Source: Peptococcaceae bacterium CEB3
Lineage (GTDB): Bacteria > Bacillota > Desulfitobacteriia > Desulfitobacteriales > Desulfitobacteriaceae
DNA length: 64,000 nucleotides
Assembly: GCA_001029295.1 (NCBI GenBank)
Contig: LDXJ01000057.1
Location: 1-64,000 of the forward strand
Direction: 5' to 3'
In this document: positions 1 through 64,000 of the stretch, one piece after another
How positions within the stretch are numbered: position 1 is the stretch's first letter
How the letters are laid out: every line of letters starts with the position of its first letter
The notes under the pieces: model-generated
The model's input: the letters and a program-made list of their open reading frames with translations, nothing else
Database searches by the model: none
What the model was told of the DNA's origin: nothing
Position numbers and translations under genes: made by a program

Positions 1-5
1 GACAG

Positions 6-3000
6 GCGGAACCTTCACATTGGATGTATTGAAATCTTCACCGGGGGGATTCTAGCGCTATCGAGATTGGGCGGAACCTTCACATTGGATGTATTGAAAT
101 GTAACACCCTTTCCGGATGTACGGAGATAAAGTTTTCGCGGAACCTTCACATTGGATGTATTGAAATTGAACGGGGAACTAGAATTGGTACCTAATAACG
201 GCGCGGAACCTTCACATTGGATGTATTGAAATCGAAGGCAGGAGGAAAAACCACGAAATTATATTGAGGCGGAACCTTCACATTGGATGTATTGAAATAA
301 ATCTGACTTTCACAGCGGTGCCCACAACTCCTTTGCGGAACCTTCACATTGGATGTATTGAAATTTCTTGAGGGTTACGTGAAAAACGGAAAGAAGGTGG
401 CGGAACCTTCACATTGGATGTATTGAAATTACTCAGCTGGCGTAGACTTCACTTTCTCGGGCCGGCGGAACCTTCACATTGGATGTATTGAAATCCATGC
501 CACCCCTTCTATCTCGTCAAGTCCTTCTCGCGGAACCTTCACATTGGATGTATTGAAATTGGACACTTTAAGCGTTTCTGTAGACAAGACCGAATGCGGA
601 ACCTTCACATTGGATGTATTGAAATTAGGAACCTTCATAGGCATTTGACATAAAAAGTCCGCGGAACCTTCACATTGGATGTATTGAAATCGACACCCAC
701 CACAGTCCCTACCTTAACGGCAGTTAGGCGGAACCTTCACATTGGATGTATTGAAATATCTACGAGCATCGTCCTTTTGCGTGCAGACAGTTGCGGAACC
801 TTCACATTGGATGTATTGAAATATGCCTGTCAGCCTCTGGACAGTTCTGGACAGCTTTCGCGGAACCTTCACATTGGATGTATTGAAATGGTAATCGTAA
901 TCGTAATATCAGCACACGCCTTTATGCGGAACCTTCACATTGGATGTATTGAAATTGATCGAGACATAGTTTTCGTAAAGGGACGCGAACGCGGAACCTT
1001 CACATTGGATGTATTGAAATTAAATATGTCAAACCGATTGTGGCGGTCGGCAACGCGCGGAACCTTCACATTGGATGTATTGAAATTTCCTCCCTTTCGT
1101 TTCCCTTGACCTGAGATAAGTAGCGGAACCTTCACATTGGATGTATTGAAATAAGTTTTACCCGTCCGTCAACGGGCAGATCTTAAAGGCGGAACCTTCA
1201 CATTGGATGTATTGAAATGTACGTTCTGCTTGCCCGTTAGAGACGAATGCCAGGCGGAACCTTCACATTGGATGTATTGAAATCCGGATGTCGTGATGGC
1301 TTACACCTATCCGGCCTATGCGGAACCTTCACATTGGATGTATTGAAATCGCAGGACTCCAGGCGCTTTACTTTTGTGGCACGCGGCGGAACCTTCACAT
1401 TGGATGTATTGAAATAAGGCCACGGCGACCATGACTAGGGTTTTAATCCTAGCGGAACCTTCACATTGGATGTATTGAAATTGCACGGCCTGATTGCTCT
1501 TGTCTTCAATAATCGAGCGGAACCTTCACATTGGATGTATTGAAATCAGACTCAGAAGGGCTTTACAAGTGTAAACCTGTTTGCGGAACCTTCACATTGG
1601 ATGTATTGAAATGGAGGTATCTCGGCTTTAAGACAAAACACTGGCGGAGCGGAACCTTCACATTGGATGTATTGAAATCCGCTGACCGGTTGCCTGTGTT
1701 GGTCGCCGCTGACGCGGAACCTTCACATTGGATGTATTGAAATTAGTCTCGAATTGACAGTTCCTTGCGCAGGTGGTTAAGCGGAACCTTCACATTGGAT
1801 GTATTGAAATGGAAGCCCGAAGCGTCTTGCCAACCAGCCTCAAAACGCGGAACCTTCACATTGGATGTATTGAAATCCGCAGTGAAGAAGGCTGAGACTC
1901 TAAAATCTCATCGCGGAACCTTCACATTGGATGTATTGAAATATCCGGTGTCATGTTCTGTCTCGGGGCCTATAAAAAGCGGAACCTTCACATTGGATGT
2001 ATTGAAATCTTCGCAAAACAGGGCTGCTATTTCCGAGTGAAAAGCGGAACCTTCACATTGGATGTATTGAAATTCCTCCTGAAGTATCTTAATGAGGCTT
2101 GCACTACCGCGGAACCTTCACATTGGATGTATTGAAATGGGCGTCTGCTTCCTTTGCCCCATTGGATGCGCTACGCGGAACCTTCACATTGGATGTATTG
2201 AAATAATTTACAAAAACGCACTAGAAGCATTCGGACTTGAGCGGAACCTTCACATTGGATGTATTGAAATCTAAGGTACGCTTGTTTGATTCCTGTGCGC
2301 CGAGCCGCGGAACCTTCACATTGGATGTATTGAAATTAATGCGCTACGTCAAAATGACGGACGGCGCAGGGGCGGAACCTTCACATTGGATGTATTGAAA
2401 TTCTAGCGTGATGTCGTATAACCTACTAAAATTTCCCGCGGAACCTTCACATTGGATGTATTGAAATTTTATCGGTTTTGGAGCACGGCGCGTTCTCGGT
2501 CAGCGGAACCTTCACATTGGATGTATTGAAATAGGAAAACGAAAGGGAGGAAAAATAGAGATGAAGGCGCGGAACCTTCACATTGGATGTATTGAAATCG
2601 ACTTAGAACGCAATTATCGCGGTAAAGAAATGCTGCGGAACCTTCACATTGGATGTATTGAAATTAGTCTAGCGGAATGCCACCCATCGAGTACAGCGGC
2701 GGAACCTTCACATTGGATGTATTGAAATTTGTAGGACTGTGTTTTTTCGTGGAGTCTTTCTCGCGGAACCTTCACATTGGATGTATTGAAATACAACAAG
2801 GTAATCCGTGCTGACATCCAGCCAGCTGGCGGAACCTTCACATTGGATGTATTGAAATATGTGATTGCGCCCTACGAAGAACGTCCACCGATCTGCGGAA
2901 CCTTCACATTGGATGTATTGAAATAATATCCCCAGCCGGCACGCCTGTTCCTGCAAGCAAGCGGAACCTTCACATTGGATGTATTGAAATACATCAATCT

Positions 3001-3707
3001 CGGCGTAGTCTGTAGCCGGGAAATCGCGGAACCTTCACATTGGATGTATTGAAATTTTTTTCATCCTTTCGTATTCATCAATAATCATCCGCGGAACCTT
3101 CACATTGGATGTATTGAAATACCGATAATTTCGAGGCAGTGAGGGCCTGATCCGCGCGGAACCTTCACATTGGATGTATTGAAATATTCAAGTAAATTTG
3201 TCCACAACAGTAACATGGGGCGGAACCTTCACATTGGATGTATTGAAATCTTTAAGGGAGGTGCAAGAGTTGAGTTTAGCTTTTCCGCGGAACCTTCACA
3301 TTGGATGTATTGAAATTTTCGCTAAACGTCATTTCTCAGCCCTCCCCATAGGCGGAACCTTCACATTGGATGTATTGAAATGTAATAGACAATGGGGCTG
3401 GGGTAGTCCTCTGGCGCGGAACCTTCACATTGGATGTATTGAAATACGAATAACTCTAAGCTATCGGCAAGCTCTACCACTGCGGAACCTTCACATTGGA
3501 TGTATTGAAATCAGTCAGTGGCCTCATGGACACAACCCGCCCGCCAGGCGGAACCTTCACATTGGATGTATTGAAATACCGTAATCAGATCGATCCTAGA
3601 GGCTTTGTTATTGCGGAACCTTCACATTGAATGTATTGAAATAGCGGAGCACTATCTTGACGCCGAAGCGCGATTGTGCGGAACCTTCACATTGGATGGC
3701 TTGAAAA
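6..3707 (+). CRISPR. CRISPR array 1 (type III-B associated), 57 repeats visible
   Basis: A 30-nt repeat beginning GCGGAACC and ending ATTGAAAT recurs every 65-67 nt with unique 34-38 nt spacers. I count 57 copies. The array runs in from the left edge, so its leader is outside the window. The 3' end is marked by decay: the copy at 3613 has one G-to-A change and the last copy at 3678 loses TATTG and reads into GGCTTGAAAAT. This gives plus-strand transcription, with the repeat tail supplying an 8-nt AUUGAAAU crRNA handle. The repeat has only a weak ACAT/ATGT stem, as is common for type III repeats. It is identical to the repeat of array 2. Long frames through the array (RNLHIGCIEI and GTFTLDVLK peptides) arise because the unit is close to 66 nt and are not genes. 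Confidence 0.98.
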
Positions 3708-3990
3708 TACTCTATGGAGACAAAGTGGTGGGGTTACACGTAAAGAGTTCCTTGAGGGCAGAGGCAAACCAGGGGCAAAACCGAGAGCGGAGGCGAATTA
3801 AAGGAATAGCAGACCAGAAATAGGCGTAGCAAAGTTAGGATCCCGATTGGCTTCCGGATCTCTTGAGTCCAGGAATCCGTTGGGCTTGCTCGCAGCGCTG
3901 TCCATCGGTCTGCTGTTTACGGGGGTGTCCCTGGCAGGGAGCCACTGGCTCCGTGGTCGTGGGACGTTATTCCTTAATTTGGGAAGTTTG
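3698..3990 (+). repeat. Array 1 trailer, homologous to the array 2 trailer
   Basis: The sequence after the degenerate last repeat, from GGCTTGAAAAT onward, aligns by eye for nearly 300 nt with the sequence after array 2 (22181-22475), with scattered substitutions and small indels. Shared blocks include AGCGGAGGCGAATTAAAG, GGATCCCGATTGGCTTC, TCCATCGGTCTGCTGTTTAC and GGCTCCGTGGTCGTGGG. No convincing reading frame is shared. The similarity then jumps: a further 24 nt (from 3996) matches 22731-22756, so about 250 nt present in trailer 2 are missing here. The simplest reading is that array plus trailer were duplicated and trailer 1 later lost a segment. Confidence 0.85.
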
Positions 3991-4136
3991 AATTAGAGGA
4001 AACAGGCGAAGAAAAAAGCTTGAGCGCCAAGGAAGAGAAGCTCTTGCTGAATGTCATCAGGGATCAGGTTGAAGCGGCTCGGATAGAAAGGGAACTAACC
4101 CTGCAGTCGCGAACCCCCTTTAGGGGTTGCCAGTAA
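3981..4136 (+). pseudogene. Possible gene remnant, open frame without start
   Basis: An open frame of 51 codons ends in TAA and reads GKFELEETGEEKSLSAKEEK, continuing with LLLNVIRDQVEAARIEREL, a charged, helix-like composition. It has no plausible start and lies at the point where trailer 1 diverges from trailer 2, so it may be the tail of a gene cut by a deletion. No family is recognised. It could also be chance coding. Confidence 0.25.
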
Positions 4137-4426
4137 CAGTGACTTGGGAAACCACGCCTGTAGGCATTGTCTGGAAAAAGCCGTTACAGGGCTAAAATTA
4201 AGTCACCTTTGAAGGGGTGGTTTTCGTGACTTGTGCCTATAAATTCCGAAAACCCCAAATTTCCCATTGCAACTTGAAGGAATTAGGTTTTTTTTGTAGA
4301 AACGTCTTTGTAGAAAAGATAAAAGAGATAGAGCGCCGCCAGGAATTAGGCGGAGTAAGCTGTTTGCTGTCGGCGTGATGTCAAGGGCTTAGGGATGATC
4401 TTTTCTCTGATTGAGGAGGTGTTCAT
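4112..4426 (+). promoter_or_regulatory. Cmr operon upstream region with nested inverted repeats
   Basis: This stretch holds no gene. It contains a small hairpin AACCCC/GGGGTT (4112-4128) and three copies of one heptamer: GTGACTT at 4139, its complement AAGTCAC at 4200, and GTGACTT at 4226. The middle copy can pair with either outer copy, so two exclusive hairpins are possible. CCTGTA/TTACAGG and CCGCC/GGCGG add more pairing. A weak promoter-like pair (TTGTAG, 18 nt, GATAAA) lies near 4295-4325. The cmr1 ribosome binding site GAGGAGGT is at 4413-4420. An attenuator or a small inserted element would both fit. Confidence 0.4.
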
Positions 4427-5347
4427 TTGGTTAATCTCGATTTCCAATGCCGCACCGTGTCTCCTTTGTTCCTTTACGGAGCGGGGTCCACGGCGCTGGA
4501 GCTTCGCCCGCCCTCCTTTAAAGGAATGTTGCGCTTTTGGTGGCGGGCGGCACAGGCGGAAGACAATATTGCTGACCTAAGGAGACGGGAGGGAGAAATC
4601 TTCGGCGGCACGGGTAAGGGGGAGGGCAAGAGCAGCTTTTCTCTCCGTATTAGGAGCGGGCCCGTTAACGGCGAAAACAGGGCTTTGCTTCCCCACCACG
4701 ATGATCCGTGCTGCCCTAACACCCGGCAGCCAAGACCTAAGGCTATTGTTAACCATTCATTTCACCTGATCTTGTCCTACCGAAGTTTGCCCCGAGAGTT
4801 CGCGCCGGAGAAGCTGCGAGCTCTGGTTGAGCTTTCCTCGTTACTGGGGGGTTTAGGAAAAAGAAGTCGCAGGGGTTTCGGCTGCTTTCAAATCGTGGCG
4901 TTCAATGGCGGGGCTTTCGGGCTTGAAACTCTAACAGACCGTGATTCTCTTCAGAAAGCGATTTTAGAACGACTGAATTTTCTCTCAGGAGATAAGTACG
5001 AGGTCAGTCGTGAAATTATCTGCCTGCGGAAAGAATGTGCTGGGAATTACCCCTATATCCAAGAAATTCGATTAGGGGAGAGTACGAAAAATGTTGATGC
5101 CTATCTAACGAGGGTCGGGTGCAGTTCACACAGACATGACTGCGACTTTACGGGCATGGGTGGTTCAAGCGGGCGCTTAGCGTCGCCTGAGTACGTGTCA
5201 TTAGTACAGGCGGGTGGAATTATTTGGCCCGTGATTACGTCTCTCAATCCAGTATTTGATCCAAAGAGAAAGCAGACAGCAATCAAGAGCAAGGATTACA
5301 GAGGGGATTTTCGGGCAGAGATTCTGCGGGGAGCGGTAGAAACGTGA
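4427..5347 (+). CDS. cmr1: Type III-B RAMP protein Cmr1 (Cas7 group)
   Basis: Cmr1 caps the Cmr effector complex near the 3' end of the crRNA-target duplex and helps capture the target RNA. The 306-residue protein has the family signature PPSFKGMLRFWWRA at residues 28-41 and a glycine-rich RAMP segment LLGGLGKRSRRGFG near residue 140, followed by a beta-rich C-terminal RAMP fold. The start is TTG at 4427, chosen because GAGGAGGT lies 6 nt upstream and the next residues VNLDFQCRT match the usual Cmr1 first strand. It is the first gene of the operon; its TGA stop overlaps the GTG start of the next gene (GTGA), so the two are translationally coupled. Confidence 0.93.
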   Translation: MVNLDFQCRTVSPLFLYGAGSTALELRPPSFKGMLRFWWRAAQAEDNIADLRRREGEIFGGTGKGEGKSSFSLRIRSGPVNGENRALLPHHDDPCCPNTRQPRPKAIVNHSFHLILSYRSLPREFAPEKLRALVELSSLLGGLGKRSRRGFGCFQIVAFNGGAFGLETLTDRDSLQKAILERLNFLSGDKYEVSREIICLRKECAGNYPYIQEIRLGESTKNVDAYLTRVGCSSHRHDCDFTGMGGSSGRLASPEYVSLVQAGGIIWPVITSLNPVFDPKRKQTAIKSKDYRGDFRAEILRGAVET

Positions 5348-7110
5348 AAGAGTACTTATTTTTGTTTAGCATTACTCCGGTGCAACGCTTTATAGCCCAA
5401 GCACGCAAGACTCAAGATCTATTCGCCGGAAGCGACCTCCTCTCCCACTTTTGCCGGAGGTGCCTATCCACGGTACAAGAGCGCTATCACGGCGGGATCA
5501 TTTTCCCATCGCCGGAGTTGGAGTCTTTACCTAACCGGTTCTTAGTCGTTCTGGAGGGTGAAAGCGAAGAGACGATTAAAGAAATAGGCAGGCGGCTTGA
5601 GGAAGAACTACGATCGGAGCTGCGTGAGATTGCCCGCACAATTCTGGATTCGCTTCATTTACCGGAACCGGAGGGTTTCTGGTTGCAGGCGGAAGACTAT
5701 TTTCGGTTTTTCTGGGCGTTTGATTCTTTGGAGCGCGGGTATGAACAGGCTTACCGTACGGTTGAACGCCTTCTGGGACAAGCGAAAAGCGTACGCCCCT
5801 TTAAGCAGCCGTTGGAGGAACCGGGACGTAAATGCTCACTGACCGGAGAGGATAATGCTTTGTTTTATCGGAGCAAGGGGGGACCTTGGCATGATCTCTC
5901 CAAGAAGGCCTTGAGAATCCCCCCGGGGGTGCCCGTGAAGTACATGGCCGAGGGGGAAGCCCTCGGTGCCATCGGATTTATCAAGCGTTGCGCCGAGCTG
6001 TACCCGCGAGACGGGGCTTACGGGGCGGAACGGAGAAGCCATTCCTTTCCCTCCACCTGCCGCATCGCTTTGAGTGACGCGTTTTTGAAATTGGCGGAGA
6101 AGGCCCCATCGCTAGGGGACGAGGTAAAGGGGGATTTTGACGAGGAACTCATCCTCTACTTTAAGAACGAAGCGGCTGATCCGAAAGGAGAAATGCCTCA
6201 GCCGACGGACAGGGAGTCAAGAACTGACTGGGGGAAGGCGTGGGATATCTACACTCGCCTAGAGAATTATGATATTTCATATTCTCCGTACTATGCCATT
6301 TTGGTTTTCGATGGGGACAGTATGGGTAAGTGGCTGTCCGGACAAAGGCTGGCGCAGGGGGTCGCCTTGCGGGACTTTCACCGTGAATTAAGCAGAGCGC
6401 TCTCGCGGTTCGCCCGCCGGGCCGGCAAAGAAATACTCATCGAGCACCTGGGGGTAACAGTTTATGCCGGGGGAGATGATTTCCTGGGGCTGGTCAATCT
6501 GTCTTCTTTGATGAAGGTTCTCAAGGAGTTAAGGAGTGAGTTTGACCGATTGGATTTCTCCGCCTTTAGCGCCGATAAGTTAACTTTCTCGGCCGGTGTG
6601 GCAATCGCCCATTATAAGACACCATTGGGCATTGCGCTCAACTGGGCTCGCCAAATGGAAAAAGAAGCGAAGGATCCCAGGAGCGGTAAGGATGCCTTAG
6701 GGTTGGCGGTCGTTAAACATTCAGGGGAAACGGTTAAAACGGTCAGCCCGTGGCGTGTAGGAGAGGGAAGGTCGCTTCCTGACGATATTCAATTGATTCT
6801 GGAAAACCTCGAGAAGGATTTCTCGAACACGTTTATCACTACTTTTGGCCGTGAATTTCGGCTCCTGGTCCAAGAACGGGATACCCAAGATAACACTCGA
6901 GGATATCTTGATGGGATGGTCCAAAGTGAGTTGAAGCGGTTGATCCATCGATCCTACTCAGGGAAAGAGGAAGACAAGAAGAGCCGCTGTGATTTGCTTT
7001 GGGAGGTGCTCTGTCGGGACTATTTTCACTTGAAACGCCTGGATAGATTCCTCGACTTTTTGGAAGTCGTACGCTTTTTGAGCAGGGAGGTGGTACCACA
7101 TGCTACTTAG
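5344..7110 (+). CDS. cas10: Cas10/Cmr2, cyclase-type large subunit lacking HD domain
   Basis: Cas10 is the large subunit of the Cmr complex; on target RNA binding its palm domain makes cyclic oligoadenylates that activate CARF proteins. The 588-residue chain begins directly with the Cmr2 N-terminal domain (FLFSITPVQRFIAQARKTQD), so the usual N-terminal HD DNase is absent; a full Cmr2 with HD is about 800-900 residues. The palm has DGD at 323-325 and YAGGDDF with GGDD at 376-379, so metal-binding cyclase residues are intact. A CSLTGE segment near residue 163 may belong to a zinc-binding site. The GTG start overlaps the cmr1 stop and the end overlaps cmr3 by 11 nt. Inference: immunity depends on RNA cleavage and second messenger signalling, not on Cas10 DNase activity. 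Confidence 0.95.
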   Translation: MKEYLFLFSITPVQRFIAQARKTQDLFAGSDLLSHFCRRCLSTVQERYHGGIIFPSPELESLPNRFLVVLEGESEETIKEIGRRLEEELRSELREIARTILDSLHLPEPEGFWLQAEDYFRFFWAFDSLERGYEQAYRTVERLLGQAKSVRPFKQPLEEPGRKCSLTGEDNALFYRSKGGPWHDLSKKALRIPPGVPVKYMAEGEALGAIGFIKRCAELYPRDGAYGAERRSHSFPSTCRIALSDAFLKLAEKAPSLGDEVKGDFDEELILYFKNEAADPKGEMPQPTDRESRTDWGKAWDIYTRLENYDISYSPYYAILVFDGDSMGKWLSGQRLAQGVALRDFHRELSRALSRFARRAGKEILIEHLGVTVYAGGDDFLGLVNLSSLMKVLKELRSEFDRLDFSAFSADKLTFSAGVAIAHYKTPLGIALNWARQMEKEAKDPRSGKDALGLAVVKHSGETVKTVSPWRVGEGRSLPDDIQLILENLEKDFSNTFITTFGREFRLLVQERDTQDNTRGYLDGMVQSELKRLIHRSYSGKEEDKKSRCDLLWEVLCRDYFHLKRLDRFLDFLEVVRFLSREVVPHAT

Positions 7111-8185
7111 ACTTGAAGCGCTGGATCCCCTCTTTTTCCGAGACGGGAAGCCCTTTGCGATGGGAGAGGATTTTTGGGCGGAGGGAGTTTTTCCACCCTT
7201 TCCATCAGTCTTTTACGGGGCCCTGCGTACGGCGTTTTTTGCCGAGAATCCTGCGCTTTTACCGGCCGCGGGGAGTGATACGGATCCCACTCGGAGCTTA
7301 CGCATTCGCTCCATCCTTCTCATGAACGGGGAAACGATTTATTTTCCCTGCCCACTCGATTTGGTGAAGGATAAAGAAGAGACAGAGGATAAAAGGGCGT
7401 ACCCTTTGCAGCTGTCTCCTGCCGCCGAGTGCTCCAGCTACAAACTGCCGTTTGCTTTAGCCGTACCGGAGGGCCTGGAGGCAGAGACGCTGAGCGGGGC
7501 ATTGCTCGAACGCATGACCTTTGGGGACTATCTGTCAGGCTCATGGGAAGCGCAACCCTATCGCTTAGTGTCGGAATTTGTGACGGAAGAGCCGAAGGTC
7601 GGTATTGCCATAGATCGATTACGCCGCCACGCGGAGGAGCACAAATTGTACCGCATTGGGATGAAGCGCCTTGCTCCGGACCGTACCAAGGGGGCTGCGG
7701 CTGAGGAGACGTCCTTTCTTCTGGATTATGAAGGTCTGCAACTGCCGGAGAAGGGATTCATCAGGCTGGGCGGGGAAGGTAAAGTGGCCAGCTATGAGAG
7801 GGTGGATCGCGTCTGGATTCCCCAACCGCCGCTGCTCAAGGAAAAGCGCTTTAAACTATACGTGCTGACACCGGCCGTTTTGACCAACGGTTGGTTGCCC
7901 GAATGGCTGGACGAAAGAGGTCTGACCGGGAACTACCAGGGATTGTCCCTCAGGCTGCTGAGTGCGGCTATCGATAAGTATGTTCCGGTGGGCGGTTTCA
8001 ACATCAAAGAGAACAGACCCAAGCCTATGAGGCGGGCGGTGCCCGCCGGCAGTGTCTATTATTTCGAACTGCTGGCAGGCGATTTAGAGCGCGTGCCTGA
8101 GGTCTTTCACTATCAGCCGCTCGAGGACAATGCCTACAGCCGGGAAGGGTTTGGCAGGGTATTGCTGGGAGGAGTGGGGGCATGA
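7100..8185 (+). CDS. cmr3: Type III-B RAMP protein Cmr3 (Cas5 group)
   Basis: Cmr3 binds the 5' repeat-derived handle of the crRNA and joins Cas10 to the Cmr4 backbone. The 361-residue protein opens with LLRLEALDPLFFRDGKPF, typical of Cmr3, followed by the FPPFPSVFYGALRTA segment and a C-terminal glycine-rich stretch (YSREGFGRVLLGG). The ATG lies inside the end of cas10 (11-nt overlap) and is preceded by GGGAGGTGG. The stop overlaps the next ATG (ATGA). Confidence 0.93.
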   Translation: MLLRLEALDPLFFRDGKPFAMGEDFWAEGVFPPFPSVFYGALRTAFFAENPALLPAAGSDTDPTRSLRIRSILLMNGETIYFPCPLDLVKDKEETEDKRAYPLQLSPAAECSSYKLPFALAVPEGLEAETLSGALLERMTFGDYLSGSWEAQPYRLVSEFVTEEPKVGIAIDRLRRHAEEHKLYRIGMKRLAPDRTKGAAAEETSFLLDYEGLQLPEKGFIRLGGEGKVASYERVDRVWIPQPPLLKEKRFKLYVLTPAVLTNGWLPEWLDERGLTGNYQGLSLRLLSAAIDKYVPVGGFNIKENRPKPMRRAVPAGSVYYFELLAGDLERVPEVFHYQPLEDNAYSREGFGRVLLGGVGA

Positions 8186-9366
8186 AGAGGATAATAACGA
8201 CGGTTGGCACGTCACTGTTTACGAACTACGACGCCGAACGCAAGGACATGAAGGACCACCTGGCGAAGCTTAAAGGGATGCGGCACAGTCGCTGGAAGGA
8301 AAATCAAGAGCGTATCGATCTGGTCCGCAAAGCTGTGGCGCACTGGATGTCGGGGAAGCGAAGCGCTTCTGCCGAAATCAGCAGCATATTGAAGCTAAAA
8401 GAACAATTCGCGGAGGTTGGTGAAGTTCGCTTCCTATGCAGTGATACGATTGAATCTAGGTTGGCCGCGGAACTTGTTCAGGAGTACTTTACCCTTCAAG
8501 AAGGAGTCAAGGTTCTCTTTGACGCCGCTGCAGATGTAATTAGGGGTTTACAGGTCGAGGATGCTCGCGTTTTTGCCCAAGAGGGCATCATTAATCTGGT
8601 TAAGCGCTTTGGTGCTTTAGCCGGGGAATATGGCGAGTTTTTTACAGGTGATTTGTTGTTAAATATCACCGGCGGTTACAAAGGGACAATTCCCTACTTG
8701 ACCCTTCTTGGCCAGGTCTATAACATCCCGATATACTACCTTTTTGAAGATACCGATGCGCTTCTGAAGATTCCGCAGGCACCCGTCGACATCTATTGGG
8801 GTCTCTTCGCTAAATATAGCGAGTTATTTAAGGAATTAGAAAAAGGCGTGGAAGTGAGTTGGGACGACTACAAGCGCTTTCATGCCATCGAGGATGATTT
8901 CAGCTCATGTATTGAAGAGATCAGCGAAAACGGGACAGGCCTGATTGCCCTGAATGCGGTGGGAATGATGTTTTGGCAGAGGTTTCAGTCGTTCTTCGTC
9001 GTGTACCTGCCGCGTGGGGGAAAGTATTGGGACGAAGAGAAGACGAGGAAAAAGGAACTGCAGCAATCACTGCAAAGGCTCTATAAGAGGTTGAAGGATT
9101 TAGGGGATAACGGGATTGCCCTGGAGTCTTACCAGGACGAGGAATTGATTCACGCCAAAGTAAAAGATAGTTTTGTCTTCAAGGATTCCTCCGGACGCTT
9201 CAGAATTCAGTACAAACCGTCAGGGGAAAGCCTGAAGGTCTACAACTATTTCTACATAGACGATAATTCCATAGATAAACTCTATTCCAAACGGATGGAA
9301 GAGCAGTATGACGACCTGAAAAGAGCTAAGTTTGACCCAATTGTTCTGCAAAAGCCGCGTTTTTGA
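8182..9366 (+). CDS. CARF-domain protein, candidate CARF-RelE-like effector
   Basis: A 394-residue protein with an N-terminal CARF domain, which senses cyclic oligoadenylate made by Cas10. Visible CARF marks are TTVGTSLFTN at residues 6-15, a Rossmann-like alternation, and NITGGYKG at 161-168. The C-terminal 110 residues include LIHAKVKDSFVF (His324), then FRIQYK and YNYFYIDDNS, a pattern reminiscent of RelE/ParE-type toxins as in CARF-RelE proteins (Cami1), but this match is by eye and not secure. The gene sits inside the cmr operon between cmr3 and cmr4, with ATGA overlap upstream and 21 nt to cmr4, so it should be made in step with the complex. Alternatives: a ring nuclease or an unrelated effector domain. 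The CARF part is firm; the effector part is inference. Confidence 0.8.
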   Translation: MKRIITTVGTSLFTNYDAERKDMKDHLAKLKGMRHSRWKENQERIDLVRKAVAHWMSGKRSASAEISSILKLKEQFAEVGEVRFLCSDTIESRLAAELVQEYFTLQEGVKVLFDAAADVIRGLQVEDARVFAQEGIINLVKRFGALAGEYGEFFTGDLLLNITGGYKGTIPYLTLLGQVYNIPIYYLFEDTDALLKIPQAPVDIYWGLFAKYSELFKELEKGVEVSWDDYKRFHAIEDDFSSCIEEISENGTGLIALNAVGMMFWQRFQSFFVVYLPRGGKYWDEEKTRKKELQQSLQRLYKRLKDLGDNGIALESYQDEELIHAKVKDSFVFKDSSGRFRIQYKPSGESLKVYNYFYIDDNSIDKLYSKRMEEQYDDLKRAKFDPIVLQKPRF

Positions 9367-9387
9367 TAAGAGAGAGGGGATAAGACC

Positions 9388-10383
9388 ATGTACAAACTGG
9401 CAAAACCCATTTTCCTGTTTTGCGAGTCGCCGGTCCATGCCGGGAGCGGCAGCGACCTTGGCATTGTGGATTTACCTATCCAACGAGAGCGCCATACCGG
9501 TTTTCCGAAGATTGAAGGTTCAGGGCTCAAAGGAGGCTTGCGCGACGCCTTCGAACGCAATGAGAAGTTATGTTTTCAAGAACGCGAACTGGAGAAAGAG
9601 GAAAGGCAGAAGAGCCTGTCACTCGTCTTCGGGCCGGATAAGGGCGGAGAGTATGCCGCGGCTCTGGGTTTAACCGATGCGCGGGTTTTGCTGTTTCCGG
9701 TGCGATCCGTCAAAGGGGTTTATGCTTGGGTCACGTGCCCGCAGGTATTGGAGAGGTTTAAAAACGATCTGCTCTTTGCTGGCATTAACGTAGTCTGGGA
9801 CGTACCGGAGGTGAAGTCGACGCCGGACGGGTGTTCCCTGTACGCAGATCAAAAACGCGCAGACGAAAAACGCGTTGAGGGAAAGTTCGCTGCCGAAAAG
9901 GAAGGGAAAATTATCCTGGAGGAATACACTTTTGACGCTGGGCCCGACGCCACCTGCAGCCAACTGGCAAGTTGGCTCGCAGACGCTATTTTGCCGGCGA
10001 AGCCCTCTTTTGACTACCTGCGCAGTAAGATGAAGCGGGACCTGCTGGTTCTCAGTGATGACGATTTTCGCGACTTTGTGCAAATGTCGACGGAAGTGGT
10101 AACTCGGACGAAAATCGACGAAAAGACCGGCACGGTTCAGAAGGGAGCACTTTTTACGGTCGAATACCTGCCGGCGGAAACTGTTCTTTACTCGCTTGTC
10201 TTGGCGGCACCGGTTTTCAACGATCAGAAAGGCCTTTTCACGGATGGGGAAAGGGCGGTTCTAAGATTTTTCCGACAGAATCTGCCGTCCATAGTACAGA
10301 TTGGCGGGGACGCAACGATTGGCAAGGGGCTGGTACGCCTCGAAGGCGATCTCTTGGAGGTGAAGGACCATGGCGAAGGCTGA
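9388..10383 (+). CDS. cmr4: Type III-B RAMP protein Cmr4 (Cas7 backbone, target RNase)
   Basis: Cmr4 forms the repeated backbone along the crRNA and cuts the bound target RNA at 6-nt steps. The 331-residue protein has the diagnostic start FLFCESPVHAGSG, then DLGIVDLPIQRERHTGFPKI and GSGLKGGLRDAF. Asp28 in VDLPIQRE probably corresponds to the loop aspartate needed for RNA cleavage in characterised Cmr4; the residue equivalence is inferred. The C-terminal IGGDATIGKGLVRL is the usual Cmr4 glycine-rich motif. The ATG is preceded by GAGAGGGGATAAG. It overlaps cmr5 by 14 nt. Confidence 0.95.
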   Translation: MYKLAKPIFLFCESPVHAGSGSDLGIVDLPIQRERHTGFPKIEGSGLKGGLRDAFERNEKLCFQERELEKEERQKSLSLVFGPDKGGEYAAALGLTDARVLLFPVRSVKGVYAWVTCPQVLERFKNDLLFAGINVVWDVPEVKSTPDGCSLYADQKRADEKRVEGKFAAEKEGKIILEEYTFDAGPDATCSQLASWLADAILPAKPSFDYLRSKMKRDLLVLSDDDFRDFVQMSTEVVTRTKIDEKTGTVQKGALFTVEYLPAETVLYSLVLAAPVFNDQKGLFTDGERAVLRFFRQNLPSIVQIGGDATIGKGLVRLEGDLLEVKDHGEG

Positions 10384-10813
10384 AGACAGGATTTCGCTCG
10401 TTGAGCAGGGCCGTGCCGCGCGGGCTTATGAGATGGTGCAAGAAGCGAAAGAGGCCTTGGGGGCGGATGAAAAGAAATACAAATCCTATGTCAAGAAGAT
10501 TCCCATGCTGATCAAGACGAACGGTCTGGCGGCCACACTGGCTTTTATTCTCTCGAAAACCGGAGGAAATTCTAAGGAGGATTCCGACAGAAAGTCAAAA
10601 GGAAAAACACCGTATGGCCGGATCTATAGTCAAATCGCGGATTGGTTAAAGGAGAAGGAACTATTGACGGGAGAGACGGATTTGGTTCAAGAGATTATCA
10701 GCCTGTCGTCTGCGAAATACCGGTCAGTTACGGCGGAGGTGCTCGCCCTTTTTAGTTGGCTCCGTCGCTTTGCCGAAGGTTTGATTGAGGGTGAAGTTGA
10801 AGATGACACGTAA
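10370..10813 (+). CDS. cmr5: Type III-B small subunit Cmr5 (Cas11)
   Basis: Cmr5 is the small helical subunit that stacks along the inner filament of the complex. The 147-residue all-helical sequence contains the family segment VKKIPMLIKTNGLAATLAF (about residues 41-59), a polar linker (SKEDSDRKSKGK), and a final helix YRSVTAEVLALFSWLRRFAEG. GGAGGTGAAGG precedes the ATG within the end of cmr4. The stop overlaps the start of cmr6. Confidence 0.93.
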   Translation: MAKAEDRISLVEQGRAARAYEMVQEAKEALGADEKKYKSYVKKIPMLIKTNGLAATLAFILSKTGGNSKEDSDRKSKGKTPYGRIYSQIADWLKEKELLTGETDLVQEIISLSSAKYRSVTAEVLALFSWLRRFAEGLIEGEVEDDT

Positions 10814-12089
10814 AAAGCTAAGGATACTAAACATTTCCTATGAGCGGGGGAAAGGCATTATACTCGGTAACGATAGCAAGAAATACAGCTTTGATTTAGC
10901 CTCGGAGAGTAATCAGCTAAAGAACCAACTCACCAGGGGCGTGGAAGTGGAGTTCACCGTGGTGCGGGAAGGAAATCCGTGCCAGGTCAGCTCTGTCAAC
11001 ATTTGCCCGGTGGAGAGGGCCCCGGCATATGACGATGGACGTTATGAGAAGGGGTTTCCATCGCTTGAGACAAAAGAGGCTCCGCGCGCTGGCCAACACA
11101 GGAGGGACGCCGAGGCTGGGCCAAGCATGAATCAGAGGAACCCCAGTAACCGGAGTCTGAATAACAATCAAGGAAGGCGGGAAACGGCAACTTCCTCATC
11201 CGAGACGCGGAATGTCCCCCGATATATCCCACAGGACACAAGGGAGCTTCTGGAGAAAAGGGAAGTTCGCTTCGAGAATTATTACTTGCAGTTGAATAAA
11301 TTTCCCCTTGTTTATAAGGATGAGAAGAAGAAGAAGGAATCGTTCAGCTTCTTTGCCCAGGGTAATCAAAGGACACCGGTTGTCGAAAATTTTAAACCCT
11401 TCTTCTCTCCTTGCCGCTTGACACAAATTGCGGCGCGGCAGCAGGAAACCATTCAGGACTTGGGTTTCGAAACTGTAAGTTTCACGGCTAGACCGGAGTG
11501 GAGGCTGGTGGTTGGCTTGGGCGGCGCTTCTGTTTATGAAACCTCCATGACGTTGCATCATATCTATGGCTTTCCTTATCTTCCCGGAAGCGCTGTGAAA
11601 GGAGTAACCCGCTCCTGGCTCCTCGCTGAATATTTTGCCGGTGAGGAGGGAACAGAGGGGGAGGAGGCTGGGCAAGAAGGGGCCCGGCCGGGTAAAGCCG
11701 GACAAGACGAAGGGTTGATGCGTCTCTTCGGGGGCAAGGGAAAGGAGCAGACCCGGAAGGGAGACGTTATTTTCTTTGATGCGCTCCCACTGGCAGATCC
11801 TGACATCGAAGTCGACGTGATGACTCCACACAACTCGGAATATTATGGTTCAAAGAATAAACCCCCAGCCGATTACTACGAGCCGGTCCCTGTTCATTTT
11901 CTCACGGTGGGAAAGAAGACAGAGTTCCGCTTTACCTTGGCTATTCGCAAAGAGGACAATGTTGAAATAGGATCCGGCCGCTTTGCCGGCAGGACTGTTT
12001 TGGAAGTGGCGCGCACGGGGCTGGAAAGAGCGCTAAAAGAACAGGGCATAGGGGCCAAGACCGCGGTCGGCTACGGGCTCATGTCCTGA
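10803..12089 (+). CDS. cmr6: Type III-B RAMP protein Cmr6 with N-terminal OB/cold-shock-like domain
   Basis: Cmr6 is a Cas7-group subunit near the 3' end of the crRNA. The RAMP part (about residues 150-428) has YGFPYLPGSAVKGVTRSW, MRLFGGKGKEQ and the C-terminal GAKTAVGYGLM. In front lies an unusual 70-residue segment (YERGKGIILGNDSKKYSFDL, then TRGVEVEFTVV and VSSVNI) that resembles a cold-shock/S1 OB fold, followed by a 70-residue polar linker. At 428 residues it is longer than a plain Cmr6. I prefer ATG 10803, 8 nt after GAGGGTG, over the in-frame TTG at 10785; it overlaps the cmr5 stop by 11 nt. The OB assignment is by pattern only. Confidence 0.92.
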   Translation: MTRKKLRILNISYERGKGIILGNDSKKYSFDLASESNQLKNQLTRGVEVEFTVVREGNPCQVSSVNICPVERAPAYDDGRYEKGFPSLETKEAPRAGQHRRDAEAGPSMNQRNPSNRSLNNNQGRRETATSSSETRNVPRYIPQDTRELLEKREVRFENYYLQLNKFPLVYKDEKKKKESFSFFAQGNQRTPVVENFKPFFSPCRLTQIAARQQETIQDLGFETVSFTARPEWRLVVGLGGASVYETSMTLHHIYGFPYLPGSAVKGVTRSWLLAEYFAGEEGTEGEEAGQEGARPGKAGQDEGLMRLFGGKGKEQTRKGDVIFFDALPLADPDIEVDVMTPHNSEYYGSKNKPPADYYEPVPVHFLTVGKKTEFRFTLAIRKEDNVEIGSGRFAGRTVLEVARTGLERALKEQGIGAKTAVGYGLMS

Positions 12090-12157
12090 TGTCTTTTTGA
12101 TGTGTTAAGCAAGAAGTTTAGTCGTATGCCCCGGGCTTTGACCGCAGGGCTTTAGCC

Positions 12158-12382
12158 ATGGGGAAGTTCGGAGAGGTGCGCACGTTGTGCGCCAGGCTTT
12201 GGAGGAACAGCGGGCGAGAAGCAAAGAAGTCGCGGGTATTTTGGGGGAACCTGTTGGCATCTTTTCGGCGGACCGTCCGGGAGTGGCAAAAAGCTATCGG
12301 CCAGCTTGAGGGTTTGACGATAGGAAAAGGGAAGACAAAGGAGGTTGGCATTGGAAGAAGAGAATTTGGAGAGACAAGGTGA
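12158..12382 (+). CDS. Possible small basic protein
   Basis: A 74-codon frame between cmr6 and the CARF-HEPN gene encodes a basic peptide rich in Arg, Lys, Gly and Trp (WQKAIGQLEGLTIGKGKTK). No good ribosome binding site precedes its ATG, and its end overlaps the next gene by 32 nt. No family is recognised. Overlapping minus-strand frames of similar length show that chance is possible. This otherwise uncoded 260-nt gap may simply be spacer DNA. Confidence 0.22.
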   Translation: MGKFGEVRTLCARLWRNSGREAKKSRVFWGNLLASFRRTVREWQKAIGQLEGLTIGKGKTKEVGIGRREFGETR

Positions 12383-14180
12383 TAAAGGAAAGGTCTTGCT
12401 CACGTCATTGAGTCCCTATCCGCGTAAGACGAGGTACCGTTTGGGTAATCAGGTCGTTGAAGCAGAGCAATCTCCTCTTGCCTTGCTGCTGGCCTTGCCG
12501 GTCGAAGAAAGGCCGCGGGAAATTATTATACTTTGCACCGCCAAGGTGCTTGAAGAGGGGCAATTGGCTGCCGTGCAAGATCGAGTTTCGGCTCTGCCGC
12601 CCGTCGGCGTACCCGTACCGAAGGTGATGCCACTGCACATTCCTGACGGTAAAAATGAGGAGGAAATTTGGGAAATCCTCGGGTTGGTTTTAGAGAAGGT
12701 AACGCCGAATTGCCGGTTGATTCTTGATCTGACGCACGGATTTCGCTCCTTCTCTTTCCTCTTTTTTACTGCGGCGCTCTATTTGAAGGCCTTACGGAAT
12801 GTCGAGATAGAATCCGCCTATTACGGCATGTTGGAAAGCCCGGGTGATGAAAAGCCCCTTTTGGACATTTCGGTCATTCTGGATATGATCGAATGGTTCT
12901 ATGCCGTGCGGACCTTTCGCGAGACGGGGCAAGCGGGCAATATTGTCAAGTTGCTCGAACCGTTCGGTGTTCGTCCCGCTGGAGTGCAAGGGAGGGCCTG
13001 CCAACCGTACGATGAAACCAGAAAGTTGATTAAAGACTTTGAAGAGGCGTCGAGGGCTTTTGACCAGAACCTGCCCATCGAATTTGGCCGTGGGGCTGCG
13101 GGGCTCTATCGCCATTTACAAGAATCTCAAGCGGAGCATTTGTTGGCTAAAATACCCTTGCCGAAAGAACTTTTCTCACAGATACTAACTTCCGTGGAAC
13201 CTTTCCGTTTACCGAGCTTAAGAGGGGATAAAACGCAGCAAGTACTCGATCGAGCCGAACTGGACCGTCAAGCACGTTTAGTTGATCGTTATTTTGAACA
13301 GGGACACCTTAATAACGCCCTCGGTTTGGCCCGAGAATGGACTGTTTCTGCGGCCATGTTTGAGAAAGCCCGGGGGCAGGGGCTGGAGGCGGTAGAAGGC
13401 AAACAGTGGCTGAACCATAAAGGAGAGGAAGGAAGGTTCTCGGTCGAATACCATCTCAACCATTTGGCCAGTTTCTTGGAAGGGAAGAAGGATATACTGA
13501 CTAATAAGCAGTGCTGGCTGGCCGAACGTTGGTCTTTTATCCGGGACAAACGCAACGACTTATATCATTTAGGTTTCAACAAAAACTCAGTGCTGTTGAA
13601 TGAAAGGGATACCGAGACCTTTTTCACCTACTGGTGCGAGTTGAGGGATTCTCTCGACGACCTGCAAAAGTGGGATTTGGACGTCGCTCAAGGAGCTCAG
13701 ACCTTGCTCATAAGTCCGTTGGGTAACTCAGCGGGGCTTTTGTACACGGCACTCTGTAAGGTCCGCCCCGACTACCTTTTCATCTTAGCTTCCCCAGCCA
13801 GTGTACTCAAGCTCGGGGAAATTATGGACAAGGCCGAATGGCGCGGGTCTGTGAAGAGCTTTCTTTTGCAGGACCCTTTTGCTGGGTTTGATGAAGGGAA
13901 AGAGCGCGTGCGGGAAATGCTCGCTGAGTTGAAGGGACACTCTGACGTCGGCCATTTGGTAATCAATCTGACAGGCGGAACGACTGTGATGCAGCTTTTA
14001 ATTCAGGCTGTTGCTCACAGTAAGGCGTTGGGAGGGAGAGCGGTCGAACAGGTCGCTTTCGTCGACCGCCGTCCCATAGCGGACCAGCAGGGAGATCCGT
14101 ATGTCGTGGGAGAAATGATTAGATTAAGCGAATATACGCCGGATGAACCACGAGCGCATAACCCCGGCGTCACCCCGTAG
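12351..14180 (+). CDS. CARF-HEPN-CARF protein, predicted cOA-activated RNase
   Basis: A 609-residue protein with three recognisable parts. The N-terminal 200 residues resemble TM1812-family CARF proteins (KVLLTSLSPYP, EIIILCTAKV, LILDLTHGFRSF, YYGMLE). The central helical region carries WSFIRDKRNDLYHLGF, in which R401-x4-H406 is the HEPN ribonuclease motif. The C-terminal part (from about 445) starts TLLISPLGNSAGLLYTAL and has HLVINLTGGTTVMQ near 540, a second CARF-type ligand-binding motif, then VEQVAFVDRRP. Known Csx1/Csm6 proteins have one CARF and one HEPN. TTG 12351 is chosen because AAAGGAGG ends 6 nt upstream. It follows cmr6 by 261 nt. Inference: a cyclic oligoadenylate-activated RNase, with the second CARF either sensing or degrading the ligand. 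Confidence 0.85.
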   Translation: MEEENLERQGDKGKVLLTSLSPYPRKTRYRLGNQVVEAEQSPLALLLALPVEERPREIIILCTAKVLEEGQLAAVQDRVSALPPVGVPVPKVMPLHIPDGKNEEEIWEILGLVLEKVTPNCRLILDLTHGFRSFSFLFFTAALYLKALRNVEIESAYYGMLESPGDEKPLLDISVILDMIEWFYAVRTFRETGQAGNIVKLLEPFGVRPAGVQGRACQPYDETRKLIKDFEEASRAFDQNLPIEFGRGAAGLYRHLQESQAEHLLAKIPLPKELFSQILTSVEPFRLPSLRGDKTQQVLDRAELDRQARLVDRYFEQGHLNNALGLAREWTVSAAMFEKARGQGLEAVEGKQWLNHKGEEGRFSVEYHLNHLASFLEGKKDILTNKQCWLAERWSFIRDKRNDLYHLGFNKNSVLLNERDTETFFTYWCELRDSLDDLQKWDLDVAQGAQTLLISPLGNSAGLLYTALCKVRPDYLFILASPASVLKLGEIMDKAEWRGSVKSFLLQDPFAGFDEGKERVREMLAELKGHSDVGHLVINLTGGTTVMQLLIQAVAHSKALGGRAVEQVAFVDRRPIADQQGDPYVVGEMIRLSEYTPDEPRAHNPGVTP

Positions 14181-14238
14181 CCAGTGCGGAGGTTTGACAA
14201 CCCGACTACCTGGTGTTATAGAGATAATAAGTGACGCA

Positions 14239-14345
14239 GAATACAAGTCATACAGAATACTGGTAATAAGTCTCCAGGAATACCGGTTGCAGAGTACTAG
14301 CCTTACAGAGTACCAACCACGCGGAATACCGATCATACAGAGTTT
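14239..14345 (+). repeat. GARTAC direct-repeat cluster, 14-16 bp spacing
   Basis: The hexamer GAATAC or GAGTAC appears at 14239, 14255, 14278, 14292, 14308 and 14324, with a degenerate GAGTTT at 14340. Most copies are preceded by CA or CG and follow a 16-bp step, with one 23/14 pair that together nearly fits. This lies just after the CARF-HEPN gene and just before a small gene. A decayed minisatellite or a multi-site operator would both fit; a 16-bp step is about one and a half helical turns. Confidence 0.6.
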
Positions 14346-14372
14346 TACAAAGCCTGATAAGGTCGGAAGGGG

Positions 14373-14621
14373 GTGTTGTATCTCTTTAAGGTCGGCCCTG
14401 TTGAGCTTTCCGACGGGACGGGTGTGCTCCCGGGGATTGTCGATCTTCTTGAAGAAGGCGCGGCCTTGGGCAAAAGCGTGCTCGAAGCGACGGGCAGTGA
14501 CGTAGCGGCTTTCTGCGACGATCTAATCAAGGATTTAAGAACTTACGCTGACATCTATCAGGAGTCTGTTGACCAAAAAGTTTACAAGGCCATAAAGAAG
14601 GATACGGATAAAAACAGGTAA
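14373..14621 (+). CDS. Small acidic protein of unknown function next to CRISPR leader
   Basis: An 82-residue protein with a GTG start preceded by GGTCGGAAGG. It is acidic with amphipathic helices (LPGIVDLLEEGAALGKSVLE, then DDLIKDLRTYADIYQESV) and a basic tail. No family is recognised. Directly downstream, in the same frame after two stops, a further 59 codons stay open, so the original gene may have been longer. It lies between the last CRISPR effector gene and the array 2 leader. Confidence 0.55.
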   Translation: MLYLFKVGPVELSDGTGVLPGIVDLLEEGAALGKSVLEATGSDVAAFCDDLIKDLRTYADIYQESVDQKVYKAIKKDTDKNR

Positions 14622-14648
14622 AAAGGGGAGAGGGGAACACACTACTAG

Positions 14649-14828
14649 AAGTCCGTATTCAGGGGACATATCACTCCTGCAAATTACCTTGAACTGAAAG
14701 CGAAGCTAAGGAGCGCCATCGAGCTACGACACGACTTTGTAGCCTTTATTCGAATGCTCGGCGAATATTCGTTCTACGAAGAAAGCCTGGGTAACCCCGG
14801 GGTCGATCCGGAGGCAACTATCATTTGA
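14649..14828 (+). pseudogene. Startless coding remnant before array 2 leader
   Basis: Following TAG at 14646, a 59-codon frame reads SVFRGHITPANYLELKAKLR, then SAIELRHDFVAFIRMLGEYS, and ends in TGA inside the leader promoter. It is in the same frame as the 82-residue gene upstream, separated from it by TAA and TAG, and lacks ATG, GTG or TTG near its start. It is likely the 3' part of a broken gene; alternatively it uses a non-standard start after GGGGAGAGGGG. Confidence 0.35.
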
Positions 14829-15007
14829 CTTTTTCCAACCGGGGCTGTATAGTCATGCTGTTGAGTGCCCGAGTGTAGCGGGTTGTAGGGACAGCAGCCA
14901 GATATTTTCGAAATGGGCAAGCACTTGGAAAAACGCTCGCTAAAGCCGCTTGTACCGCGCAATCGAGGGTTTTCCGAGGGACGCGAGGGCGCTGTTCGTC
15001 TTGGCGG
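14825..15007 (+). promoter_or_regulatory. Array 2 leader with consensus promoter
   Basis: TTGACT at 14825-14830 and TATAGT at 14848-14853 are separated by exactly 17 nt, a near-consensus sigma-A promoter pointing into array 2. Transcription should begin near 14860, about 150 nt before the first repeat at 15008. The leader is not AT-rich, unlike many CRISPR leaders. It fits the orientation deduced from the decayed repeat at the far end. Confidence 0.75.
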
Positions 15008-18000
15008 GCGGAACCTTCACATTGGATGTATTGAAATTTCAGCCACCCTTTATGGATGCTGAAATCATTAAAGGCGGAACCTTCACATTGGATGTATTGA
15101 AATCCTTGTCAGTCGATGTGTTCGCCATGTTACAACAGCGGAACCTTCACATTGGATGTATTGAAATTCCCGTCCTGGAAGAACAATGGGCCATTGGAGA
15201 GGGGCGGAACCTTCACATTGGATGTATTGAAATTGATATCTGTAGCCGTTCGTGGCATTCTGCTCATCCGCGGAACCTTCACATTGGATGTATTGAAATG
15301 TTGACGAAGTGGAGGATATACTAGACCTGGACTCGCGGAACCTTCACATTGGATGTATTGAAATACGATGAGTACGATTACGAGTACAAGTCGCCTAAAT
15401 CGCGGAACCTTCACATTGGATGTATTGAAATTACATATTCTGGAGGAAGCGATCATACTTCTGCTTGCGGAACCTTCACATTGGATGTATTGAAATGAGA
15501 TCGCATTGTTGGGCCTCAGTATACGGTCATTGCGGAACCTTCACATTGGATGTATTGAAATAATCCTCACCAAACGCCCAGAAAGAATGCGCCAATAGCG
15601 GAACCTTCACATTGGATGTATTGAAATCTTTCTCGGGCCGGCTTATCACCTGGGCGAACCCTCGCGGAACCTTCACATTGGATGTATTGAAATTCAACCT
15701 TCCCGTTGGCTTCCGTAAGTGCCGCAGCTGCGGAACCTTCACATTGGATGTATTGAAATGGTAATCGAGTATACATTTCCGGTACAGTATGGGTGCGGAA
15801 CCTTCACATTGGATGTATTGAAATGTGCATGAAGGCTATGCCGTGATGCTGGAGGAAATGGGCGGAACCTTCACATTGGATGTATTGAAATAAGGAGATG
15901 ACGCAGAAGTGAAAAAGATATTCATGCGGAACCTTCACATTGGATGTATTGAAATTCGTGCTCCAGAAGGATCTTAGAAAACTGTTCTGCGTGCGGAACC
16001 TTCACATTGGATGTATTGAAATCTTCTTCCGGGCAGGTCTTGCGTATCAGGTGCCATAGCGGAACCTTCACATTGGATGTATTGAAATTTTTGAAAACTT
16101 GCGTATTTTCTGTTTACATTAGCGGCGGAACCTTCACATTGGATGTATTGAAATTGTCTATTCGAGATCAAGTGCGGGCGCGGGATCACGCGGAACCTTC
16201 ACATTGGATGTATTGAAATTATCCAGGAGCGGGATTGGTCAAGGATTATAAGGGGGCGGAACCTTCACATTGGATGTATTGAAATGCGTCAAGCGGTGAT
16301 AGAGCCGACTACCGGCCGCCAGCGGAACCTTCACATTGGATGTATTGAAATGGTAACTTCCGGACGATTTCGGCAAACAGCTTGGCCGCGGAACCTTCAC
16401 ATTGGATGTATTGAAATTCTTAACTGCGGATGCCGTGAACGTTCTAGCTACGCGGAACCTTCACATTGGATGTATTGAAATTTTTGAAGGTCCGCATCTT
16501 CAGTTGAAGCCACGCCTGCGGAACCTTCACATTGGATGTATTGAAATTCGCCCAAACAGAGGGAGCGGTCCGGCAAAATATCGGCGGAACCTTCACATTG
16601 GATGTATTGAAATTTTTTTTCCACCCCACCACAAGTTGTCCGCGACTTCGCGGAACCTTCACATTGGATGTATTGAAATGGCATACAACGAGATCTACCA
16701 GAAATGCTTCTTTTAGCGGAACCTTCACATTGGATGTATTGAAATATATCACTGCGGCTTGGGTAAACGCGTGGCAATACGCGGAACCTTCACATTGGAT
16801 GTATTGAAATAAGCTGCGGGCGAATTAAGCATGAAACCTTCGACAGCGGAACCTTCACATTGGATGTATTGAAATTTCCAATTCCCATTCTGACCAGTTC
16901 TTCTCGATGCGGCGGAACCTTCACATTGGATGTATTGAAATCCGGTTGGGGTGGTCCGTTGAAGGAAAGGTGACAGAGCGGAACCTTCACATTGGATGTA
17001 TTGAAATAGAAAAGAGGCCAACGAATGGGCAAAGGGCAGTGCGCGGAACCTTCACATTGGATGTATTGAAATTCAACCTTCCCGTTGGCTTCCGTAAGTG
17101 CCGCAGGCGGAACCTTCACATTGGATGTATTGAAATATGCCACGACCGGACTCTCCGCAAATCTGCAGTCCCGCGGAACCTTCACATTGGATGTATTGAA
17201 ATAGGGGAACCGTATTGATATTTGGATGCCGACGTAGCGGAACCTTCACATTGGATGTATTGAAATTTGAACGGGCCGTAAAACTGTGGAGTGCTCCAGG
17301 CGCGGAACCTTCACATTGGATGTATTGAAATAGGGAATGTACAGAGGGGCCGTCAGTGCGGATCTCGGCGGAACCTTCACATTGGATGTATTGAAATCTG
17401 TAGACGAAGCTGAACTCGGTGGGGTTTCCCCAGCGGAACCTTCACATTGGATGTATTGAAATTGCTGAAATCGCAGCAGAAAACCAATGCGGACATGGCG
17501 GAACCTTCACATTGGATGTATTGAAATAATATCTTATGTACAAGAAGTTACAGACCTTCTGGTGCGGAACCTTCACATTGGATGTATTGAAATGTGTAAG
17601 TTGGCAGTAACCAAAACCTTGATAACAACGCGGAACCTTCACATTGGATGTATTGAAATATTTGATGTTGCGAATGCTCCACCAGTTGAACCAGGGCGGA
17701 ACCTTCACATTGGATGTATTGAAATATTCGAATTTTTTCACAAGACATTCTCCTCTCTTCTGCGGAACCTTCACATTGGATGTATTGAAATGAAGTGGTC
17801 AAGCATCGGATGATTTAAGTTCGCGCGGAACCTTCACATTGGATGTATTGAAATTACACGAAGTACGGGTGTTTTGTTCCAAGGCCTTTTAGCGGAACCT
17901 TCACATTGGATGTATTGAAATCGATGATCGCCATGGAAATCAAGGGCGCCAAGGCCGCGGAACCTTCACATTGGATGTATTGAAATCGGGGGAACGTCGG

Positions 18001-21000
18001 GATGAGGGCGGTATGCGATCCGGCGGAACCTTCACATTGGATGTATTGAAATAGGCCAACGGATTCCGAAAGACCGGATATGCCCCCGGCGGAACCTTCA
18101 CATTGGATGTATTGAAATTAGGAGGGGGCTATATGAGCGGGAATGACCCAGAAGGCGGAACCTTCACATTGGATGTATTGAAATACAGATACGAAACCTA
18201 CAACGAATGTGCCGGGCGGGGCGGAACCTTCACATTGGATGTATTGAAATAAAAAGCGGCACAGATCTCCGGCGAACGATCCAGAGCGGAACCTTCACAT
18301 TGGATGTATTGAAATATCCTTTTTCAGTCAGTTGCCCTGCCCGTGCTGGCAGCGGAACCTTCACATTGGATGTATTGAAATCGCCGGGATTAGCCGCCCG
18401 GCTCGGCTTCTGGTCCGCGGAACCTTCACATTGGATGTATTGAAATCGCCTGAGAAGCGAGGATACTCCACAAAGACCATGCGGAACCTTCACATTGGAT
18501 GTATTGAAATTAATAAGGCCGACCGGCGGCCTTATCGTCTGCATTCGCGGAACCTTCACATTGGATGTATTGAAATCGGCTGACTGGTTGCCTGTGTTGG
18601 TCGCGGCTGACAGCGGAACCTTCACATTGGATGTATTGAAATCCGCTGACTGGTTGCCTGTGTTGGTCGCGGCTGACCGCGGAACCTTCACATTGGATGT
18701 ATTGAAATACGATTGTCGGAACCGCGTTTCCTCCTGCTTCTCCTGCGGAACCTTCACATTGGATGTATTGAAATAATTTAATGGACCGGCAAGCCCTATC
18801 GTGATGAAGCGGAACCTTCACATTGGATGTATTGAAATGAAGAAACCCAAGATAGAAACCGAGAATTGGAGAAGCGGAACCTTCACATTGGATGTATTGA
18901 AATAGGATGGATGTGGGAGAAGGTGTCTGTCCAACACTCGCGGAACCTTCACATTGGATGTATTGAAATATCTCGGAAGAGTACGATACATTTGCGGTCA
19001 ACAATCGCGGAACCTTCACATTGGATGTATTGAAATCGAAATGATTGCTCCAGATGAAGGTGCTCAAATATCGCGGAACCTTCACATTGGATGTATTGAA
19101 ATCATTGAGTATCCATCCTCCACTCTCGCGGCGACTGCGCGGAACCTTCACATTGGATGTATTGAAATTATACGTGCCTCCTCTGTGTATTCTTTCCATC
19201 AAAGCGGAACCTTCACATTGGATGTATTGAAATATGTGATTGTGTCCTACGAAGAACGTCCACCGATCCTGCGGAACCTTCACATTGGATGTATTGAAAT
19301 GCGGTAATGTCCCGGATAAACGTCTGGACGAGATTCGCGGAACCTTCACATTGGATGTATTGAAATTTTTAAAACATCTCCTTTATTTTCCTAACGCTAG
19401 GGCGGAACCTTCACATTGGATGTATTGAAATCTGGCTTACTGTTTCCTACCTGTTTTTACTTATTTAGCGGAACCTTCACATTGGATGTATTGAAATCGC
19501 AAAACCTCGATCCTGGCTAATGCCGCAAGTTTGCGGAACCTTCACATTGGATGTATTGAAATCTATTTGGGAAAATGTACCCGGATCTTTCAGTAGCAGC
19601 GGAACCTTCACATTGGATGTATTGAAATTTGAACCTATAGCTTTTAATGGGAGGCAAGATCCTAGCGGAACCTTCACATTGGATGTATTGAAATTTATTT
19701 GGACCGACAAGCTACCATGTCACAACCTGCGGAACCTTCACATTGGATGTATTGAAATTATAATCGCCATCCTTGTGGTGAACATCTTTCCCCAGGCGGA
19801 ACCTTCACATTGGATGTATTGAAATTATGTGGGAAATGTTTTGAGCTAACCTTGATTGGGCGGAACCTTCACATTGGATGTATTGAAATCTCAGCTAGTC
19901 TTTTCGATAGGTTTTTGGCAATCAGCGGAACCTTCACATTGGATGTATTGAAATCGCAAAGACTTTGCCAATGACCGGGTCGGTATAAATGCGGAACCTT
20001 CACATTGGATGTATTGAAATTTTCGAAGAAAAGCTTGATTGCTTGGATGTTGCCAGCGGAACCTTCACATTGGATGTATTGAAATAGTGCTGTTTTGTCA
20101 AGCTATGATTACTCGGGTATGGCGGAACCTTCACATTGGATGTATTGAAATGCATTTTCGAGGCGGTGAGGGCCTGGTCTGCCGACCGCGGAACCTTCAC
20201 ATTGGATGTATTGAAATTCGTCACTGTCTTCGTAGAGCACTTGGCCAATCTCGCGGAACCTTCACATTGGATGTATTGAAATCGTGATTCGCCAACAATC
20301 CCATTCTTTTGCCATAAAAGCGGAACCTTCACATTGGATGTATTGAAATACCCTCTTTTCAATATTTTTTAAGATTTTTTCTCTGCGGAACCTTCACATT
20401 GGATGTATTGAAATTCCACTTCCGCATATAGGGTGATTCCGGTTTCCAAGCGGAACCTTCACATTGGATGTATTGAAATTAATCGCTCTTGGCCGTTGCC
20501 CTGAACGTCACTCCGGCGGAACCTTCACATTGGATGTATTGAAATAACGGAAAGAAAGCTACGCCTCCGCCACGGAAATGGCGGAACCTTCACATTGGAT
20601 GTATTGAAATGACACTCAACCCTGCCAAGCAAAACATGTTTTTGCCGCGGAACCTTCACATTGGATGTATTGAAATCTCCCTCCGGGTCTTGGGTATCGT
20701 GAATTCAAATGCGGAACCTTCACATTGGATGTATTGAAATTACGCAAGCGAATGGTGGGTTCCGCTCACGAAGCGTGCGGAACCTTCACATTGGATGTAT
20801 TGAAATATGGTATGCCGGAGTAAATAATACCGGTTATAACCCGCGGAACCTTCACATTGGATGTATTGAAATAAACCTTCCCCGATTTCCTAAGCCACGA
20901 TCCCAGGCGGAACCTTCACATTGGATGTATTGAAATTAAGCAATTTTGTCTTTCTCGGTATCGCGGTTCCTCCGCGGAACCTTCACATTGGATGTATTGA

Positions 21001-22187
21001 AATGTATCAAACAGCTTCCCTCCAACAACTTTTTTCATCTGCGGAACCTTCACATTGGATGTATTGAAATAGGCAATATACTCTCTCCCCACCCCATATC
21101 CGACCCGCGGAACCTTCACATTGGATGTATTGAAATTCAACGAGCTCATGCCCAAGCAAAACGACGGCAACGCGGAACCTTCACATTGGATGTATTGAAA
21201 TAGGGCCGAGCATGGAACTGGGAATGCCGCTCAAAAGCGGAACCTTCACATTGGATGTATTGAAATCTAAACAACACAGACCAACCTAATACTACCGTAC
21301 CCGGCGGAACCTTCACATTGGATGTATTGAAATGACGGATAAATGCCAGACCACCGGTCCACAACCATGGCGGAACCTTCACATTGGATGTATTGAAATT
21401 TTTTGATTTCTCCTTCTTTTTCTATTTCATCCTGTGCGGAACCTTCACATTGGATGTATTGAAATCCGTGAGCCCATAGCCGGGCCGCGTGTATTATCAT
21501 AGCGGAACCTTCACATTGGATGTATTGAAATAATTGCAATTACTCGGGTATTTTCCAGTCGTCCATGCGGAACCTTCACATTGGATGTATTGAAATATAA
21601 TTTTTCGCATACTCCTACCACCTTTCATTTTTTGCGGAACCTTCACATTGGATGTATTGAAATGGGGCAGGTGCTGGCTTATCGGCCAGCGGGGCCTGGC
21701 GGAACCTTCACATTGGATGTATTGAAATGGTATCCATCTCGAGCTTCTAGGTATATGCCTTTCAGCGGAACCTTCACATTGGATGTATTGAAATGACGCT
21801 GAAGATGGACGACTTTGATGTCTACACATAGCGGAACCTTCACATTGGATGTATTGAAATCAGACCGTACAATCCGGAAAGGTATCCCGTCGAATCGCGG
21901 AACCTTCACATTGGATGTATTGAAATTAGGATTTAAAACTTAAAAGGAGAGAGAAGCACAAGCGGAACCTTCACATTGGATGTATTGAAATAGGTCTGGG
22001 TCCCAGACCGTGACGACGGCGAAGCAGCGGAACCTTCACATTGGATGTATTGAAATTTTCGCATCCTCCTTCTCGGTCTTCTCGTCCTCTGGGCGGAACC
22101 TTCACATTGGATGTATTGAAATCGGAGTTCAAGTAATCTTTTTCCAAAGACGTTATCGCGGAACCTTCACATTGGATGTATTGGCTT
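15008..22187 (+). CRISPR. CRISPR array 2, 110 repeats
   Basis: The same 30-nt repeat as array 1 occurs 110 times with spacers of about 34-38 nt. All copies looked identical except the last (22158), which is intact to GGATGTATTG and then continues GGCTTGAAAAT instead of closing with AAAT. The leader promoter is on the left, so new spacers should be near 15008. One spacer occurs twice (15694-15729 and 17073-17106, identical over 34 nt). Two neighbours (18577-18612 and 18643-18678) are near copies of each other. Several spacers match or overlap spacers of array 1. Confidence 0.98.
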
Positions 22188-22506
22188 GAAAATAAAATAC
22201 TCTGTGGAGAGAAAGTGGTGGGGCTACGCGTAAGAATTTCCTGAGAGCAGAGCCAAACCAGGGAGGAAAACCGAGAGCGGAGGCGAATTAAAGAAATGGC
22301 ACACCGGAAATAGGGATAGCAAAGCTAGGATCCCGATTGGCTTCGGATCCCATTGAGTCTCAGAACTCGTTAGGCTTGCTCGTAGCCCTATCCATCGGTC
22401 TGCTGTTTACGAGGGCGTCCCCGGCGGCGAGCGACAGGCTCCGTGGTCGTGGGGTGTTCTTTCTTATCGGAAGTTTTAACCGAACGCCGTTTCTTCGGAG
22501 CCAGTA
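22181..22506 (+). repeat. Array 2 trailer, homologous to the array 1 trailer
   Basis: Sequence from GGCTTGAAAAT onward matches the array 1 trailer for about 290 nt. No gene is seen here. On the minus strand this is the segment directly 3' of the IS110-family transposase remnant, so it may be the non-coding end of that element. The final TTTTAACCGAACGCCG to 22506 has no partner in trailer 1. Confidence 0.8.
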
Positions 22507-22929
22507 CTAAGTTGGCACGATTACATTCAGAAGTCCCTTGAGAGATAGAAAAAGAAGGATTTGGGGGAGGGGAAGAGTCTCCAGGGAGGATGAAGCGGAG
22601 CCAGCTTCTGCAGGGAAGGCTTCCGGCAGGTCGTTCTCTTCGCCCAGACTGACCATTAGCACTAGACTCGAGGATAACTCACTCGTTTCGGGTAACGCTT
22701 GAGCAGGCGTCTCGGGGGCAGGTGTTGAATCTGAGGAAACAGGCGAAGAAAGAAGCTGGGTAAAGTCAAACTTTTCCTGGCGAGTAAAGAGTGTGTGAGT
22801 GATAAGAACAAGCTTATGAGCGAGAGCAATGAGGGCCTTATTGGTACCGCGCCGCCGTCTTACGGTCTGGAAGTAATTGGCCAAGGAAGAGTTCTTCCAG
22901 CGGGCGGCGACCAAGGGATGAGAAAGGAT
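22507..22929 (-). pseudogene. IS110-family transposase remnant (C-terminal part)
   Basis: Read on the minus strand, an open frame gives SHPLVAARWKNSSLANYFQT, then VRRRRGTNKALIALAHKLVL, which fits the C-terminal signature of IS110/IS1111 transposases (small residue, YF, RRxGxxKAxxAxAHKL). It continues into a low-complexity Ser/Pro/Glu tail (SSPVSSDSTPAPETP) not typical of the family. The catalytic DEDD and Tos_Ser parts are missing; upstream on this strand lies the helicase gene. A 24-nt piece of this frame is also present after array 1. It is a decayed insertion sequence captured at the end of a CRISPR array. Confidence 0.6.
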
Positions 22930-22949
22930 ATCGGCTGAGCGTGACCATT

Positions 22950-25442
22950 ATGAGGATTTCTGTGCGCAGGCTGGTCGAGTTTTTGCTGCGGCGGGGAGAT
23001 TTGCAGACTGGTTCGGTGGGCGCGTCGCGCACGCTGGACGGGATCAGGGCACATCAACAGGTCCAAAAGGCGGCGGGCAGACGGCTAAGCGGAAAAGGGG
23101 CCGGCGGGCCCGATGCGTCGGACGGGGGGGGACATGCAGCATCTACCTATTTGCCGGAAGTGACATTGAGCTATCTGTACCAAGAAGGAGGCTTTGACCT
23201 GGAGCTCAAAGGGCGGGCCGATGGCATTATGCAGAACGAGGCGGGTGTCTGTGTCGACGAGATAAAATCGACAACCTTGGAATTGGACCGGATCGAGGAA
23301 ACATACAACGCACTGCACTGGGCCCAGGCCCAGTGCTACGCATTCATGTATGCTATTCAACAGGGTCTTGACGAAATTGGAGTCCAACTGACTTACGTTC
23401 AGCTGGACACCGGCGACACGAAACTGTTTCGCAAACACTTTCGCTTAAACGAGCTATCGGATTTCGTCTCGTCCTTAATCCGGGATTATCTCGCTTGGGC
23501 CCTGCGCCTGCATGGCTGGAGGGAGGAGCGAGACGCCAGTATCGGCAGGCTCAAATTTCCTTTTGACATCTATCGGCCGGGCCAAAGAGAACTCGTCATT
23601 GCGGTCTACAAGACTGCTAAAGAAGGCAAGAAGCTTTTTGCCCAAGCTCCGACTGGGATCGGAAAGACGATGGCAACGCTCTTTCCAGCTTTGAAGGCAT
23701 TGGCGGAGGGAGAGAGCCAAACTATCTTTTACCTAACGGCAAAGACCATCACCCGAACGGTGGCGGAAAAGGCGCTGACCGATTTGAAGCGCCGGGGCCT
23801 GGCGCTGAAGACGCTTACGCTGACTGCAAAGGGAAAGACCTGTCTCCTGCCGGACAAAAACTGCGACCCGGAGACATGTTCGTCGGCGCGGGGATATTAT
23901 GACCGCCTGCGCCTAGCGATGCAAGACATGTTTTCTGAGGAATCCTGGACCCGGTTCGTTATTGAAACCTATGCCCGGAAGCATAATCTGTGCCCCTTTG
24001 AATTTTCGTTGGACATGGCGAATTGGGCTGATCTAATTATATGTGACTATAATTATGCGTTTAACCCGCGGGTTTTCTTGCGACGGCTTTTTCTGGAAGG
24101 AGGAGAGTATACCTTCCTGGTCGACGAAGCTCACAATCTTGTGGATCGAGCGCGGGAGATGTTTTCAGCCGAGCTTAGCCAAGAGCCCTGGCGGCACCTG
24201 AAGTGGCTTGCGAAAGGTTTCCCTCGGCTTGGCAAGGGCATCGCCGAAGTGAACAGGGCTTTAGCGAAGGAGAAGAAACGAATCGAAACTCTAAAGCCAG
24301 AGAGTGGGGCAGGTCAGACACAGCCCGGTGTCCAGAAGACGCAACCCACCGCTCGTGAAATAGGATTGGGCTTGTGGAATGCCCGCGCCAGTGGGATCAC
24401 CGGCTGGAATAAGGCGGAAAAAACGCGGCCCGCCAACTTGCTGAAAGCATTGCGGAAGTTCGTACAGGCAGCGGAGGGATTTCTCCGGCAGAAAGCGGAG
24501 CATACTCCTTGGCAGGAGGAGTTTATCGAGTTATACTTTCAAGCCTTGGGCTTCCTCCGCACGGCTGAGGGATATGACGACCACTACGTGACCTGTTGGG
24601 AGTCGGGACCGGCGGATCTCAAGGTGAAGCTCTTTTGCCTGGACCCGTCTTGCCGCATGAAAGAAGCCCTGGCTCGGGCCAAGGCGACCGTTCTTTTTTC
24701 GGCGACTTTGAGTCCCATGACATATTTCATGAAGGTCCTCGGCGGAGAGGCTGACTCCTACAAGCTGCGACTGGACTCGCCCTTTCCGCCGGAAAACCGT
24801 CTCCTCCTTATTGACAACCACATCTCGACCCTATACAGCCGGCGGGCGACCACGTACCACCAGGTGGCGGAGAGAATTGCCGCGGCGGTAAGCGGAACAA
24901 CGGGTAATTACTTGGTCTTTTTCCCATCCTACGAATACCTGCGGGCAGTCTGCCAAGAGATGGCCGGCTGCCAGAGTATGACGGAAGTGGTTTGCCAGGT
25001 TCCGGGTATGGGGGAGGCCGAAAGGGAGGATTTCCTGGCCCTCTTTACGCCTGAGCGGAAAGAAACTCTGGTTGGGTTTGTCCTGATGGGGGGGATCTTT
25101 GGCGAGGGGATCGATTTGGTCGGGGAAAGGCTGTCGGGAGCGGTTATCGTGGGAGTGGGCTTGCCGCAAATATGTCGGGAACGTGAACTGATCCGGTCCT
25201 ATTATCAGGAGAATTTCGGCCGGGGTTTTGAATTCGCCTATATGTATCCCGGCTTCAATAAAGTGCTGCAGGCCGCCGGGCGCGTGATCCGGACTGAAAC
25301 GGACCGGGGGATTGTGCTGCTGATCGATGAGCGTTTTGGCAGACTCACTTATCGGAGGCTCTTTCCCCGGGAGTGGAGCAAAGTCGACTATGTTACGGAC
25401 ACGCGGGAACTCGAGCAGGCGGTTCGGGGATTTTGGAAATAA
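22950..25442 (+). CDS. XPD/DinG-like DNA helicase with N-terminal RecB-like nuclease domain
   Basis: An 830-residue superfamily 2 helicase. The N-terminal 190 residues look like a PD-(D/E)xK domain: RADGI, VDEIKSTT, and QAQCYAFMYA. The helicase core has APTGIGKT at 233-240, four cysteines suited to a 4Fe-4S cluster (C298, C305, C310, C348), DEAH at 392-395, VLFSATLSP, and QAAGRVIRTETDRG for motif VI. ATG 22950 gives MRISVRRLVEFLLRRGDL, the usual family start; a GTG 9 nt earlier is possible. COG1199-type enzymes unwind DNA 5' to 3' in repair. The start abuts the IS110 remnant. Whether it has any link to CRISPR is unknown; the fusion is known in Clostridia. Confidence 0.88.
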   Translation: MRISVRRLVEFLLRRGDLQTGSVGASRTLDGIRAHQQVQKAAGRRLSGKGAGGPDASDGGGHAASTYLPEVTLSYLYQEGGFDLELKGRADGIMQNEAGVCVDEIKSTTLELDRIEETYNALHWAQAQCYAFMYAIQQGLDEIGVQLTYVQLDTGDTKLFRKHFRLNELSDFVSSLIRDYLAWALRLHGWREERDASIGRLKFPFDIYRPGQRELVIAVYKTAKEGKKLFAQAPTGIGKTMATLFPALKALAEGESQTIFYLTAKTITRTVAEKALTDLKRRGLALKTLTLTAKGKTCLLPDKNCDPETCSSARGYYDRLRLAMQDMFSEESWTRFVIETYARKHNLCPFEFSLDMANWADLIICDYNYAFNPRVFLRRLFLEGGEYTFLVDEAHNLVDRAREMFSAELSQEPWRHLKWLAKGFPRLGKGIAEVNRALAKEKKRIETLKPESGAGQTQPGVQKTQPTAREIGLGLWNARASGITGWNKAEKTRPANLLKALRKFVQAAEGFLRQKAEHTPWQEEFIELYFQALGFLRTAEGYDDHYVTCWESGPADLKVKLFCLDPSCRMKEALARAKATVLFSATLSPMTYFMKVLGGEADSYKLRLDSPFPPENRLLLIDNHISTLYSRRATTYHQVAERIAAAVSGTTGNYLVFFPSYEYLRAVCQEMAGCQSMTEVVCQVPGMGEAEREDFLALFTPERKETLVGFVLMGGIFGEGIDLVGERLSGAVIVGVGLPQICRERELIRSYYQENFGRGFEFAYMYPGFNKVLQAAGRVIRTETDRGIVLLIDERFGRLTYRRLFPREWSKVDYVTDTRELEQAVRGFWK

Positions 25443-25520
25443 TGTTATTCAACATTCAAAGGCGCTCACGGGCAAGACTCGCGGACAAGACTCGCAGGGC
25501 GCGGAGGGGAGATAAAGGCA

Positions 25521-26198
25521 ATGAGTGAGGTTGTTTTTGACCGGGCGGCAACGGATTATGACGCGTGGTATGAAACAGAAGTGGGCCGGACGGTCGACCG
25601 GGTGGAAAGGACTTTGATTCAAGGCATGTTTAAGCCGCCGGGCGAGAGAGTTCTGGAAGTCGGCTGCGGGACTGGCCAGTACACGACCTGGTTGGCCGGA
25701 CTTGGTTATGAGGTCACGGCCGTGGATGTCTCGACTGAAATGATGGCCAAGGCGCAGGCAAAAAGCCCGGGCACGGGTGCTGGAGTCCGCTGGTGGCAGG
25801 CAGACATTCACGAAATCCTGGACCAACTGGGGAAATTCCATGGAATCTTAGCCGTGACCTCTTTCGAGTTTATTTCTCAGCCGCAACGAGTCTTGAACGG
25901 GCTCTATCGGTGTCTGGAACCGGGAGGGTGCCTGGTCATCGGAGTCATCGCCGGGGGAAGCCCCTGGAGTGAATTTTACCGCGTAGTGGCAGGGGCGAAT
26001 CCGGAGTCGGTGTTTGCCAGGGCGAACTTCTACACCCCTGAGGAAATCGCTCGCTGGCAAGTGGGCGGGAATTTGCGGATGGGCCGGGCTCTCTATTTTC
26101 CGCCCGACGTTAAAACGGAGGCGGAAGCGCTGGCCCTGGAAGAGAAGAAGGAGGGGCGGCCGGGCTTCATCGCAGCCCGCTGGGCGAAAGAGGGATAG
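25521..26198 (+). CDS. Class I SAM-dependent methyltransferase
   Basis: A 225-residue protein with the Rossmann methyltransferase signature: VLEVGCGTGQYTTWLAGLGY at about residues 43-62 (motif I), VTAVDVSTEMM (acidic residue for the ribose), then DIHEILDQLGKFHGILAVTS and LEPGGCLVIGV (post-motif). It resembles UbiE/Methyltransf_11 enzymes; the substrate cannot be told. ATG follows GCGGAGGGGAGATAAAG. It lies 78 nt after the helicase, perhaps cotranscribed. Confidence 0.85.
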   Translation: MSEVVFDRAATDYDAWYETEVGRTVDRVERTLIQGMFKPPGERVLEVGCGTGQYTTWLAGLGYEVTAVDVSTEMMAKAQAKSPGTGAGVRWWQADIHEILDQLGKFHGILAVTSFEFISQPQRVLNGLYRCLEPGGCLVIGVIAGGSPWSEFYRVVAGANPESVFARANFYTPEEIARWQVGGNLRMGRALYFPPDVKTEAEALALEEKKEGRPGFIAARWAKEG

Positions 26199-26221
26199 GA
26201 AGCGCGGCGGCAGGTGATATA

Positions 26222-26250
26222 GGGAAGGGGAATGATACATTCCTTCCCCG
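26222..26250 (+). terminator. Hairpin after methyltransferase gene, weak terminator
   Basis: GGGAAGGGGAATG pairs with CATTCCTTCCC across a short loop, with a small bulge. There is no T-tract, so it may be a weak terminator or an mRNA-end stem. The 170-nt gap to the next gene otherwise holds a TATACT box at 26303. Confidence 0.35.
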
Positions 26251-26369
26251 GGAAAAATGCAGGGTGCCTCGCGCAGGGCTGGTCCGAAGACTGGTTTGAG
26301 TGTATACTAATGGGATGATGTAGATTGTCTGGTTTCAAAATGGCAAAATAGCAAATGGAGATAAAATGA

Positions 26370-28448
26370 ATGAGAATCTCGTTTGAACAGCTTGGGCTAA
26401 ACCCATCCCTGGTCGCTGGTTTGAAAAAAGAAGGAATTATAGAGCCAACAGCTATTCAAGCAAAAACAATCCCACTTATTTTAGACAATAAAGATGTTGT
26501 GGGTCGGTCGGAAACCGGTACGGGTAAAACATTGGCCTATCTTCTTCCCGTCTTTCAGAAGATCGATACGCGTAAGAAAGAAATGCAAGCGCTGATTCTT
26601 ACTCCAACGCATGAACTGGCCCTGCAAATCAAACGGCAAGTCGAGATCCTGGCTAAAGATTCGGGGTTCGCGGTCACGACTGCTCCTGTGATTGGAAACG
26701 TCAATATCACGAGGCAGATCGAGAAACTGAAAGAAAAGCCTCACATTCTTGTGGGTTCCGCCGGTCGAATACTGGAATTGATCCAAAAAAGAAAGATCAC
26801 GGCCCACACGATTAAAACGATTGTGCTTGATGAGGCGGATCGTTTACTGGATGAAAAGAATGCTCAGTACGTGCATGCCATCGTTAAGACAACTTTAAAA
26901 GAGAGACAACTCTTGCTATTTTCCGCGACATTATCACCGCTGACCTTGCTGCGGGCTTCAGAAATCCTGAAAGACCCAGAGGTCATCCAGGTTACAGAGA
27001 AAATCATGCTGCCACCGACCCTTGCCCATCAGTATTTTATCAGCGAACAAAGAGACAAAATTGATGTTTTAAGGAAACTCATTCGCATTATCAACCCTTC
27101 ACGAGCCCTCATTTTTATTAATAACGGCAACCAGATTGAGACGACGGTGGAGAAGCTTCTATTTCATGGCTTGGATGTTGAGGGAATACATGGGAGTTGG
27201 CTTAAGGCTGACCGCAGAAAAGCGATGGAGGATTTCCGAACGGGCAAGGTTCGTTTGCTGGTAGCCTCAGATTTGGCGGCCAGAGGACTGGACCTGATCG
27301 GAGTCACGCATATTTTTAATCTGGATCTGCCCGAGGATCCTCAGCTTTATCTTCACCGGGTGGGAAGAACCGGAAGAGCCGGACAAAGTGGAACAGCTTT
27401 ATCGATCGTGACTGAAAAGGAAACCCCGCTGATAAAAAAGATAGAACAGACTTTCCGGATTGACATCAGCCTTAAGCAGATGTTCAAGGGAAAAATCGTG
27501 GAACCGAGAAGGAACACTGGAACGTCAGGAGCCGCACGGGATAGACAAACCAGTCTGAAAGTCACCGAGCCTGGCGAGTTAATGAAGTTTTTGCTCACTC
27601 AGCTGCCGGGGAAGAGGCGCAACACGGTGAAAGCCTTGCTCGCGCATCGCCAGATTTCGGTGGACGCCAAAGTAACGACTCAGTTTGACTATCCACTGCA
27701 GACCGGTCAACAGGTGGTCATAACTTGGACGAAAGTGGATGACGTAAGTCAACTCTACGGGCTAAAAATACTATTTGAGGATCCATATCTGATCGTGATT
27801 GATAAACAGGCCGGGCTGCTTTCCATGGCGGCGGCTCAAGGAAATGAGCCAACTGCCTACAGTGTCTTAAGCCAGCATGTAAAAAAGACAAACCCCAAAA
27901 ATCGGATCTTTATCGTCCATCGCCTTGATCGCGAAACTTCAGGCGTCATGATGTTTGCTAAAAGCGAAGAGGTCAAGCAATCCTTGCAAGACGCATGGAA
28001 GGAAGTCGTAATCGAGCGCAGTTATATTGCGGTTGTCGAGGGGTTTGTCGTAAAAGAGCAAGACACCATTACCTCATGGCTGAAAGAGAGCAAAACCCTG
28101 CGGATGTACTCCAGCCGTATCCCTCAGGACGGGCAAAAGGCAGTGACTCACTACAGGGTACTTAAGCGCAATAACAAGTACTCCCTCTTAGAGGTAAAGC
28201 TGGTCACCGGGCGCAAGAACCAAATCCGAGTCCATATGCAAACATTGGGTTACTGCATCATCGGGGACAAAAAATATGGCGCGAGTAAAAATCCGATCGG
28301 GCGGTTAGGACTGCACGCCCGGACATTGGCTTTTCGGCATCCCGTTACCCGCGAAGAAATGCGCTTTGAGGTTCCGATTCCGGGGGAGTTTTTGCGCTTG
28401 TTTAACGCCGAAACTTGCAGATCCGGACATACAGAGAAACGAGGATGA
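26370..28448 (+). CDS. DEAD-box RNA helicase fused to S4/RluA pseudouridine synthase
   Basis: One uninterrupted 692-residue chain with two enzymes. Residues 1-370 are a DEAD-box RNA helicase: Q-motif EPTAIQ, Walker A SETGTGKT (47-54), LTPTHELA, DEAD (154-157), SAT, ARGLDL and HRVGRTGRAG. Residues about 400-450 look like an S4 RNA-binding domain. Residues about 465-680 are an RluA-family pseudouridine synthase with HRLDRETSG, catalytic Asp520, and GRKNQIRVHMQTLGYCIIGD. GGAG 9 nt before ATG supports the start. Inference: the helicase opens structured rRNA so the synthase can modify it. Codon use is more AT-rich than the neighbours, which may indicate transfer. Confidence 0.9.
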   Translation: MRISFEQLGLNPSLVAGLKKEGIIEPTAIQAKTIPLILDNKDVVGRSETGTGKTLAYLLPVFQKIDTRKKEMQALILTPTHELALQIKRQVEILAKDSGFAVTTAPVIGNVNITRQIEKLKEKPHILVGSAGRILELIQKRKITAHTIKTIVLDEADRLLDEKNAQYVHAIVKTTLKERQLLLFSATLSPLTLLRASEILKDPEVIQVTEKIMLPPTLAHQYFISEQRDKIDVLRKLIRIINPSRALIFINNGNQIETTVEKLLFHGLDVEGIHGSWLKADRRKAMEDFRTGKVRLLVASDLAARGLDLIGVTHIFNLDLPEDPQLYLHRVGRTGRAGQSGTALSIVTEKETPLIKKIEQTFRIDISLKQMFKGKIVEPRRNTGTSGAARDRQTSLKVTEPGELMKFLLTQLPGKRRNTVKALLAHRQISVDAKVTTQFDYPLQTGQQVVITWTKVDDVSQLYGLKILFEDPYLIVIDKQAGLLSMAAAQGNEPTAYSVLSQHVKKTNPKNRIFIVHRLDRETSGVMMFAKSEEVKQSLQDAWKEVVIERSYIAVVEGFVVKEQDTITSWLKESKTLRMYSSRIPQDGQKAVTHYRVLKRNNKYSLLEVKLVTGRKNQIRVHMQTLGYCIIGDKKYGASKNPIGRLGLHARTLAFRHPVTREEMRFEVPIPGEFLRLFNAETCRSGHTEKRG

Positions 28449-28834
28449 TCCCGTTGGCAACCCCTCCGGGAGACAGTTCGCACCATAGCAGACATGGATG
28501 TTCTCAATCGGATCACTCGAATTTTCATCGTGAGCAAATGGGACGAAGCCAAGGCGCTCATTCAGGGTAGTCTGATTTCTCAGTAAAAGACTACCAATCG
28601 CAGACGGGATGCCGGAAGGTGTCCCGTCACATCATAGGGAGATGTAGAAGACATAACGGTTCAAAAGCGAGTAAAAGCAGCTGTGAAGCAGGTGGAAATT
28701 ATAGCTATCAGACCACGTGAGCACGCGTATGATTAGTTAGGTTAGAGATACGCTAACTCGGCCCAAAGGCCGGTAAGCCAGAGAGGACGATATCCAGGAC
28801 ATACGTGGTCCTGTTCATTGTCCTCTTTTGTTGG
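28449..28834 (+). other. Intergenic stretch without clear gene
   Basis: No supported gene. A 30-codon frame from ATG 28494 (MDVLNRITRIFIVSKWDEAK) ends at 28586 and may be a gene remnant, but no ribosome binding site precedes it. The rest shows no clear promoter or repeats. Confidence 0.4.
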
Positions 28835-28990
28835 GTACGAGCGTCCGAGTCCTCCGCAATGGTGGCTGTGAGCGGTACAGCTTTGACGTTCGTGCCCCCG
28901 GTGCGGCAGCAGCCGGGAATCAAAATGGGTATAGCTTTTCAGGAAAGCCTGTTGGCCTTTGGAGTGAAGGCCGACAGGCTCTTTTGTTTC
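28835..28990 (+). ncRNA. Candidate structured leader RNA ending in an intrinsic terminator
   Basis: GGTACGAGCGTC (about 28834-28845) can pair over 12 positions with GACGTTCGTGCC (about 28888-28899), enclosing a further CCGC/GCGG arm, and is followed by a CCGG/CCGG hairpin. Directly after is a strong terminator: AGCCTGTTGGCCTT pairs with AAGGCCGACAGGCT (28946-28980), then CTTTTGTTT. A compact fold before a terminator is the layout of a riboswitch or attenuator, but I could not match it to a named class. The next gene is 280 nt downstream (acyltransferase). Confidence 0.45.
28946..28990 (+). terminator. Rho-independent terminator
   Basis: A 14-bp stem (AGCCTGTTGGCCTT with AAGGCCGACAGGCT, one G-T pair), 7-nt loop, and a T-rich tail CTTTTGTTT. 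After it, 28991-29270 contains a perfect TTGACA at 29105 but no good -10 partner. Confidence 0.85.
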
Positions 28991-29270
28991 CCGTAATGTC
29001 CCGCCCGCGTAACCTTTTTGTAATCATTTTTAAGTGTTCTGTAAAGTACTCGGGCGAGAAACTTGATATTCTTAAGGGGAAAAAGGGGAATAGGGCAGTA
29101 CCATTTGACATTTTGGGTTGTCCGGGTGCTATCCGCGTCTAAGACCTGTCGGGTTAGTGCTCAAGGTGATATTTCTGTTTCGGGCTTATTTTTGACTGTG
29201 ACGTCGCAGGAAGATATTCCGTTACTAAAGCGAGAGAGGATTTTTCCGGAGAACGTGGGGTGTAAATAAC

Positions 29271-31418
29271 GTGAGCGTCAGCAAAGAACTGAGTCCCGGC
29301 CCAGACGGATTTGAAACAGTGCCCGGCGGCCAGCGGCATGAGGACCGCCGCTACCAGCCGGGTGGCCAGCGGCGTGGGGACCGCCGTTGCCTGCCGGGCG
29401 GCAAACAGCATAGGGACCGTCGCTACATGCCGGGTCTGGACGGACTGCGGGCCTTGGCCGTGCTGGCGGTCATTGCCTATCACCTCAATTTAGCCTGGCT
29501 CCCGGATGGGCTTTTGGGGGTTGGTTTGTTTTTCGTGCTCTCCGGATATCTCATCACTGATCTCCTTGTTGCGGAATGGAAGCTCAACGGCCGGATCGAT
29601 CTTAAGAACTTCTGGCTGCGGCGCGCCCGCCGCCTTTTGCCTGCCCTATTCGTCATGCTGGCGGGGGTCGTGGTTTGGCTGGCTTTGGTTGACCCTTCTC
29701 GCCTCTCGTCATTGTGGGGAGACGTACTGGCCGCGGTTTTCTACGTCAGCAACTGGTGGTTTGTTTTCCACCATGTGTCCTATTTCGCGCGCTTCGGACC
29801 TCCGTCTCCGCTGGGGCACCTGTGGTCATTGGCGGTGGAAGAACAGTTTTACCTGATTTGGCCTCTCCTGCTCTGGCTGGGCCTCCGCTTTGTCCCGAAG
29901 CGGGGACGTCTGGTCGGACTCATCCTCCTGGGCGCGCTGGCTTCAGCCGCGGTGATGGCACTCCTTTACCAGCCCGGAATGGATCCCAGCCGCGTCTATT
30001 ACGGGACAGACACCCGCGCTTTTGCTTTGCTGATGGGTGCCGCGCTTGCCCTGGTCTGGCCGAGCCGGAGACTCACCTCGACCCTGCCGGTCACAGCCCG
30101 TTCCATCCTCGACGCGGTGGGTCTGGCGGCACTCTTGGTTGTGGTCTACATGATGGTGCGAACCAATCAATACCAGACTTTCCTTTACCGGGGCGGCTTG
30201 GTTCTCTTCTCTGCCGCCGCCGTCGTTTTGGTGGCGGTCTTGGCTCACCCGGCCGGCCGCCTGGGGAAAATGTTTGGGGGGCAGCCTTGGCGTTGGCTCG
30301 GTGAACGCTCGTACGGGATCTATCTCTGGCATTACCCGGTGATCGTGCTGACGAGTCCTGCCGTAAATACCGGCGGGGTGAATGTTTGGCGTGCTCTCGG
30401 ACAGGTGGCAGCCAGTATCGGCTTGGCCGCGCTGTCCTGGCGTCTGGTGGAAGACCCGATCCGCCGGGGTTATCGGAAAAAGAGGCGGCGCAGACTGAGC
30501 AAGCGGCAAAGCCGTGGGGAGCATGTGCCAGTCAGCGGCTGGATCACGTCGAAAGGGGCTTGGCTGTTGCTGGGAATATCCGGTCTGGCCATTGCGGGAG
30601 TGGTTCTCTTTACACAAGGAAACTTAGCTGCACGAGTCTTTGGCGCTCACCCCGCAAGGGTGACCTTGGGTACATCCGCATCCGGCTCGGTGACAGGGAC
30701 TCCGCCTTGGTCTCCGAAACCGGGTCAGGCCCCGGGTGTGGGCTTCCCGGGAAAAATCAAGCCGATAGGCCCGCGCGTAGACCCGCGCGAAAGTGTGCCG
30801 TCCGGGTCATCTTCCCAGACGCCGGCTTCGCAGAAGCCCGGTACCCAGAAGCCCGGTACCCAAAAGCCCGCGACATCCGGCGGAACTGACTCCTCTACGC
30901 GGGCCGGGGATGGTACTAACGGGGGAAGCGCAGCGCCTGCCCCCCAAGCCGGCAAGGGGGTCACGGCTATTGGGGATTCCGTCATGGTGGATGTCGCGCC
31001 TGACCTTAAGCAGCGTCTGCCCGGAGTTGTGGTGGATGGTCATGTTGGCCGGCAGTTGTATCAGGCGGGTCCGGTGGTGGCTCAACTCAAGGCTCGGGGT
31101 CTCTTGGGCCAGCGGGTGATCATCGAATTGGGCACAAATGGTCCCTTCACCTCGGACCAGCTGACTGCCTTGCTGCGCTCCCTGGGTTCGGTCAGGCAGA
31201 TCATTCTCGTCAATACCCGGGTGCCCCGTCCTTGGGAAGGGGTGGTCAATCAGACTTTGGCTCAGGTCGCGGCGAGTTACCCACATACGACTTTGGTCAA
31301 CTGGTACGCGGCCAGTGCCGGGCACAACGACTATTTTTACCCGGACGGAGTGCACCTCAATCCCACCGGGGCCAAGGCTTACGCCGCGCTACTGGCCAAG
31401 GCGGTTGGTCAGAGCTAG
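29271..31418 (+). CDS. Acyltransferase-3 membrane protein with C-terminal SGNH domain (OafA-like)
   Basis: A 715-residue membrane enzyme that likely O-acetylates cell-surface polysaccharide or peptidoglycan. The AT3 domain starts PGLDGLRALAVLAVIAYHL (about residue 53) and includes LSGYLITDLL, SLAVEEQFYLIWPLL and about ten membrane segments to residue 460. After a Pro/Thr/Ser linker comes an extracytoplasmic SGNH domain: AIGDSVM with Ser570, GTNGP, and DGVHL with Asp692 and His695. The GTG start gives a 50-residue N-terminal tail with three 12-residue tandem units (DRRYQPGGQRRG type, 29322-29429); ATG 29427 would remove it. The linker also has a 15-bp repeat (QKPGT). Confidence 0.88.
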   Translation: MSVSKELSPGPDGFETVPGGQRHEDRRYQPGGQRRGDRRCLPGGKQHRDRRYMPGLDGLRALAVLAVIAYHLNLAWLPDGLLGVGLFFVLSGYLITDLLVAEWKLNGRIDLKNFWLRRARRLLPALFVMLAGVVVWLALVDPSRLSSLWGDVLAAVFYVSNWWFVFHHVSYFARFGPPSPLGHLWSLAVEEQFYLIWPLLLWLGLRFVPKRGRLVGLILLGALASAAVMALLYQPGMDPSRVYYGTDTRAFALLMGAALALVWPSRRLTSTLPVTARSILDAVGLAALLVVVYMMVRTNQYQTFLYRGGLVLFSAAAVVLVAVLAHPAGRLGKMFGGQPWRWLGERSYGIYLWHYPVIVLTSPAVNTGGVNVWRALGQVAASIGLAALSWRLVEDPIRRGYRKKRRRRLSKRQSRGEHVPVSGWITSKGAWLLLGISGLAIAGVVLFTQGNLAARVFGAHPARVTLGTSASGSVTGTPPWSPKPGQAPGVGFPGKIKPIGPRVDPRESVPSGSSSQTPASQKPGTQKPGTQKPATSGGTDSSTRAGDGTNGGSAAPAPQAGKGVTAIGDSVMVDVAPDLKQRLPGVVVDGHVGRQLYQAGPVVAQLKARGLLGQRVIIELGTNGPFTSDQLTALLRSLGSVRQIILVNTRVPRPWEGVVNQTLAQVAASYPHTTLVNWYAASAGHNDYFYPDGVHLNPTGAKAYAALLAKAVGQS
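29322..29429 (+). repeat. Three 36-bp in-frame repeats
   Basis: Units begin at 29322, 29358 and 29394, each encoding P-G-G-x-x-x-x-D-R-R-x-x. They fall in the N-terminal tail of the acyltransferase if the GTG start is right. Confidence 0.8.
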
Positions 31419-31512
31419 GATCGTGGCTGGGATCGTGGCCGGGATCGTGGCTGGGATCGGGCTGGGATCGTGGTTGGGATCAGAGCCATGATCGGGTTGG
31501 GATCAGAGCTAT
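31419..31512 (+). repeat. Degenerate 12-bp tandem repeat
   Basis: About eight units of GATCGTGGCTGG type follow the acyltransferase stop codon directly, becoming more degenerate toward GATCAGAGC. No gene is present up to 31640 apart from the ribosome binding site of the next gene. Confidence 0.85.
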
Positions 31513-31640
31513 GCTCAGTGCTTGGATCCGGGCTTTCCGGGATGAGATGGCCGGCGGGGGCCAAAAAGTGCGCGGACGGCTTCTTCATGATATACTTGAC
31601 TCCGTAAACTGAGGAATAGAAGTCAAGGGAGGCCGAGACT

Positions 31641-32261
31641 GTGAAACAATGGCGTTGTACAATTTGCGGGTACGTTCATACCGGCGAGACTCCGCCCGAG
31701 GTATGCCCGGTATGCGGGGCTGATTCCAGTTTCTTTGAAGAAGTGACAGGCGAGGCGGGTGAAGGCGGCGGGCTTACCGGCGGCGAACCTCTCATTAAAG
31801 GCGGCCCGAAACAGGCGTTGCACAAAATCACATATGGTCTGTTTATCGTGTCTTCCCTCCGCGGTGAGGAAATCAACGCCCAGTGTGCCAACACGGTCTT
31901 TCAAATCACCTCGGAGCCGGCAACGGTGGCGATCGGCATCAACAAGAACAACTACACTCATGATTTCATAGAGGCGAGCGGTGTGGTCGGGATATCTATC
32001 CTTGATTGCCAGGGACAGAATTTGGCCCGCCGTTTTGGTTACCGCTCCGGCCGCGACGCTGATAAGTTTGCCGGGATTCCTTATCGGACGGGAGTGACCG
32101 GGGTTCCGTTGCCAGATGGGTGTCTGGGTTTTTTGGAAGGAAAAGTGAGGGACAAGCTGGATTGCGGCACCCATACCCTGTATTTGTTGGATGTGGTAAA
32201 CGGGGGGCTCTACAGTGACGAAGAACCGATGACATACAGTTACTTCAGGGCTTCAAAATGA
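31641..32261 (+). CDS. Rubredoxin-flavin reductase fusion (Hrb/flavoredoxin-like)
   Basis: A 206-residue electron carrier. The N-terminus is a rubredoxin-like iron site, C6-x2-C9 and C22-x2-C25 (WRCTICGY and EVCPVCGA). After a glycine-rich linker, residues 57-200 form a flavin reductase-like FMN-binding domain (ITYGLFIVSS, ANTVFQITSEPATVAIGINK, VGISIL, YRSGRDADKF). In Moorella-type Hrb the flavin domain precedes the rubredoxin; here the order is reversed. The likely role is passing electrons from NAD(P)H to an oxygen- or NO-reducing flavoprotein in an anaerobe. GTG start with AAGGGAGG upstream. Confidence 0.85.
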   Translation: MKQWRCTICGYVHTGETPPEVCPVCGADSSFFEEVTGEAGEGGGLTGGEPLIKGGPKQALHKITYGLFIVSSLRGEEINAQCANTVFQITSEPATVAIGINKNNYTHDFIEASGVVGISILDCQGQNLARRFGYRSGRDADKFAGIPYRTGVTGVPLPDGCLGFLEGKVRDKLDCGTHTLYLLDVVNGGLYSDEEPMTYSYFRASK

Positions 32262-32332
32262 GACGATGAGCCGACCGCGGTTGTCTGTAGGGGGAAAAGG
32301 GCTAAAGTCCAGATGCCGGTTTGATGCCATAA

Positions 32333-32364
32333 GCCGCGCCGTGCGCAAGAGCGGCGCGGTTTTT
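32333..32364 (+). terminator. Rho-independent terminator
   Basis: CCGCGCCG pairs with CGGCGCGG around a 10-nt loop, followed by TTTTTC, 70 nt after the rubredoxin-reductase gene. Confidence 0.85.
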
Positions 32365-32494
32365 CTCGCATGCAAATCAGCGGGCTTTTCGTCTGACGAA
32401 GTTTACAAAAGTTTAATCTTTGAAGACTATTGTAGTTTGGCGGCGGAGGAATTACAATTTGAGATGAGGTGCTTTTGCCTGAGGAGGAGAAGGA

Positions 32495-33994
32495 ATGGAT
32501 GACGGCAGTAGTTACGAAGGACGAGGTACCGAGCCGCCGGCGGACCCCAGTCATTTAACCCGGCGGGAAGTTGCGGTCGCGGGAGAGGCAGCGGGGTTGC
32601 CTCTGGGGGAACACCGACGCCGCTTGCGAAGGCACAGAAAAAGTCCTTTAGTGCGTTTCCTCACACACAAAGTCACAGTATCCATTATTATCGTCCTAAT
32701 TCTCGTCTTGGGGTCCGGAGTGACTGCTTTGGCCGTGTACACGAGAGACACCGGTGTCTTTATGCCCGGCCTTTCGGTGGCGGGGATTAACGTAGGAAAT
32801 ATGACCCAAGCGGCGGGGCAAGCGCGGGTCAATCAGAAAATCGCCGGGATTCGCTCGCGTGCCGTGAAGTTTGAGGTCGAGGGGAAGACGCTGAAAAGCA
32901 CGCTTGGGGACCTGGGGCTGACGCTCACGGTGGATAAAGCTTTAACTGAGGCCTATCAGGTGGGACGGCAGGGAAACTTGATCGAAAAAGCGGAGCAGAA
33001 GAAAGCGGCTTCGCAGGGGATGAGCTTTAACATGAATACAGCCTGGGACAAAAAGAAGTTGTCCGAGGCTCTGACGAAAATGTTCGCACCCTTTGATGTC
33101 GCGCCACATGACGCTTCTTTTACGATCACTCCCCAGAATACGATGAAGATAACGCCGGACAGTGCCGGCAAGGCTGTTGATATCACGGCCTTGGCTAAGC
33201 AGGTGCAGAAACTTGATACTTCGCTGCCCTCAAACACGCTTAAGGTGTCGTTTACCAAAGAGCCGCCTAAATTGACTGCCGCGACTTTGGCAAAGGAAAA
33301 GATTACGGGGCTCTTGGGTTCTTATACCAGCTATTTTGACTCCTCACAGGTCGGCCGGACGAAAAACGTCGGCCTGGCCGCCGCGGCTATTAACGGGACG
33401 GTGGTGGCGCCGGGAGCGGTATTTTCTTTCAATAAGACGGTGGGCGAATGCACGGCGGCGAAGGGTTATGTCAATGCTTATATCATTGTCAACGGGCAGT
33501 TTGTGGAAGGCCGGGGCGGTGGTGTCTGCCAGGTTTCCAGCACGCTCTATAACGCGGTCCTCTATTCCGACCTACACGTGACGCAGCGCACCAATCACGA
33601 CCTTGTTATCTCGTATATGCCTTTGGGGCAGGATGCCACGGTTGCTTGGCCCGGTCCGGACGTGCAATTTGAAAACGACTCCGGGGGGTATGTCTTGATC
33701 CGGACGAAAATGGGAACCAACAGCCTGACGATCAACTTCTACGGCCAAGCCCAGCCCGGTCGAAAGGTGCTTATTCAAGACTATCCCACGCCGGTTCCTC
33801 CCCCGGTGCAGACTGTGAAAGATCCTTCCCTGCCCGCGGGCCAAAAACAGGTGAAACAGCAAGGCGTGCAGGGGTATAAAGTGACGACGACCCGTACGGT
33901 TGTGCAGAATGGCAAGACGGTGAGCACGGAGAATCTCCCGTCGAGTTACTATGCGCCCACCCCCACGATTATCGCGGTCGGGCCGGATAAATAG
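32495..33994 (+). CDS. VanW-family protein with peptidoglycan-binding and G5-like domains
   Basis: A 499-residue membrane-anchored wall protein. One membrane helix lies near residues 60-82 (VTVSIIIVLILVLGSGVTAL) after a basic cytoplasmic tail (RRRLRRHRKS). The extracellular part has a PG_binding_4-type domain (VEGKTLKSTLGDLGL and repeats), then a VanW domain (VAPGAVFSFNKTVGECTAAK, GRGGGVCQVSSTLYNAVL, AWPGPDVQFEN), then a C-terminal half-G5-like stretch (YKVTTTRTVVQNGK ending PTIIAVG). The function of VanW proteins is unproven; many sit in Gram-positive envelopes. ATG is preceded by GAGGAGGAGAAGG. Confidence 0.88.
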   Translation: MDDGSSYEGRGTEPPADPSHLTRREVAVAGEAAGLPLGEHRRRLRRHRKSPLVRFLTHKVTVSIIIVLILVLGSGVTALAVYTRDTGVFMPGLSVAGINVGNMTQAAGQARVNQKIAGIRSRAVKFEVEGKTLKSTLGDLGLTLTVDKALTEAYQVGRQGNLIEKAEQKKAASQGMSFNMNTAWDKKKLSEALTKMFAPFDVAPHDASFTITPQNTMKITPDSAGKAVDITALAKQVQKLDTSLPSNTLKVSFTKEPPKLTAATLAKEKITGLLGSYTSYFDSSQVGRTKNVGLAAAAINGTVVAPGAVFSFNKTVGECTAAKGYVNAYIIVNGQFVEGRGGGVCQVSSTLYNAVLYSDLHVTQRTNHDLVISYMPLGQDATVAWPGPDVQFENDSGGYVLIRTKMGTNSLTINFYGQAQPGRKVLIQDYPTPVPPPVQTVKDPSLPAGQKQVKQQGVQGYKVTTTRTVVQNGKTVSTENLPSSYYAPTPTIIAVGPDK

Positions 33995-34643
33995 GGCCAG
34001 GGGTTCGAAGAGCGGTCCGCCTCCGCATTTCTAAGGTGACCCGGAGTTTCGTTCCGGTTGACCCACGGTCAGCGGTTCGGAGGGCGGCCCGCCTCCTATT
34101 TTCCGGCCGATTGAGATAGTCTGCGCAGATATGTTTTTTTCGATGTTGAACTTCGACGTTGAAGTTTGACGGAGTTTGATTTTGCAATGGACAATCGACT
34201 GCCCTCCTGCGTCTGTTGCGGGCGGACAAATTGGCCTTTGTTGCATTTTGTTCCGGTCTATTGCTTGGGAGGAGGATCGCGGGCGGTCGTTCTCTTTTCT
34301 GTTTGGGTTTAGCGAATTCTAGAAAGGATGTTTTGGCCCGTACGGCCGGGCGGCGGGGTTTCCGATTCAGCAGGGTCAGCGAAGCGGGAGTGTGAGGGGA
34401 ACGAGGCCGAGGGACTTCTTCCAAGTCACGTTAGACGGAAGTGTAAAAGAAGAAGTACTACATAAGGATCTATATCAAATTAGAAGTATTGAAAGGTTTC
34501 CGGGCTAATGGTAAAATGGTAGGGTAGGCAAGAAGTGGGTATGCTTAGGTCCGCAGGGTGGATGCACCAAGATTCGGCATGGAATGCATTTGCTGAAGTC
34601 GACCGAGTCCGGGCGTACCGACGTAAAAAAGGAGGGGACCGTT
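33995..34643 (+). promoter_or_regulatory. Long intergenic region with sigma-A promoter
   Basis: No supported gene in 650 nt. A promoter with TTGAAA (34489-34494), 17-nt spacer and TAAAAT (34512-34517) points to the oxidoreductase gene. AACTTC-GACG-TTGAAGTT near 34150 is a small inverted repeat. A 7-to-20 nt GGTTCG/AGGGCGG/CCCGCCTCC element is repeated near 34005 and 34070 (AGCGGTCCGCCTCC and GGGCGGCCCGCCTCC). Confidence 0.6.
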
Positions 34644-35921
34644 ATGCAAGGAAAGAAGAAACCCCATGTTCTGGTGTTGGGCGGCAATTTTGCCGGATTG
34701 ACCACAGCCAGGTTTATCCGGGAGCGGTGTGGCGGAGATGTCGACATCACCGTCATCGATCGCAAGTCTTATCTGGTCTTCGTGCCCAATATTCCCATCG
34801 AGGTATTTGCTAACCGCAATCCTCAGAACAGTCTGCATATGCCGATTGAGCATGTTCTGCACGGAGATGGGAGTGAGTTTATTCAGGCGGAAGTTCGTGG
34901 CATTGATGTGGAAAGTTCCCGGGTGGATTTTGTGGTCACGGAACGACCGGGGGCGCCGGTGGAACATCTTCAATACGATTATCTGGTGGTGGCTCTGGGT
35001 GCCCGCTTGGCTTATGACCGGATCGAAGGTTTCGGGGAATACGGGTTCACCTTGTCAGATACCTATTACGGTAACCGGTTCCGCCGCTACCTGCACGAAG
35101 GGGGATATAAAGGAGGCCCCATCGTGATCGGTTCCGCCCGCTTCCACCAAGGGAGCAAGGGCAAACCGGACTGGCTGCCCATGGCCTTGGCGGCTTGCGA
35201 AGGCCCGCCGTTGGAGATCGCTTTGTCGCTCGGCTCCTGGTTGGAAGATCATTCCTGGGGCGGCCCGGATAAGATTACTCTGTTTACACCGGCCCCGGTC
35301 ATCGCCGAGGACGCGGGGGAAGAGATCGTCTCGAAATTCCTGGAAATGGCCGGGAGCATGGGGTATCATTATGTCAACAAGACAGAGGATATCAGGCGTT
35401 TGACGAAGGATGGGATCGAATTCGCCAATGGGACCAGTTTGGAGGCAGAGGTCAAGCTCGTCTTACCGGATTGGAAAGCCCATGACTTTATGAAAGATCT
35501 GCCGATTGTGGACGAAGAAGGGTTTGTTGTGACGGATCTGAGCATGCGCAACCCGGATTATCCCAAGATTTTCGCGGCGGGGGACGCTGCGGCTGTGACC
35601 GTTCCCAAGCTGGGAACTCTGGGGGACATGCAAGCCCGGATCGTAGCCGCCCAGATCGCCAAGGATTTGGGGCGTCTGCCGGCGGAGGACGCGGCTGAAG
35701 TGTTTAAACCTGAGGTCATTTGCATGGGCGACATGGGACGGGACAAGGCGTTTTATATTCACTCGGATGTGTGGTACGGAGGGAAAACGAGTATCTTAAA
35801 GATGGGACGCATGATCTTTGCTCTCAAGTTGGCTTTCAAGGAGATGTATTACCGGACGGGCGGCAAGCCGTCGCGTTGGGGGCTGCCTTTAACTGAACTG
35901 TTGAGTGAACATGTGTTTTAA
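34644..35921 (+). CDS. FAD-dependent pyridine nucleotide-disulfide oxidoreductase (NDH-2/SQR-like)
   Basis: A 425-residue flavoprotein with two Rossmann folds: VLVLGGNFAGLTTARFI at about 9-25 binds FAD, DYLVVALGARLAYD is the mid motif, and DYPKIFAAGDAAAV closes the FAD site. Overall it resembles membrane-associated sulfide:quinone reductases and type II NADH dehydrogenases; the C-terminal MGRMIFALKLAFKEMYY is an amphipathic membrane anchor candidate. The paired redox cysteines of true SQRs are not clearly conserved (only AACEGP and VICMGD). Substrate therefore stays open. ATG 34644 follows AAAAAGGAGGGG; an upstream in-frame start at 34584 lacks this site. Confidence 0.82.
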   Translation: MQGKKKPHVLVLGGNFAGLTTARFIRERCGGDVDITVIDRKSYLVFVPNIPIEVFANRNPQNSLHMPIEHVLHGDGSEFIQAEVRGIDVESSRVDFVVTERPGAPVEHLQYDYLVVALGARLAYDRIEGFGEYGFTLSDTYYGNRFRRYLHEGGYKGGPIVIGSARFHQGSKGKPDWLPMALAACEGPPLEIALSLGSWLEDHSWGGPDKITLFTPAPVIAEDAGEEIVSKFLEMAGSMGYHYVNKTEDIRRLTKDGIEFANGTSLEAEVKLVLPDWKAHDFMKDLPIVDEEGFVVTDLSMRNPDYPKIFAAGDAAAVTVPKLGTLGDMQARIVAAQIAKDLGRLPAEDAAEVFKPEVICMGDMGRDKAFYIHSDVWYGGKTSILKMGRMIFALKLAFKEMYYRTGGKPSRWGLPLTELLSEHVF

Positions 35922-36003
35922 AGTTATGACTAACGGCGGAGAAAGGGCACGGCTGGTACCCTCGGGATCGATTAGTGGTACAGGTGGACTGTGAGCAACG
36001 GGG

Positions 36004-37746
36004 GTGGGTGGAGTGAAAAACAGGGAGGGGGGGCAAAAGGTCGCAACCCGTGCCATTCTGGAGGCTATCCGCGCCGGCGTGATTGTCATTGACCGGGAGC
36101 AGAATGTTATCTTTTGCAATCAGATGGCGGCCGATATTATCGGCCGGGGGGTTGCCGCCATTCTCGGGAGCAAGATCCGGGAGGTCATACCGGAGTCCGA
36201 GTTGGGACAGGTTCTGGAAGACGGGAAACCCCAATCCGCCCGTCTCTACATTGACGGCAGGCTGATGATTACTAACCGGGCGCCGGTATATGACGGCGGT
36301 ACGATCAGGGCGGCGGTGGCGGTGTTCCAGGACGGGAGCGAGCTGCAAGAGCTCCTCTCTCGTCTTGACAATACGCAAAGCATTCTCACGAATCTGGAAA
36401 ACATCTTCGAACATGCCTATGACGGTGTGATCGTGATCGACCGTAACGGGATTGTGACGCGGATTACAAAAGCTTACTGCCGTTTTCTGGAGACTACTCA
36501 GGAAGAGGCGATCGGCAAACACGTCACCGAAGTCTTGCCCACCAGCCGCATGCACATTGTCGTGCAGACCGGGGAAGCGGAAATCGGCGAACTGATGAAT
36601 ATCAGGGGGAAAGAAGCGATGGTCATGCGCATTCCCCTGAGGGAAAACGGGGAGATCGTGGGCGCGGTCGGCAAGGTGATGTTTCGGGATGTGCAGGAAT
36701 TGCGTTCACTGGCCGAGAAACTGAATCTCCTGGAAAGCAAAGTGAAGTTTTACGAAAAGGAACTGCAGCATTACCAGCGGCATTACCAGAAAGTCCGCTA
36801 CACTCTGAGTGACATCGTCGGGCAAAGCCGCCCGCTCGTGCGGGCTAAAGAGCTGGCGGAAAAAGCGGCTCAGGGAAAGTCGACGGTCCTTCTGCGAGGA
36901 GAGAGCGGCACGGGCAAAGAGCTTTTTGCCCATTCGATTCACGCTATCAGCGCGCGGCAGGCTTTCCCTTTTGTTCGGGTCAACTGTGGGGCTATTCCGG
37001 CCGAACTTCTGGAAGCGGAACTCTTTGGCTATGAGGAAGGGGCTTTCACCGGGGCGAAAAAGGGAGGCAAGCCGGGCAAATTCGAATTGGCCCATGGCGG
37101 AACGATCTTCCTGGATGAAGTGGGGGATCTGCCCCTGCCGATGCAGGCGAAAGTGTTGCGTGTCTTGCAGGAACGGGAAGTGGAACGGGTGGGCGGCAAC
37201 CGCCTGCAGCAGTTGGACATCCGGGTCATCGCCGCTACGCACAGGGATCTGGAACAGATGGTGAAAACGGGGGAGTTTCGCCAGGATCTTTATTACCGGC
37301 TGAACGTTTTTACCTTGACTGTTCCGCCCTTGCGGGAGCGGGAGGGGGACATTCCCCTCCTCAGCGCTCATTTGCTGCAGAAGTTTCAACGGGAACTGGG
37401 TTCCCGGGTGAGACGGCTGGAGAGCCGGGTGGAGAGCCTGTTCCTGAGGTATCATTGGCCGGGCAATGTCCGGGAACTGCAGAACGTGGTTGAGCGGGCG
37501 GTGAATGTGGCGGAAAGCGAAACTATTGTCTTCGAGGATCTGCCCCTTTACCTGAAGGACCTTGAGAACAGGCGCGGTGAGGGTGTCTTGCAGCCGTTGG
37601 CCCAAGAGGTAGCGGAGGCGGAGCGCACCGCCATCATACGCGCCCTTAAGGCCACGGGCGGGAACAAAGTTCGGGCGGCGGAATTACTTGGCATTCACCG
37701 AGCCAATCTCTACCGTAAGATGGAGCGCTACGGGGTCGAGGACTGA
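36004..37746 (+). CDS. Sigma-54-dependent PAS-PAS-AAA-Fis activator
   Basis: A 580-residue enhancer-binding protein. Two PAS sensor domains (about 10-115 and 125-235; AGVIVIDREQNVIFCNQMAA and DGVIVIDRNGIVTRI) precede a coiled linker, then a AAA+ domain with GESGTGKE (about 298), GAFTGAKKGG (about 346), the loop that contacts sigma-54, FLDEVGDLPLPMQAKVLR, and YHWPGNVRELQNVVERA. The C-terminal Fis helix-turn-helix is GGNKVRAAELLGIHRANLYRK. It lies just upstream of a sigma-54 promoter for the CoA-transferase operon and is the obvious activator. GTG 36004 is used here; GTG 36013 is equally plausible. Confidence 0.93.
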   Translation: MGGVKNREGGQKVATRAILEAIRAGVIVIDREQNVIFCNQMAADIIGRGVAAILGSKIREVIPESELGQVLEDGKPQSARLYIDGRLMITNRAPVYDGGTIRAAVAVFQDGSELQELLSRLDNTQSILTNLENIFEHAYDGVIVIDRNGIVTRITKAYCRFLETTQEEAIGKHVTEVLPTSRMHIVVQTGEAEIGELMNIRGKEAMVMRIPLRENGEIVGAVGKVMFRDVQELRSLAEKLNLLESKVKFYEKELQHYQRHYQKVRYTLSDIVGQSRPLVRAKELAEKAAQGKSTVLLRGESGTGKELFAHSIHAISARQAFPFVRVNCGAIPAELLEAELFGYEEGAFTGAKKGGKPGKFELAHGGTIFLDEVGDLPLPMQAKVLRVLQEREVERVGGNRLQQLDIRVIAATHRDLEQMVKTGEFRQDLYYRLNVFTLTVPPLREREGDIPLLSAHLLQKFQRELGSRVRRLESRVESLFLRYHWPGNVRELQNVVERAVNVAESETIVFEDLPLYLKDLENRRGEGVLQPLAQEVAEAERTAIIRALKATGGNKVRAAELLGIHRANLYRKMERYGVED

Positions 37747-37970
37747 GGACGAAGGAGGTCGAAGACTGAGGACGGGGGAGACCAAAAACGCCGGGGTCCC
37801 GGGGTCCGCATGGAGTGCTTGCCATGAACGAAGCGAACCCCGGGATGCAAAATCCCCGGGATGGAGTGCCTGTAATCTACGGATTGAACCCTAGGGTGCA
37901 AAAAAAAGTCCAAAATCCCGAGTGGAAGATTTACTTTAGCGGACGGACAGAGGGTGGGTAAGCACTTGCA

Positions 37971-38077
37971 TGACGCGATCACGCGCCATGTCGCGTAATC
38001 GCGGCAGTCGTCATTTATGGCTCATCTTTCAGACTTTTTGCGCGAGACAAGTTGTCAATTGTCGCGGATTCGCGACA
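37971..38077 (+). promoter_or_regulatory. Three 18-bp palindromic activator sites (UAS)
   Basis: Three related inverted repeats of form TGTCGCG-N4-CGCGACA: 37971-37988 (TGACGCG/CGCGCCA), 37989-38006 (TGTCGCG/CGCGGCA) and 38060-38077 (perfect). The first two abut exactly; the third is centred 71 bp from the second. They lie about 115-215 bp before the predicted sigma-54 start, where enhancer-binding proteins usually bind, so they are likely sites for the Fis-type activator encoded upstream. Confidence 0.75.
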
Positions 38078-38123
38078 TAGAGAGGACAAGCTGGCTGTTC
38101 CTATTGTTAGCAAAAAATCCCGC

Positions 38124-38157
38124 AAACCCGGAAGAATTAGGACTTCCGGGTTTTTTT
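38124..38157 (+). terminator. Rho-independent terminator ahead of sigma-54 promoter
   Basis: AAACCCGGAAG pairs with CTTCCGGGTTT around an 8-nt loop, then a T run. It sits between the activator sites and the sigma-54 promoter, so it should stop transcripts coming from the activator gene and keep the operon under sigma-54 control. Confidence 0.88.
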
Positions 38158-38163
38158 GCGTGC

Positions 38164-38180
38164 TTGGCACAGGTTTTGCA
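38164..38180 (+). promoter_or_regulatory. Sigma-54 (-24/-12) promoter
   Basis: TTGGCACAGGTTTTGCA matches the consensus TGGCAC-N5-TTGCA fully, with 10 bp between GG (38166-38167) and GC (38178-38179). Start of transcription is expected near 38191, 24 nt before the CoA-transferase ATG. Confidence 0.9.
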
Positions 38181-38214
38181 ATTATCACTCTTCAGATTGG
38201 AGGGGAAGTACAAC

Positions 38215-39762
38215 ATGAAGAGGAAGCAGTTTCTCAGTGCGGATGAGGCTGTGGCTCTGATTAAGGACGGCAGTATGGTAGCCATCGATGGCTTTGTCAG
38301 TATCGGTCATCCGGAGGAATTGACGATCGCACTTGAGCAAAGGTTCTTGCGCACCGGGAGTCCCCGCAATCTTTCCTTGGTTTATGCGGCCGGACAGGGG
38401 GACGGCAAAGATCGCGGCATGAACCACCTCGGGTATGAAGGGTTGATCAAGCGGGTGGTCGGAGGACACTGGAACCTGGCGCCGAAGCTGGGGAAACTGG
38501 CGGTGGAAGAGAAAATCGAGGCCTACAATTTTCCCCAGGGTGTGGTCACCCATCTCTTTCGGGATATCGCGGCCGGCAAACCCGGGACCTTAACCCATGT
38601 CGGCTTGGAAACTTTTGTCGATCCCCGCCGGGGAGGCGGGAAGCTCAACCGGGTGACCCAGGAGGACCTGGTGGAGTTGATGACAGTGCGGGGGCGGGAG
38701 TATCTCCTCTATCACGCTTTCCCGATTGATGTGGCCCTCATACGCGGGACTTATGCCGATGAGGACGGGAACATCTCTTTTGCGCGCGAAGCTCTGACAC
38801 TGGAGACGCTCTCGGCGGCTCAGGCGGCCCGCAACAGCGGCGGGCTGGTGATCGTGCAGGTGGAGCGGGTGGTACAGCGCGGCAGTCTCAACCCTCGAGA
38901 GGTGAAAATCCCCGGGATTTTGGTGGATGTGGTGGTTGTGGCCTCCCGGCCGGAGAACCACATGCAGTCTTTCGCCGAGCAGTACAACCCGGCTTATAGC
39001 GGAGAACTGCGTTTGCCCTTAAACCAGTTGAAAGCCATTCCCCTGGATGAACGCAAAGTGATCGCGCGCCGGGCTTTCCAGGAGATCTTTTCGGGTGCGA
39101 TCGTCAATCTGGGGATCGGGATGCCGGAAGGGGTAGCCTCCGTGGCGGCGGAAGAAGGAAAACTCGAGGAGTTTGTCCTCACAGTGGAATCAGGGCCGAT
39201 CGGCGGTGTACCGGCGGGGGGGATGAGTTTCGGGGCCAGTTTCAATCCGGAATGTGTGATTGACCAGCCGTACCAGTTCGATTTCTATGACGGGGGCGGA
39301 CTGGACCTGACCGTACTGGGCATGGCCCAAATGGACCGGGAAGGAAATGTCAACGTCAGTCGTTTTGGGTCTCGGATTGCCGGCGCCGGCGGATTCATCA
39401 ACATTTCGCAAAACGCCAAGAAAGTGGTTTTCTGTGGGACGTTCACGGCCAACGGCGGGCGGGTGCTGGTGGAAGACGGTCGGCTGCGCGTGCTGAAAGA
39501 AGGAGTGGTCAGGAAGCTCGTTGCGGACGTGGAACAGGTGACCTTCAGCGGTAATTACGCGCGCAAGCAGGGACAGAAGGTTTTTTTCGTGACAGAGCGC
39601 GCGGTTTTTGAACTGAGGGCCGAGGGGTTGGTTCTGATTGAGATCGCCCCGGGTCTGGATCTCGAAAAGGACATCCTGGGACAGATGGGCTTCCGGCCGA
39701 TGATCGCGGAGGATTTGAAGGTTATGGACGAGAGGATCTTCAGGCTCGGGCCGATGGGGTGA
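38215..39762 (+). CDS. Family I CoA-transferase, fused alpha-beta (YdiF/acetate-propionate type)
   Basis: A 515-residue enzyme that moves CoA between carboxylic acids, for example from acetyl-CoA to a hydroxy or keto acid. The N-terminal alpha-like half ([20 protein letters not shown] to about 300) is fused to a beta-like half ([20 protein letters not shown]). The catalytic glutamate lies in [17 protein letters not shown] 38215 is chosen because it follows GGAGGGGAAG and gives the usual family start; longer in-frame starts would include the promoter. It is the first gene of the sigma-54 operon. Confidence 0.92.
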
Positions 39763-39780
39763 AAGGGGATTAAGAAGGAT

Positions 39781-40527
39781 ATGAAGATTGGAAATAGGGT
39801 TGCTTTGATTACCGGCAGCGGTCAGGGTTTGGGCCGGGCGATAGCGTTAACGTTTGCCCGCGAAGGCGGAAAGATTGCGGTGAACGATATTCCTTTCAAT
39901 GAGGCCAAGGCCCTGCAAACGGTGGCGGAAATCCGGCAGCTGGGTGCGGAGGCGGAGTTCTTTCCCGCGGACGTGAGCCGGGAAGCGGAAGTTGAGGCCA
40001 TGGTGGCCGCGGTTCGGGCGCGTTTTGGTCGGATTGACATTCTCATTAACAACGCGGGGATCAACCGCGACGGTTTGCTGCACAAAGCGGAAAGCAAGAA
40101 CTGGGAAGCGGTAGTCGCCGTCAATTTGACCGGGCCTTTTAACTGTACGAAAGCGGTCCTGCCGGGGATGAGAGAGCAGGGGTACGGGCGGATTGTGAAT
40201 ATGTCTTCCCTGACGGCGCGCATGGGCATCTTTGGCACCGGTTATTACGCGACGACCAAGGCGGGGCTGATCGGGCTGACCAAAGTAACGGCGGCCGAGA
40301 ACGCCACGAAAGGGATTACCTGCAATGCCTTGGCGCCGGGTTATGTGAAGACCGACATGATGCTCAGGTATCCGGAGGAACAGCTTAAAGCTCTCATTAG
40401 CAAAATTCCGGCGGGGCGTCTGGCCGAGCCGGAAGAGATCGCGGAGGCAGCGCTCTTCTTTGCGGCCGACTCTTCAGCTTATGTGACCGGGGCGGTGCTC
40501 GATATTAACGGCGGGTTTCTGATTTAG
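39781..40527 (+). CDS. Short-chain dehydrogenase, 3-ketoacyl-CoA/ACP reductase (FabG/PhaB-like)
   Basis: A 248-residue SDR with TGSGQGLGRAIA (about 11-22) for NAD(P) binding, NNAGINRDG, the catalytic serine in NMSSLTARMG and the YxxxK pair in YYATTKAG, ending with GAVLDINGGFLI. Between a CoA-transferase and a thiolase, it most likely oxidises 3-hydroxyacyl-CoA (or reduces acetoacetyl-CoA). GATTAAGAAGGA precedes the ATG. Confidence 0.92.
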   Translation: MKIGNRVALITGSGQGLGRAIALTFAREGGKIAVNDIPFNEAKALQTVAEIRQLGAEAEFFPADVSREAEVEAMVAAVRARFGRIDILINNAGINRDGLLHKAESKNWEAVVAVNLTGPFNCTKAVLPGMREQGYGRIVNMSSLTARMGIFGTGYYATTKAGLIGLTKVTAAENATKGITCNALAPGYVKTDMMLRYPEEQLKALISKIPAGRLAEPEEIAEAALFFAADSSAYVTGAVLDINGGFLI

Positions 40528-40536
40528 GAGGTAAAA

Positions 40537-41718
40537 ATGCGCGAACTAGTAATAGCCGGTGCGGTGCGCACGGCGGTAGGTTCTTTTCAAGGATCTTTGG
40601 GATCGGTCCCGGCGGTTGATCTCGGCGCTCTGGTAATCGCGGAAGCTCTTCGGCGGGCCGGGGTTAAGCCGGAGCAGGTCGATGAGGTGATCATGGGCAA
40701 TGTGCTGCAGGCGGGTTTGGGGCAGAATCCTGCGCGCCAGGCGGCCGTCGAGGCCGGGTTACCCCTGGAAGTGCCGGCATTGACTATCAATAAGGTCTGC
40801 GGCTCGGGTCTGAAAACGGTGGTGTGTGCGGCTCAGGCGATCTTAGCCGGGGACGCGGATGTGATTGTGGCCGGGGGAATGGAAAATATGTCCGCTGCCC
40901 CTTACCTTCTGCCGCAGGCGCGTTCCGGCTACCGCATGGGTGATGGTTCCCTGGTGGACAGCATGATTCACGAAGGGCTTTGGGATGCCTTTTACGATGT
41001 GCATATGGGGATTACGGCCGAAAATATTGCCGAGCAGTTTGGCTTCTCCCGCCAGGACCAGGATGACTATGCCCTGTCCAGCCAGCAAAGGGCGGAGACA
41101 GCGATCAAAGCCGGCAAATTTGTCGACGAGATCGTGCCGGTAGCAGTGCCGCAGCGGAAAGGAGAGCCGCTGCTCGTCGCCCAGGATGAGTTTCCGCGCT
41201 TTGGCACGACAGCCCAGGCCTTGGCTAAGATACGGCCGGCTTTTAAGAAAGACGGCAGCGTGACGGCGGGAAATTCTTCCGGGATTAATGACGGAGCCGG
41301 GGCGGTCGTGGTGATGGCGAGAGAAAAGGCAGAGAGTCTGGGTATCAAGCCGCTGGTTCGCCTCGTCTCCTGGGCTTCGGCTGGTGTTGATCCGAGGATT
41401 ATGGGGACCGGCCCGATTCCAGCCAGCCGCAGGGCGTTGGCGAAGGCGGGTTTACAGATAGAGGATATCGATCTGGTGGAGGCCAATGAGGCTTTTGCCT
41501 CCCAGACCTTGGCAGTGGCTCGGGAACTTAAACTGGATATGGCCAAAACCAATGTCAACGGCGGAGCCATCGCCTTGGGCCATCCGATCGGTGCCAGCGG
41601 TACCCGTATTCTGGTGACACTGTTGCATGAGATGGAAAAGAGGGAGGTGAAGCGCGGCTTGGCGACCCTCTGCATCGGCGGCGGACAGGGAATCGCTCTT
41701 GTGGTTGAGCGGCCGTAA
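40537..41718 (+). CDS. Acetyl-CoA acetyltransferase (thiolase)
   Basis: A 393-residue thiolase. The acylated cysteine is in [11 protein letters not shown] (about residue 88), the second site is [17 protein letters not shown], and the base cysteine is in [11 protein letters not shown]. It cleaves acetoacetyl-CoA to acetyl-CoA, or forms it. TAGGAGGTAAAA precedes the ATG, 10 nt after the reductase. With CoA-transferase and reductase it makes a complete route from 3-hydroxybutyrate-like acids to acetyl-CoA. Confidence 0.95.
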
Positions 41719-41733
41719 GCAGCCGACGGTGGC

Positions 41734-41990
41734 GGTGTAACCAGTGTAACTGGTGTAACTGGTGTAACCGGAAAAAACTCGGCCGCACAGCCCCGGGGGT
41801 TCAGAGCGAGCCAGGCATTGCCTCGGCCGGCGCCTGCGAGGGCAGAGAGGGGTCAGAGAAGGGGCAGAGAAGGTTAAACAAGGGTCGGAGATGAGGTTAG
41901 AGAGAGGTCAAACAAGGGCCGGCAAGGGCCGGAGATGAGGTTGGGGAAGGTCAGACAGGGGTTGCAGAAGGGTTAGTGAAGGAGTTAATT
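41734..41990 (+). repeat. Two short tandem repeat clusters
   Basis: GTGTAACYGG/A units of 9 bp, four copies (41734-41771), followed by a degenerate G/A-rich block (about 41850-41990) in which AACAAGGGYCGG and GGAGATGAGGTT recur. No gene. The ribosome binding site ACGGAGGTG of the permease follows. Confidence 0.8.
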
Positions 41991-42009
41991 TTTACGGAGG
42001 TGTTGCTTC

Positions 42010-43404
42010 ATGGCGGTGCTGGGCATTTTGCTTAGCCTTGGACTCTTGATGTTTATGGCCTACAGGGGTTTTTCCGTGATATTTTTTGCCCCGGTGTTTG
42101 CACTTCTGGCGGCCATTTTCTCCGGCATGGCGATCATGCCCACATATACTCAGATCTTTTTGCCGAATTTAGCGGATTATATTAAAGTATACTTCCCATT
42201 CTTCCTGCTCGGAGCCGTCTTCGGCAAAACGATGGAAGAGTCGGGGGCGGCCAAGGCCATAGCCAAGGTGATTGTGCAAAAACTGGGCAAACGTCAGGCT
42301 ATTCTGGCTGTGGTTCTGTCGGCGGCCATTCTGACCTATGGGGGAGTCAGCCTGTTCGTGGTGGCTTTTGCGGTCTATCCCTTTGCCGCCTCGATCTTTA
42401 AGGAAGCGGACATCCCCAAGCGCCTCATTCCCGCGAGCATCGCCCTGGGTGCGTTTACTTTTACCATGGATGCTCTGCCGGGAACTCCCCAGATCCAGAA
42501 TTCGATTCCGATGCAGTTTTTCAATACGAACCTGTACGCCGCTCCTGTTTTCGGAACCCTGGGCGCCGTTATCATTCTGGTGGCGGGGATATTTTACCTG
42601 GAATGGCGGAAGCGTACGGCTCAGGCCAAAGGTGAAGGATACGGGACGAATCATAAACAGGAGCCGGAGATGGTTGAGGACACGAGCCTGCCCAACCCCT
42701 GGTTATCCGCCCTGCCCTTGATTGCTGTGCTGGCCATGACGCTGATTTTGCAGACGATGGTTTTCCCGCATTGGGATATTACTTCCTGGGTGACCAAAGC
42801 TCCTTACAGCATTCCTAAAGGCGGAGTCATTGGCGTCATGAACAACTGGGCTTTGATCATCGCCCTACTGGTCGGAATCATTCTGGCTATGGCTATTAAT
42901 CCCCGCCGGATCAAGGGACACGTGGCCACGGCGATTAACGCCGGCGCGATTGGTTCCTTGTTGGCTGTCCTGAATACCGCTTCAGAAGTCGGATATGGCA
43001 ACGTGATCAAGACTCTGCCGGGCTTTCAGACGATCGCTCACGCCCTGATGGGGATTAATCACGGCGGCAGCCCGCTGCTTTCGGAGGCGGTGACGGTCAA
43101 TACTTTGGCGGGTGTGACGGGTTCGGCTTCGGGCGGCTTGAGCATTGCTTTGGCGACTTTTGGCAAAGAGTATTTAGCTTGGGCCCACCGGACAGGGATC
43201 AGCCCGGAACTGTTGCACAGAGTCGCAGCTATGGCTTCCGGCGGTTTTGATACCTTACCGCATAATGGAGCGGTTATAACACTTTTAGGGATTTCCGGCT
43301 TAACCCATAAACAATCTTATAAAGATATCTTTGCTATCACCCTTATGAAGGCGGGAACGGTCTTCCTGCTCATCGGTTTGCAAAGCATTCTCCATTTTGT
43401 TTAG
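42010..43404 (+). CDS. GntP-family permease
   Basis: A 464-residue membrane transporter with about 12 hydrophobic segments. Family marks are the N-terminal MAVLGILLSLGLLMFMAYRG, FFLLGAVFGKTMEESGAAKA, LTYGGVSLFVVAFAVYPFA and GVTGSASGGLSIAL. GntP proteins import gluconate, hydroxybutyrate or related acids by proton symport; the neighbouring genes point to a short-chain hydroxy or keto acid. It closes the sigma-54 operon after a 290-nt repeat-rich gap, so it may have some separate control. Confidence 0.9.
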   Translation: MAVLGILLSLGLLMFMAYRGFSVIFFAPVFALLAAIFSGMAIMPTYTQIFLPNLADYIKVYFPFFLLGAVFGKTMEESGAAKAIAKVIVQKLGKRQAILAVVLSAAILTYGGVSLFVVAFAVYPFAASIFKEADIPKRLIPASIALGAFTFTMDALPGTPQIQNSIPMQFFNTNLYAAPVFGTLGAVIILVAGIFYLEWRKRTAQAKGEGYGTNHKQEPEMVEDTSLPNPWLSALPLIAVLAMTLILQTMVFPHWDITSWVTKAPYSIPKGGVIGVMNNWALIIALLVGIILAMAINPRRIKGHVATAINAGAIGSLLAVLNTASEVGYGNVIKTLPGFQTIAHALMGINHGGSPLLSEAVTVNTLAGVTGSASGGLSIALATFGKEYLAWAHRTGISPELLHRVAAMASGGFDTLPHNGAVITLLGISGLTHKQSYKDIFAITLMKAGTVFLLIGLQSILHFV

Positions 43405-43748
43405 AATCCCTCGGGCCCTGGGTCGCGGGTTGGCCTGATCGATGAGAGGGACAAACAGGTGGACTGGGTGCAGGCGGAAAAAGCAGGCGGAAAAAAGCAG
43501 GTGGAAAAAAGCAGGTGGAAAAAAGCAGGTGCAATAAGCGTCTGCTTTTTCTCCGCTTTGACTGACCGTTTTGACTGAACGTTTTAAGTGATCCCGCGTA
43601 ACGGGTTTCCATCGGGTATTTCAACAGCTCAGCGCCGAACAGAAGTCGTATGGAGGCCGTATGGGGGAAGTAAAGCCATGGCTGGGTCCAAATTCGCGTA
43701 CGAAGATGTTTTGCCAAGGGTTGTGATCTGTTATTATATGAAGAAAGG
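43405..43748 (+). repeat. Intergenic 14-15 bp tandem repeats ending in a terminator
   Basis: Units of GCAGGYGGAAAAAA type repeat about five times (43468-43532). The last AAGCAG pairs with CTGCTTTTT (to about 43551), so the repeat block forms a rho-independent terminator for the GntP gene. No gene in the remaining 200 nt. Confidence 0.75.
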
Positions 43749-45122
43749 ATGAGCGAGGGACGAGCAAAGAAGAGTTTCCCGACAGCGCTTTTAATAAAGG
43801 AAAGGTGGCTGGCTGCCATAAGACTTGGGATACTGGGCGCGGATGATACGCTGGAACTGATTGTATCGATAGCCAGGGAGTACAAAGAATTTGAGTTGGT
43901 GCCGATTTTCTACTTGAGGGAGGAGGAGATCATCGGCAAGCTGGAACCCCGTGTCAGCGAGGCGGACATGTGGCTTTTTTCCGGGCAGGTACCCTACGCT
44001 ATCGCCAAGGCTTGGGGCGGGGTGACCAAGCCCATGTTTTATGTGACATACGAAGGATCCAGTCTTTATCGGACGCTGCTGCGGATAGCCCTGCAACGGC
44101 AGTGGAATCTGGAACGCCTCAGCTATGATACGTTTAGACCGAGCGTGCTGGAGCGGACTTTTGCCGAGGCCGGGATTCAGGCAAAACCTGCTCATGTTAA
44201 GTATTATCCGGGTATGATCTCGGTCAAGGAACTGAGTGACTATCATGAGGCGCTTTTCCGGGGCGGGCGGACTGAAGGTGCGGTCACTTGCCTGCGCTCG
44301 GCCTTTTTGGAACTTCAGCGCCGGGGGGTTCCGGTTTTTAGGGTTTTGCCAACCGCGGCTGCCGTGAAATCGGTGCTTAACCTTATTTTGCGGGCTAAGG
44401 AAGCCCTGCACTTTCGGGAAGCCCAAATCGCGGTTCAGATGATCGAGGTAGACACGTTTCTGGGGCTCGTCAAGAATAAGTTTGTCACAGATGAACTTTA
44501 TAAGCTTGAACTGAAAGTGACGGAGAAACTTCTGCGTTATGCCAGGAAAGTCCATGGCTCGCTCAAACAAGCGGGGCCCGGGCGTTATGTGATATTTACG
44601 ACCAGAAAACTTTTGGAGGAGATTACGGGGGACTTCCGTTTTGTTCCGGACCTCGAGGACCTAAAAATTGCCTTGGGCGCCATCACGTGCGGGATCGGGA
44701 CGGGAACCAGTGCTTATGAGGCCGAAACCCATGCCGGCCAAGCTTTGCTGCACGCGCATGAGCAGGGGAAGGGAAGCTGGATGGCTTTCTTCGACAATAA
44801 TACGATTGTCGGACCTTTGGGACATCCGGAGCAGGTTGCCTATTCCTGTGCCCCGGAGGCCTGGCAAAGGGCTAGCCATGACTCGGGCCTCAGTGTTGCC
44901 ACTTTAAGCAAGCTGGATTCCGTTTTAAAAAGAATCGGGTGCAGGGAGATAGATGCCCATGACTTGGCCCAGCATCTGAGGGTTCAACCCCGCAGCGCGC
45001 GCCGGCTTTTGCAGGCCTTGGAGGCGGCAGGGTATGCTGAGGTGGTCGGCGAAAGCAACCCCAACCCGCGGGGCCGGCCGCGGCGAATCTATAGGGTGAA
45101 CTTCGGCGGCGGTTCGGGTTGA
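43749..45122 (+). CDS. Transcription regulator: PrpR_N-like, GGDEF-like and winged-helix domains
   Basis: A 457-residue protein with an unusual layout. Residues about 20-190 (GILGADDTLELIVSIAREY, LEPRVSEADMWLFSGQVPYA) look like a PrpR_N-type sensor fold. Residues about 200-370 have a degenerate nucleotidyl-cyclase look: YVIFTTRKLLEEITGDF, then CGIGTGTSAYEAETHAGQAL, without a GGDEF active loop. Residues about 385-455 are a winged helix (DAHDLAQHLRVQPRSARRLL, NPRGRPRRIYRV). It may sense a small molecule and control the amidohydrolase/SSS genes that follow. Domain calls are by pattern; the DNA-binding end is the most secure. Confidence 0.7.
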   Translation: MSEGRAKKSFPTALLIKERWLAAIRLGILGADDTLELIVSIAREYKEFELVPIFYLREEEIIGKLEPRVSEADMWLFSGQVPYAIAKAWGGVTKPMFYVTYEGSSLYRTLLRIALQRQWNLERLSYDTFRPSVLERTFAEAGIQAKPAHVKYYPGMISVKELSDYHEALFRGGRTEGAVTCLRSAFLELQRRGVPVFRVLPTAAAVKSVLNLILRAKEALHFREAQIAVQMIEVDTFLGLVKNKFVTDELYKLELKVTEKLLRYARKVHGSLKQAGPGRYVIFTTRKLLEEITGDFRFVPDLEDLKIALGAITCGIGTGTSAYEAETHAGQALLHAHEQGKGSWMAFFDNNTIVGPLGHPEQVAYSCAPEAWQRASHDSGLSVATLSKLDSVLKRIGCREIDAHDLAQHLRVQPRSARRLLQALEAAGYAEVVGESNPNPRGRPRRIYRVNFGGGSG

Positions 45123-45172
45123 TGTCCGGGCAGCTTGGCGGTACCTTCGAGAATTAAGATGCTCGCTTATTT

Positions 45173-45199
45173 AAGCCCGACAGGGCTTTCTTTTTTTTC
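45173..45199 (+). terminator. Rho-independent terminator
   Basis: AAGCCC-GACA-GGGCTT followed by TCTTTTTTTT, 50 nt after the regulator gene. Confidence 0.9.
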
Positions 45200-45210
45200 A
45201 CTCTGATCTG

Positions 45211-45240
45211 TTCAAAGCGAACCCGCTATTATATAATAGC
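45211..45240 (+). promoter_or_regulatory. Promoter candidate overlapped by perfect 16-bp palindrome
   Basis: GCTATTATATAATAGC (45225-45240) is a perfect palindrome that contains TATAAT at 45233-45238, with TTCAAA 16 nt upstream. A regulator dimer bound here would cover the -10 box. The winged-helix protein encoded just upstream is the nearest candidate. Confidence 0.55.
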
Positions 45241-45435
45241 TGTAGGTATATAGGGACATGACCGTAAATAAGCCGTAAGACGAGCCTAGTGAACATGGAA
45301 AGGGGCGAAAGGGGTGAAACATTATAGTTTCCGGGCAGGAATTTCCGGCAAAAAGTCGTGTTCTCGCAACATCTGCCTTTTAGTTTCCGAAACTTCTGAA
45401 GAGTGAAAAGGGACTTCAAGGAAAAGATGGAAATG

Positions 45436-45549
45436 GAAGAGGAGTTTGAACAAACATAGAAGAGAAGTTCAAAGAAGAGATGGACAGGAGTTTAAAGAAG
45501 AGCTCAAAGAGGAGTCCAAAGAAGAGTGAAAAAGGAGTTCAAATAAGAG
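45436..45549 (+). repeat. Degenerate AAAGAAGAG repeat upstream of amidohydrolase
   Basis: Six or more units of AAAGAAGAGNTC type, 12-16 bp long, lead up to the start codon and supply the ribosome binding site AAGGAG. The rest of the 427-nt gap (45241-45435) shows no gene. Confidence 0.7.
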
Positions 45550-46737
45550 ATGGAAGAGGAATTACTGCTGACCCTGGCAGACTCTGCGCTGGATCAGGTG
45601 ATAGCTTGGAGGAGGTACCTGCATCAAAACCCGGAATTGTCTTACCGAGAGGTGAAAACCGCGCAGTTTCTCTACGAAACACTGTCGTCTTTCGGACATC
45701 TGGAAGTGAGCCGGCCGGCGAAAACCAGCGTCATGGCACGTCTGAAGGGTACAAGGCCGGGCAAAACGGTCGCCATCCGGGCGGATATTGACGCTTTGCC
45801 GATCCAAGAAGAGAACGATTTTCCCTACGTGTCCCGGAATCCAGGCGTGATGCATGCCTGTGGGCATGACACCCATACGGCCATGCTGCTGGGAACCGCC
45901 AAGATCCTGTCCGGCCTGCGGGAAGAGATTGCGGGAGAAGTGCGTTTCATCTTTCAGCATGCCGAGGAATTGTTTCCGCCCGGAGGAGCTGAGGAATTGG
46001 TGGAGGCCGGTGTGATGGACGGGGTGGACGCGATTATAGGCGGGCACATCTGGGCGCCGCTGGAAGCGGGTAAAGTGGGCTTGGCTTACGGTCCGATGAT
46101 GGCTTCCCCGGACACGTTTACCATCGTGATTCACGGCAAGGGGGGACATGGAGCCATGCCCCAGCAGACGGTCGACGCCATCGTGATCGGGGCGGAGGTG
46201 GTCGTCAATCTGCAGCATATTGTGGCCCGCAATATTGATCCCTTGGACAGTGTGGTCGTTACGGTGGGCCAATTTCTCGGGGGAGTCAAGGAAAACATCA
46301 TCTCGGGCGGCGCCAAGATCGAGGGTACGATCCGCACGTTGGATCCCAAGGTGCGGGAAGAAGTTCCGCGTTTGATGGAGCGGGTGGTCAAAGGCATCAC
46401 GGAAGCGCATGGCGCGGCTTACGAGTTCAGTATTATCAAGGGGTACAGACCGGTGATCAACGATGAGCGCGTTGTCCGCGTCCTGGAAAAGAGCGTGCGC
46501 GTGGTTATGGGCGAGGAAGCGGTGGAGTATGTGCGGCCGAACATGGGAGGCGAAGACTTCTCCGCTTATTTGCAAAAGGCCCCGGGTGCCTTCTTCTTTC
46601 TCGGTGGCGGCAGCCAGGCTAAGGGATATATTTACCCGCATCATCACTCCCGTTTTATCATTGATGAAAGCGCTTTGGCCAACGGAATCAAGATTTTTCT
46701 CCATGCCACTTTCGCTTTGCTGAATTCTCCGCTTTGA
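45550..46737 (+). CDS. M20-family amidohydrolase (N-acyl amino acid deacylase type)
   Basis: A 395-residue metallo-aminoacylase. Metal and catalytic motifs: ADIDALPIQEEN, MHACGHDTHTAMLLGTA (Cys and His ligands), FQHAEELFPPGGA, IIGGHIW, and the C-terminal MGGEDFSAYLQKAPGAFFFL with His in PHHHSRFIIDE. It hydrolyses N-acetyl or N-acyl amino acids (HipO/AmhX group); the exact substrate is not visible. Next to a solute symporter, it may act on an imported compound. ATG start follows the repeat-derived AAGGAG at a rather long distance. Confidence 0.9.
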   Translation: MEEELLLTLADSALDQVIAWRRYLHQNPELSYREVKTAQFLYETLSSFGHLEVSRPAKTSVMARLKGTRPGKTVAIRADIDALPIQEENDFPYVSRNPGVMHACGHDTHTAMLLGTAKILSGLREEIAGEVRFIFQHAEELFPPGGAEELVEAGVMDGVDAIIGGHIWAPLEAGKVGLAYGPMMASPDTFTIVIHGKGGHGAMPQQTVDAIVIGAEVVVNLQHIVARNIDPLDSVVVTVGQFLGGVKENIISGGAKIEGTIRTLDPKVREEVPRLMERVVKGITEAHGAAYEFSIIKGYRPVINDERVVRVLEKSVRVVMGEEAVEYVRPNMGGEDFSAYLQKAPGAFFFLGGGSQAKGYIYPHHHSRFIIDESALANGIKIFLHATFALLNSPL

Positions 46738-46799
46738 GCGGGTCGGGGCTAAATTTCTGTACGGAGGGGGTCATTGGGAGAAAATAACGGTAGATTTTA

Positions 46800-46884
46800 G
46801 CGGGAGAAGAGCGTTCAAGCAGGAGATGGGCGTTGGGACTGGCGAAGAGCGTTCAGGCAGGAGAAGAGCGTTCGAAGAAGAGTG
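46800..46884 (+). repeat. Degenerate repeat with GAAGAGCGTTC
   Basis: GAAGAGCGTTC recurs at about 46806, 46844 and 46865, interleaved with AAGCAGGAG/AGGCAGGAG units. Lies in the gap before the DUF3311 gene. Confidence 0.7.
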
Positions 46885-46936
46885 TGTAATATTTATGGGG
46901 CGAATCGAGAGAACATTAGAAGAGGAGGGTACAGGT

Positions 46937-47137
46937 ATGAAAATGTTCCGCCTTCTGGCACTATTGCCTTTCCTGGCTATGCTAGTCGGGATACCATTTG
47001 TCAACCACGTCACACCCTATGTTTTAGGTCTTCCTTTCATCCTTTTTTGGATCGTCATGTGTGTAGTACTTACATCTGTCATTATGGGAATTATCTATAA
47101 ACTCGATCCGATCAACAAGGGGGGTGAGGCAGAATGA
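46937..47137 (+). CDS. DUF3311-like small membrane subunit of SSS symporter
   Basis: A 66-residue protein with two membrane helices (LLALLPFLAMLVGIPFVN and YVLGLPFILFWIVMCVVLTS) and a short cytoplasmic tail. Small proteins like this precede sodium:solute symporters and are thought to form part of them. GAGGAGGGTACAGGT precedes the ATG; the longer in-frame start at 46826 runs through repeat DNA and is not used. Stop overlaps the next ATG (ATGA). Confidence 0.85.
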   Translation: MKMFRLLALLPFLAMLVGIPFVNHVTPYVLGLPFILFWIVMCVVLTSVIMGIIYKLDPINKGGEAE

Positions 47138-48615
47138 CTTTCGCGCTGTTGGAGATAGTCGCCTTTCTGCTCATCTCACTGTATTTGGGGATTCGGGCCA
47201 GACAAGGACGGAAAATGAGTCTGGAGCAATGGACCGTTGGGGGTCGCGGCTTTGGCAGTTTATTTGTGTTCTTGTTAATGGCCGGGGAAATCTATACGAC
47301 GTTCACTTTTCTGGGCGGCAGCGGCTGGGCCTACGGCAAAGGCGGGCCGACGTTCTATATTCTGTGTTACGGAGCTCTGGCTTACATCATGTCTTATTGG
47401 ATGTTGCCGGCGGTCTGGCGCTATGCGAAGAAGAACAACCTGATGTCCCAGTCGGATTTCTTTGTTCATAAGTACAATAGCCCCGTCCTGGGGCTGCTGG
47501 TCGCCGTGGTCGGGGTGATTGCCATGGTTCCTTATCTCGTCTTGCAGTTGAAGGGCTTGGGAAGCATTGTGTCCGAAGTTTCCTACGGTTCCATTTCCCC
47601 TACGGTTTCCGTTTGGATCGGCGTGATTGTCGTTACGATCTACGTGATGATCTCCGGCATCCACGGCTCGGCCTGGACCGCGGTGCTCAAAGACAGTATG
47701 ATTCTGCTGATCGTGGTGTTCCTGGGTATCTACCTGCCTTTCCACTACTACGGGGGTTATCAGAACATGTTTTCCGCCATTGCCCAGGCAAAACCGGGCT
47801 TTCTCACCTTGCCTGCCAAGGGTTTGAGCGTATCCTGGTTCATATCCACGGTCGCGCTGACGGCCCTGGGCTTTTACATGTGGCCTCACTCTTTTGCCTC
47901 ATCCTACGCGGCCAAGAACGAACGGGTCTTCCGCAAAAATGCTATCGTTCTGCCTCTCTATCAGCTGGTTTTGCTCTTCGTTTTTTTCGCCGGGTTCGCG
48001 GCTGTGCTGCAGATCCCTAAGCTGGCCAACGGGGATCTGTCGCTGCTCAGGCTGGCCAAGATGACCTTTGCCCCTTGGTTTGTCGGCTTGATCGGGGCGG
48101 CCGGGATACTGACAGCCTTGGTGCCCGGCTCCATGCTCCTGATGACTTCTTCCACAATCGTCGCCAAGAATATCTATCACGTGTTTGCTCCCTCGACTTC
48201 CGAAGAACAGGTGGCGAAAATTGCTCGCCTGCTAGTGCCGGTGGTGGCCTTGGTTGCCGTTTACTTCACTTTTAACAGCGGAGCCGCGATTGTGGTACTC
48301 CTCCTGGCAGGTTATAGTTTGGTCACTCAGATTTTTCCCGCCTTCATCTTCAGTCTCCTTAAGAACAATTTTGTAACGAAGTACGGAGCTTTTGCTGGGA
48401 TCTTGGCCGGCGTCCTCACGGTGACCTACATCACGGTGACGAATTCCAGTGTGGGTTCGCTCTTCCCGGCCCTGCCCCAGGCTGTCAAAGACCTGAATGT
48501 GGGGATCGTCGCCATGATCGTCAATTTAGTGGTCTTAGCGGGGGTCAGTTTGCTGACGGGAGGGTTGGCGAGCAAGTCTGAAAGAGACCTGGGGCGTTAC
48601 GGAGCGGCAAAATAG
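47134..48615 (+). CDS. Sodium:solute symporter (SSS family)
   Basis: A 493-residue transporter with about 13 membrane segments. SSS marks: QWTVGGRGFGSLFVFLLMAG, IYTTFTFLGGSGWAYGKGG, and the core VYVMISG-like stretch TIYVMISGIHGSAWTAVLKD. It resembles monocarboxylate or pantothenate symporters (MctP/PanF group). Translationally coupled to the small DUF3311 protein. The amidohydrolase upstream suggests uptake of an acylated amino acid or carboxylic acid, but this is inference. Confidence 0.9.
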   Translation: MTFALLEIVAFLLISLYLGIRARQGRKMSLEQWTVGGRGFGSLFVFLLMAGEIYTTFTFLGGSGWAYGKGGPTFYILCYGALAYIMSYWMLPAVWRYAKKNNLMSQSDFFVHKYNSPVLGLLVAVVGVIAMVPYLVLQLKGLGSIVSEVSYGSISPTVSVWIGVIVVTIYVMISGIHGSAWTAVLKDSMILLIVVFLGIYLPFHYYGGYQNMFSAIAQAKPGFLTLPAKGLSVSWFISTVALTALGFYMWPHSFASSYAAKNERVFRKNAIVLPLYQLVLLFVFFAGFAAVLQIPKLANGDLSLLRLAKMTFAPWFVGLIGAAGILTALVPGSMLLMTSSTIVAKNIYHVFAPSTSEEQVAKIARLLVPVVALVAVYFTFNSGAAIVVLLLAGYSLVTQIFPAFIFSLLKNNFVTKYGAFAGILAGVLTVTYITVTNSSVGSLFPALPQAVKDLNVGIVAMIVNLVVLAGVSLLTGGLASKSERDLGRYGAAK

Positions 48616-48683
48616 GCGGAGCCGCCTGCTGAGCCTAAGCCACTCCACACGGTTTTTTCCCCTAATATTCGACCTGATAGAAA

Positions 48684-48735
48684 AGCGACAGCAGCCCTCC
48701 CAACTTGACGACGGGGGTTACTGTCGCTCTCTTTG
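48684..48735 (+). terminator. Hairpin terminator candidate after the symporter gene
   Basis: AGCGACAG (48684) pairs with CTGTCGCT (48721), with further CCC/GGG pairing inside, then CTCTTTGTCC. The tail is only partly T-rich. Confidence 0.6.
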
Positions 48736-48811
48736 TCCACCTGAGGCCGCCTAAACTGCGGTTTCAAGCTTGATCAACCTCGGCACATCGTAGCAATGCC
48801 TTTGGCGTATA

Positions 48812-48984
48812 TGTTATAATATCATGAGGACATATATATGGACAACTGCATCATGAACTCAAGCGAAGTCCGCGGAAGCAACCGGGAATCCTCTGACTTC
48901 AGTCAGGGGAGGGTCAAACCGAGTCACCGGGCTGTTCTGATAGACACGAATAAGTCAGCAACTATGGGGAAAGAGGTGAGCCGA
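48812..48984 (+). promoter_or_regulatory. Extended -10 promoter and 5' leader of the PduL gene
   Basis: TGTTATAAT (48812-48820) is an extended -10 element. Transcription would start near 48827, leaving a leader of about 155 nt to the preferred start. CCTCTGACT/AGTCAGGGG (about 48890-48909) forms a hairpin in it. An in-frame ATG at 48838 would be only about 10 nt from the RNA start, so it is disfavoured. Confidence 0.55.
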
Positions 48985-50226
48985 ATGGCAGCTAATTTTG
49001 ATTCAAGTCTCGACGTCAATAAGGCCGACTTTAAACGGGATACCCGTTGGCTGGTCCGGGTCGGGGTCTCCCGGGCGCACGTGCATCTTACTCCCGAAGA
49101 TATTGAGGCCCTCTTCGGCCCCGGACACACTCTGACTTTGCTCAGAGAGCTGGGGCAGGCCGGGGAATTTGCCGCCAAAGAGACGGTGAATGTGGTTGGG
49201 TCAAAAGGGGTTTTACAGCAGGTTCGGATCATTGGTCCGGCCAGAGCGAAGACTCAGGTGGAATTGGCCCGCACGGACACCTATGTTCTGGGCATTGACG
49301 CTCCCCTGCGGCATTCCGGAGATGTGGAAGGAACGCCGGGGGCAGTACTGATCGGCCCCAAGGGTGTGGTGGTGCTGAATCAGGGCTGTATTATTGCCAA
49401 GGCACATATTCATCTTCTCGCCAAAGAGGCGGAGAAACTGGAATTGGCGCAGGGGGACGAAGTGGTCGTCCTGATCAAAGGAGAGAAAAAAGTCTGCTAC
49501 TATGATGTGAAAGTCAGGGTAGTGGAGAAAGGGATGACCGAGTTTCATATCGACACAGATGAAGCCAACGCGGCTTTTGTCGATACCGGTGATTTGGCCA
49601 TGATTCGGCACAAGGAATTTGTCATCAAGGACAAGTGGGGGAACACCTTGGATGTCAGCCGCGAGAATGTGAAGTTCATCCAGGGGAAAAAGCCGGATGA
49701 CCCGTATGTGCAGGAAGCGATTCACCTCTTACATACCGTATTCGAGTATCCCGAGTCGATCGGGCGGGATGTGGAGGAGAAGCTGCTGGCACCCGAAGGC
49801 ATTGACCCGAATCGTTACTATCTTTTCACGGCGGTCGAAGGCGGGCGGGTCTTTGGAATCGCCAGTTTCTATTGGATGCCGAGGACCAAGATAGCCTACT
49901 TTGAACACCTGGGCATCATTCCGGAATATCAGGACCGGGGGATCGGAAGTTTCCTCTTCAATAAGGTGATTGCCATTTTGGAAAAGAATCACCCCGAAAT
50001 CGAGGGAGTCCTCTTCGAAGTCCGTTTGAACAAAGAACACCTGGACGATCGCAAACATTTCTTCTTAAACCTGGGGGCAATTCCCGTGGACACTTCTTTT
50101 TACCCCTCGGACCAAATCAAGTTGGGTGAAAACATCCTCCTGATGTTCAAGCCGGAGACGGTGGAAGCGAGATTGAACACCGCCACTATGGAACTGGCTC
50201 TCCAGACGCTGAGCCGAATCCTTTAA
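48985..50226 (+). CDS. PduL-type phosphotransacylase fused to GNAT acetyltransferase
   Basis: A 413-residue chain. The first 210 residues are PduL: VGVSRAHVHLTPEDIEALFG, HTLTLLRELGQAGEFAAKET, RIIGPARAKTQVELARTD, RHSGDVEGTPG and KAHIHL, with the histidines that bind the two zinc ions. PduL swaps CoA and phosphate on acyl groups (acetyl-CoA to acetyl phosphate). A GNAT domain follows (about 255-400): FTAVEGGRVFGIASFYWMPR, AYFEHLGIIPEYQDRGIGSF, where QDRGIG is the acetyl-CoA loop. AAAGAGGTGAG 7 nt before ATG 48985 decides the start; the upstream ATG 48838 would add 49 residues. No compartment-targeting peptide is seen. Confidence 0.88.
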   Translation: MAANFDSSLDVNKADFKRDTRWLVRVGVSRAHVHLTPEDIEALFGPGHTLTLLRELGQAGEFAAKETVNVVGSKGVLQQVRIIGPARAKTQVELARTDTYVLGIDAPLRHSGDVEGTPGAVLIGPKGVVVLNQGCIIAKAHIHLLAKEAEKLELAQGDEVVVLIKGEKKVCYYDVKVRVVEKGMTEFHIDTDEANAAFVDTGDLAMIRHKEFVIKDKWGNTLDVSRENVKFIQGKKPDDPYVQEAIHLLHTVFEYPESIGRDVEEKLLAPEGIDPNRYYLFTAVEGGRVFGIASFYWMPRTKIAYFEHLGIIPEYQDRGIGSFLFNKVIAILEKNHPEIEGVLFEVRLNKEHLDDRKHFFLNLGAIPVDTSFYPSDQIKLGENILLMFKPETVEARLNTATMELALQTLSRIL

Positions 50227-50268
50227 GGCAGGCAGTTGGCGGGCACATGGTTTGCGACGACCCATTGC

Positions 50269-50300
50269 GGCAAGAAGTCTTCTAGGCTTCTTGCCTTTTT
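50269..50300 (+). terminator. Rho-independent terminator
   Basis: GGCAAGAAG pairs with CTTCTTGCC around a 9-nt loop, followed by TTTTT. Ends the PduL-GNAT transcript. Confidence 0.92.
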
Positions 50301-50449
50301 CGGTTGCGCTGGTTTGTCTTATACCTTGCTCCTCCATTAGAGGCGGCCGACGGCTAGAGGCGGCTAACGGCGTCGGCGTAAGGACTCCACTGCCCTGCCC
50401 ATGACCCTTAGATTTGGCGCGTGCGGGCGACAAAATGGGACAAACCCTC

Positions 50450-50478
50450 TTGACAATAAGTAATAGCAGCTTCATAAT
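50450..50478 (+). promoter_or_regulatory. Sigma-A promoter for the glycogen operon
   Basis: TTGACA (50450-50455), 17-nt spacer and CATAAT (50473-50478). It gives a leader of about 510 nt before glgB that contains a small frame and two tandem repeat blocks. CGCGTTTCAACGCG downstream can form a hairpin. Confidence 0.7.
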
Positions 50479-50580
50479 CGTAATAAGAATAATTTCAATG
50501 TAGGGCGACGTTATTTCGACTTCCCGCTGTCTTCGGGAGACTTGGGAATCTTCGCGTTTCAACGCGGGGAGGAGGTCAAG

Positions 50581-50667
50581 ATGCTCCGGTTAAGGCATTG
50601 TAAAGATTTCTTTAACCAAGAGGAGAAGAGCTTTAGAGAGAGAATACAACTAAGAGAATACAACTAA
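50581..50667 (+). CDS. Possible 28-residue leader peptide
   Basis: ATG is preceded by GGGGAGGAGGTCAAG, a very strong ribosome binding site, and the frame MLRLRHCKDFFNQEEKSFRE runs into the 14-bp repeat before TAA. No homology is recognised. Either a small regulatory uORF of the glycogen operon or a relic. Confidence 0.35.
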   Translation: MLRLRHCKDFFNQEEKSFRERIQLREYN

Positions 50668-50794
50668 GAGAATACAACTAAGAGAATACAACTAAGAGAA
50701 TACGGCTAAGAGAATATGATAAAGAGAATGGGATCAAGAGAATACGATTAAGAAAATGCGATAAAGAGAATGGGATTAAGAGAATGTGACTAAC
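50641..50794 (+). repeat. 14-bp tandem repeat, 11 units
   Basis: AGAATACAACTAAG repeats every 14 bp, perfect in the first four units and drifting later (AGAATATGATAAAG, AGAATGGGATTAAG). Lies in the glgB leader. Confidence 0.95.
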
Positions 50795-50867
50795 AGTGTG
50801 ACGGCGTACGACATGTGGCGGTTAGTGGGTTACCGCGAAAGTCGGCGATTTCAGGTGCATACGGGGT

Positions 50868-50930
50868 GTAACAAGGATAACAAGGATAACAAGGATAACA
50901 AGGATAACAAGGATAACAAGGATAACAAGG
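50868..50930 (+). repeat. 9-bp tandem repeat, 7 units
   Basis: ATAACAAGG repeated seven times, the first as GTAACAAGG, without other changes. Sits 68 nt before glgB. Confidence 0.95.
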
Positions 50931-50997
50931 TGTGCGCGGTTGACGGCACGGTGTCCATTCCCCGCGCAGGGGGCTCAAGAGCAGAGAGGTAGCAACG

Positions 50998-52902
50998 ATG
51001 GAAAGCTCGGCGTTTTTAAGCCCGGAGGAGATTTACCTATTTAACCGGGGTGAACTCTATAAGAGCTATACCAAGTTCGGTGCGCATAGGCGCGAGCGGG
51101 AGGGGTGTGAAGGGACTCATTTTGCGCTCTGGGTTCCGGAGGTGGCGGGAGTCTCTGTCGTAGGGGACTTCAATGCCTGGGATGCCGCCCGGCACCCCCT
51201 GCGCCAGGCCGGTGAGACGGGGGTCTGGACCGCCTTTGTGCCGGGGAAGCTTGAGGGGCAGAGGTACAAGTACGCGATTCGGAGCCGGTCGGGAGAGATG
51301 TTTCTCAAATCCGATCCCTACGCTTTCTATAGTGAACTGAGGCCGCTGACGGCGTCGCTCGTCTATTCTCTGGAAGATTATCCCTGGCAGGACGGGGAGT
51401 GGCTTAAGGAGCGAGAAAAAGGCAGGCAGCAGGATAAACCGATTTCGATTTACGAAGTTCATCTCGGCTCCTGGCGGCGAAAGAAAGACGGGGGTTTCTA
51501 TTCCTGGGAGGAATTCGCCGGGGAGCTTTTGCCTTATGTTCTCGACCTGGGTTACACGCACGTTGAGCTCATGCCCATTATGGAGCATCCCTATGACGGT
51601 TCTTGGGGTTATCAGGTGACGGGGTATTATTCCTGCACGAGCCGTTACGGGGATCCGAAAGGGTTTATGTCCTTCGTTGATCGTTGCCACCAAGCCGGGA
51701 TCGGGGTCATTCTCGATTGGGTTCCGGGGCATTTTTGCAAAGATGCCCATGGCTTGGGCAGGCTGAACGGGACGGAGGTCTACGAAAAAGAGGAGCACGG
51801 TCAATGGGGAACGTACAATTTTAATTTTGCCAAGACTGAGGTGTGGAGCTTTCTCATTTCGAACGCCCTGTTTTGGCCGGAAAATTTCCATGTGGACGGC
51901 CTGCGCGTGGATGGGGTGAGCAGCATGCTCTATTTGGATTACGGCAAAGAGGGGCAGGCCTGGCAGCGCAATATTCATGGGGGCAGGGAGAACCTGGAGG
52001 CGGTCGCCTTTCTGCGCAAGCTCAATCAGGTCGTCTTTCGCGATTATCCGGGGGTGCTTATGATTGCGGAAGAAGCGACAGACTGGCCCCTCGTATCGGC
52101 CCCGACCTATGCCGGGGGCTTGGGCTTTAATTTTAAGTGGAACATGGGCTGGATGAATGACATATTAAAGTATATGCAACTGGGATTTGACGAACGCCAA
52201 AACCAACATACTCTTTTAACCTTTTCTCTGACCTATGCTTTCTCGGAGAACTTTATCCTGGCGCTTTCGCACGATGAGGTGGTGCACGGCAAGAAGTCGC
52301 TCATTGACAAGATGCCCGGGGACTACGGGCGGAAATTTGCCGGCTTGCGCAATTTGCAAACCTACCTGATCACACACCCGGGCAAGAAACTAATGTTCAT
52401 GGGCGGGGAGTTTGCTCAGTTTATTGAGTGGCGCTATGCGGGGGAATTGGACTGGTTCCTTTTGGCCTATGACATGCACGCCAAGTATCGGGAGTTCGTC
52501 CGGAGCGTCAATGACCTCTATCGGCGGGAAAGGGCACTCTGGGAAAATGACTATGATTGGGCAGGTTTTCATTGGATCGACGCCGACAATCGCGGGCAAA
52601 GCATTCTGGTTTTCCGGCGCCTGGCCAGGGATCCCGCTAACTGCCTGGTCGTCGTCTGCAATTTTCGCCCCGTGTCCTACCCGGATTTTCGACTTGGGGT
52701 GCCTGAACGCAAGGTATACTCCGAAATCTTCAACTCCGATCGCGAGGCCTTTGGCGGCCTGAACATTATCAACCCGGCTCCGCTGGTCGCGGAGCGTGTT
52801 CCTTGGCATGGGCAGGCTTATTCTTTGAGAATTAATCTTCCCCCTTTGGCAACTGTTATATTGAAGCCGCAGTCCGCGTACAAATTGAGACGGGGGGTCT
52901 AG
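50998..52902 (+). CDS. glgB: 1,4-alpha-glucan branching enzyme
   Basis: GlgB makes the alpha-1,6 branches of glycogen. The 634-residue protein has an N-terminal CBM48 (THFALWVPEVAGVSVVGDFN), then the GH13 barrel: VELMPIMEHPYDGSWGYQVT, ILDWVPGHF, nucleophile Asp in FHVDGLRVDGVSSMLYLD, acid Glu in MIAEEATDWP, and LSHDEVVHGKKSL. Length fits bacterial GlgB. ATG follows AGAGAGGTAG. First gene of the glycogen operon; glgP begins one base after its stop codon. Confidence 0.97.
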   Translation: MESSAFLSPEEIYLFNRGELYKSYTKFGAHRREREGCEGTHFALWVPEVAGVSVVGDFNAWDAARHPLRQAGETGVWTAFVPGKLEGQRYKYAIRSRSGEMFLKSDPYAFYSELRPLTASLVYSLEDYPWQDGEWLKEREKGRQQDKPISIYEVHLGSWRRKKDGGFYSWEEFAGELLPYVLDLGYTHVELMPIMEHPYDGSWGYQVTGYYSCTSRYGDPKGFMSFVDRCHQAGIGVILDWVPGHFCKDAHGLGRLNGTEVYEKEEHGQWGTYNFNFAKTEVWSFLISNALFWPENFHVDGLRVDGVSSMLYLDYGKEGQAWQRNIHGGRENLEAVAFLRKLNQVVFRDYPGVLMIAEEATDWPLVSAPTYAGGLGFNFKWNMGWMNDILKYMQLGFDERQNQHTLLTFSLTYAFSENFILALSHDEVVHGKKSLIDKMPGDYGRKFAGLRNLQTYLITHPGKKLMFMGGEFAQFIEWRYAGELDWFLLAYDMHAKYREFVRSVNDLYRRERALWENDYDWAGFHWIDADNRGQSILVFRRLARDPANCLVVVCNFRPVSYPDFRLGVPERKVYSEIFNSDREAFGGLNIINPAPLVAERVPWHGQAYSLRINLPPLATVILKPQSAYKLRRGV

Positions 52903-52903
52903 C

Positions 52904-55324
52904 ATGTTCGCTGATAAAGAGAGTTTTAAGCAAGCTTACTTGACCAAAATCAGTGAGACGGAAGGAATCATTCTCGAGGAAAGCAGTCCCTGGGATAAAT
53001 ACAAGACTCTGGTCATTTTGCTCAAGGAGAAAATGGGTTCCTACCGGGCGTTGGCCCGGAACTGCCCGGCCCGGAGCAGAGAAGTGTACTACTTTTCCAT
53101 GGAATTCCTGATCGGAAAACTGTTACACTATTATTTGGTGAATATGGGGATCGAGGAGATCGTACGGGAAGGTTTGCGGGATCTCAAGATTGACCTGGAC
53201 GAGTTGCTGCGGCAGGAAGCGGATCCGGGTCTGGGAAACGGCGGGTTGGGAAGGCTGGCGGCATGTTTTCTGGATTCGATGGCTTTTTGGGGCATATCCG
53301 GGCACGGTAACGGCATAAGATTTAAGTATGGGCTGTTTGAACAGAAGATCAGAAACGGCTTCCAGACCGAGGTGGCGGACAACTGGCTGAAAAACGGCTA
53401 TCCCTGGGAAACTCCTAAGCTCGACAAGAGCGTCGTGGTCAAGTTTAAAGGTAATGTGAGGGTGGAAAACGTCGAAGGCAAATGGATGTTTTACCATGAG
53501 AACTTTGAACCGGTGTTGGCCGTGCCCTATGACGTGCCGATCATGAGCTATGACAACTCCGTGAACATCAACAATCTGCGCTTGTGGAGCGCTGAGCCGC
53601 TCTCCAATGAGCTGGATCTGGATTCTTTTAACCGCGGCGATTTTGAGCAGGCTGTCAGTCTGAAATCCGAGGTGGAGGCGATATCCTATATTCTGTATCC
53701 GGATGACAGCAGCCGTTCGGGCCGGGAACTGAGGCTGAAACAAGAGTATTTTTTTGTCGCCGCGGGACTGGGTTCGATCATGAGGAGCTATAAGAAGCGC
53801 AGCCGTCCTTTGGCTGATTTTCCGCGCTGGGTGGCGGTACATATCAATGATACCCACCCTGTCCTTTGCATTCCCGAACTCATGCGCATCCTAATCGATG
53901 AAGAAGGTTTGGGTTGGGATGAGGCCTGGAACATCACCGTGAACAGCATGTCTTTTACGAACCATACGATTATGCCCGAGGCGATGGAGAGATGGCCCAT
54001 CGATCTTTTCCGCGGCCTTCTGCCCCGCATCTATATGATCGTGGAGGAAATTGACCGCCGGTTTAAAAAGCGCACGGCCAAACTCTATCCCGAGGATGAG
54101 GACTTGATTCAGCGCACCCAAATCATTAAAGACGGCCAGATCCTAATGGCCCACCTGGCGGTGATCGGCTCCTCATCTGTGAACGGGGTGGCCGCCTTGC
54201 ACACGGAGATCCTGAAAAATGAAGTTTTTAAGGATTACTACCGGATGCTTGGCTATAAGTTTAATAATAAGACCAACGGAGTGAACCACCGCCGCTTTCT
54301 CTTGGCGACCAATCCGGACTTGTCCGGGTTGATCACGGAGGCCATCGGCCCGGGATGGAAGAAAAACGCGGAGGAACTGCACAACCTGCTTTCCTTTCGG
54401 GATGACAAGAATTTCCTGGAAAGGTTGGCCCAAGTCAAGTATCTTAACAAGTGCCGCCTGGCCGAGCGGGTGCGGGAGACTCAGGGGATCGTGCTCGATC
54501 CGTCGTCCCTCTTTGATGTTCAGGTCAAACGGATGCACGCTTATAAACGGCAGTTGCTCAACCTCTTAAAGATCATGGAATTATACAACCGGGTTCTGAT
54601 GGAGCCGGATGCGGTGGAGGGACCCCATACTTTCATTTTTGCCGGGAAAGCGGCGCCGGGCTATCATTATGCCAAGACCGTAATTAAACTCATCAACACC
54701 TTGGCGGCTAAAATTAACAAGGATGCCGGTGCCAAGGACAAACTGAAAGTCGTTTTTCTGGAAAACTTCAATGTCAGCCTCGGGGAGTTGATCTATCCGG
54801 CGGCCGATGTCAGCGAACAGATTTCTACGGCCAGCAAGGAAGCGTCGGGTACGGGAAATATGAAGTTCATGCTGAACGGGGCGGTCACGATCGGGACGCT
54901 GGACGGAGCCAATGTGGAGATTCATCAAGCCGTGGGTGACGACAATATGTTTATTTTTGGGCTTAGCGCTCAGGAGATTCTGGACTATATAGGAAAGGGG
55001 GGATATAAATCCCTAGACCAGTATTACGCCAGCCCCGATCTCAAAGTCTGTGTCGACCAGTTGGTCAACGGATTTTTTGAAACGGCCGGCGAAGAGTTCC
55101 GGGTAATTTTCGATTCGCTCCTGCTTTACAATGATGAGTTTTTTGTTCTCAAGGATTTCAATTCTTACCTGGAGGCTTATCAGAGGTTACAGAGGTGCTA
55201 CGCGGATAAAGAACATTGGCGGAAGATGTCGCTGGTGAACATTGCCGAAGCCGGAGTTTTTTCCAGTGACCGGACGATTCTGGAATATGCGGAGCAGATC
55301 TGGAAAATTCCGCGTGTCTGCTGA
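52904..55324 (+). CDS. glgP: Glycogen phosphorylase
   Basis: GlgP releases glucose 1-phosphate from glycogen with pyridoxal phosphate. The 806-residue protein has the GT35 marks: REVYYFSMEFLIGKLLHYYL, DPGLGNGGLGRLAACFLDSM, NDTHPVLCIPELMR, NKTNGVNHRRFLL, VKRMHAYKRQLLN and the PLP lysine in KEASGTGNMKFMLNGA, followed by TIGTLDGANVEI. Start codon ATG follows glgB closely, with GGGGGGT as ribosome binding site. Confidence 0.97.
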   Translation: MFADKESFKQAYLTKISETEGIILEESSPWDKYKTLVILLKEKMGSYRALARNCPARSREVYYFSMEFLIGKLLHYYLVNMGIEEIVREGLRDLKIDLDELLRQEADPGLGNGGLGRLAACFLDSMAFWGISGHGNGIRFKYGLFEQKIRNGFQTEVADNWLKNGYPWETPKLDKSVVVKFKGNVRVENVEGKWMFYHENFEPVLAVPYDVPIMSYDNSVNINNLRLWSAEPLSNELDLDSFNRGDFEQAVSLKSEVEAISYILYPDDSSRSGRELRLKQEYFFVAAGLGSIMRSYKKRSRPLADFPRWVAVHINDTHPVLCIPELMRILIDEEGLGWDEAWNITVNSMSFTNHTIMPEAMERWPIDLFRGLLPRIYMIVEEIDRRFKKRTAKLYPEDEDLIQRTQIIKDGQILMAHLAVIGSSSVNGVAALHTEILKNEVFKDYYRMLGYKFNNKTNGVNHRRFLLATNPDLSGLITEAIGPGWKKNAEELHNLLSFRDDKNFLERLAQVKYLNKCRLAERVRETQGIVLDPSSLFDVQVKRMHAYKRQLLNLLKIMELYNRVLMEPDAVEGPHTFIFAGKAAPGYHYAKTVIKLINTLAAKINKDAGAKDKLKVVFLENFNVSLGELIYPAADVSEQISTASKEASGTGNMKFMLNGAVTIGTLDGANVEIHQAVGDDNMFIFGLSAQEILDYIGKGGYKSLDQYYASPDLKVCVDQLVNGFFETAGEEFRVIFDSLLLYNDEFFVLKDFNSYLEAYQRLQRCYADKEHWRKMSLVNIAEAGVFSSDRTILEYAEQIWKIPRVC

Positions 55325-55364
55325 ACTGAGTGGGTAGGGTTTGTGAAAAGAAAGGGTAAAAAAG

Positions 55365-56555
55365 ATGTACCAAGAATGCATTGCCATGCTGTTGGCGGGT
55401 GGAAGGGGCAGCCGGCTGGGTGCCCTCACCCGCAACATTGCTAAACCTGCGGTTTCATTTTGCGGTAAATACCGCATTATTGATTTTAGTTTGAGTAATT
55501 GTGCAAATTCAAACATAAATACTGTGGGGGTTCTCACGCAATATAAACCATTCTTGCTCAATATGTACATCGGAGTCGGTACGGCCTGGGATCTGGACAA
55601 TCCCTACGGCGGCGTGCACATCCTGCCTCCTTACATGGGAGACAGCGAAGGGAACTGGTACAACGGGACGGCTAACGCCGTTTTTCAAAACCTCGATTTT
55701 ATTGATTTCTATTCCCCCCAATGCGTGCTCATCATTTCGGGCGATCATATCTATAAAATGAATTACCTCTCCATGCTGGACTTTCACAAAGAGAAGGGGT
55801 CGGACATTACGATCGCGACGATTGAAGTTCCATGGGACGAGGTCTCCCGTTTCGGCACCGTGAGTGTCGACGGGGAGGGCCGGATTGCCAAATTCACCGA
55901 AAAGGTGGCCCGGCCGGAGACCAATCTGGCTTCGATGGGGATCTATATTTTTAACTGGCCGTTGCTGAGACAAGCTCTGCTGGCAGATGCTCACGATCTT
56001 CATTCCGACAATGATTTCGGCAAGAACGTACTTCCCAGGCAGATCGAGCTGGGCAAGAAAGTGTTTGCTTATAATTTTCAGGGGTATTGGCGCGATGTCG
56101 GCACGATCGAAAGCTATTACAATGCCAATATGGAGCTCATTAACGGCGAGAGCGGGCTCGATCTTTTCGATCCGGCCCAAAGGATCTATTCTAATGAAGA
56201 TATTCTGCCTCCTCAGTATGTGGGACTTTCCGCGCGGATAGAGGACAGTCTGGTCAGCAATGGTTGTGTCGTGTTGGGCCAGGTGAGCCACTCCATTCTC
56301 GCACCCGGCGCTTACGTCGGGGAGGGAGCCGTAGTCTTGGATTCCATCCTGCTGCCGCACGCGCGGATCCATCGTCAGTCGGTGGTCAAAAAAGCGATCA
56401 TCGGGGAAGGGGCGAAGATCCAAAGCCATTGCTCCGTCGGCTTGGAAGCGCCTTCCGCCGCACACCCGGGGGGTATCACCGTCATTGGGGACCACACCGT
56501 TTTGGAAAAGGGGTCGGTGGTCCCGGCGGGGGAAAACCTTTACGCGGCTCGTTAG
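55365..56555 (+). CDS. glgC: Glucose-1-phosphate adenylyltransferase, catalytic subunit
   Basis: GlgC makes ADP-glucose, the donor for glycogen synthesis. The 396-residue protein has the pyrophosphorylase signature [53 protein letters not shown] and the sugar-phosphate loop [10 protein letters not shown], and ends in a left-handed beta-helix (hexapeptide) domain. Catalytic residues look intact, unlike the GlgD partner. AAAGGGTAAAAAAG precedes the ATG. Confidence 0.96.
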
Positions 56556-56991
56556 GGTCGGAGCCTGTCTTGTCCGGGATTTGTCAAGAAAGCGGTTTGC
56601 AAAACTGTAAAGGCGAGGGGAGTGAAAAGCCTGGTTTCCGGGCAGTCCGGGATGGTCCGCCGGAGTCGCGAGAGGTATCGTCCGCGTCTGGGGTGACGGC
56701 AGGCGAACATCCGCACTTACGCCGCGAGAGGGGTCGTCCGCCCTCGGGGTGGCAAGAGGCGAGGGCTTCGCGCCGAGGAGTGCCGGGGTATCGTCTGTCT
56801 CGCGAGTGGTGAGAAGCGGGAGCCTGCGCTGAGGGGCGCGAGAGGGCCGTCCGCCCCCGGGGTGGTGAGAGGCGAGGATTTCGCGCCGGCGGTTAAGTCC
56901 TGTGGGGCTGCCTCCTGTTTAGTCGGCAGGGAAAAGACGTAAGGTTGCGGCTGTAGTGGCCGTTCCGCGTCATGGGAACCGGGGATGGTAG
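56556..56991 (+). repeat. About 57-bp imperfect tandem repeats between glgC and glgD
   Basis: Four copies begin near 56668, 56724, 56781 and 56838 (GCGAGAGG-YCGTCCGCCC-CGGGGTGG-GAGGCGAGG-TTCGCGCCG pattern). The second and fourth are closest. No gene. About 100 nt on each side are unique. Confidence 0.75.
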
Positions 56992-58266
56992 ATGTCAAGT
57001 GTTATAGGTCTCTTGTTCGGGAATGATGGTTCCGATATTCTGCAAGGGTTGACTTTTCAGCGGTCAATGGCGGCCCTGCCTTTTGCCGGGCGCTACCGCT
57101 TGTTGGACTTCGCTCTCTCCAGCATGGTCAATTCCGGTCTGCGAACGATCGGTTTAGTGACTCCTCCCCACAATAGGGCGATGCTCGACCATTTGGGAGC
57201 GGGAAAAGATTGGTTTCTCGATCGCAAAGCCGGCGGTTTGTTTATCTTGCCCGGAGCAATGCCGGAGTTGCCGGACGGTGGCGGGAAATTCCGGCTGAAA
57301 GACCTGAAGCTCAATGTGGAGTATCTGCAAAAGGATTTTGCGGAAAACGTGATTGTCAGCGGGTGCAATCATATTTTCAATATGGATTACCGGGCAGCGC
57401 TGGCTTTTCACGAAAAGCAGCGGGCAGATATCACTGTGATTGTTAAGAAGGGCTCCGATATTTTTCAGAGGGGAGAAAGGGATCGCCTTCTGTTGGCACC
57501 TGACGGCGAGGTCCTCGCTTTGCGGGAGGAGGCTTCGTTGGGGGAGAACGCTTCTCTAAGGGAGGAGGCTTCGCAAAGGGAGTGGGCTTCGCAAGAAGAG
57601 GACGCTTCATTAGGGGAGAACGCCTTCCTGGGGCGGGGCGCTTCGCTAGAGGAGAACGCTTTCCTAAGGGAGTGGGTTTTGCAGGGAGAGGAGGCTTCCC
57701 TGGCACGGCCGAGCGGGACTTACTTCATCGACATGCTCATCATCCGGCGCCGGCTTCTCCTGGAAATGATTGCGGAGGAGGGGCCGGAAATCCCGGATTT
57801 GCTGACGGCTATTGAGATGGGGCTCGGCAGACTGAGGGTTTTCGCGTTTCCTTTTACAGGGTACTTTGGCACGATTAATTCCGTTGAGGATTACTTGGCA
57901 CGAAGTATGGAACTACTAAACCCGGACGTCCGCAAAGAGGTCCTGACCGGTCAGAACCGGATTCACACCAAAATCGTGGACAATCCTCCCACCAAGCACG
58001 GGGCTCATGCCAAAGTCGCCAACTCCTTGATTTCCAGCGGATGCACCATTGAAGGAGAGGTGTACAATTCCATCCTCTCCCGGGGGGTCGTTGTTGAACC
58101 GGGAGCCGTTCTGAAAAACTGTGTCATTATGCAGAAATCCTCGATTGCTGCCGGGGTCCTTCTGGAGTATGTTATTCTCGACAAGTTTGTCAAGGTTCAT
58201 GCGGGCAAGGTACTGAAAGGAAGCCGGAATGCTCCCTTCGTCGCGCTTAAAGGTTCATTGGTCTGA
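56992..58266 (+). CDS. glgD: GlgD, regulatory subunit of ADP-glucose pyrophosphorylase, with hexapeptide insert
   Basis: GlgD is the catalytically poor partner that tunes GlgC in Firmicutes. The 424-residue protein matches GlgD (LFGNDGSDILQGLTFQRSMA, ALPFAGRYRLLDFALSSM, SGCNHIFNMDYRAAL) with no GGxGxRL loop. It carries an insert at residues 178-237: ten tandem hexapeptides of REEASL/GENASL type (57523-57702), acidic and probably helical. Normal GlgD is about 365-375 residues, so the insert explains the extra length. A beta-helix domain ends the protein. Start ATG follows GGGGATGG. Confidence 0.93.
   Translation: MSSVIGLLFGNDGSDILQGLTFQRSMAALPFAGRYRLLDFALSSMVNSGLRTIGLVTPPHNRAMLDHLGAGKDWFLDRKAGGLFILPGAMPELPDGGGKFRLKDLKLNVEYLQKDFAENVIVSGCNHIFNMDYRAALAFHEKQRADITVIVKKGSDIFQRGERDRLLLAPDGEVLALREEASLGENASLREEASQREWASQEEDASLGENAFLGRGASLEENAFLREWVLQGEEASLARPSGTYFIDMLIIRRRLLLEMIAEEGPEIPDLLTAIEMGLGRLRVFAFPFTGYFGTINSVEDYLARSMELLNPDVRKEVLTGQNRIHTKIVDNPPTKHGAHAKVANSLISSGCTIEGEVYNSILSRGVVVEPGAVLKNCVIMQKSSIAAGVLLEYVILDKFVKVHAGKVLKGSRNAPFVALKGSLV
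57523..57702 (+). repeat. Ten in-frame 18-bp repeats within glgD
   Basis: Hexapeptides REEASL, GENASL, REEASQ, REWASQ, EEDASL, GENAFL, GRGASL, EENAFL, REWVLQ and GEEASL follow one another without gaps. The 18-bp units keep the reading frame. Confidence 0.93.
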
Positions 58267-58287
58267 GGAGAAGAAAAGAGGGGTAGT

Positions 58288-59721
58288 ATGAAGATCGTTT
58301 TTGCCATTGCGGAAGCAGACCCTTTTATCAAGACGGGCGGTTTAGGTGAGGTCGGAGGTTCCTTACCGGCAGCCCTGCAGGGACAAGGCGCGGACGTTTG
58401 TGTCATCATGCCGAAATACAGCGAGATCCCGGAGCATTTTCGCCGTCAGTTCAAACCGATCACGCACTTTCCGGTGTCCGTAGCCTGGCGGCGGCAGTAT
58501 TGCGGCTTGGAGGAAATGAACTACCGCGGTGTCCGCTATTATTTTATCGACAATGAGTATTATTTTAAGCGGGCACGTATCTACGGCGAATATGATGAAG
58601 CCGAACGCTACGCTTTTTTCGACCGCGCGGTGTTGGAAAGTCTCTTGCATTTGCCCGAGTTTAAACCGGATATTATTCATTGTCACGATTGGCATACGGG
58701 ACTCATTCCGCTCATGTTAAAGGAGTTTTACGGCAAGGAACCGCTGCATTATTCGGTCAAGACCGTGTTTACGATTCATAATCTTAAATATCAGGGAATT
58801 TTCCCCCGTGAAGTTTTGGGCGACGTGATGGGTTTGGACGAGAGGTATTTTAAGGCAGACGGGTTGGAATTCCATGGGGCGGTTAGTTTTATGAAAGCGG
58901 GTCTGCTTTACGCCGACAAGATAACAACCGTGAGCCCCACCTATGCCCAAGAAATACAGGATCCTTTCTATGGCGAGCGACTGGACGGGGTCTTGCGGCA
59001 AAGACGGGATGTGTTGACTGGTAGTCTGAACGGGATTGACTACGAGATCTACAATCCGGAAACAGACCCGTACCTGGCGGTCCCTTTCTCCGCTTCCCCC
59101 CGGGCCAAAGAAGAGAACAAGCAGGATTTGCTGCGCTTCCTGGGGCTCCCGGCGCACCGGGGCTGGCCGCTGCTGGGGATGGTCAGCCGCCTCGTGGATC
59201 AGAAAGGGCTGGATCTCCTGCTCCGAGTGCTGGGGGAAATCCTGCGGCTGGATGTGCAACTGGTGATTCTGGGCAGGGGAGAGCGCAAGTATGAAGAGGA
59301 ACTTCAGGCCCAGGTCGGGAGATATCCGGAAAAGTTCGCCTTGCGCCGTGAGTTCAATGATCAATTGGCCCATAAAATTTTTGCCGGGAGTGACCTCCTG
59401 CTTATGCCTTCCCGTTTTGAACCCTGCGGCATTGCCCAAATGATGGCTATGCGCTATGGGACCCTGCCGGTCGTGCGGGAGACGGGGGGGCTGAAAGACA
59501 CGGTCAGCTCTTACAATGAATTCACGGGCGAGGGTGATGGCTTTACCTTCGGCAACTACAATGCGCATGAATTCCTGTTCACGGTCGAACGGGCGGTGCG
59601 CCTCTATTATGAGAACAAGCCGGCTTGGAATCGCTTGAAAAAACAGGCCTTGAGGCGTGACTTCAGTTGGGACAAGTCTGCCAAAGCTTATGTCGAACTT
59701 TACCGGTCACTTGTACTCTGA
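58288..59721 (+). CDS. glgA: Glycogen synthase (ADP-glucose, GT5)
   Basis: GlgA extends alpha-1,4-glucan chains from ADP-glucose. The 477-residue GT5 protein has the substrate loop KTGGLGEVGGSLP at residues 16-28, HCHDWHTGLIPLML, VFTIHNLKYQG, TTVSPTYAQEI, GMVSRLVDQKGLDLL, and the C-terminal PSRFEPCGIAQMMAMRYGT. Length is standard. GAGGAGAAGAAAAGAGG precedes the ATG, 21 nt after glgD. The end is 11 nt before the GH13 gene. Confidence 0.97.
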   Translation: MKIVFAIAEADPFIKTGGLGEVGGSLPAALQGQGADVCVIMPKYSEIPEHFRRQFKPITHFPVSVAWRRQYCGLEEMNYRGVRYYFIDNEYYFKRARIYGEYDEAERYAFFDRAVLESLLHLPEFKPDIIHCHDWHTGLIPLMLKEFYGKEPLHYSVKTVFTIHNLKYQGIFPREVLGDVMGLDERYFKADGLEFHGAVSFMKAGLLYADKITTVSPTYAQEIQDPFYGERLDGVLRQRRDVLTGSLNGIDYEIYNPETDPYLAVPFSASPRAKEENKQDLLRFLGLPAHRGWPLLGMVSRLVDQKGLDLLLRVLGEILRLDVQLVILGRGERKYEEELQAQVGRYPEKFALRREFNDQLAHKIFAGSDLLLMPSRFEPCGIAQMMAMRYGTLPVVRETGGLKDTVSSYNEFTGEGDGFTFGNYNAHEFLFTVERAVRLYYENKPAWNRLKKQALRRDFSWDKSAKAYVELYRSLVL

Positions 59722-59732
59722 GGGGAGAAAGC

Positions 59733-62174
59733 ATGGAATTTGATGCCTATCATGACTCACACAATTCGTTTTACCGTGATCCCTTCGGAGCGGTGCCCTG
59801 CGGACGGCGAGTCCAGTTCCGCCTGAAGATACGTTCGGCTCTCCCAGTGGAAGTGTGTTATCTGCGCCTTTGGCTAGGGGAGAGAGAAGAACTGGTGCTC
59901 ATGTCTGCCGCGGCCGAAGGGAAAGACGCGGCGGCTGAAGCGGCGGAAGATGCGGAAGAACGCGCGACCGCAGCGGAAGACGCGACGGCGGAAGCGGGAG
60001 AACGGACGACTGAGCCTGGAGAACGGGCAGATGAAGCCGGGGAACCTTGGGGTGTGTTTGAGACGGTATATCAAGCCCCGGAGGAACCGGGACTCCTCTG
60101 GTATTATTTCCGGGTTCGGGCCGGAGGCCGGGAATTTTATTACGGCAATAATGAGGACAAGCTGGGAGGAGAAGGAGCGCTGTGGGCGGGGGAACCGCCT
60201 TCCTACCAACTGACGGTCTACCGCCCTATGCGGATCCCGGAATGGTACACGCGGGGGATCATGTATCAGGTTTTTGTCGAACGTTTCCGCTGTGCCGAGG
60301 CTGAGGATCCGGGGGCCGCCGGCCTGAGGCCCGGGTTCCAAGCGGGAGGGCCGGTGTCGGGAGCGGAAAGGCCGGAGCCGGACACAGGGACGCGTGTGTC
60401 GGAAACAGGGGGTCAACTACCGGGACGACCGCAGCCAGCCGCCGCTGACCGGACGCCGGGCGACCCGGACCTGTCGGCAGGGGGGCAGGAGCCGGGCCTT
60501 GGGTTACAGGCGAGGAACCGGGCGGGCCGGCCGCGCCAAAATGCCCTCATGCATTTGGATTGGTATGACACCCCGATCTATGTCAAGGATGAGCGGGGCC
60601 GGGTGACCCACTGGGACTTTTTTGGCGGAAACTTGCAAGGGATTATCGCCAAGCTTCCCTATTTGCAAGAGCTCGGCGTCAGTATTCTCTACCTCAATCC
60701 CATTTTTGAGGCTGCCAGCAATCACAAATACGACACGGCGGATTATCACCGGATCGACCCGATGTACGGAGACGAAGGGGTGTTTGAGCGGCTGGTCCAA
60801 GAAACGAAGCGGCGCGGGATTGCGCTGGTTTTGGACGGGGTCTTCAGCCACACGGGAAGTGACAGCCTTTATTTTAACCGGGAAGGCACCTATTCCAGTT
60901 TGGGCGCTTGGCAATCGCCGGCTTCTCCTTATTTCGAGTGGTATCAATTTAAATCCGATAGGCGTGAATCCGGAGAGGGTAAGGCCGGAGGAACCAAAAC
61001 CGGAGGAGGAACTAAACCCGGAGGAACTAAACCCGGAGGAACCAAGCCCGGCGGAACTAACCCCGGTGCACTCAAACCCGGCGAGCTTGAAGCCGGTGAA
61101 TACGGCGGCCCCGCTTACAAATGCTGGTGGGATATTGATACTCTGCCGGAGGTGGACGAGCTGAATCCTTCTTGGCAAAAGTTTCTCCTTGATCCGGAGG
61201 ACGGGGTCATTCAAAAATGGATGAAAAAAGGCATCGCCGGCTGGCGATTGGACGTGGCCGACGAACTCCCGGATGAATTCATCCGCAAACTGAGGGAGGC
61301 GGTGAAAAGCCTCAATTCCGAGGCCGTTCTCATCGGCGAAGTCTGGGAGGACGCTTCCAATAAACTCAGCTATGGCCAACTGCGCCGGTATTTTTGGGGT
61401 GTAGAGCTCGATGCGACAATGAACTATCCCTGGCGGGAGATTTTCCTGAGTTTTTTTCTGGGAGAGAGAGATGCGTCTCAGGTTTGCCGCCGGGTGATGA
61501 GCCTTTACGAGAACTATCCCTCGGAGAATTTCTTCGCTGCCATGAACCTGCTCGGCAGCCATGACCGAGTGCGCATCCTGACCCTCTTGGGAGAAGCCCC
61601 GCCCGAGGAGGGCCTCACGGATAAGGCAAAGCAAACCTTCAGGCCCTCTGCTGAGGCGCGTCAACTGGCGGTACGCCGTTTGAAACTGTTCAGTTTGATT
61701 CAGATGACCTTTCCGGGGGTGCCGTGCATCTATTATGGCGATGAGGCCGGTCTGCAAGGGTACAGCGATCCGTACAACCGGGGGACCTATCCTTGGGGAC
61801 GGGAGGATGCGGAGATTTTAGAATGGTACAAGAAAGTTGCGCGCCTGCGCCGGGAATATGAGGTACTGCAAACGGGCGGTTTTCGAGTTTTCAGCCGCGG
61901 CCCGGACGTTTTCGTTTTGCAGCGTTTCAGGGAGGCGGAACAAATCACGGTTTTAGTCAACCGTCATACTTCGGAAGCAAGGGAGGCTGCTCTGCCGCCG
62001 GCCTTAGGCTCTGAGCGGGAGCGGAGTCCGTTGGTTCGGGATTTGCTCAGCGGGGAAATCCTGAGCCCACTGCCGAAGCGGGTCAGTGTAGGTCCGCTAT
62101 CCGCGCGGGTCTTGGTCAGGGTCGACGCCAAGGAGGTCAACCACCCCATGCCTAGAGGGTCTTTAGGTGTCTAA
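59733..62174 (+). CDS. GH13 alpha-amylase/neopullulanase-like enzyme with low-complexity inserts
   Basis: An 813-residue glucan hydrolase, likely degrading glycogen or maltodextrins in the cytoplasm (no signal peptide). After an N-terminal starch-binding-like domain come barrel motifs: MYQVFVERF, SILYLNPIFEAASNHKYDTA, LVLDGVFSHTGSDS, nucleophile Asp in GWRLDVADELPDEF, Glu in VLIGEVWED, LLGSHDRVRI and YYGDEAG. Three inserts break the fold: an Ala/Glu/Thr block (about 60-105), a Gly/Pro/Arg block after the first strand (about 190-270), and a PGGTK repeat (about 418-455). ATG 59733 follows GAGGGGAGAAAG; an earlier in-frame start lies inside glgA. Last gene of the glycogen operon. Confidence 0.92.
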   Translation: MEFDAYHDSHNSFYRDPFGAVPCGRRVQFRLKIRSALPVEVCYLRLWLGEREELVLMSAAAEGKDAAAEAAEDAEERATAAEDATAEAGERTTEPGERADEAGEPWGVFETVYQAPEEPGLLWYYFRVRAGGREFYYGNNEDKLGGEGALWAGEPPSYQLTVYRPMRIPEWYTRGIMYQVFVERFRCAEAEDPGAAGLRPGFQAGGPVSGAERPEPDTGTRVSETGGQLPGRPQPAAADRTPGDPDLSAGGQEPGLGLQARNRAGRPRQNALMHLDWYDTPIYVKDERGRVTHWDFFGGNLQGIIAKLPYLQELGVSILYLNPIFEAASNHKYDTADYHRIDPMYGDEGVFERLVQETKRRGIALVLDGVFSHTGSDSLYFNREGTYSSLGAWQSPASPYFEWYQFKSDRRESGEGKAGGTKTGGGTKPGGTKPGGTKPGGTNPGALKPGELEAGEYGGPAYKCWWDIDTLPEVDELNPSWQKFLLDPEDGVIQKWMKKGIAGWRLDVADELPDEFIRKLREAVKSLNSEAVLIGEVWEDASNKLSYGQLRRYFWGVELDATMNYPWREIFLSFFLGERDASQVCRRVMSLYENYPSENFFAAMNLLGSHDRVRILTLLGEAPPEEGLTDKAKQTFRPSAEARQLAVRRLKLFSLIQMTFPGVPCIYYGDEAGLQGYSDPYNRGTYPWGREDAEILEWYKKVARLRREYEVLQTGGFRVFSRGPDVFVLQRFREAEQITVLVNRHTSEAREAALPPALGSERERSPLVRDLLSGEILSPLPKRVSVGPLSARVLVRVDAKEVNHPMPRGSLGV
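60985..61095 (+). repeat. In-frame 15-bp repeats within the GH13 gene
   Basis: GGAGGAACYAARCCC units, about six, encode GGTKP repeats, drifting at both ends (GGTKT, GALKP, GELEA). Confidence 0.9.
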
Positions 62175-62247
62175 AGTCGGAGACCTCTGCGCGAAGTCTT
62201 CGGTGATCAACCGTCCTTCACACGATGGAAAGAAAGGAATGATTTGA

Positions 62248-62814
62248 ATGTCAGCCAATGTTAAAATCCTTGGTTTTACCGGCAGCCTGCGCCGTAAGTC
62301 GTACAATATGGCCGCTCTGCGGGCTGCGAAAGACCTCTTGCCTGAGGGCGCCAGTCTGGAAATTGCGGACCTTGCCCCGATCCCGTTCTTCAATGAGGAT
62401 GTGGAAGCGGTGGGAGTTCCTGAGGAGGTGGTCCGGTTCAAACAGAAAATAGCCGCGGCGGACGCGCTCCTCATTGCCACTCCGGAGTACAACTATTCTA
62501 TCCCGCCAGTTTTGAAAAATGCCCTGGATTGGGCTTCCCGGGGTACGGACCTCCCGCTCTACGGCAAACACTTGGCGATCCTCAGCGCCTCCACGGGGAT
62601 GTTCGGCGGAGCGCGGGCCCAGTATCACTTGCGCCAGGTGTGCGTGGGACTCAATCTTCTGCCCCTGAACAAGCCGGAAGTATTTATTATGCGCGCCAAT
62701 ACGAAATTCGACGAGGTTGGGAACCTGACAGATGAATTCACCCGCCAAGCCATTTCCCGGTTGTTGCAGGCACTGGTTGATTCGTTACATCCGATCAAGC
62801 GGGGCGAAGACTGA
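62248..62814 (+). CDS. NADPH-dependent FMN reductase (flavodoxin-like)
   Basis: A 188-residue flavodoxin-fold reductase: GFTGSLRRKSYNMAALRAA at about residues 9-27 holds the FMN phosphate loop, ATPEYNYSIPPVLKNALDWA is the family core motif, and LAILSASTGMFGGARAQYHL binds the isoalloxazine side. It resembles azoreductase/chromate reductase-type YieF/ArsH relatives and reduces quinones or flavins with NAD(P)H. AAAGAAAGGAATGATTTGA precedes the ATG; no direct tie to the glycogen genes. Confidence 0.9.
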   Translation: MSANVKILGFTGSLRRKSYNMAALRAAKDLLPEGASLEIADLAPIPFFNEDVEAVGVPEEVVRFKQKIAAADALLIATPEYNYSIPPVLKNALDWASRGTDLPLYGKHLAILSASTGMFGGARAQYHLRQVCVGLNLLPLNKPEVFIMRANTKFDEVGNLTDEFTRQAISRLLQALVDSLHPIKRGED

Positions 62815-62842
62815 GAGAGCTTGGGCGCCGCGCTCCCCCCTG

Positions 62843-62952
62843 AGGCTAAAGTAGGCTGAAGTAAGTAGACATGGGATAAGAGAGGCTGAAGCAGGCTGAA
62901 GCACGCTAAAGTGGGCTGAAGTGAGCGGAAGCAAGCTAAAGTCGGCTGAAGC
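62843..62952 (+). repeat. 10-bp tandem repeat
   Basis: AGGCTGAAGT/AAGCTAAAGT units, about nine in near-register with one interruption (GTAGACATGG). Lies between the convergent FMN reductase and lipoprotein genes. Confidence 0.9.
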
Positions 62953-63011
62953 CGGGGGTTGCCGCGCGGCGACCTGTGGCATATTTGGTTTTCTGTGCGG
63001 GAGCGGCTGGG

Positions 63012-63866
63012 CTAAAACGGTATTTTTTGCTGCGAAAAGGTGTTTTGAAAGATCCAAGGTGCCAGATTCTGTACGTCTTGGCCGGACGCAGCATACTTTT
63101 CACTCAAAAACGCGGCTAGACCTTGAGTAATCGGCAAATAGTAGGCAAAGCCTGCCAGCTGTTTGTTATTTTGCTCCTCATACGCGAAAGTAATAAGCTG
63201 CGAATTGACAGTTACCATTTTTACCGGTAAATCCTGAAAATACGGGCCGGGAGGCCCCCCATAGTCCACGGCATCTTTGCGCGCGGACGTGAAATACATG
63301 GCGGCCGAGTCAACCGCACAGCCCTGGCACGCTCCCGCGGACGATAGGTAGAGTTCGGCTCCGTCCTGATTTTTCAAAGATACTTTGTAGGACCCATCTT
63401 GACCGACATCGGCTTTCCCTTTCATACCGTTGGGTGCCACAATATAAAAGGAACGAATGTGGCCCAGGGGAAAGTAGTAGGCAGTTAATTTTGAGGCAAG
63501 ACTTGGCGGAAGTGACATTTTCACTTCTGAGGGTAACGAAGGAACTTTTGGAGCTGTAGAAGAGTAGGTGGGGTGAAGGATAGAAACGGGTATCGCTGTC
63601 TGATATTTTTGGTGTTCGATGGTGGGAACCGGGGCGGGTGCCACCGGGTTGCCCCCTGTTAACGTTTCGCCTGCTGATAAACCATGGCTGCCGGAACCGC
63701 TGTCGGAGGCGGTCGTTTTTTTCTGATGGGTTCCGCTAGAACTTGCACCCGGTGTTGAATGGCCGGTGTTCGGCGTTGGATTTGGCGCTCCCCGGCCACA
63801 GGCACTCACGCCGAGGAGAAGGACTGCGGCTATCACAGCGGTTGGCAGAATGCGGGGGGATTTCAT
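63012..63866 (-). CDS. Lipoprotein with DUF4850-like domain
   Basis: A 284-residue secreted lipoprotein. The N-terminus is a lipoprotein signal, ILPTAVIAAVLLLGVSACG, with the lipobox LLLGVSAC and Cys23. A Ser/Thr/Pro/Gly-rich linker of about 60 residues follows (NPTPNTGHSTPGASSSGTHQ), then a domain from about residue 95 (VKMSLPPSLASKLTAYYFPL, APNGMKGKADVGQDGSYKV, SAGACQGCAVDSAAMYF, ITFAYEEQNNKQLAGFAYYL) that resembles DUF4850. The two cysteines in ACQGC may form a disulfide or bind metal. AAATGGAGG precedes the ATG. Role unknown. Confidence 0.8.
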   Translation of the reverse strand: MKSPRILPTAVIAAVLLLGVSACGRGAPNPTPNTGHSTPGASSSGTHQKKTTASDSGSGSHGLSAGETLTGGNPVAPAPVPTIEHQKYQTAIPVSILHPTYSSTAPKVPSLPSEVKMSLPPSLASKLTAYYFPLGHIRSFYIVAPNGMKGKADVGQDGSYKVSLKNQDGAELYLSSAGACQGCAVDSAAMYFTSARKDAVDYGGPPGPYFQDLPVKMVTVNSQLITFAYEEQNNKQLAGFAYYLPITQGLAAFLSEKYAASGQDVQNLAPWIFQNTFSQQKIPF

Positions 63867-63904
63867 GTCGAACCTCCATTTGCTTAAGTTCGGGTTTCTT
63901 GTCG

Positions 63905-63965
63905 CTTAATTATCAAGGTTGATCATGAAGTTAGCTATCAAGTTAGTTATCAAGTTAATCATGTA
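63905..63965 (-). repeat. Short repeat upstream of the lipoprotein gene
   Basis: ATCAAGTTAG/ATCAAGGTTG/ATGAAGTTAG units with a step of 13-14 bp, four to five copies, in the promoter region of the lipoprotein gene. No clear promoter was identified. Confidence 0.55.
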
Positions 63966-64000
63966 TCTGCGTACAGTTTAACACAGAATATTCCGAAACG

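Follow-up and report, generated by a model that had tools for sequence, protein, structure and literature searches.

A type III-B CRISPR locus of Peptococcaceae bacterium CEB3 (contig LDXJ01000057.1; the window is the whole stretch of 64 000 nucleotides analysed, positions 1–64 000) raises the question of what a second CARF domain does in an effector that already has one. The last gene of the locus encodes a chain with an N-terminal CARF, a HEPN RNase domain and a further CARF at the C-terminus. The first-pass annotation, made from the sequence by itself, had proposed that this second CARF could make the enzyme self-limiting (a ring nuclease), sense a different cyclic oligoadenylate (cOA) or pair with the first CARF as an intramolecular pseudo-dimer.

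Locus and reading frame

The effector gene closes a complete type III-B (Cmr) set located between two CRISPR arrays, in the order cmr1, cas10/cmr2, cmr3, CARF7-RelE, cmr4, cmr5, cmr6, effector.

6–3707 (+ as given), CRISPR array 1, 57 repeats, running past the contig start (repeat search)
4427–5347 (+), cmr1 (family profile)
5344–7110 (+), cas10/cmr2, 588 amino acids, GGDD present, without an HD domain before Cmr2_N (ORF, family profile)
7100–8185 (+), cmr3 (family profile)
8182–9366 (+), CARF7-RelE effector, a second predicted cOA-activated RNase (PADLOC profile)
9388–10383 (+), cmr4 (family profile)
10370–10813 (+), cmr5 (family profile)
10785–12089 (+), cmr6 (family profile)
12337–12344 (+), ribosome-binding site AAAGGAGG
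12351–14180 (+), CARF-HEPN-CARF effector gene (ORF call, PADLOC profile PDLC01840, ribosome-binding site)
15008–22187 (+ as given), CRISPR array 2, 110 repeats, with the same repeat as array 1 (repeat search)

The start at TTG 12351 chosen in the first-pass annotation is supported by AAAGGAGG, which lies 6 nt upstream; the same site directly abuts an earlier TTG at 12345. The protein comprises 609 amino acids from TTG 12351 and 611 from TTG 12345. Residues are numbered here from TTG 12345 (the 12351 numbering plus two); in the 12351 numbering the motifs were found where they had been placed earlier (LDLTHGFRSF at 125–134, RNDLYH at 401–406 and NLTGGTTVMQ at 539–548).

Since Cas10 keeps GGDD and has no HD DNase, immunity at this locus probably depends for the most part on its two messenger-activated effectors, the CARF-HEPN-CARF protein and the CARF-RelE protein. 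The latter (8182–9366) carries Crn1-type motifs, VGTS near the N-terminus and TGGYK further on, and judging by these may itself degrade its own messenger.

The arrays have a 30 nt repeat in common and no duplicated spacer. Their flanks at 3772–3976 and 22262–22466 are 83% alike, and next to them the terminal repeats have degenerated. Two adjacent spacers (18577–18612 and 18643–18678) are near-identical, differing at few positions, which suggests spacer duplication or re-acquisition. A DUF1048 ORF between the effector and array 2 (14373–14621, +) matches only positions 34–101 of the 102 in its profile and is an N-terminally truncated remnant. An Rfam search of 3600–23000 gave no match.

Domain organization

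The following domains and motifs were assigned.

12384–12884 (+), N-terminal CARF (CARF2/TM1812/DxTHG type), residues 14–180 (family profiles, PADLOC, AlphaFold model)
12885–13229 (+), helical linker/HTH-like region, residues 181–295 (AlphaFold model; matches the CARF-HTH part of 8y75)
13230–13667 (+), HEPN RNase domain, residues 296–441 (profile, fold comparison, conservation)
13551–13568 (+), HEPN motif RNDLYH (R403, N404, H408; R-N-x3-H, fitting R-x4-6-H)
13692–14129 (+), C-terminal CARF (C-CARF), residues 450–595 (domain model, fold comparison)
13716–13736 (+), C-CARF motif I, PLGNSAG (G460, S462, G464), following strand 1
13965–13994 (+), C-CARF motif II, NLTGGTTVMQ (541–550), without Lys or Arg, following strand 4
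14064–14099 (+), C-CARF extra motif, DRRPIADQQGDP (D574, R576, Q581, P585), following strand 5

The earlier description of two CARFs in one chain was correct. The N-terminal domain, with LDLTHGFRSF at residues 127–136, scored 77.9 bits against TIGR02221 (curated cut-off 76.25), and the protein scored 33.5 against TIGR02549 (cut-off 21). The full-length AlphaFold model had a pLDDT of 88.5. In the 26 full-length proteins compared, R403 and H408 of the HEPN domain are kept in all and N404 in 25. The motifs of the effector exceed chance: a family cut-off is passed, PDLC01840 is matched and the HEPN residues are kept.

The structure prediction and fold search proposed in the first-pass annotation returned a CARF/Rossmann fold for the C-terminal region. 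Modelled alone, the C-CARF had a pLDDT of 93.5, and in the full-length model residues 450–598 also matched CARFs. The fold was compared using VIA-align, which covered only chains pre-ranked by Foldseek, and many CARF structures matched (Can2, Z = 15.2; TtCsm6, 14.1; Card1, 13.9; Sis0455, 12.3; Sso2081, 11.8; by PDB entry, 8bao_A, 15.2; 7z55, 12.3; 7ygh, 11.8). Profile matches to Can2 and Can1 sequences gave weaker support for a CARF. The two-helix C-terminal lid of Sso2081 and Sis0455 was not seen in the secondary structure of the C-CARF model, and PF08960 (DUF1874/Crn2) matched nowhere in the protein.

The N-terminal and C-terminal CARFs align with an hhalign probability of 89.5% at 20% identity and fall into different PADLOC groups, CARF2 for the former and weak CARF1 matches for the latter. 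By sequence they are distantly related domains of different clades.

Full-length relatives

The protein had been put forward as an undescribed effector. This did not hold: the CARF-HEPN-CARF architecture is known and catalogued. An architecture list of 2014 already included a two-CARF fusion (PMC4012209). PADLOC holds three models named 'CARF2--CARF_HEPN_CARF' (PDLC01840, 01839 and 01838), the first of which matches residues 13–596 over profile positions 2–545 of 547 (E = 5.5e-238, 789 bits). These names presumably follow the 2020 CARF superfamily classification. Relatives were sought with a profile in 398 genomes of the same phylum and by a motif scan in 84 980 species genomes. The latter added 25 full-length proteins, so that the layout is shared by many Csx1 proteins. 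By the titles as deposited, many of them metagenome bins, the hosts are Bacillota, Riflebacteria, Chloroflexota, Planctomycetota, Acidobacteriota, Binatota, Melainabacteria, WOR-3 and one Heimdallarchaeota bin. No experimental study of the architecture was found in the literature searched.

At locus L062 (7727–9486) the CARF-HEPN and CARF parts are in two overlapping ORFs, representing a split gene, a frameshift or an assembly error. Viral anti-CRISPR use of the C-CARF was considered and left no sign: neither IMG/VR viral contigs, searched with the C-CARF, nor phage records, searched with the whole protein, contained a relative. Plasmid matches covered only the Csx1 part of the effector.

Conservation of the C-terminal CARF

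Conservation is highest in the C-CARF, both among the 26 full-length proteins and in a smaller motif-independent set (alignment A1). The genome scan used the motif at residues 541–550, whose invariance in alignments A4 and A5 is therefore partly by construction, and conservation was recomputed without it. With these columns removed, the mean pairwise identity was 0.355 for the C-CARF, 0.314 for the N-terminal CARF and 0.273 for the HEPN domain, and the columns conserved at 90% or above made up 11.8, 4.8 and 6.2%, respectively. Of the 23 columns of the C-CARF conserved at 90% or above, about 16 are on or just past the ends of strands 1–5, at the edge of the sheet that faces the ligand (G460, S462, G464, S483, D510, N541, T543–T547, Q550, D574, R576, Q581 and P585), the predicted rim of the ligand pocket. 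In motif I (G460-N461-S462) the Gly is kept in 26/26 and the Ser in 24/26, and the Thr of the Crn1 G-T-S is lost. The TGGTT of motif II is present in all relatives, including those found by profile, and was partly ascertained by the search pattern.

Stand-alone C-CARF genes

The C-CARF also occurs as a stand-alone gene of 140–210 amino acids in nine genomes, in all of which a Cas10 palm domain was found (a weak match in one). In L040 (8977–9432) it begins 20 bp past a Csx1 gene, and the loci of L025 and of L038 (stand-alone gene at 5860–6312) also encode a Csx1. The L053 copy starts inside a Can2-like CARF-PDDEXK gene, overlapping its end by 4 bp, and a search with the fused-protein model found no Csx1 elsewhere in that genome. 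It lies near CARF-RelE in L035 and L024, the latter also with a CARF9-type HEPN protein; an absence of Csx1 from genome G087 was considered and rejected, as a CARF9-type HEPN protein is present there. On the tree of the C-CARF domain, six switches between fused and free forms were counted by parsimony, at least four of them forced by well supported branches, and in a close Pelotomaculum pair (80% identity) one genome has the free domain and the other the fused one. Neither Pfam nor NCBIfam nor PADLOC has a dedicated family for the free form, whose best PADLOC match is the tail of the fused models; it is a fresher lead than the fused protein.

Two stand-alone relatives from Abditibacteriota (L051, 9010–9444; L056, 8998–9432) are outside any cas locus and carry Ala where motif I otherwise has Ser. 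A DUF1848 protein repeatedly flanks the stand-alone gene (L024, 7747–8676; L025, 10330–11268; L038, 6341–7291); it is of the PADLOC RT-associated type in L024 and L025, and was so judged in L038 from its near-identical start. WYL proteins flank the gene in L024 and L025.

Proposed function and alternatives

The reading that we favour, with a probability of about 0.55, is a self-limiting Csx1 in which the chain that carries the RNase also carries a C-CARF that captures and slowly cleaves the messenger. On binding target RNA, Cas10 of the Cmr complex would make a cOA, probably cA4. This messenger would act on the dimerized N-terminal DxTHG CARF and switch on the HEPN RNase, which would cut RNA non-specifically. 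At a separate site, the C-CARF would take up the same messenger and cleave it slowly, such that one chain would set its activation threshold and turn itself off. Activation of the RNase by cOA and dimerization are predicted, as are cA4 as the ligand and its binding by the C-CARF; cleavage by the C-CARF is the most conjectural step.

The proposal draws on the analogy with Csx1-Crn2, an RNase with proven activation by cA4 whose C-terminal ring nuclease competes for cA4 and destroys it (PMC7293037). Fusion or adjacency to different cOA effectors correctly predicted the ring nuclease Crn4 (PMC12830947); the C-CARF is fused to or encoded near Csx1, a Can2-like nuclease or CARF-RelE, which favours a ring-nuclease module. 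In PADLOC the same CARF2-HEPN scaffold is also found with a C-terminal Csx3 (Crn3), Csx16 or Csx20, all three of them ring nucleases (PMC12409355). These tails, the switching between fused and free forms, the conservation of the C-CARF and the G-x-S that its motif I keeps where Crn1 has G-T-S all support a ring nuclease. Of the options first raised, self-limitation is the best supported, its catalytic part being a prediction.

Several observations stand against a ring nuclease. The C-CARF has TGGTT where motif II of Crn1 carries the Arg/Lys that matters for binding and turnover (PMC10018336), has lost the middle Thr of GTS and lacks the Crn1 lid; Can2 and Card1, which leave cA4 uncleaved, are among the nearest folds; and the free copies in L051 and L056 are outside cas loci. 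In some Csx1 enzymes the CARF or the HEPN domain itself degrades cA4 (PMC9704534), so a dedicated off module is not strictly needed. The absence of Csx3, Csx16 and Crn2 genes from the 28 carrier genomes is uninformative, as Csx3 (4/249) and Csx16 (0/249) are scarce across the phylum sample to begin with.

More tentatively, and at rather less than even odds, the C-CARF and its stand-alone relatives may form a ring-nuclease family of their own with an active site unlike that of Crn1. The candidate site consists of the conserved Ser and D-R-R-x4-Q-x3-P, without a motif-II Lys/Arg; D574-R575-R576 and Q581, past strand 5, could supply the charge of the absent residue. Such a family would have been shuffled between fusions and free genes, switching off several cOA effectors.

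A serious rival, which we nevertheless consider rather unlikely, is that the C-CARF binds the messenger without cutting it, either acting as a sponge or providing a second allosteric site to tune the threshold or cooperativity of HEPN activation. Conservation at the pocket edge suits binding as well as catalysis, and the missing basic residue of motif II and the non-cleaving CARFs of Can2 and Card1 as closest folds also fit; however, free copies beside unrelated effectors have no chain to regulate in cis, and a pure sponge at about 1:1 with the effector would do little.

That the two CARFs read different cOAs (such as cA4 for the N-terminal one and a different ring size for the C-terminal one), with the RNase integrating two signals, would suit their different clades and pocket motifs (DLTHGFR versus NLTGGTT...DRR). 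This is improbable, as effectors of different cOAs very rarely share one locus (PMC11229360); for the same reason, the CARF-RelE and the Csx1 of this locus probably answer the same signal.

CARF domains are usually dimeric, and the C-CARF might be a ligand-free dimerization scaffold. Its conservation falls on ligand-side loops, including the charged D574 and R576 and also Q581, free versions exist and Csx1 proteins without it are common relatives, all of which make a scaffold still less probable. An intramolecular pseudo-dimer, suggested by two CARFs per chain as Can1 and Csm6-2 operate, is very improbable given the different clades of the two domains (about 20% identity), the single HEPN domain compared with two in Csm6-2, the match of the N-terminal Csx1 part alone to dimeric Csx1 and the switching of the C-CARF between fused and free.

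Should the C-CARF break down the messenger, type III CRISPR would have a further built-in off switch, and a small free CARF that is now invisible to family libraries would become a recognizable regulator. More loci would then limit their own signal, which bears on whether recovery or cell death is the aim of the system. Fusion locks the sensor, the RNase and the off switch into a 1:1 ratio, making their balance directly measurable.

Comparison with known systems

The PADLOC CARF2--CARF_HEPN_CARF models have the same three domains in the same order, with no structural difference from the effector. Crn1 (Sso2081, Sis0455) resembles the C-CARF in its CARF fold (Z = 11.8–12.3), stand-alone size and, in part, motif I (G-x-S, without the Thr in the C-CARF); it has a motif-II Arg/Lys and a helical lid, which the C-CARF lacks, whereas the C-CARF has the extra DRR...Q...P motif. 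The CARFs of Can2 and Card1 are its closest folds (Z = 13.5–15.2) and among its best profile matches, but these proteins have a PD-(D/E)xK nuclease domain that is missing from the effector, and their motif-II Lys is Thr in the C-CARF. Csm6-2 (CARF-HEPN-CARF-HEPN) and Can1 also have two CARFs per chain; each is a duplicated effector that works as a single chain, whereas the effector here has one HEPN domain (two in Csm6-2) and two unlike CARFs, and its chain ends with the C-CARF.

The Csx1-Crn2 of Marinitoga piezophila (PDB entries 8y6z and 8y7g) has a C-terminal messenger module at a like place and is encoded in a type III-B locus with CARF-RelE. Its Csx1 half matches effector residues 13–441 (Z = 17.1 over 388 residues), the Csx1-Crn2 profile matches with E of about 3e-35 to 4.6e-35, and its H129, which is needed for cA4 binding, corresponds to H131. 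The two proteins differ in the C-terminal module, which is DUF1874/Crn2 in Csx1-Crn2 and a CARF in the effector described here.

Follow-up and report, generated by a model that had tools for sequence, protein, structure and literature searches.

A predicted sigma-54 control region with three operator palindromes, flanked by a PAS-AAA+-Fis activator gene and a CoA-transferase operon, in Peptococcaceae bacterium CEB3

The window analyzed here is the whole 64,000-nucleotide stretch at positions 1–64,000 of contig LDXJ01000057.1 from Peptococcaceae bacterium CEB3 (GCA_001029295.1; genome label G000). It contains a gene for a sigma-54 activator, followed on the same strand by genes for a CoA-transferase, an SDR-type dehydrogenase, a thiolase, and a permease (Table 1). 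A sequence-only reading of this DNA had placed a sigma-54 control region between the PAS-AAA+-Fis activator gene and the CoA-transferase operon. This arrangement is confirmed, and the coordinates given for the control region were correct to within a base.

Table 1. Features of the control region and the flanking genes in the window
Feature	Coordinates	Strand	Description
PAS-PAS-AAA+-Fis sigma-54 activator (EBP) gene	36004..37746	+	Pfam PAS (two stretches), Sigma54_activat, AAA_lid_14, HTH_8
UAS1	37971..37988	.	imperfect palindrome TGACGCG-ATCA-CGCGCCA; abuts UAS2
UAS2	37989..38006	.	imperfect palindrome TGTCGCG-TAAT-CGCGGCA
UAS3	38060..38077	.	perfect palindrome TGTCGCG-GATT-CGCGACA
Intrinsic-type terminator	38124..38157	+	hairpin 38124-38153 plus T tail; between UASs and promoter
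Sigma-54 -24/-12 promoter	38164..38180	+	TTGGCAC-AGGTT-TTGCA, hexamer from 38165
Fused alpha/beta CoA-transferase, Staph FadX-like (operon gene 1)	38215..39762	+	Pfam CoA_trans
SDR, 3-oxoacyl reductase / 3-hydroxybutyrate dehydrogenase-like (operon gene 2)	39781..40527	+	
Acetyl-CoA acetyltransferase / thiolase (operon gene 3)	40537..41718	+	TIGR01930
GntP-family permease	42010..43404	+	downstream of thiolase gene

The activator carries a GAFTGA motif and a recognition helix with the sequence GIHRANLYRK. Its start at GTG 36004 is a mechanical call, and the real start may lie slightly downstream; alignments begin at residues 3–16 in 10 of 11 orthologues and at residue 107 in G039. The CoA-transferase likely starts at ATG 38215, which has GAGGGG ahead of it; a mechanical open reading frame from 38017 crosses the sigma-54 promoter. 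The CoA-transferase scores 438 bits against the NCBIfam FadX model, under the cut-off of 750. The SDR scores above the cut-off for one subfamily of 3-oxoacyl-ACP reductases and under those of the 3-hydroxybutyrate dehydrogenase models, and the thiolase exceeds the TIGR01930 cut-off (493 versus 241 bits). A simple scan of the 291-bp gap between the thiolase and GntP genes found neither a sigma-54 motif nor a forward terminator. The permease probably belongs to the same operon as the other three genes. Of 15 genomes, 13 have a GntP gene in the stretch fetched downstream of the enhancer, and the stretches of the remaining two end before that point. The gene set would suit the import of acids resembling 3-hydroxybutyrate or acetoacetate and their cleavage by thiolysis; judged by gene content, hydroxybutyrate or acetoacetate is a plausible substrate.

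The three UASs begin at 37971, 37989, and 38060, so that two sites abut and the third follows 71 bp on, start to start from UAS2, as the sequence-only reading had described. It had also assigned the palindrome TGTCGCG-N4-CGCGACA to all three. The sites are present, but the exact form is true of UAS3 only, and the half-sites within UAS1 and within UAS2 differ from each other. UAS1 and UAS2 jointly constitute one 36-bp inverted repeat with 16 of 18 positions paired. When the pattern is loosened to TGNCGCG-N4-CGCGNCA so that all three sites fit, the window holds four matches with at most one mismatch, three of them in the control region, against 0.19 per shuffle. With no mismatch allowed, the pattern occurs at four places in the 5.3-Mb genome, again three in the control region. 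The fourth, at C64:67566, was dropped, as the 1.4 kb fetched around it contained no strict sigma-54 motif. An independent test used a weight matrix built from the sites of relatives only, with G000 and G001 left out. UAS3 (19.3) and UAS2 (15.7) rank first and second in the window by this matrix, the next site reaching 10.3, and UAS1 scores weakly (4.3).

The promoter matches all 12 bases of TTGGCAY-N5-TTGCW, in agreement with the full consensus claimed for it, and is the single strict match in the window. With one mismatch the consensus has three window matches, no excess over shuffles. The strict motif occurs 60 times in the genome and its reversed pattern 10 times. The genome has one match to rpoN (425 bits; cut-off 277).

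A search of 73 genomes of the order at E ≤ 1e-190 gave orthologues of the activator in 15, and G035 brings the number to 16; G068, whose orthologue is cut by a contig end, was left out. Fifteen of the 16 contain operator triples, 17 in total. A scan with free spacing covered 14 of these regions in 12 genomes, and in all 14 the distance from UAS1 to UAS2 is 18 bp and that from UAS2 to UAS3 is 70–73 bp. The G062, G063, and G035 regions came from a second scan that required 18 and 60–84 bp, and have UAS2–UAS3 distances of 72, 72, and 73 bp; because that scan fixed the 18-bp spacing, only the 14 free-spacing regions test it. UAS3 lies 89–94 bp from the promoter in 13 of 17 regions, and 104 bp in G000 and G001, 107 bp in G009, and 198 bp in G039. 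Relative to about 93 bp, the departures of +11 bp (G000, G001) and +105 bp (G039) are close to whole helical turns, and that of +14 bp (G009) is not. The promoter consensus is matched at 11–12 of 12 bases in every region. Because the same layout is kept in relatives (17 regions, 15 genomes), we regard this as a real control region.

The tandem pair of UASs also tracks the activator gene. Among 61 genomes scanned, it is present in 13 of 13 with the activator, counting G035 with its shortened gene, versus 5 of 48 without (Fisher p 1.3e-9, phylogeny not corrected for); the five genomes with a tandem match and no activator count against the association. The earlier proposal, in which the adjacent activator acts through a sigma-54 control region, is supported by the operator layout, by this co-occurrence, and by the promoter kept in relatives. 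In G029 and G032, the same triple recurs at a second CoA-transferase operon, which follows a GntP gene. In G009 and G039, the fetched stretch has no CoA-transferase, and the first gene encodes an SDR of only ~35% identity.

G034 has a second tandem UAS pair (L162, G034:C112) that runs into a stretch of N at about the position expected for UAS3, possibly caused by a long palindrome breaking the assembly. In G035 (L190, G035:C45:25500-36500), the activator is missing residues ~302–433 and the CoA-transferase residues ~74–399, through real decay or assembly error; the UAS triple and the promoter are kept despite both deletions.

The 51 sites of the 17 regions yield the joint motif TGTaGCga..tcGCtACA. 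The family operator is TGTNGC-N6-GCNACA. The suggestion that an operator motif can be predicted for this activator family holds once the motif is widened to this form, the TGTCGCG version belonging to the clade of the window.

In 13 of 17 regions, our terminator detector finds a hairpin with a T tail no more than 90 nt from the promoter; the stem sequences vary, and the mean shuffle rate is 0.02. Its 3′ end is 5–13 nt from the promoter in 11 of these 13; in the window it ends 8–11 nt ahead of the promoter motif, depending on the stem cut chosen. The detector found no terminator in G029.2, G032.2, G034.1, and G063.1, and the first three of these have a long UAS3 hairpin in its place. A terminator as a general feature of sigma-54 promoters was considered and rejected, since the same detector scored only 3 of 59 other sigma-54-like sites in G000 and, in Desulfosporosinus stretches, 7 of 52, this system accounting for one of the seven. 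With other detector settings, used earlier, the count in G000 was 4 of 60, the window included.

The window terminator is presumed to be the end of the activator transcript. The sequence-only reading had called it an insulator. As a conserved element (13 of 17 regions versus ~2% in shuffles) it stands, while the insulating action is a prediction. It may simply be the ordinary end of the activator gene, its place beside the promoter having no insulating role, a serious possibility that we nevertheless lean against. The activator gene requires a terminator somewhere, compact intergenic regions pack such elements, and the two regions that lie behind a GntP gene instead of the activator gene, G029.2 and G032.2, have none by the detector. 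However, the terminator stays adjacent to the promoter in G003 and G011, where an extra ~1.6–2 kb separates activator and enhancer, and such hairpins are rare at the other sigma-54-like sites of the genome, as counted above.

The recognition helix of the activator reads HRAN in G000, G001, G003, and G011, the clade of the window, and HRTN in the other 11 genomes. The HRAN group has C at operator base 4 in 17 of 24 half-sites, the HRTN group in 5 of 78; this base is mostly C in the clade of the window and A or T elsewhere. The link between HRAN and C probably reflects one evolutionary event. Among more distant activators, those with HRTT have TGTAG operators alongside (L118, L121, L126, L137, and L140), in agreement with a pairing of Thr with A. 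Those with Ser, Ala, or Gly at this residue have mixed operators, with both kinds in L103 and L136, and L079 (SRAW) has the operator TGTAAA, contrary to a Thr/Ala rule. For recognition helices of the Fis type, the comparison suggests a candidate rule that ties a residue to a base. If true, the correspondence of Thr/Ala with A/C at base 4 would be a simple specificity rule for Fis-type activators.

Some relatives display an unusual structural feature that goes beyond the earlier reading. UAS3 is the tip of a ~50-bp hairpin in eight of the 17 regions, which come from six genomes of genus g6. The genus was taken as Desulfosporosinus; the G006 and G032 stretches share all sampled 40-mers with D. 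acididurans and D. fructosivorans. Of the 17 positions flanking the core of these eight UAS3 sites, 13–17 are complementary to the position mirrored across the site, compared with 3–8 in the other nine, and 0–8 in every single UAS1 or UAS2. The UAS3 of the window, with 3 of 17 outer pairs, has no long arms. By this single-site test, long arms occur at 8 of 17 UAS3 and 0 of 34 UAS1/UAS2 sites. Tested as a pair, the flanks of the tandem sites are complementary in G063 (10 of 10) and G029.1 (8 of 10).

The hairpin arms diverge in sequence. Their mean identity over all pairs is 45%, and that of the next 10 bases leftward 53%; in the closest trio (G029.1, G019, and G032.1), the arms are 27–40% identical and the left flank 80–90%. 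In an alignment of the eight long-armed rows (A1), 16 of 24 pairs are changed on both sides. The two-sided changes amount to 46 cells versus 12.9 in shuffles, and the signal is lost when the partner is slid. Because the A1 rows were picked for symmetry, with nine UAS3 regions left out, their share of paired cells is a circular measure, a problem that affects the two-sided changes less. Judged by eye, arm mismatches (G-U versus A-C) do not separate an RNA from a DNA role. In the window, the whole 444-nt stretch after the activator gene has no significant excess fold stability (z −1.70; 7 of 100 shuffles at least as stable), and hence the window gives no evidence of structured RNA beyond local hairpins. 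An Rfam scan of 35900–45500 returned no match.

Long inverted repeats were also counted elsewhere. The 400 kb scanned in D. fructosivorans, one contig, contain 14 with arms of at least 20; two are less than 200 bp from a sigma-54 consensus, one of which is this system. Of 30 promoter loci (10 each from G029, G032, and G035), three have arms of at least 20, and two of these three belong to this system. In other bacteria, 65 loci centred on activators (806 kb) contain 10 such repeats. Neither the 400 kb nor the 30 loci revealed the general association of long hairpins with sigma-54 promoters in Desulfosporosinus that was sought. At L059, L061, L062, and L070 of genus g6, inverted repeats with 27–29-bp arms (CCCGGAAGCGGACACATTT...) lie beside another sigma-54 activator gene.

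As long inverted repeats are background in the scanned D. fructosivorans contig, the simplest reading of the UAS3 hairpin is a 3′ hairpin of the activator gene that has become fused to the site. The repeats might even be functionless, a mutational by-product of template switching that perfects quasi-palindromes, which seems rather unlikely to us. The abundance of long repeats in that contig and the nine of 17 UAS3 regions, the window's included, that manage without long arms speak for such an origin. It is harder to reconcile with the restriction of the arms to UAS3, their similar size of ~50 bp, the complementary flanks of the tandem pairs in G029.1 and G063, and the 46 two-sided changes against 13 in shuffles, these last in symmetry-chosen rows.

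A further, joint reading is still less probable in our estimation: UAS3 would double as the tip of a structured element, and the helix residue Thr/Ala would set operator base 4 to A/C. In one form, the activator mRNA would end in a hairpin formed by its own enhancer, and polymerase passing from the activator gene through that enhancer could displace bound activator. In the other form, the enhancer would extrude as a cruciform switched by supercoiling. The window would represent a reduced form, with the 36-bp inverted repeat of UAS1–UAS2 and a short UAS3 hairpin. The covarying hairpin raises the question of whether a bacterial enhancer may also be a structured RNA or DNA element.

Other sigma-54 sites of the genome were compared with this locus. 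The genome search proposed in the sequence-only reading was run and located the tandem pair (at most 3 mismatches, 18-bp spacing) at this locus only. When 400 nt upstream of each of the 60 sigma-54 motifs were scanned for operators, no other motif had a UAS triple within that distance. Three motifs have one good UAS-like site each, of TGTAGC type, on contig 64 beside a different activator. At this locus, L294 (G000:C64:121001-141000), the activator gene (9642–11897, minus strand) lies among sigma-54 promoters at 5385, 13326, and 17998, each with its TGTAGC-type UAS 112–114 bp upstream; genes nearby encode SDR, methylmalonyl-CoA mutase-like, TPP-enzyme, and HMGL-like proteins. The closest paralogue of the window's activator is 46% identical (C53:87464-89149). 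Near it lies the sigma-54 motif L021 (G000:C53:90691-90706, minus strand), accompanied by two weaker UAS-like sites that score 11.5 and 11.2 and stand at −228 and −209, a spacing of 19 bp.

It is very improbable that the palindromes belong to some other regulator (a repressor, or another of the genome's sigma-54 activators) and not to the product of the adjacent gene. The genome does encode nine further relatives of the activator at E ≤ 1e-100, and the L294 activator gene lies among its three promoters with single TGTAGC-type sites, but the operator pair goes with this activator in the 61 genomes scanned, and operator base 4 tracks its recognition helix.

The region is very probably the enhancer–promoter of a local one-component sigma-54 switch. 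The sequence itself shows the sites, their layout, their conservation, and the covariation; binding, looping, termination, inducer, and substrate we infer. The second operons of G029 and G032 speak for this switch. Points against it are the low matrix score of UAS1, the lack of a CoA-transferase in the G009 and G039 stretches, the four regions without a detected terminator, and the CoA-transferase and SDR scores under the FadX and 3-hydroxybutyrate dehydrogenase cut-offs. The PAS-PAS-AAA+-Fis activator made from the upstream gene would sense an intracellular signal and bind the three palindromes, two fused in the 36-bp inverted repeat and the third 71 bp nearer the promoter. Its operator would take mostly the form TGTCGCG-N4-CGCGNCA in the window and TGTNGC-N6-GCNACA across the family. 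Bound activator is predicted to loop over ~100 bp and to remodel sigma-54 polymerase at TTGGCACAGGTTTTGCA. The CoA-transferase, the SDR dehydrogenase, the thiolase, and probably the GntP permease would then be switched on, and could serve to take up a 3-hydroxy or 3-oxo short-chain acid and cleave it to acetyl-CoA. The enhancer would lie in what is presumed to be the 3′ untranslated region of the activator mRNA. The terminator ahead of the promoter would halt that transcript, leaving the operon driven by sigma-54 alone.

In E. coli, AtoC is a response regulator that controls the atoDAEB genes for acetoacetate use, which include CoA-transferase and thiolase genes. The window likewise pairs an activator with CoA-transferase and thiolase genes, but its activator has PAS domains and no receiver domain, and scores 338 bits against the AtoC cut-off of 714. 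The best NCBIfam match of the activator is PrdR, the proline reductase activator, with 490 bits under the equivalog cut-off of 795, and no prd gene is present among the seven neighbouring proteins scanned.

PrdR also belongs to the group with TGT/ACA operators in the study of Nie et al. 2019, which reconstructed 39 activator groups in Clostridiales (PMC6615313). Fifteen of those groups have inverted TGT...ACA operators with a 10–12 bp spacer. The activators are mostly PAS-containing one-component AAA+ proteins with a Fis-type HTH, and 65% have one target operon; most groups have multiple UASs, mainly 100–250 bp upstream of the promoter (PMC6615313). The control region in the window is, on sequence grounds, of the same kind as these Clostridiales sigma-54 regulons. 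The AhcR, CrbR, and XcgR groups, which control CoA-transferase and permease genes and whose targets include cot and gntT or atoE genes (PMC6615313), are among those that come closest: the window UAS3 and the family consensus are likewise TGT-N12-ACA, while UAS1 and UAS2 of the window depart from TGT-N10-12-ACA at one or both ends. The operons of those groups include atoE-hbd-cotX and cotY-gntT-bcd-etfAB, as opposed to CoA-transferase-SDR-thiolase-GntP in the window. No group in Table 1 of that paper has the latter operon; the Desulfosporosinus groups in the table are YcbP, XhpR, XptB, and YpyB. The fixed tandem geometry and the terminators of the window family are not described for these groups in the available excerpts of PMC6615313.

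A COG survey across phyla lists thiolase and 3-ketoacid CoA-transferase among sigma-54-controlled functions, and its excerpts describe no operator or activator of the window's family for these ketone-body genes (PMC12316311). A near-palindromic, hairpin-forming sequence also lies upstream of the BmoR-controlled sigma-54 promoter PBMO. A two-base change in this hairpin raised the dynamic range >4-fold, and after its deletion the activation profile stayed wild-type-like (PMC8899819). Unlike for the UAS3 hairpin, no conservation or covariation is described for it in the excerpts of that paper. No account of the window's activator family, of the conserved UAS-terminator-promoter order, or of covarying UAS hairpins was found in searches of the open-access PMC literature or in the excerpts of PMC6615313, PMC6710252, PMC12316311, and PMC8899819.

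The locus yields a well-defined operator open to experiment, namely a triple of TGTNGC-N6-GCNACA sites at fixed 18/71-bp spacing, for an activator family unmatched to a named group. It also illustrates how an activator gene and its target promoter can be packed, with a terminator between enhancer and promoter. Elsewhere, the window contains two large CRISPR-like arrays, at 25–3642 and 15027–22122, in which the 11-mer TGTATTGAAAT repeats 56 and 109 times, respectively, with a period of ~65–66 bp.
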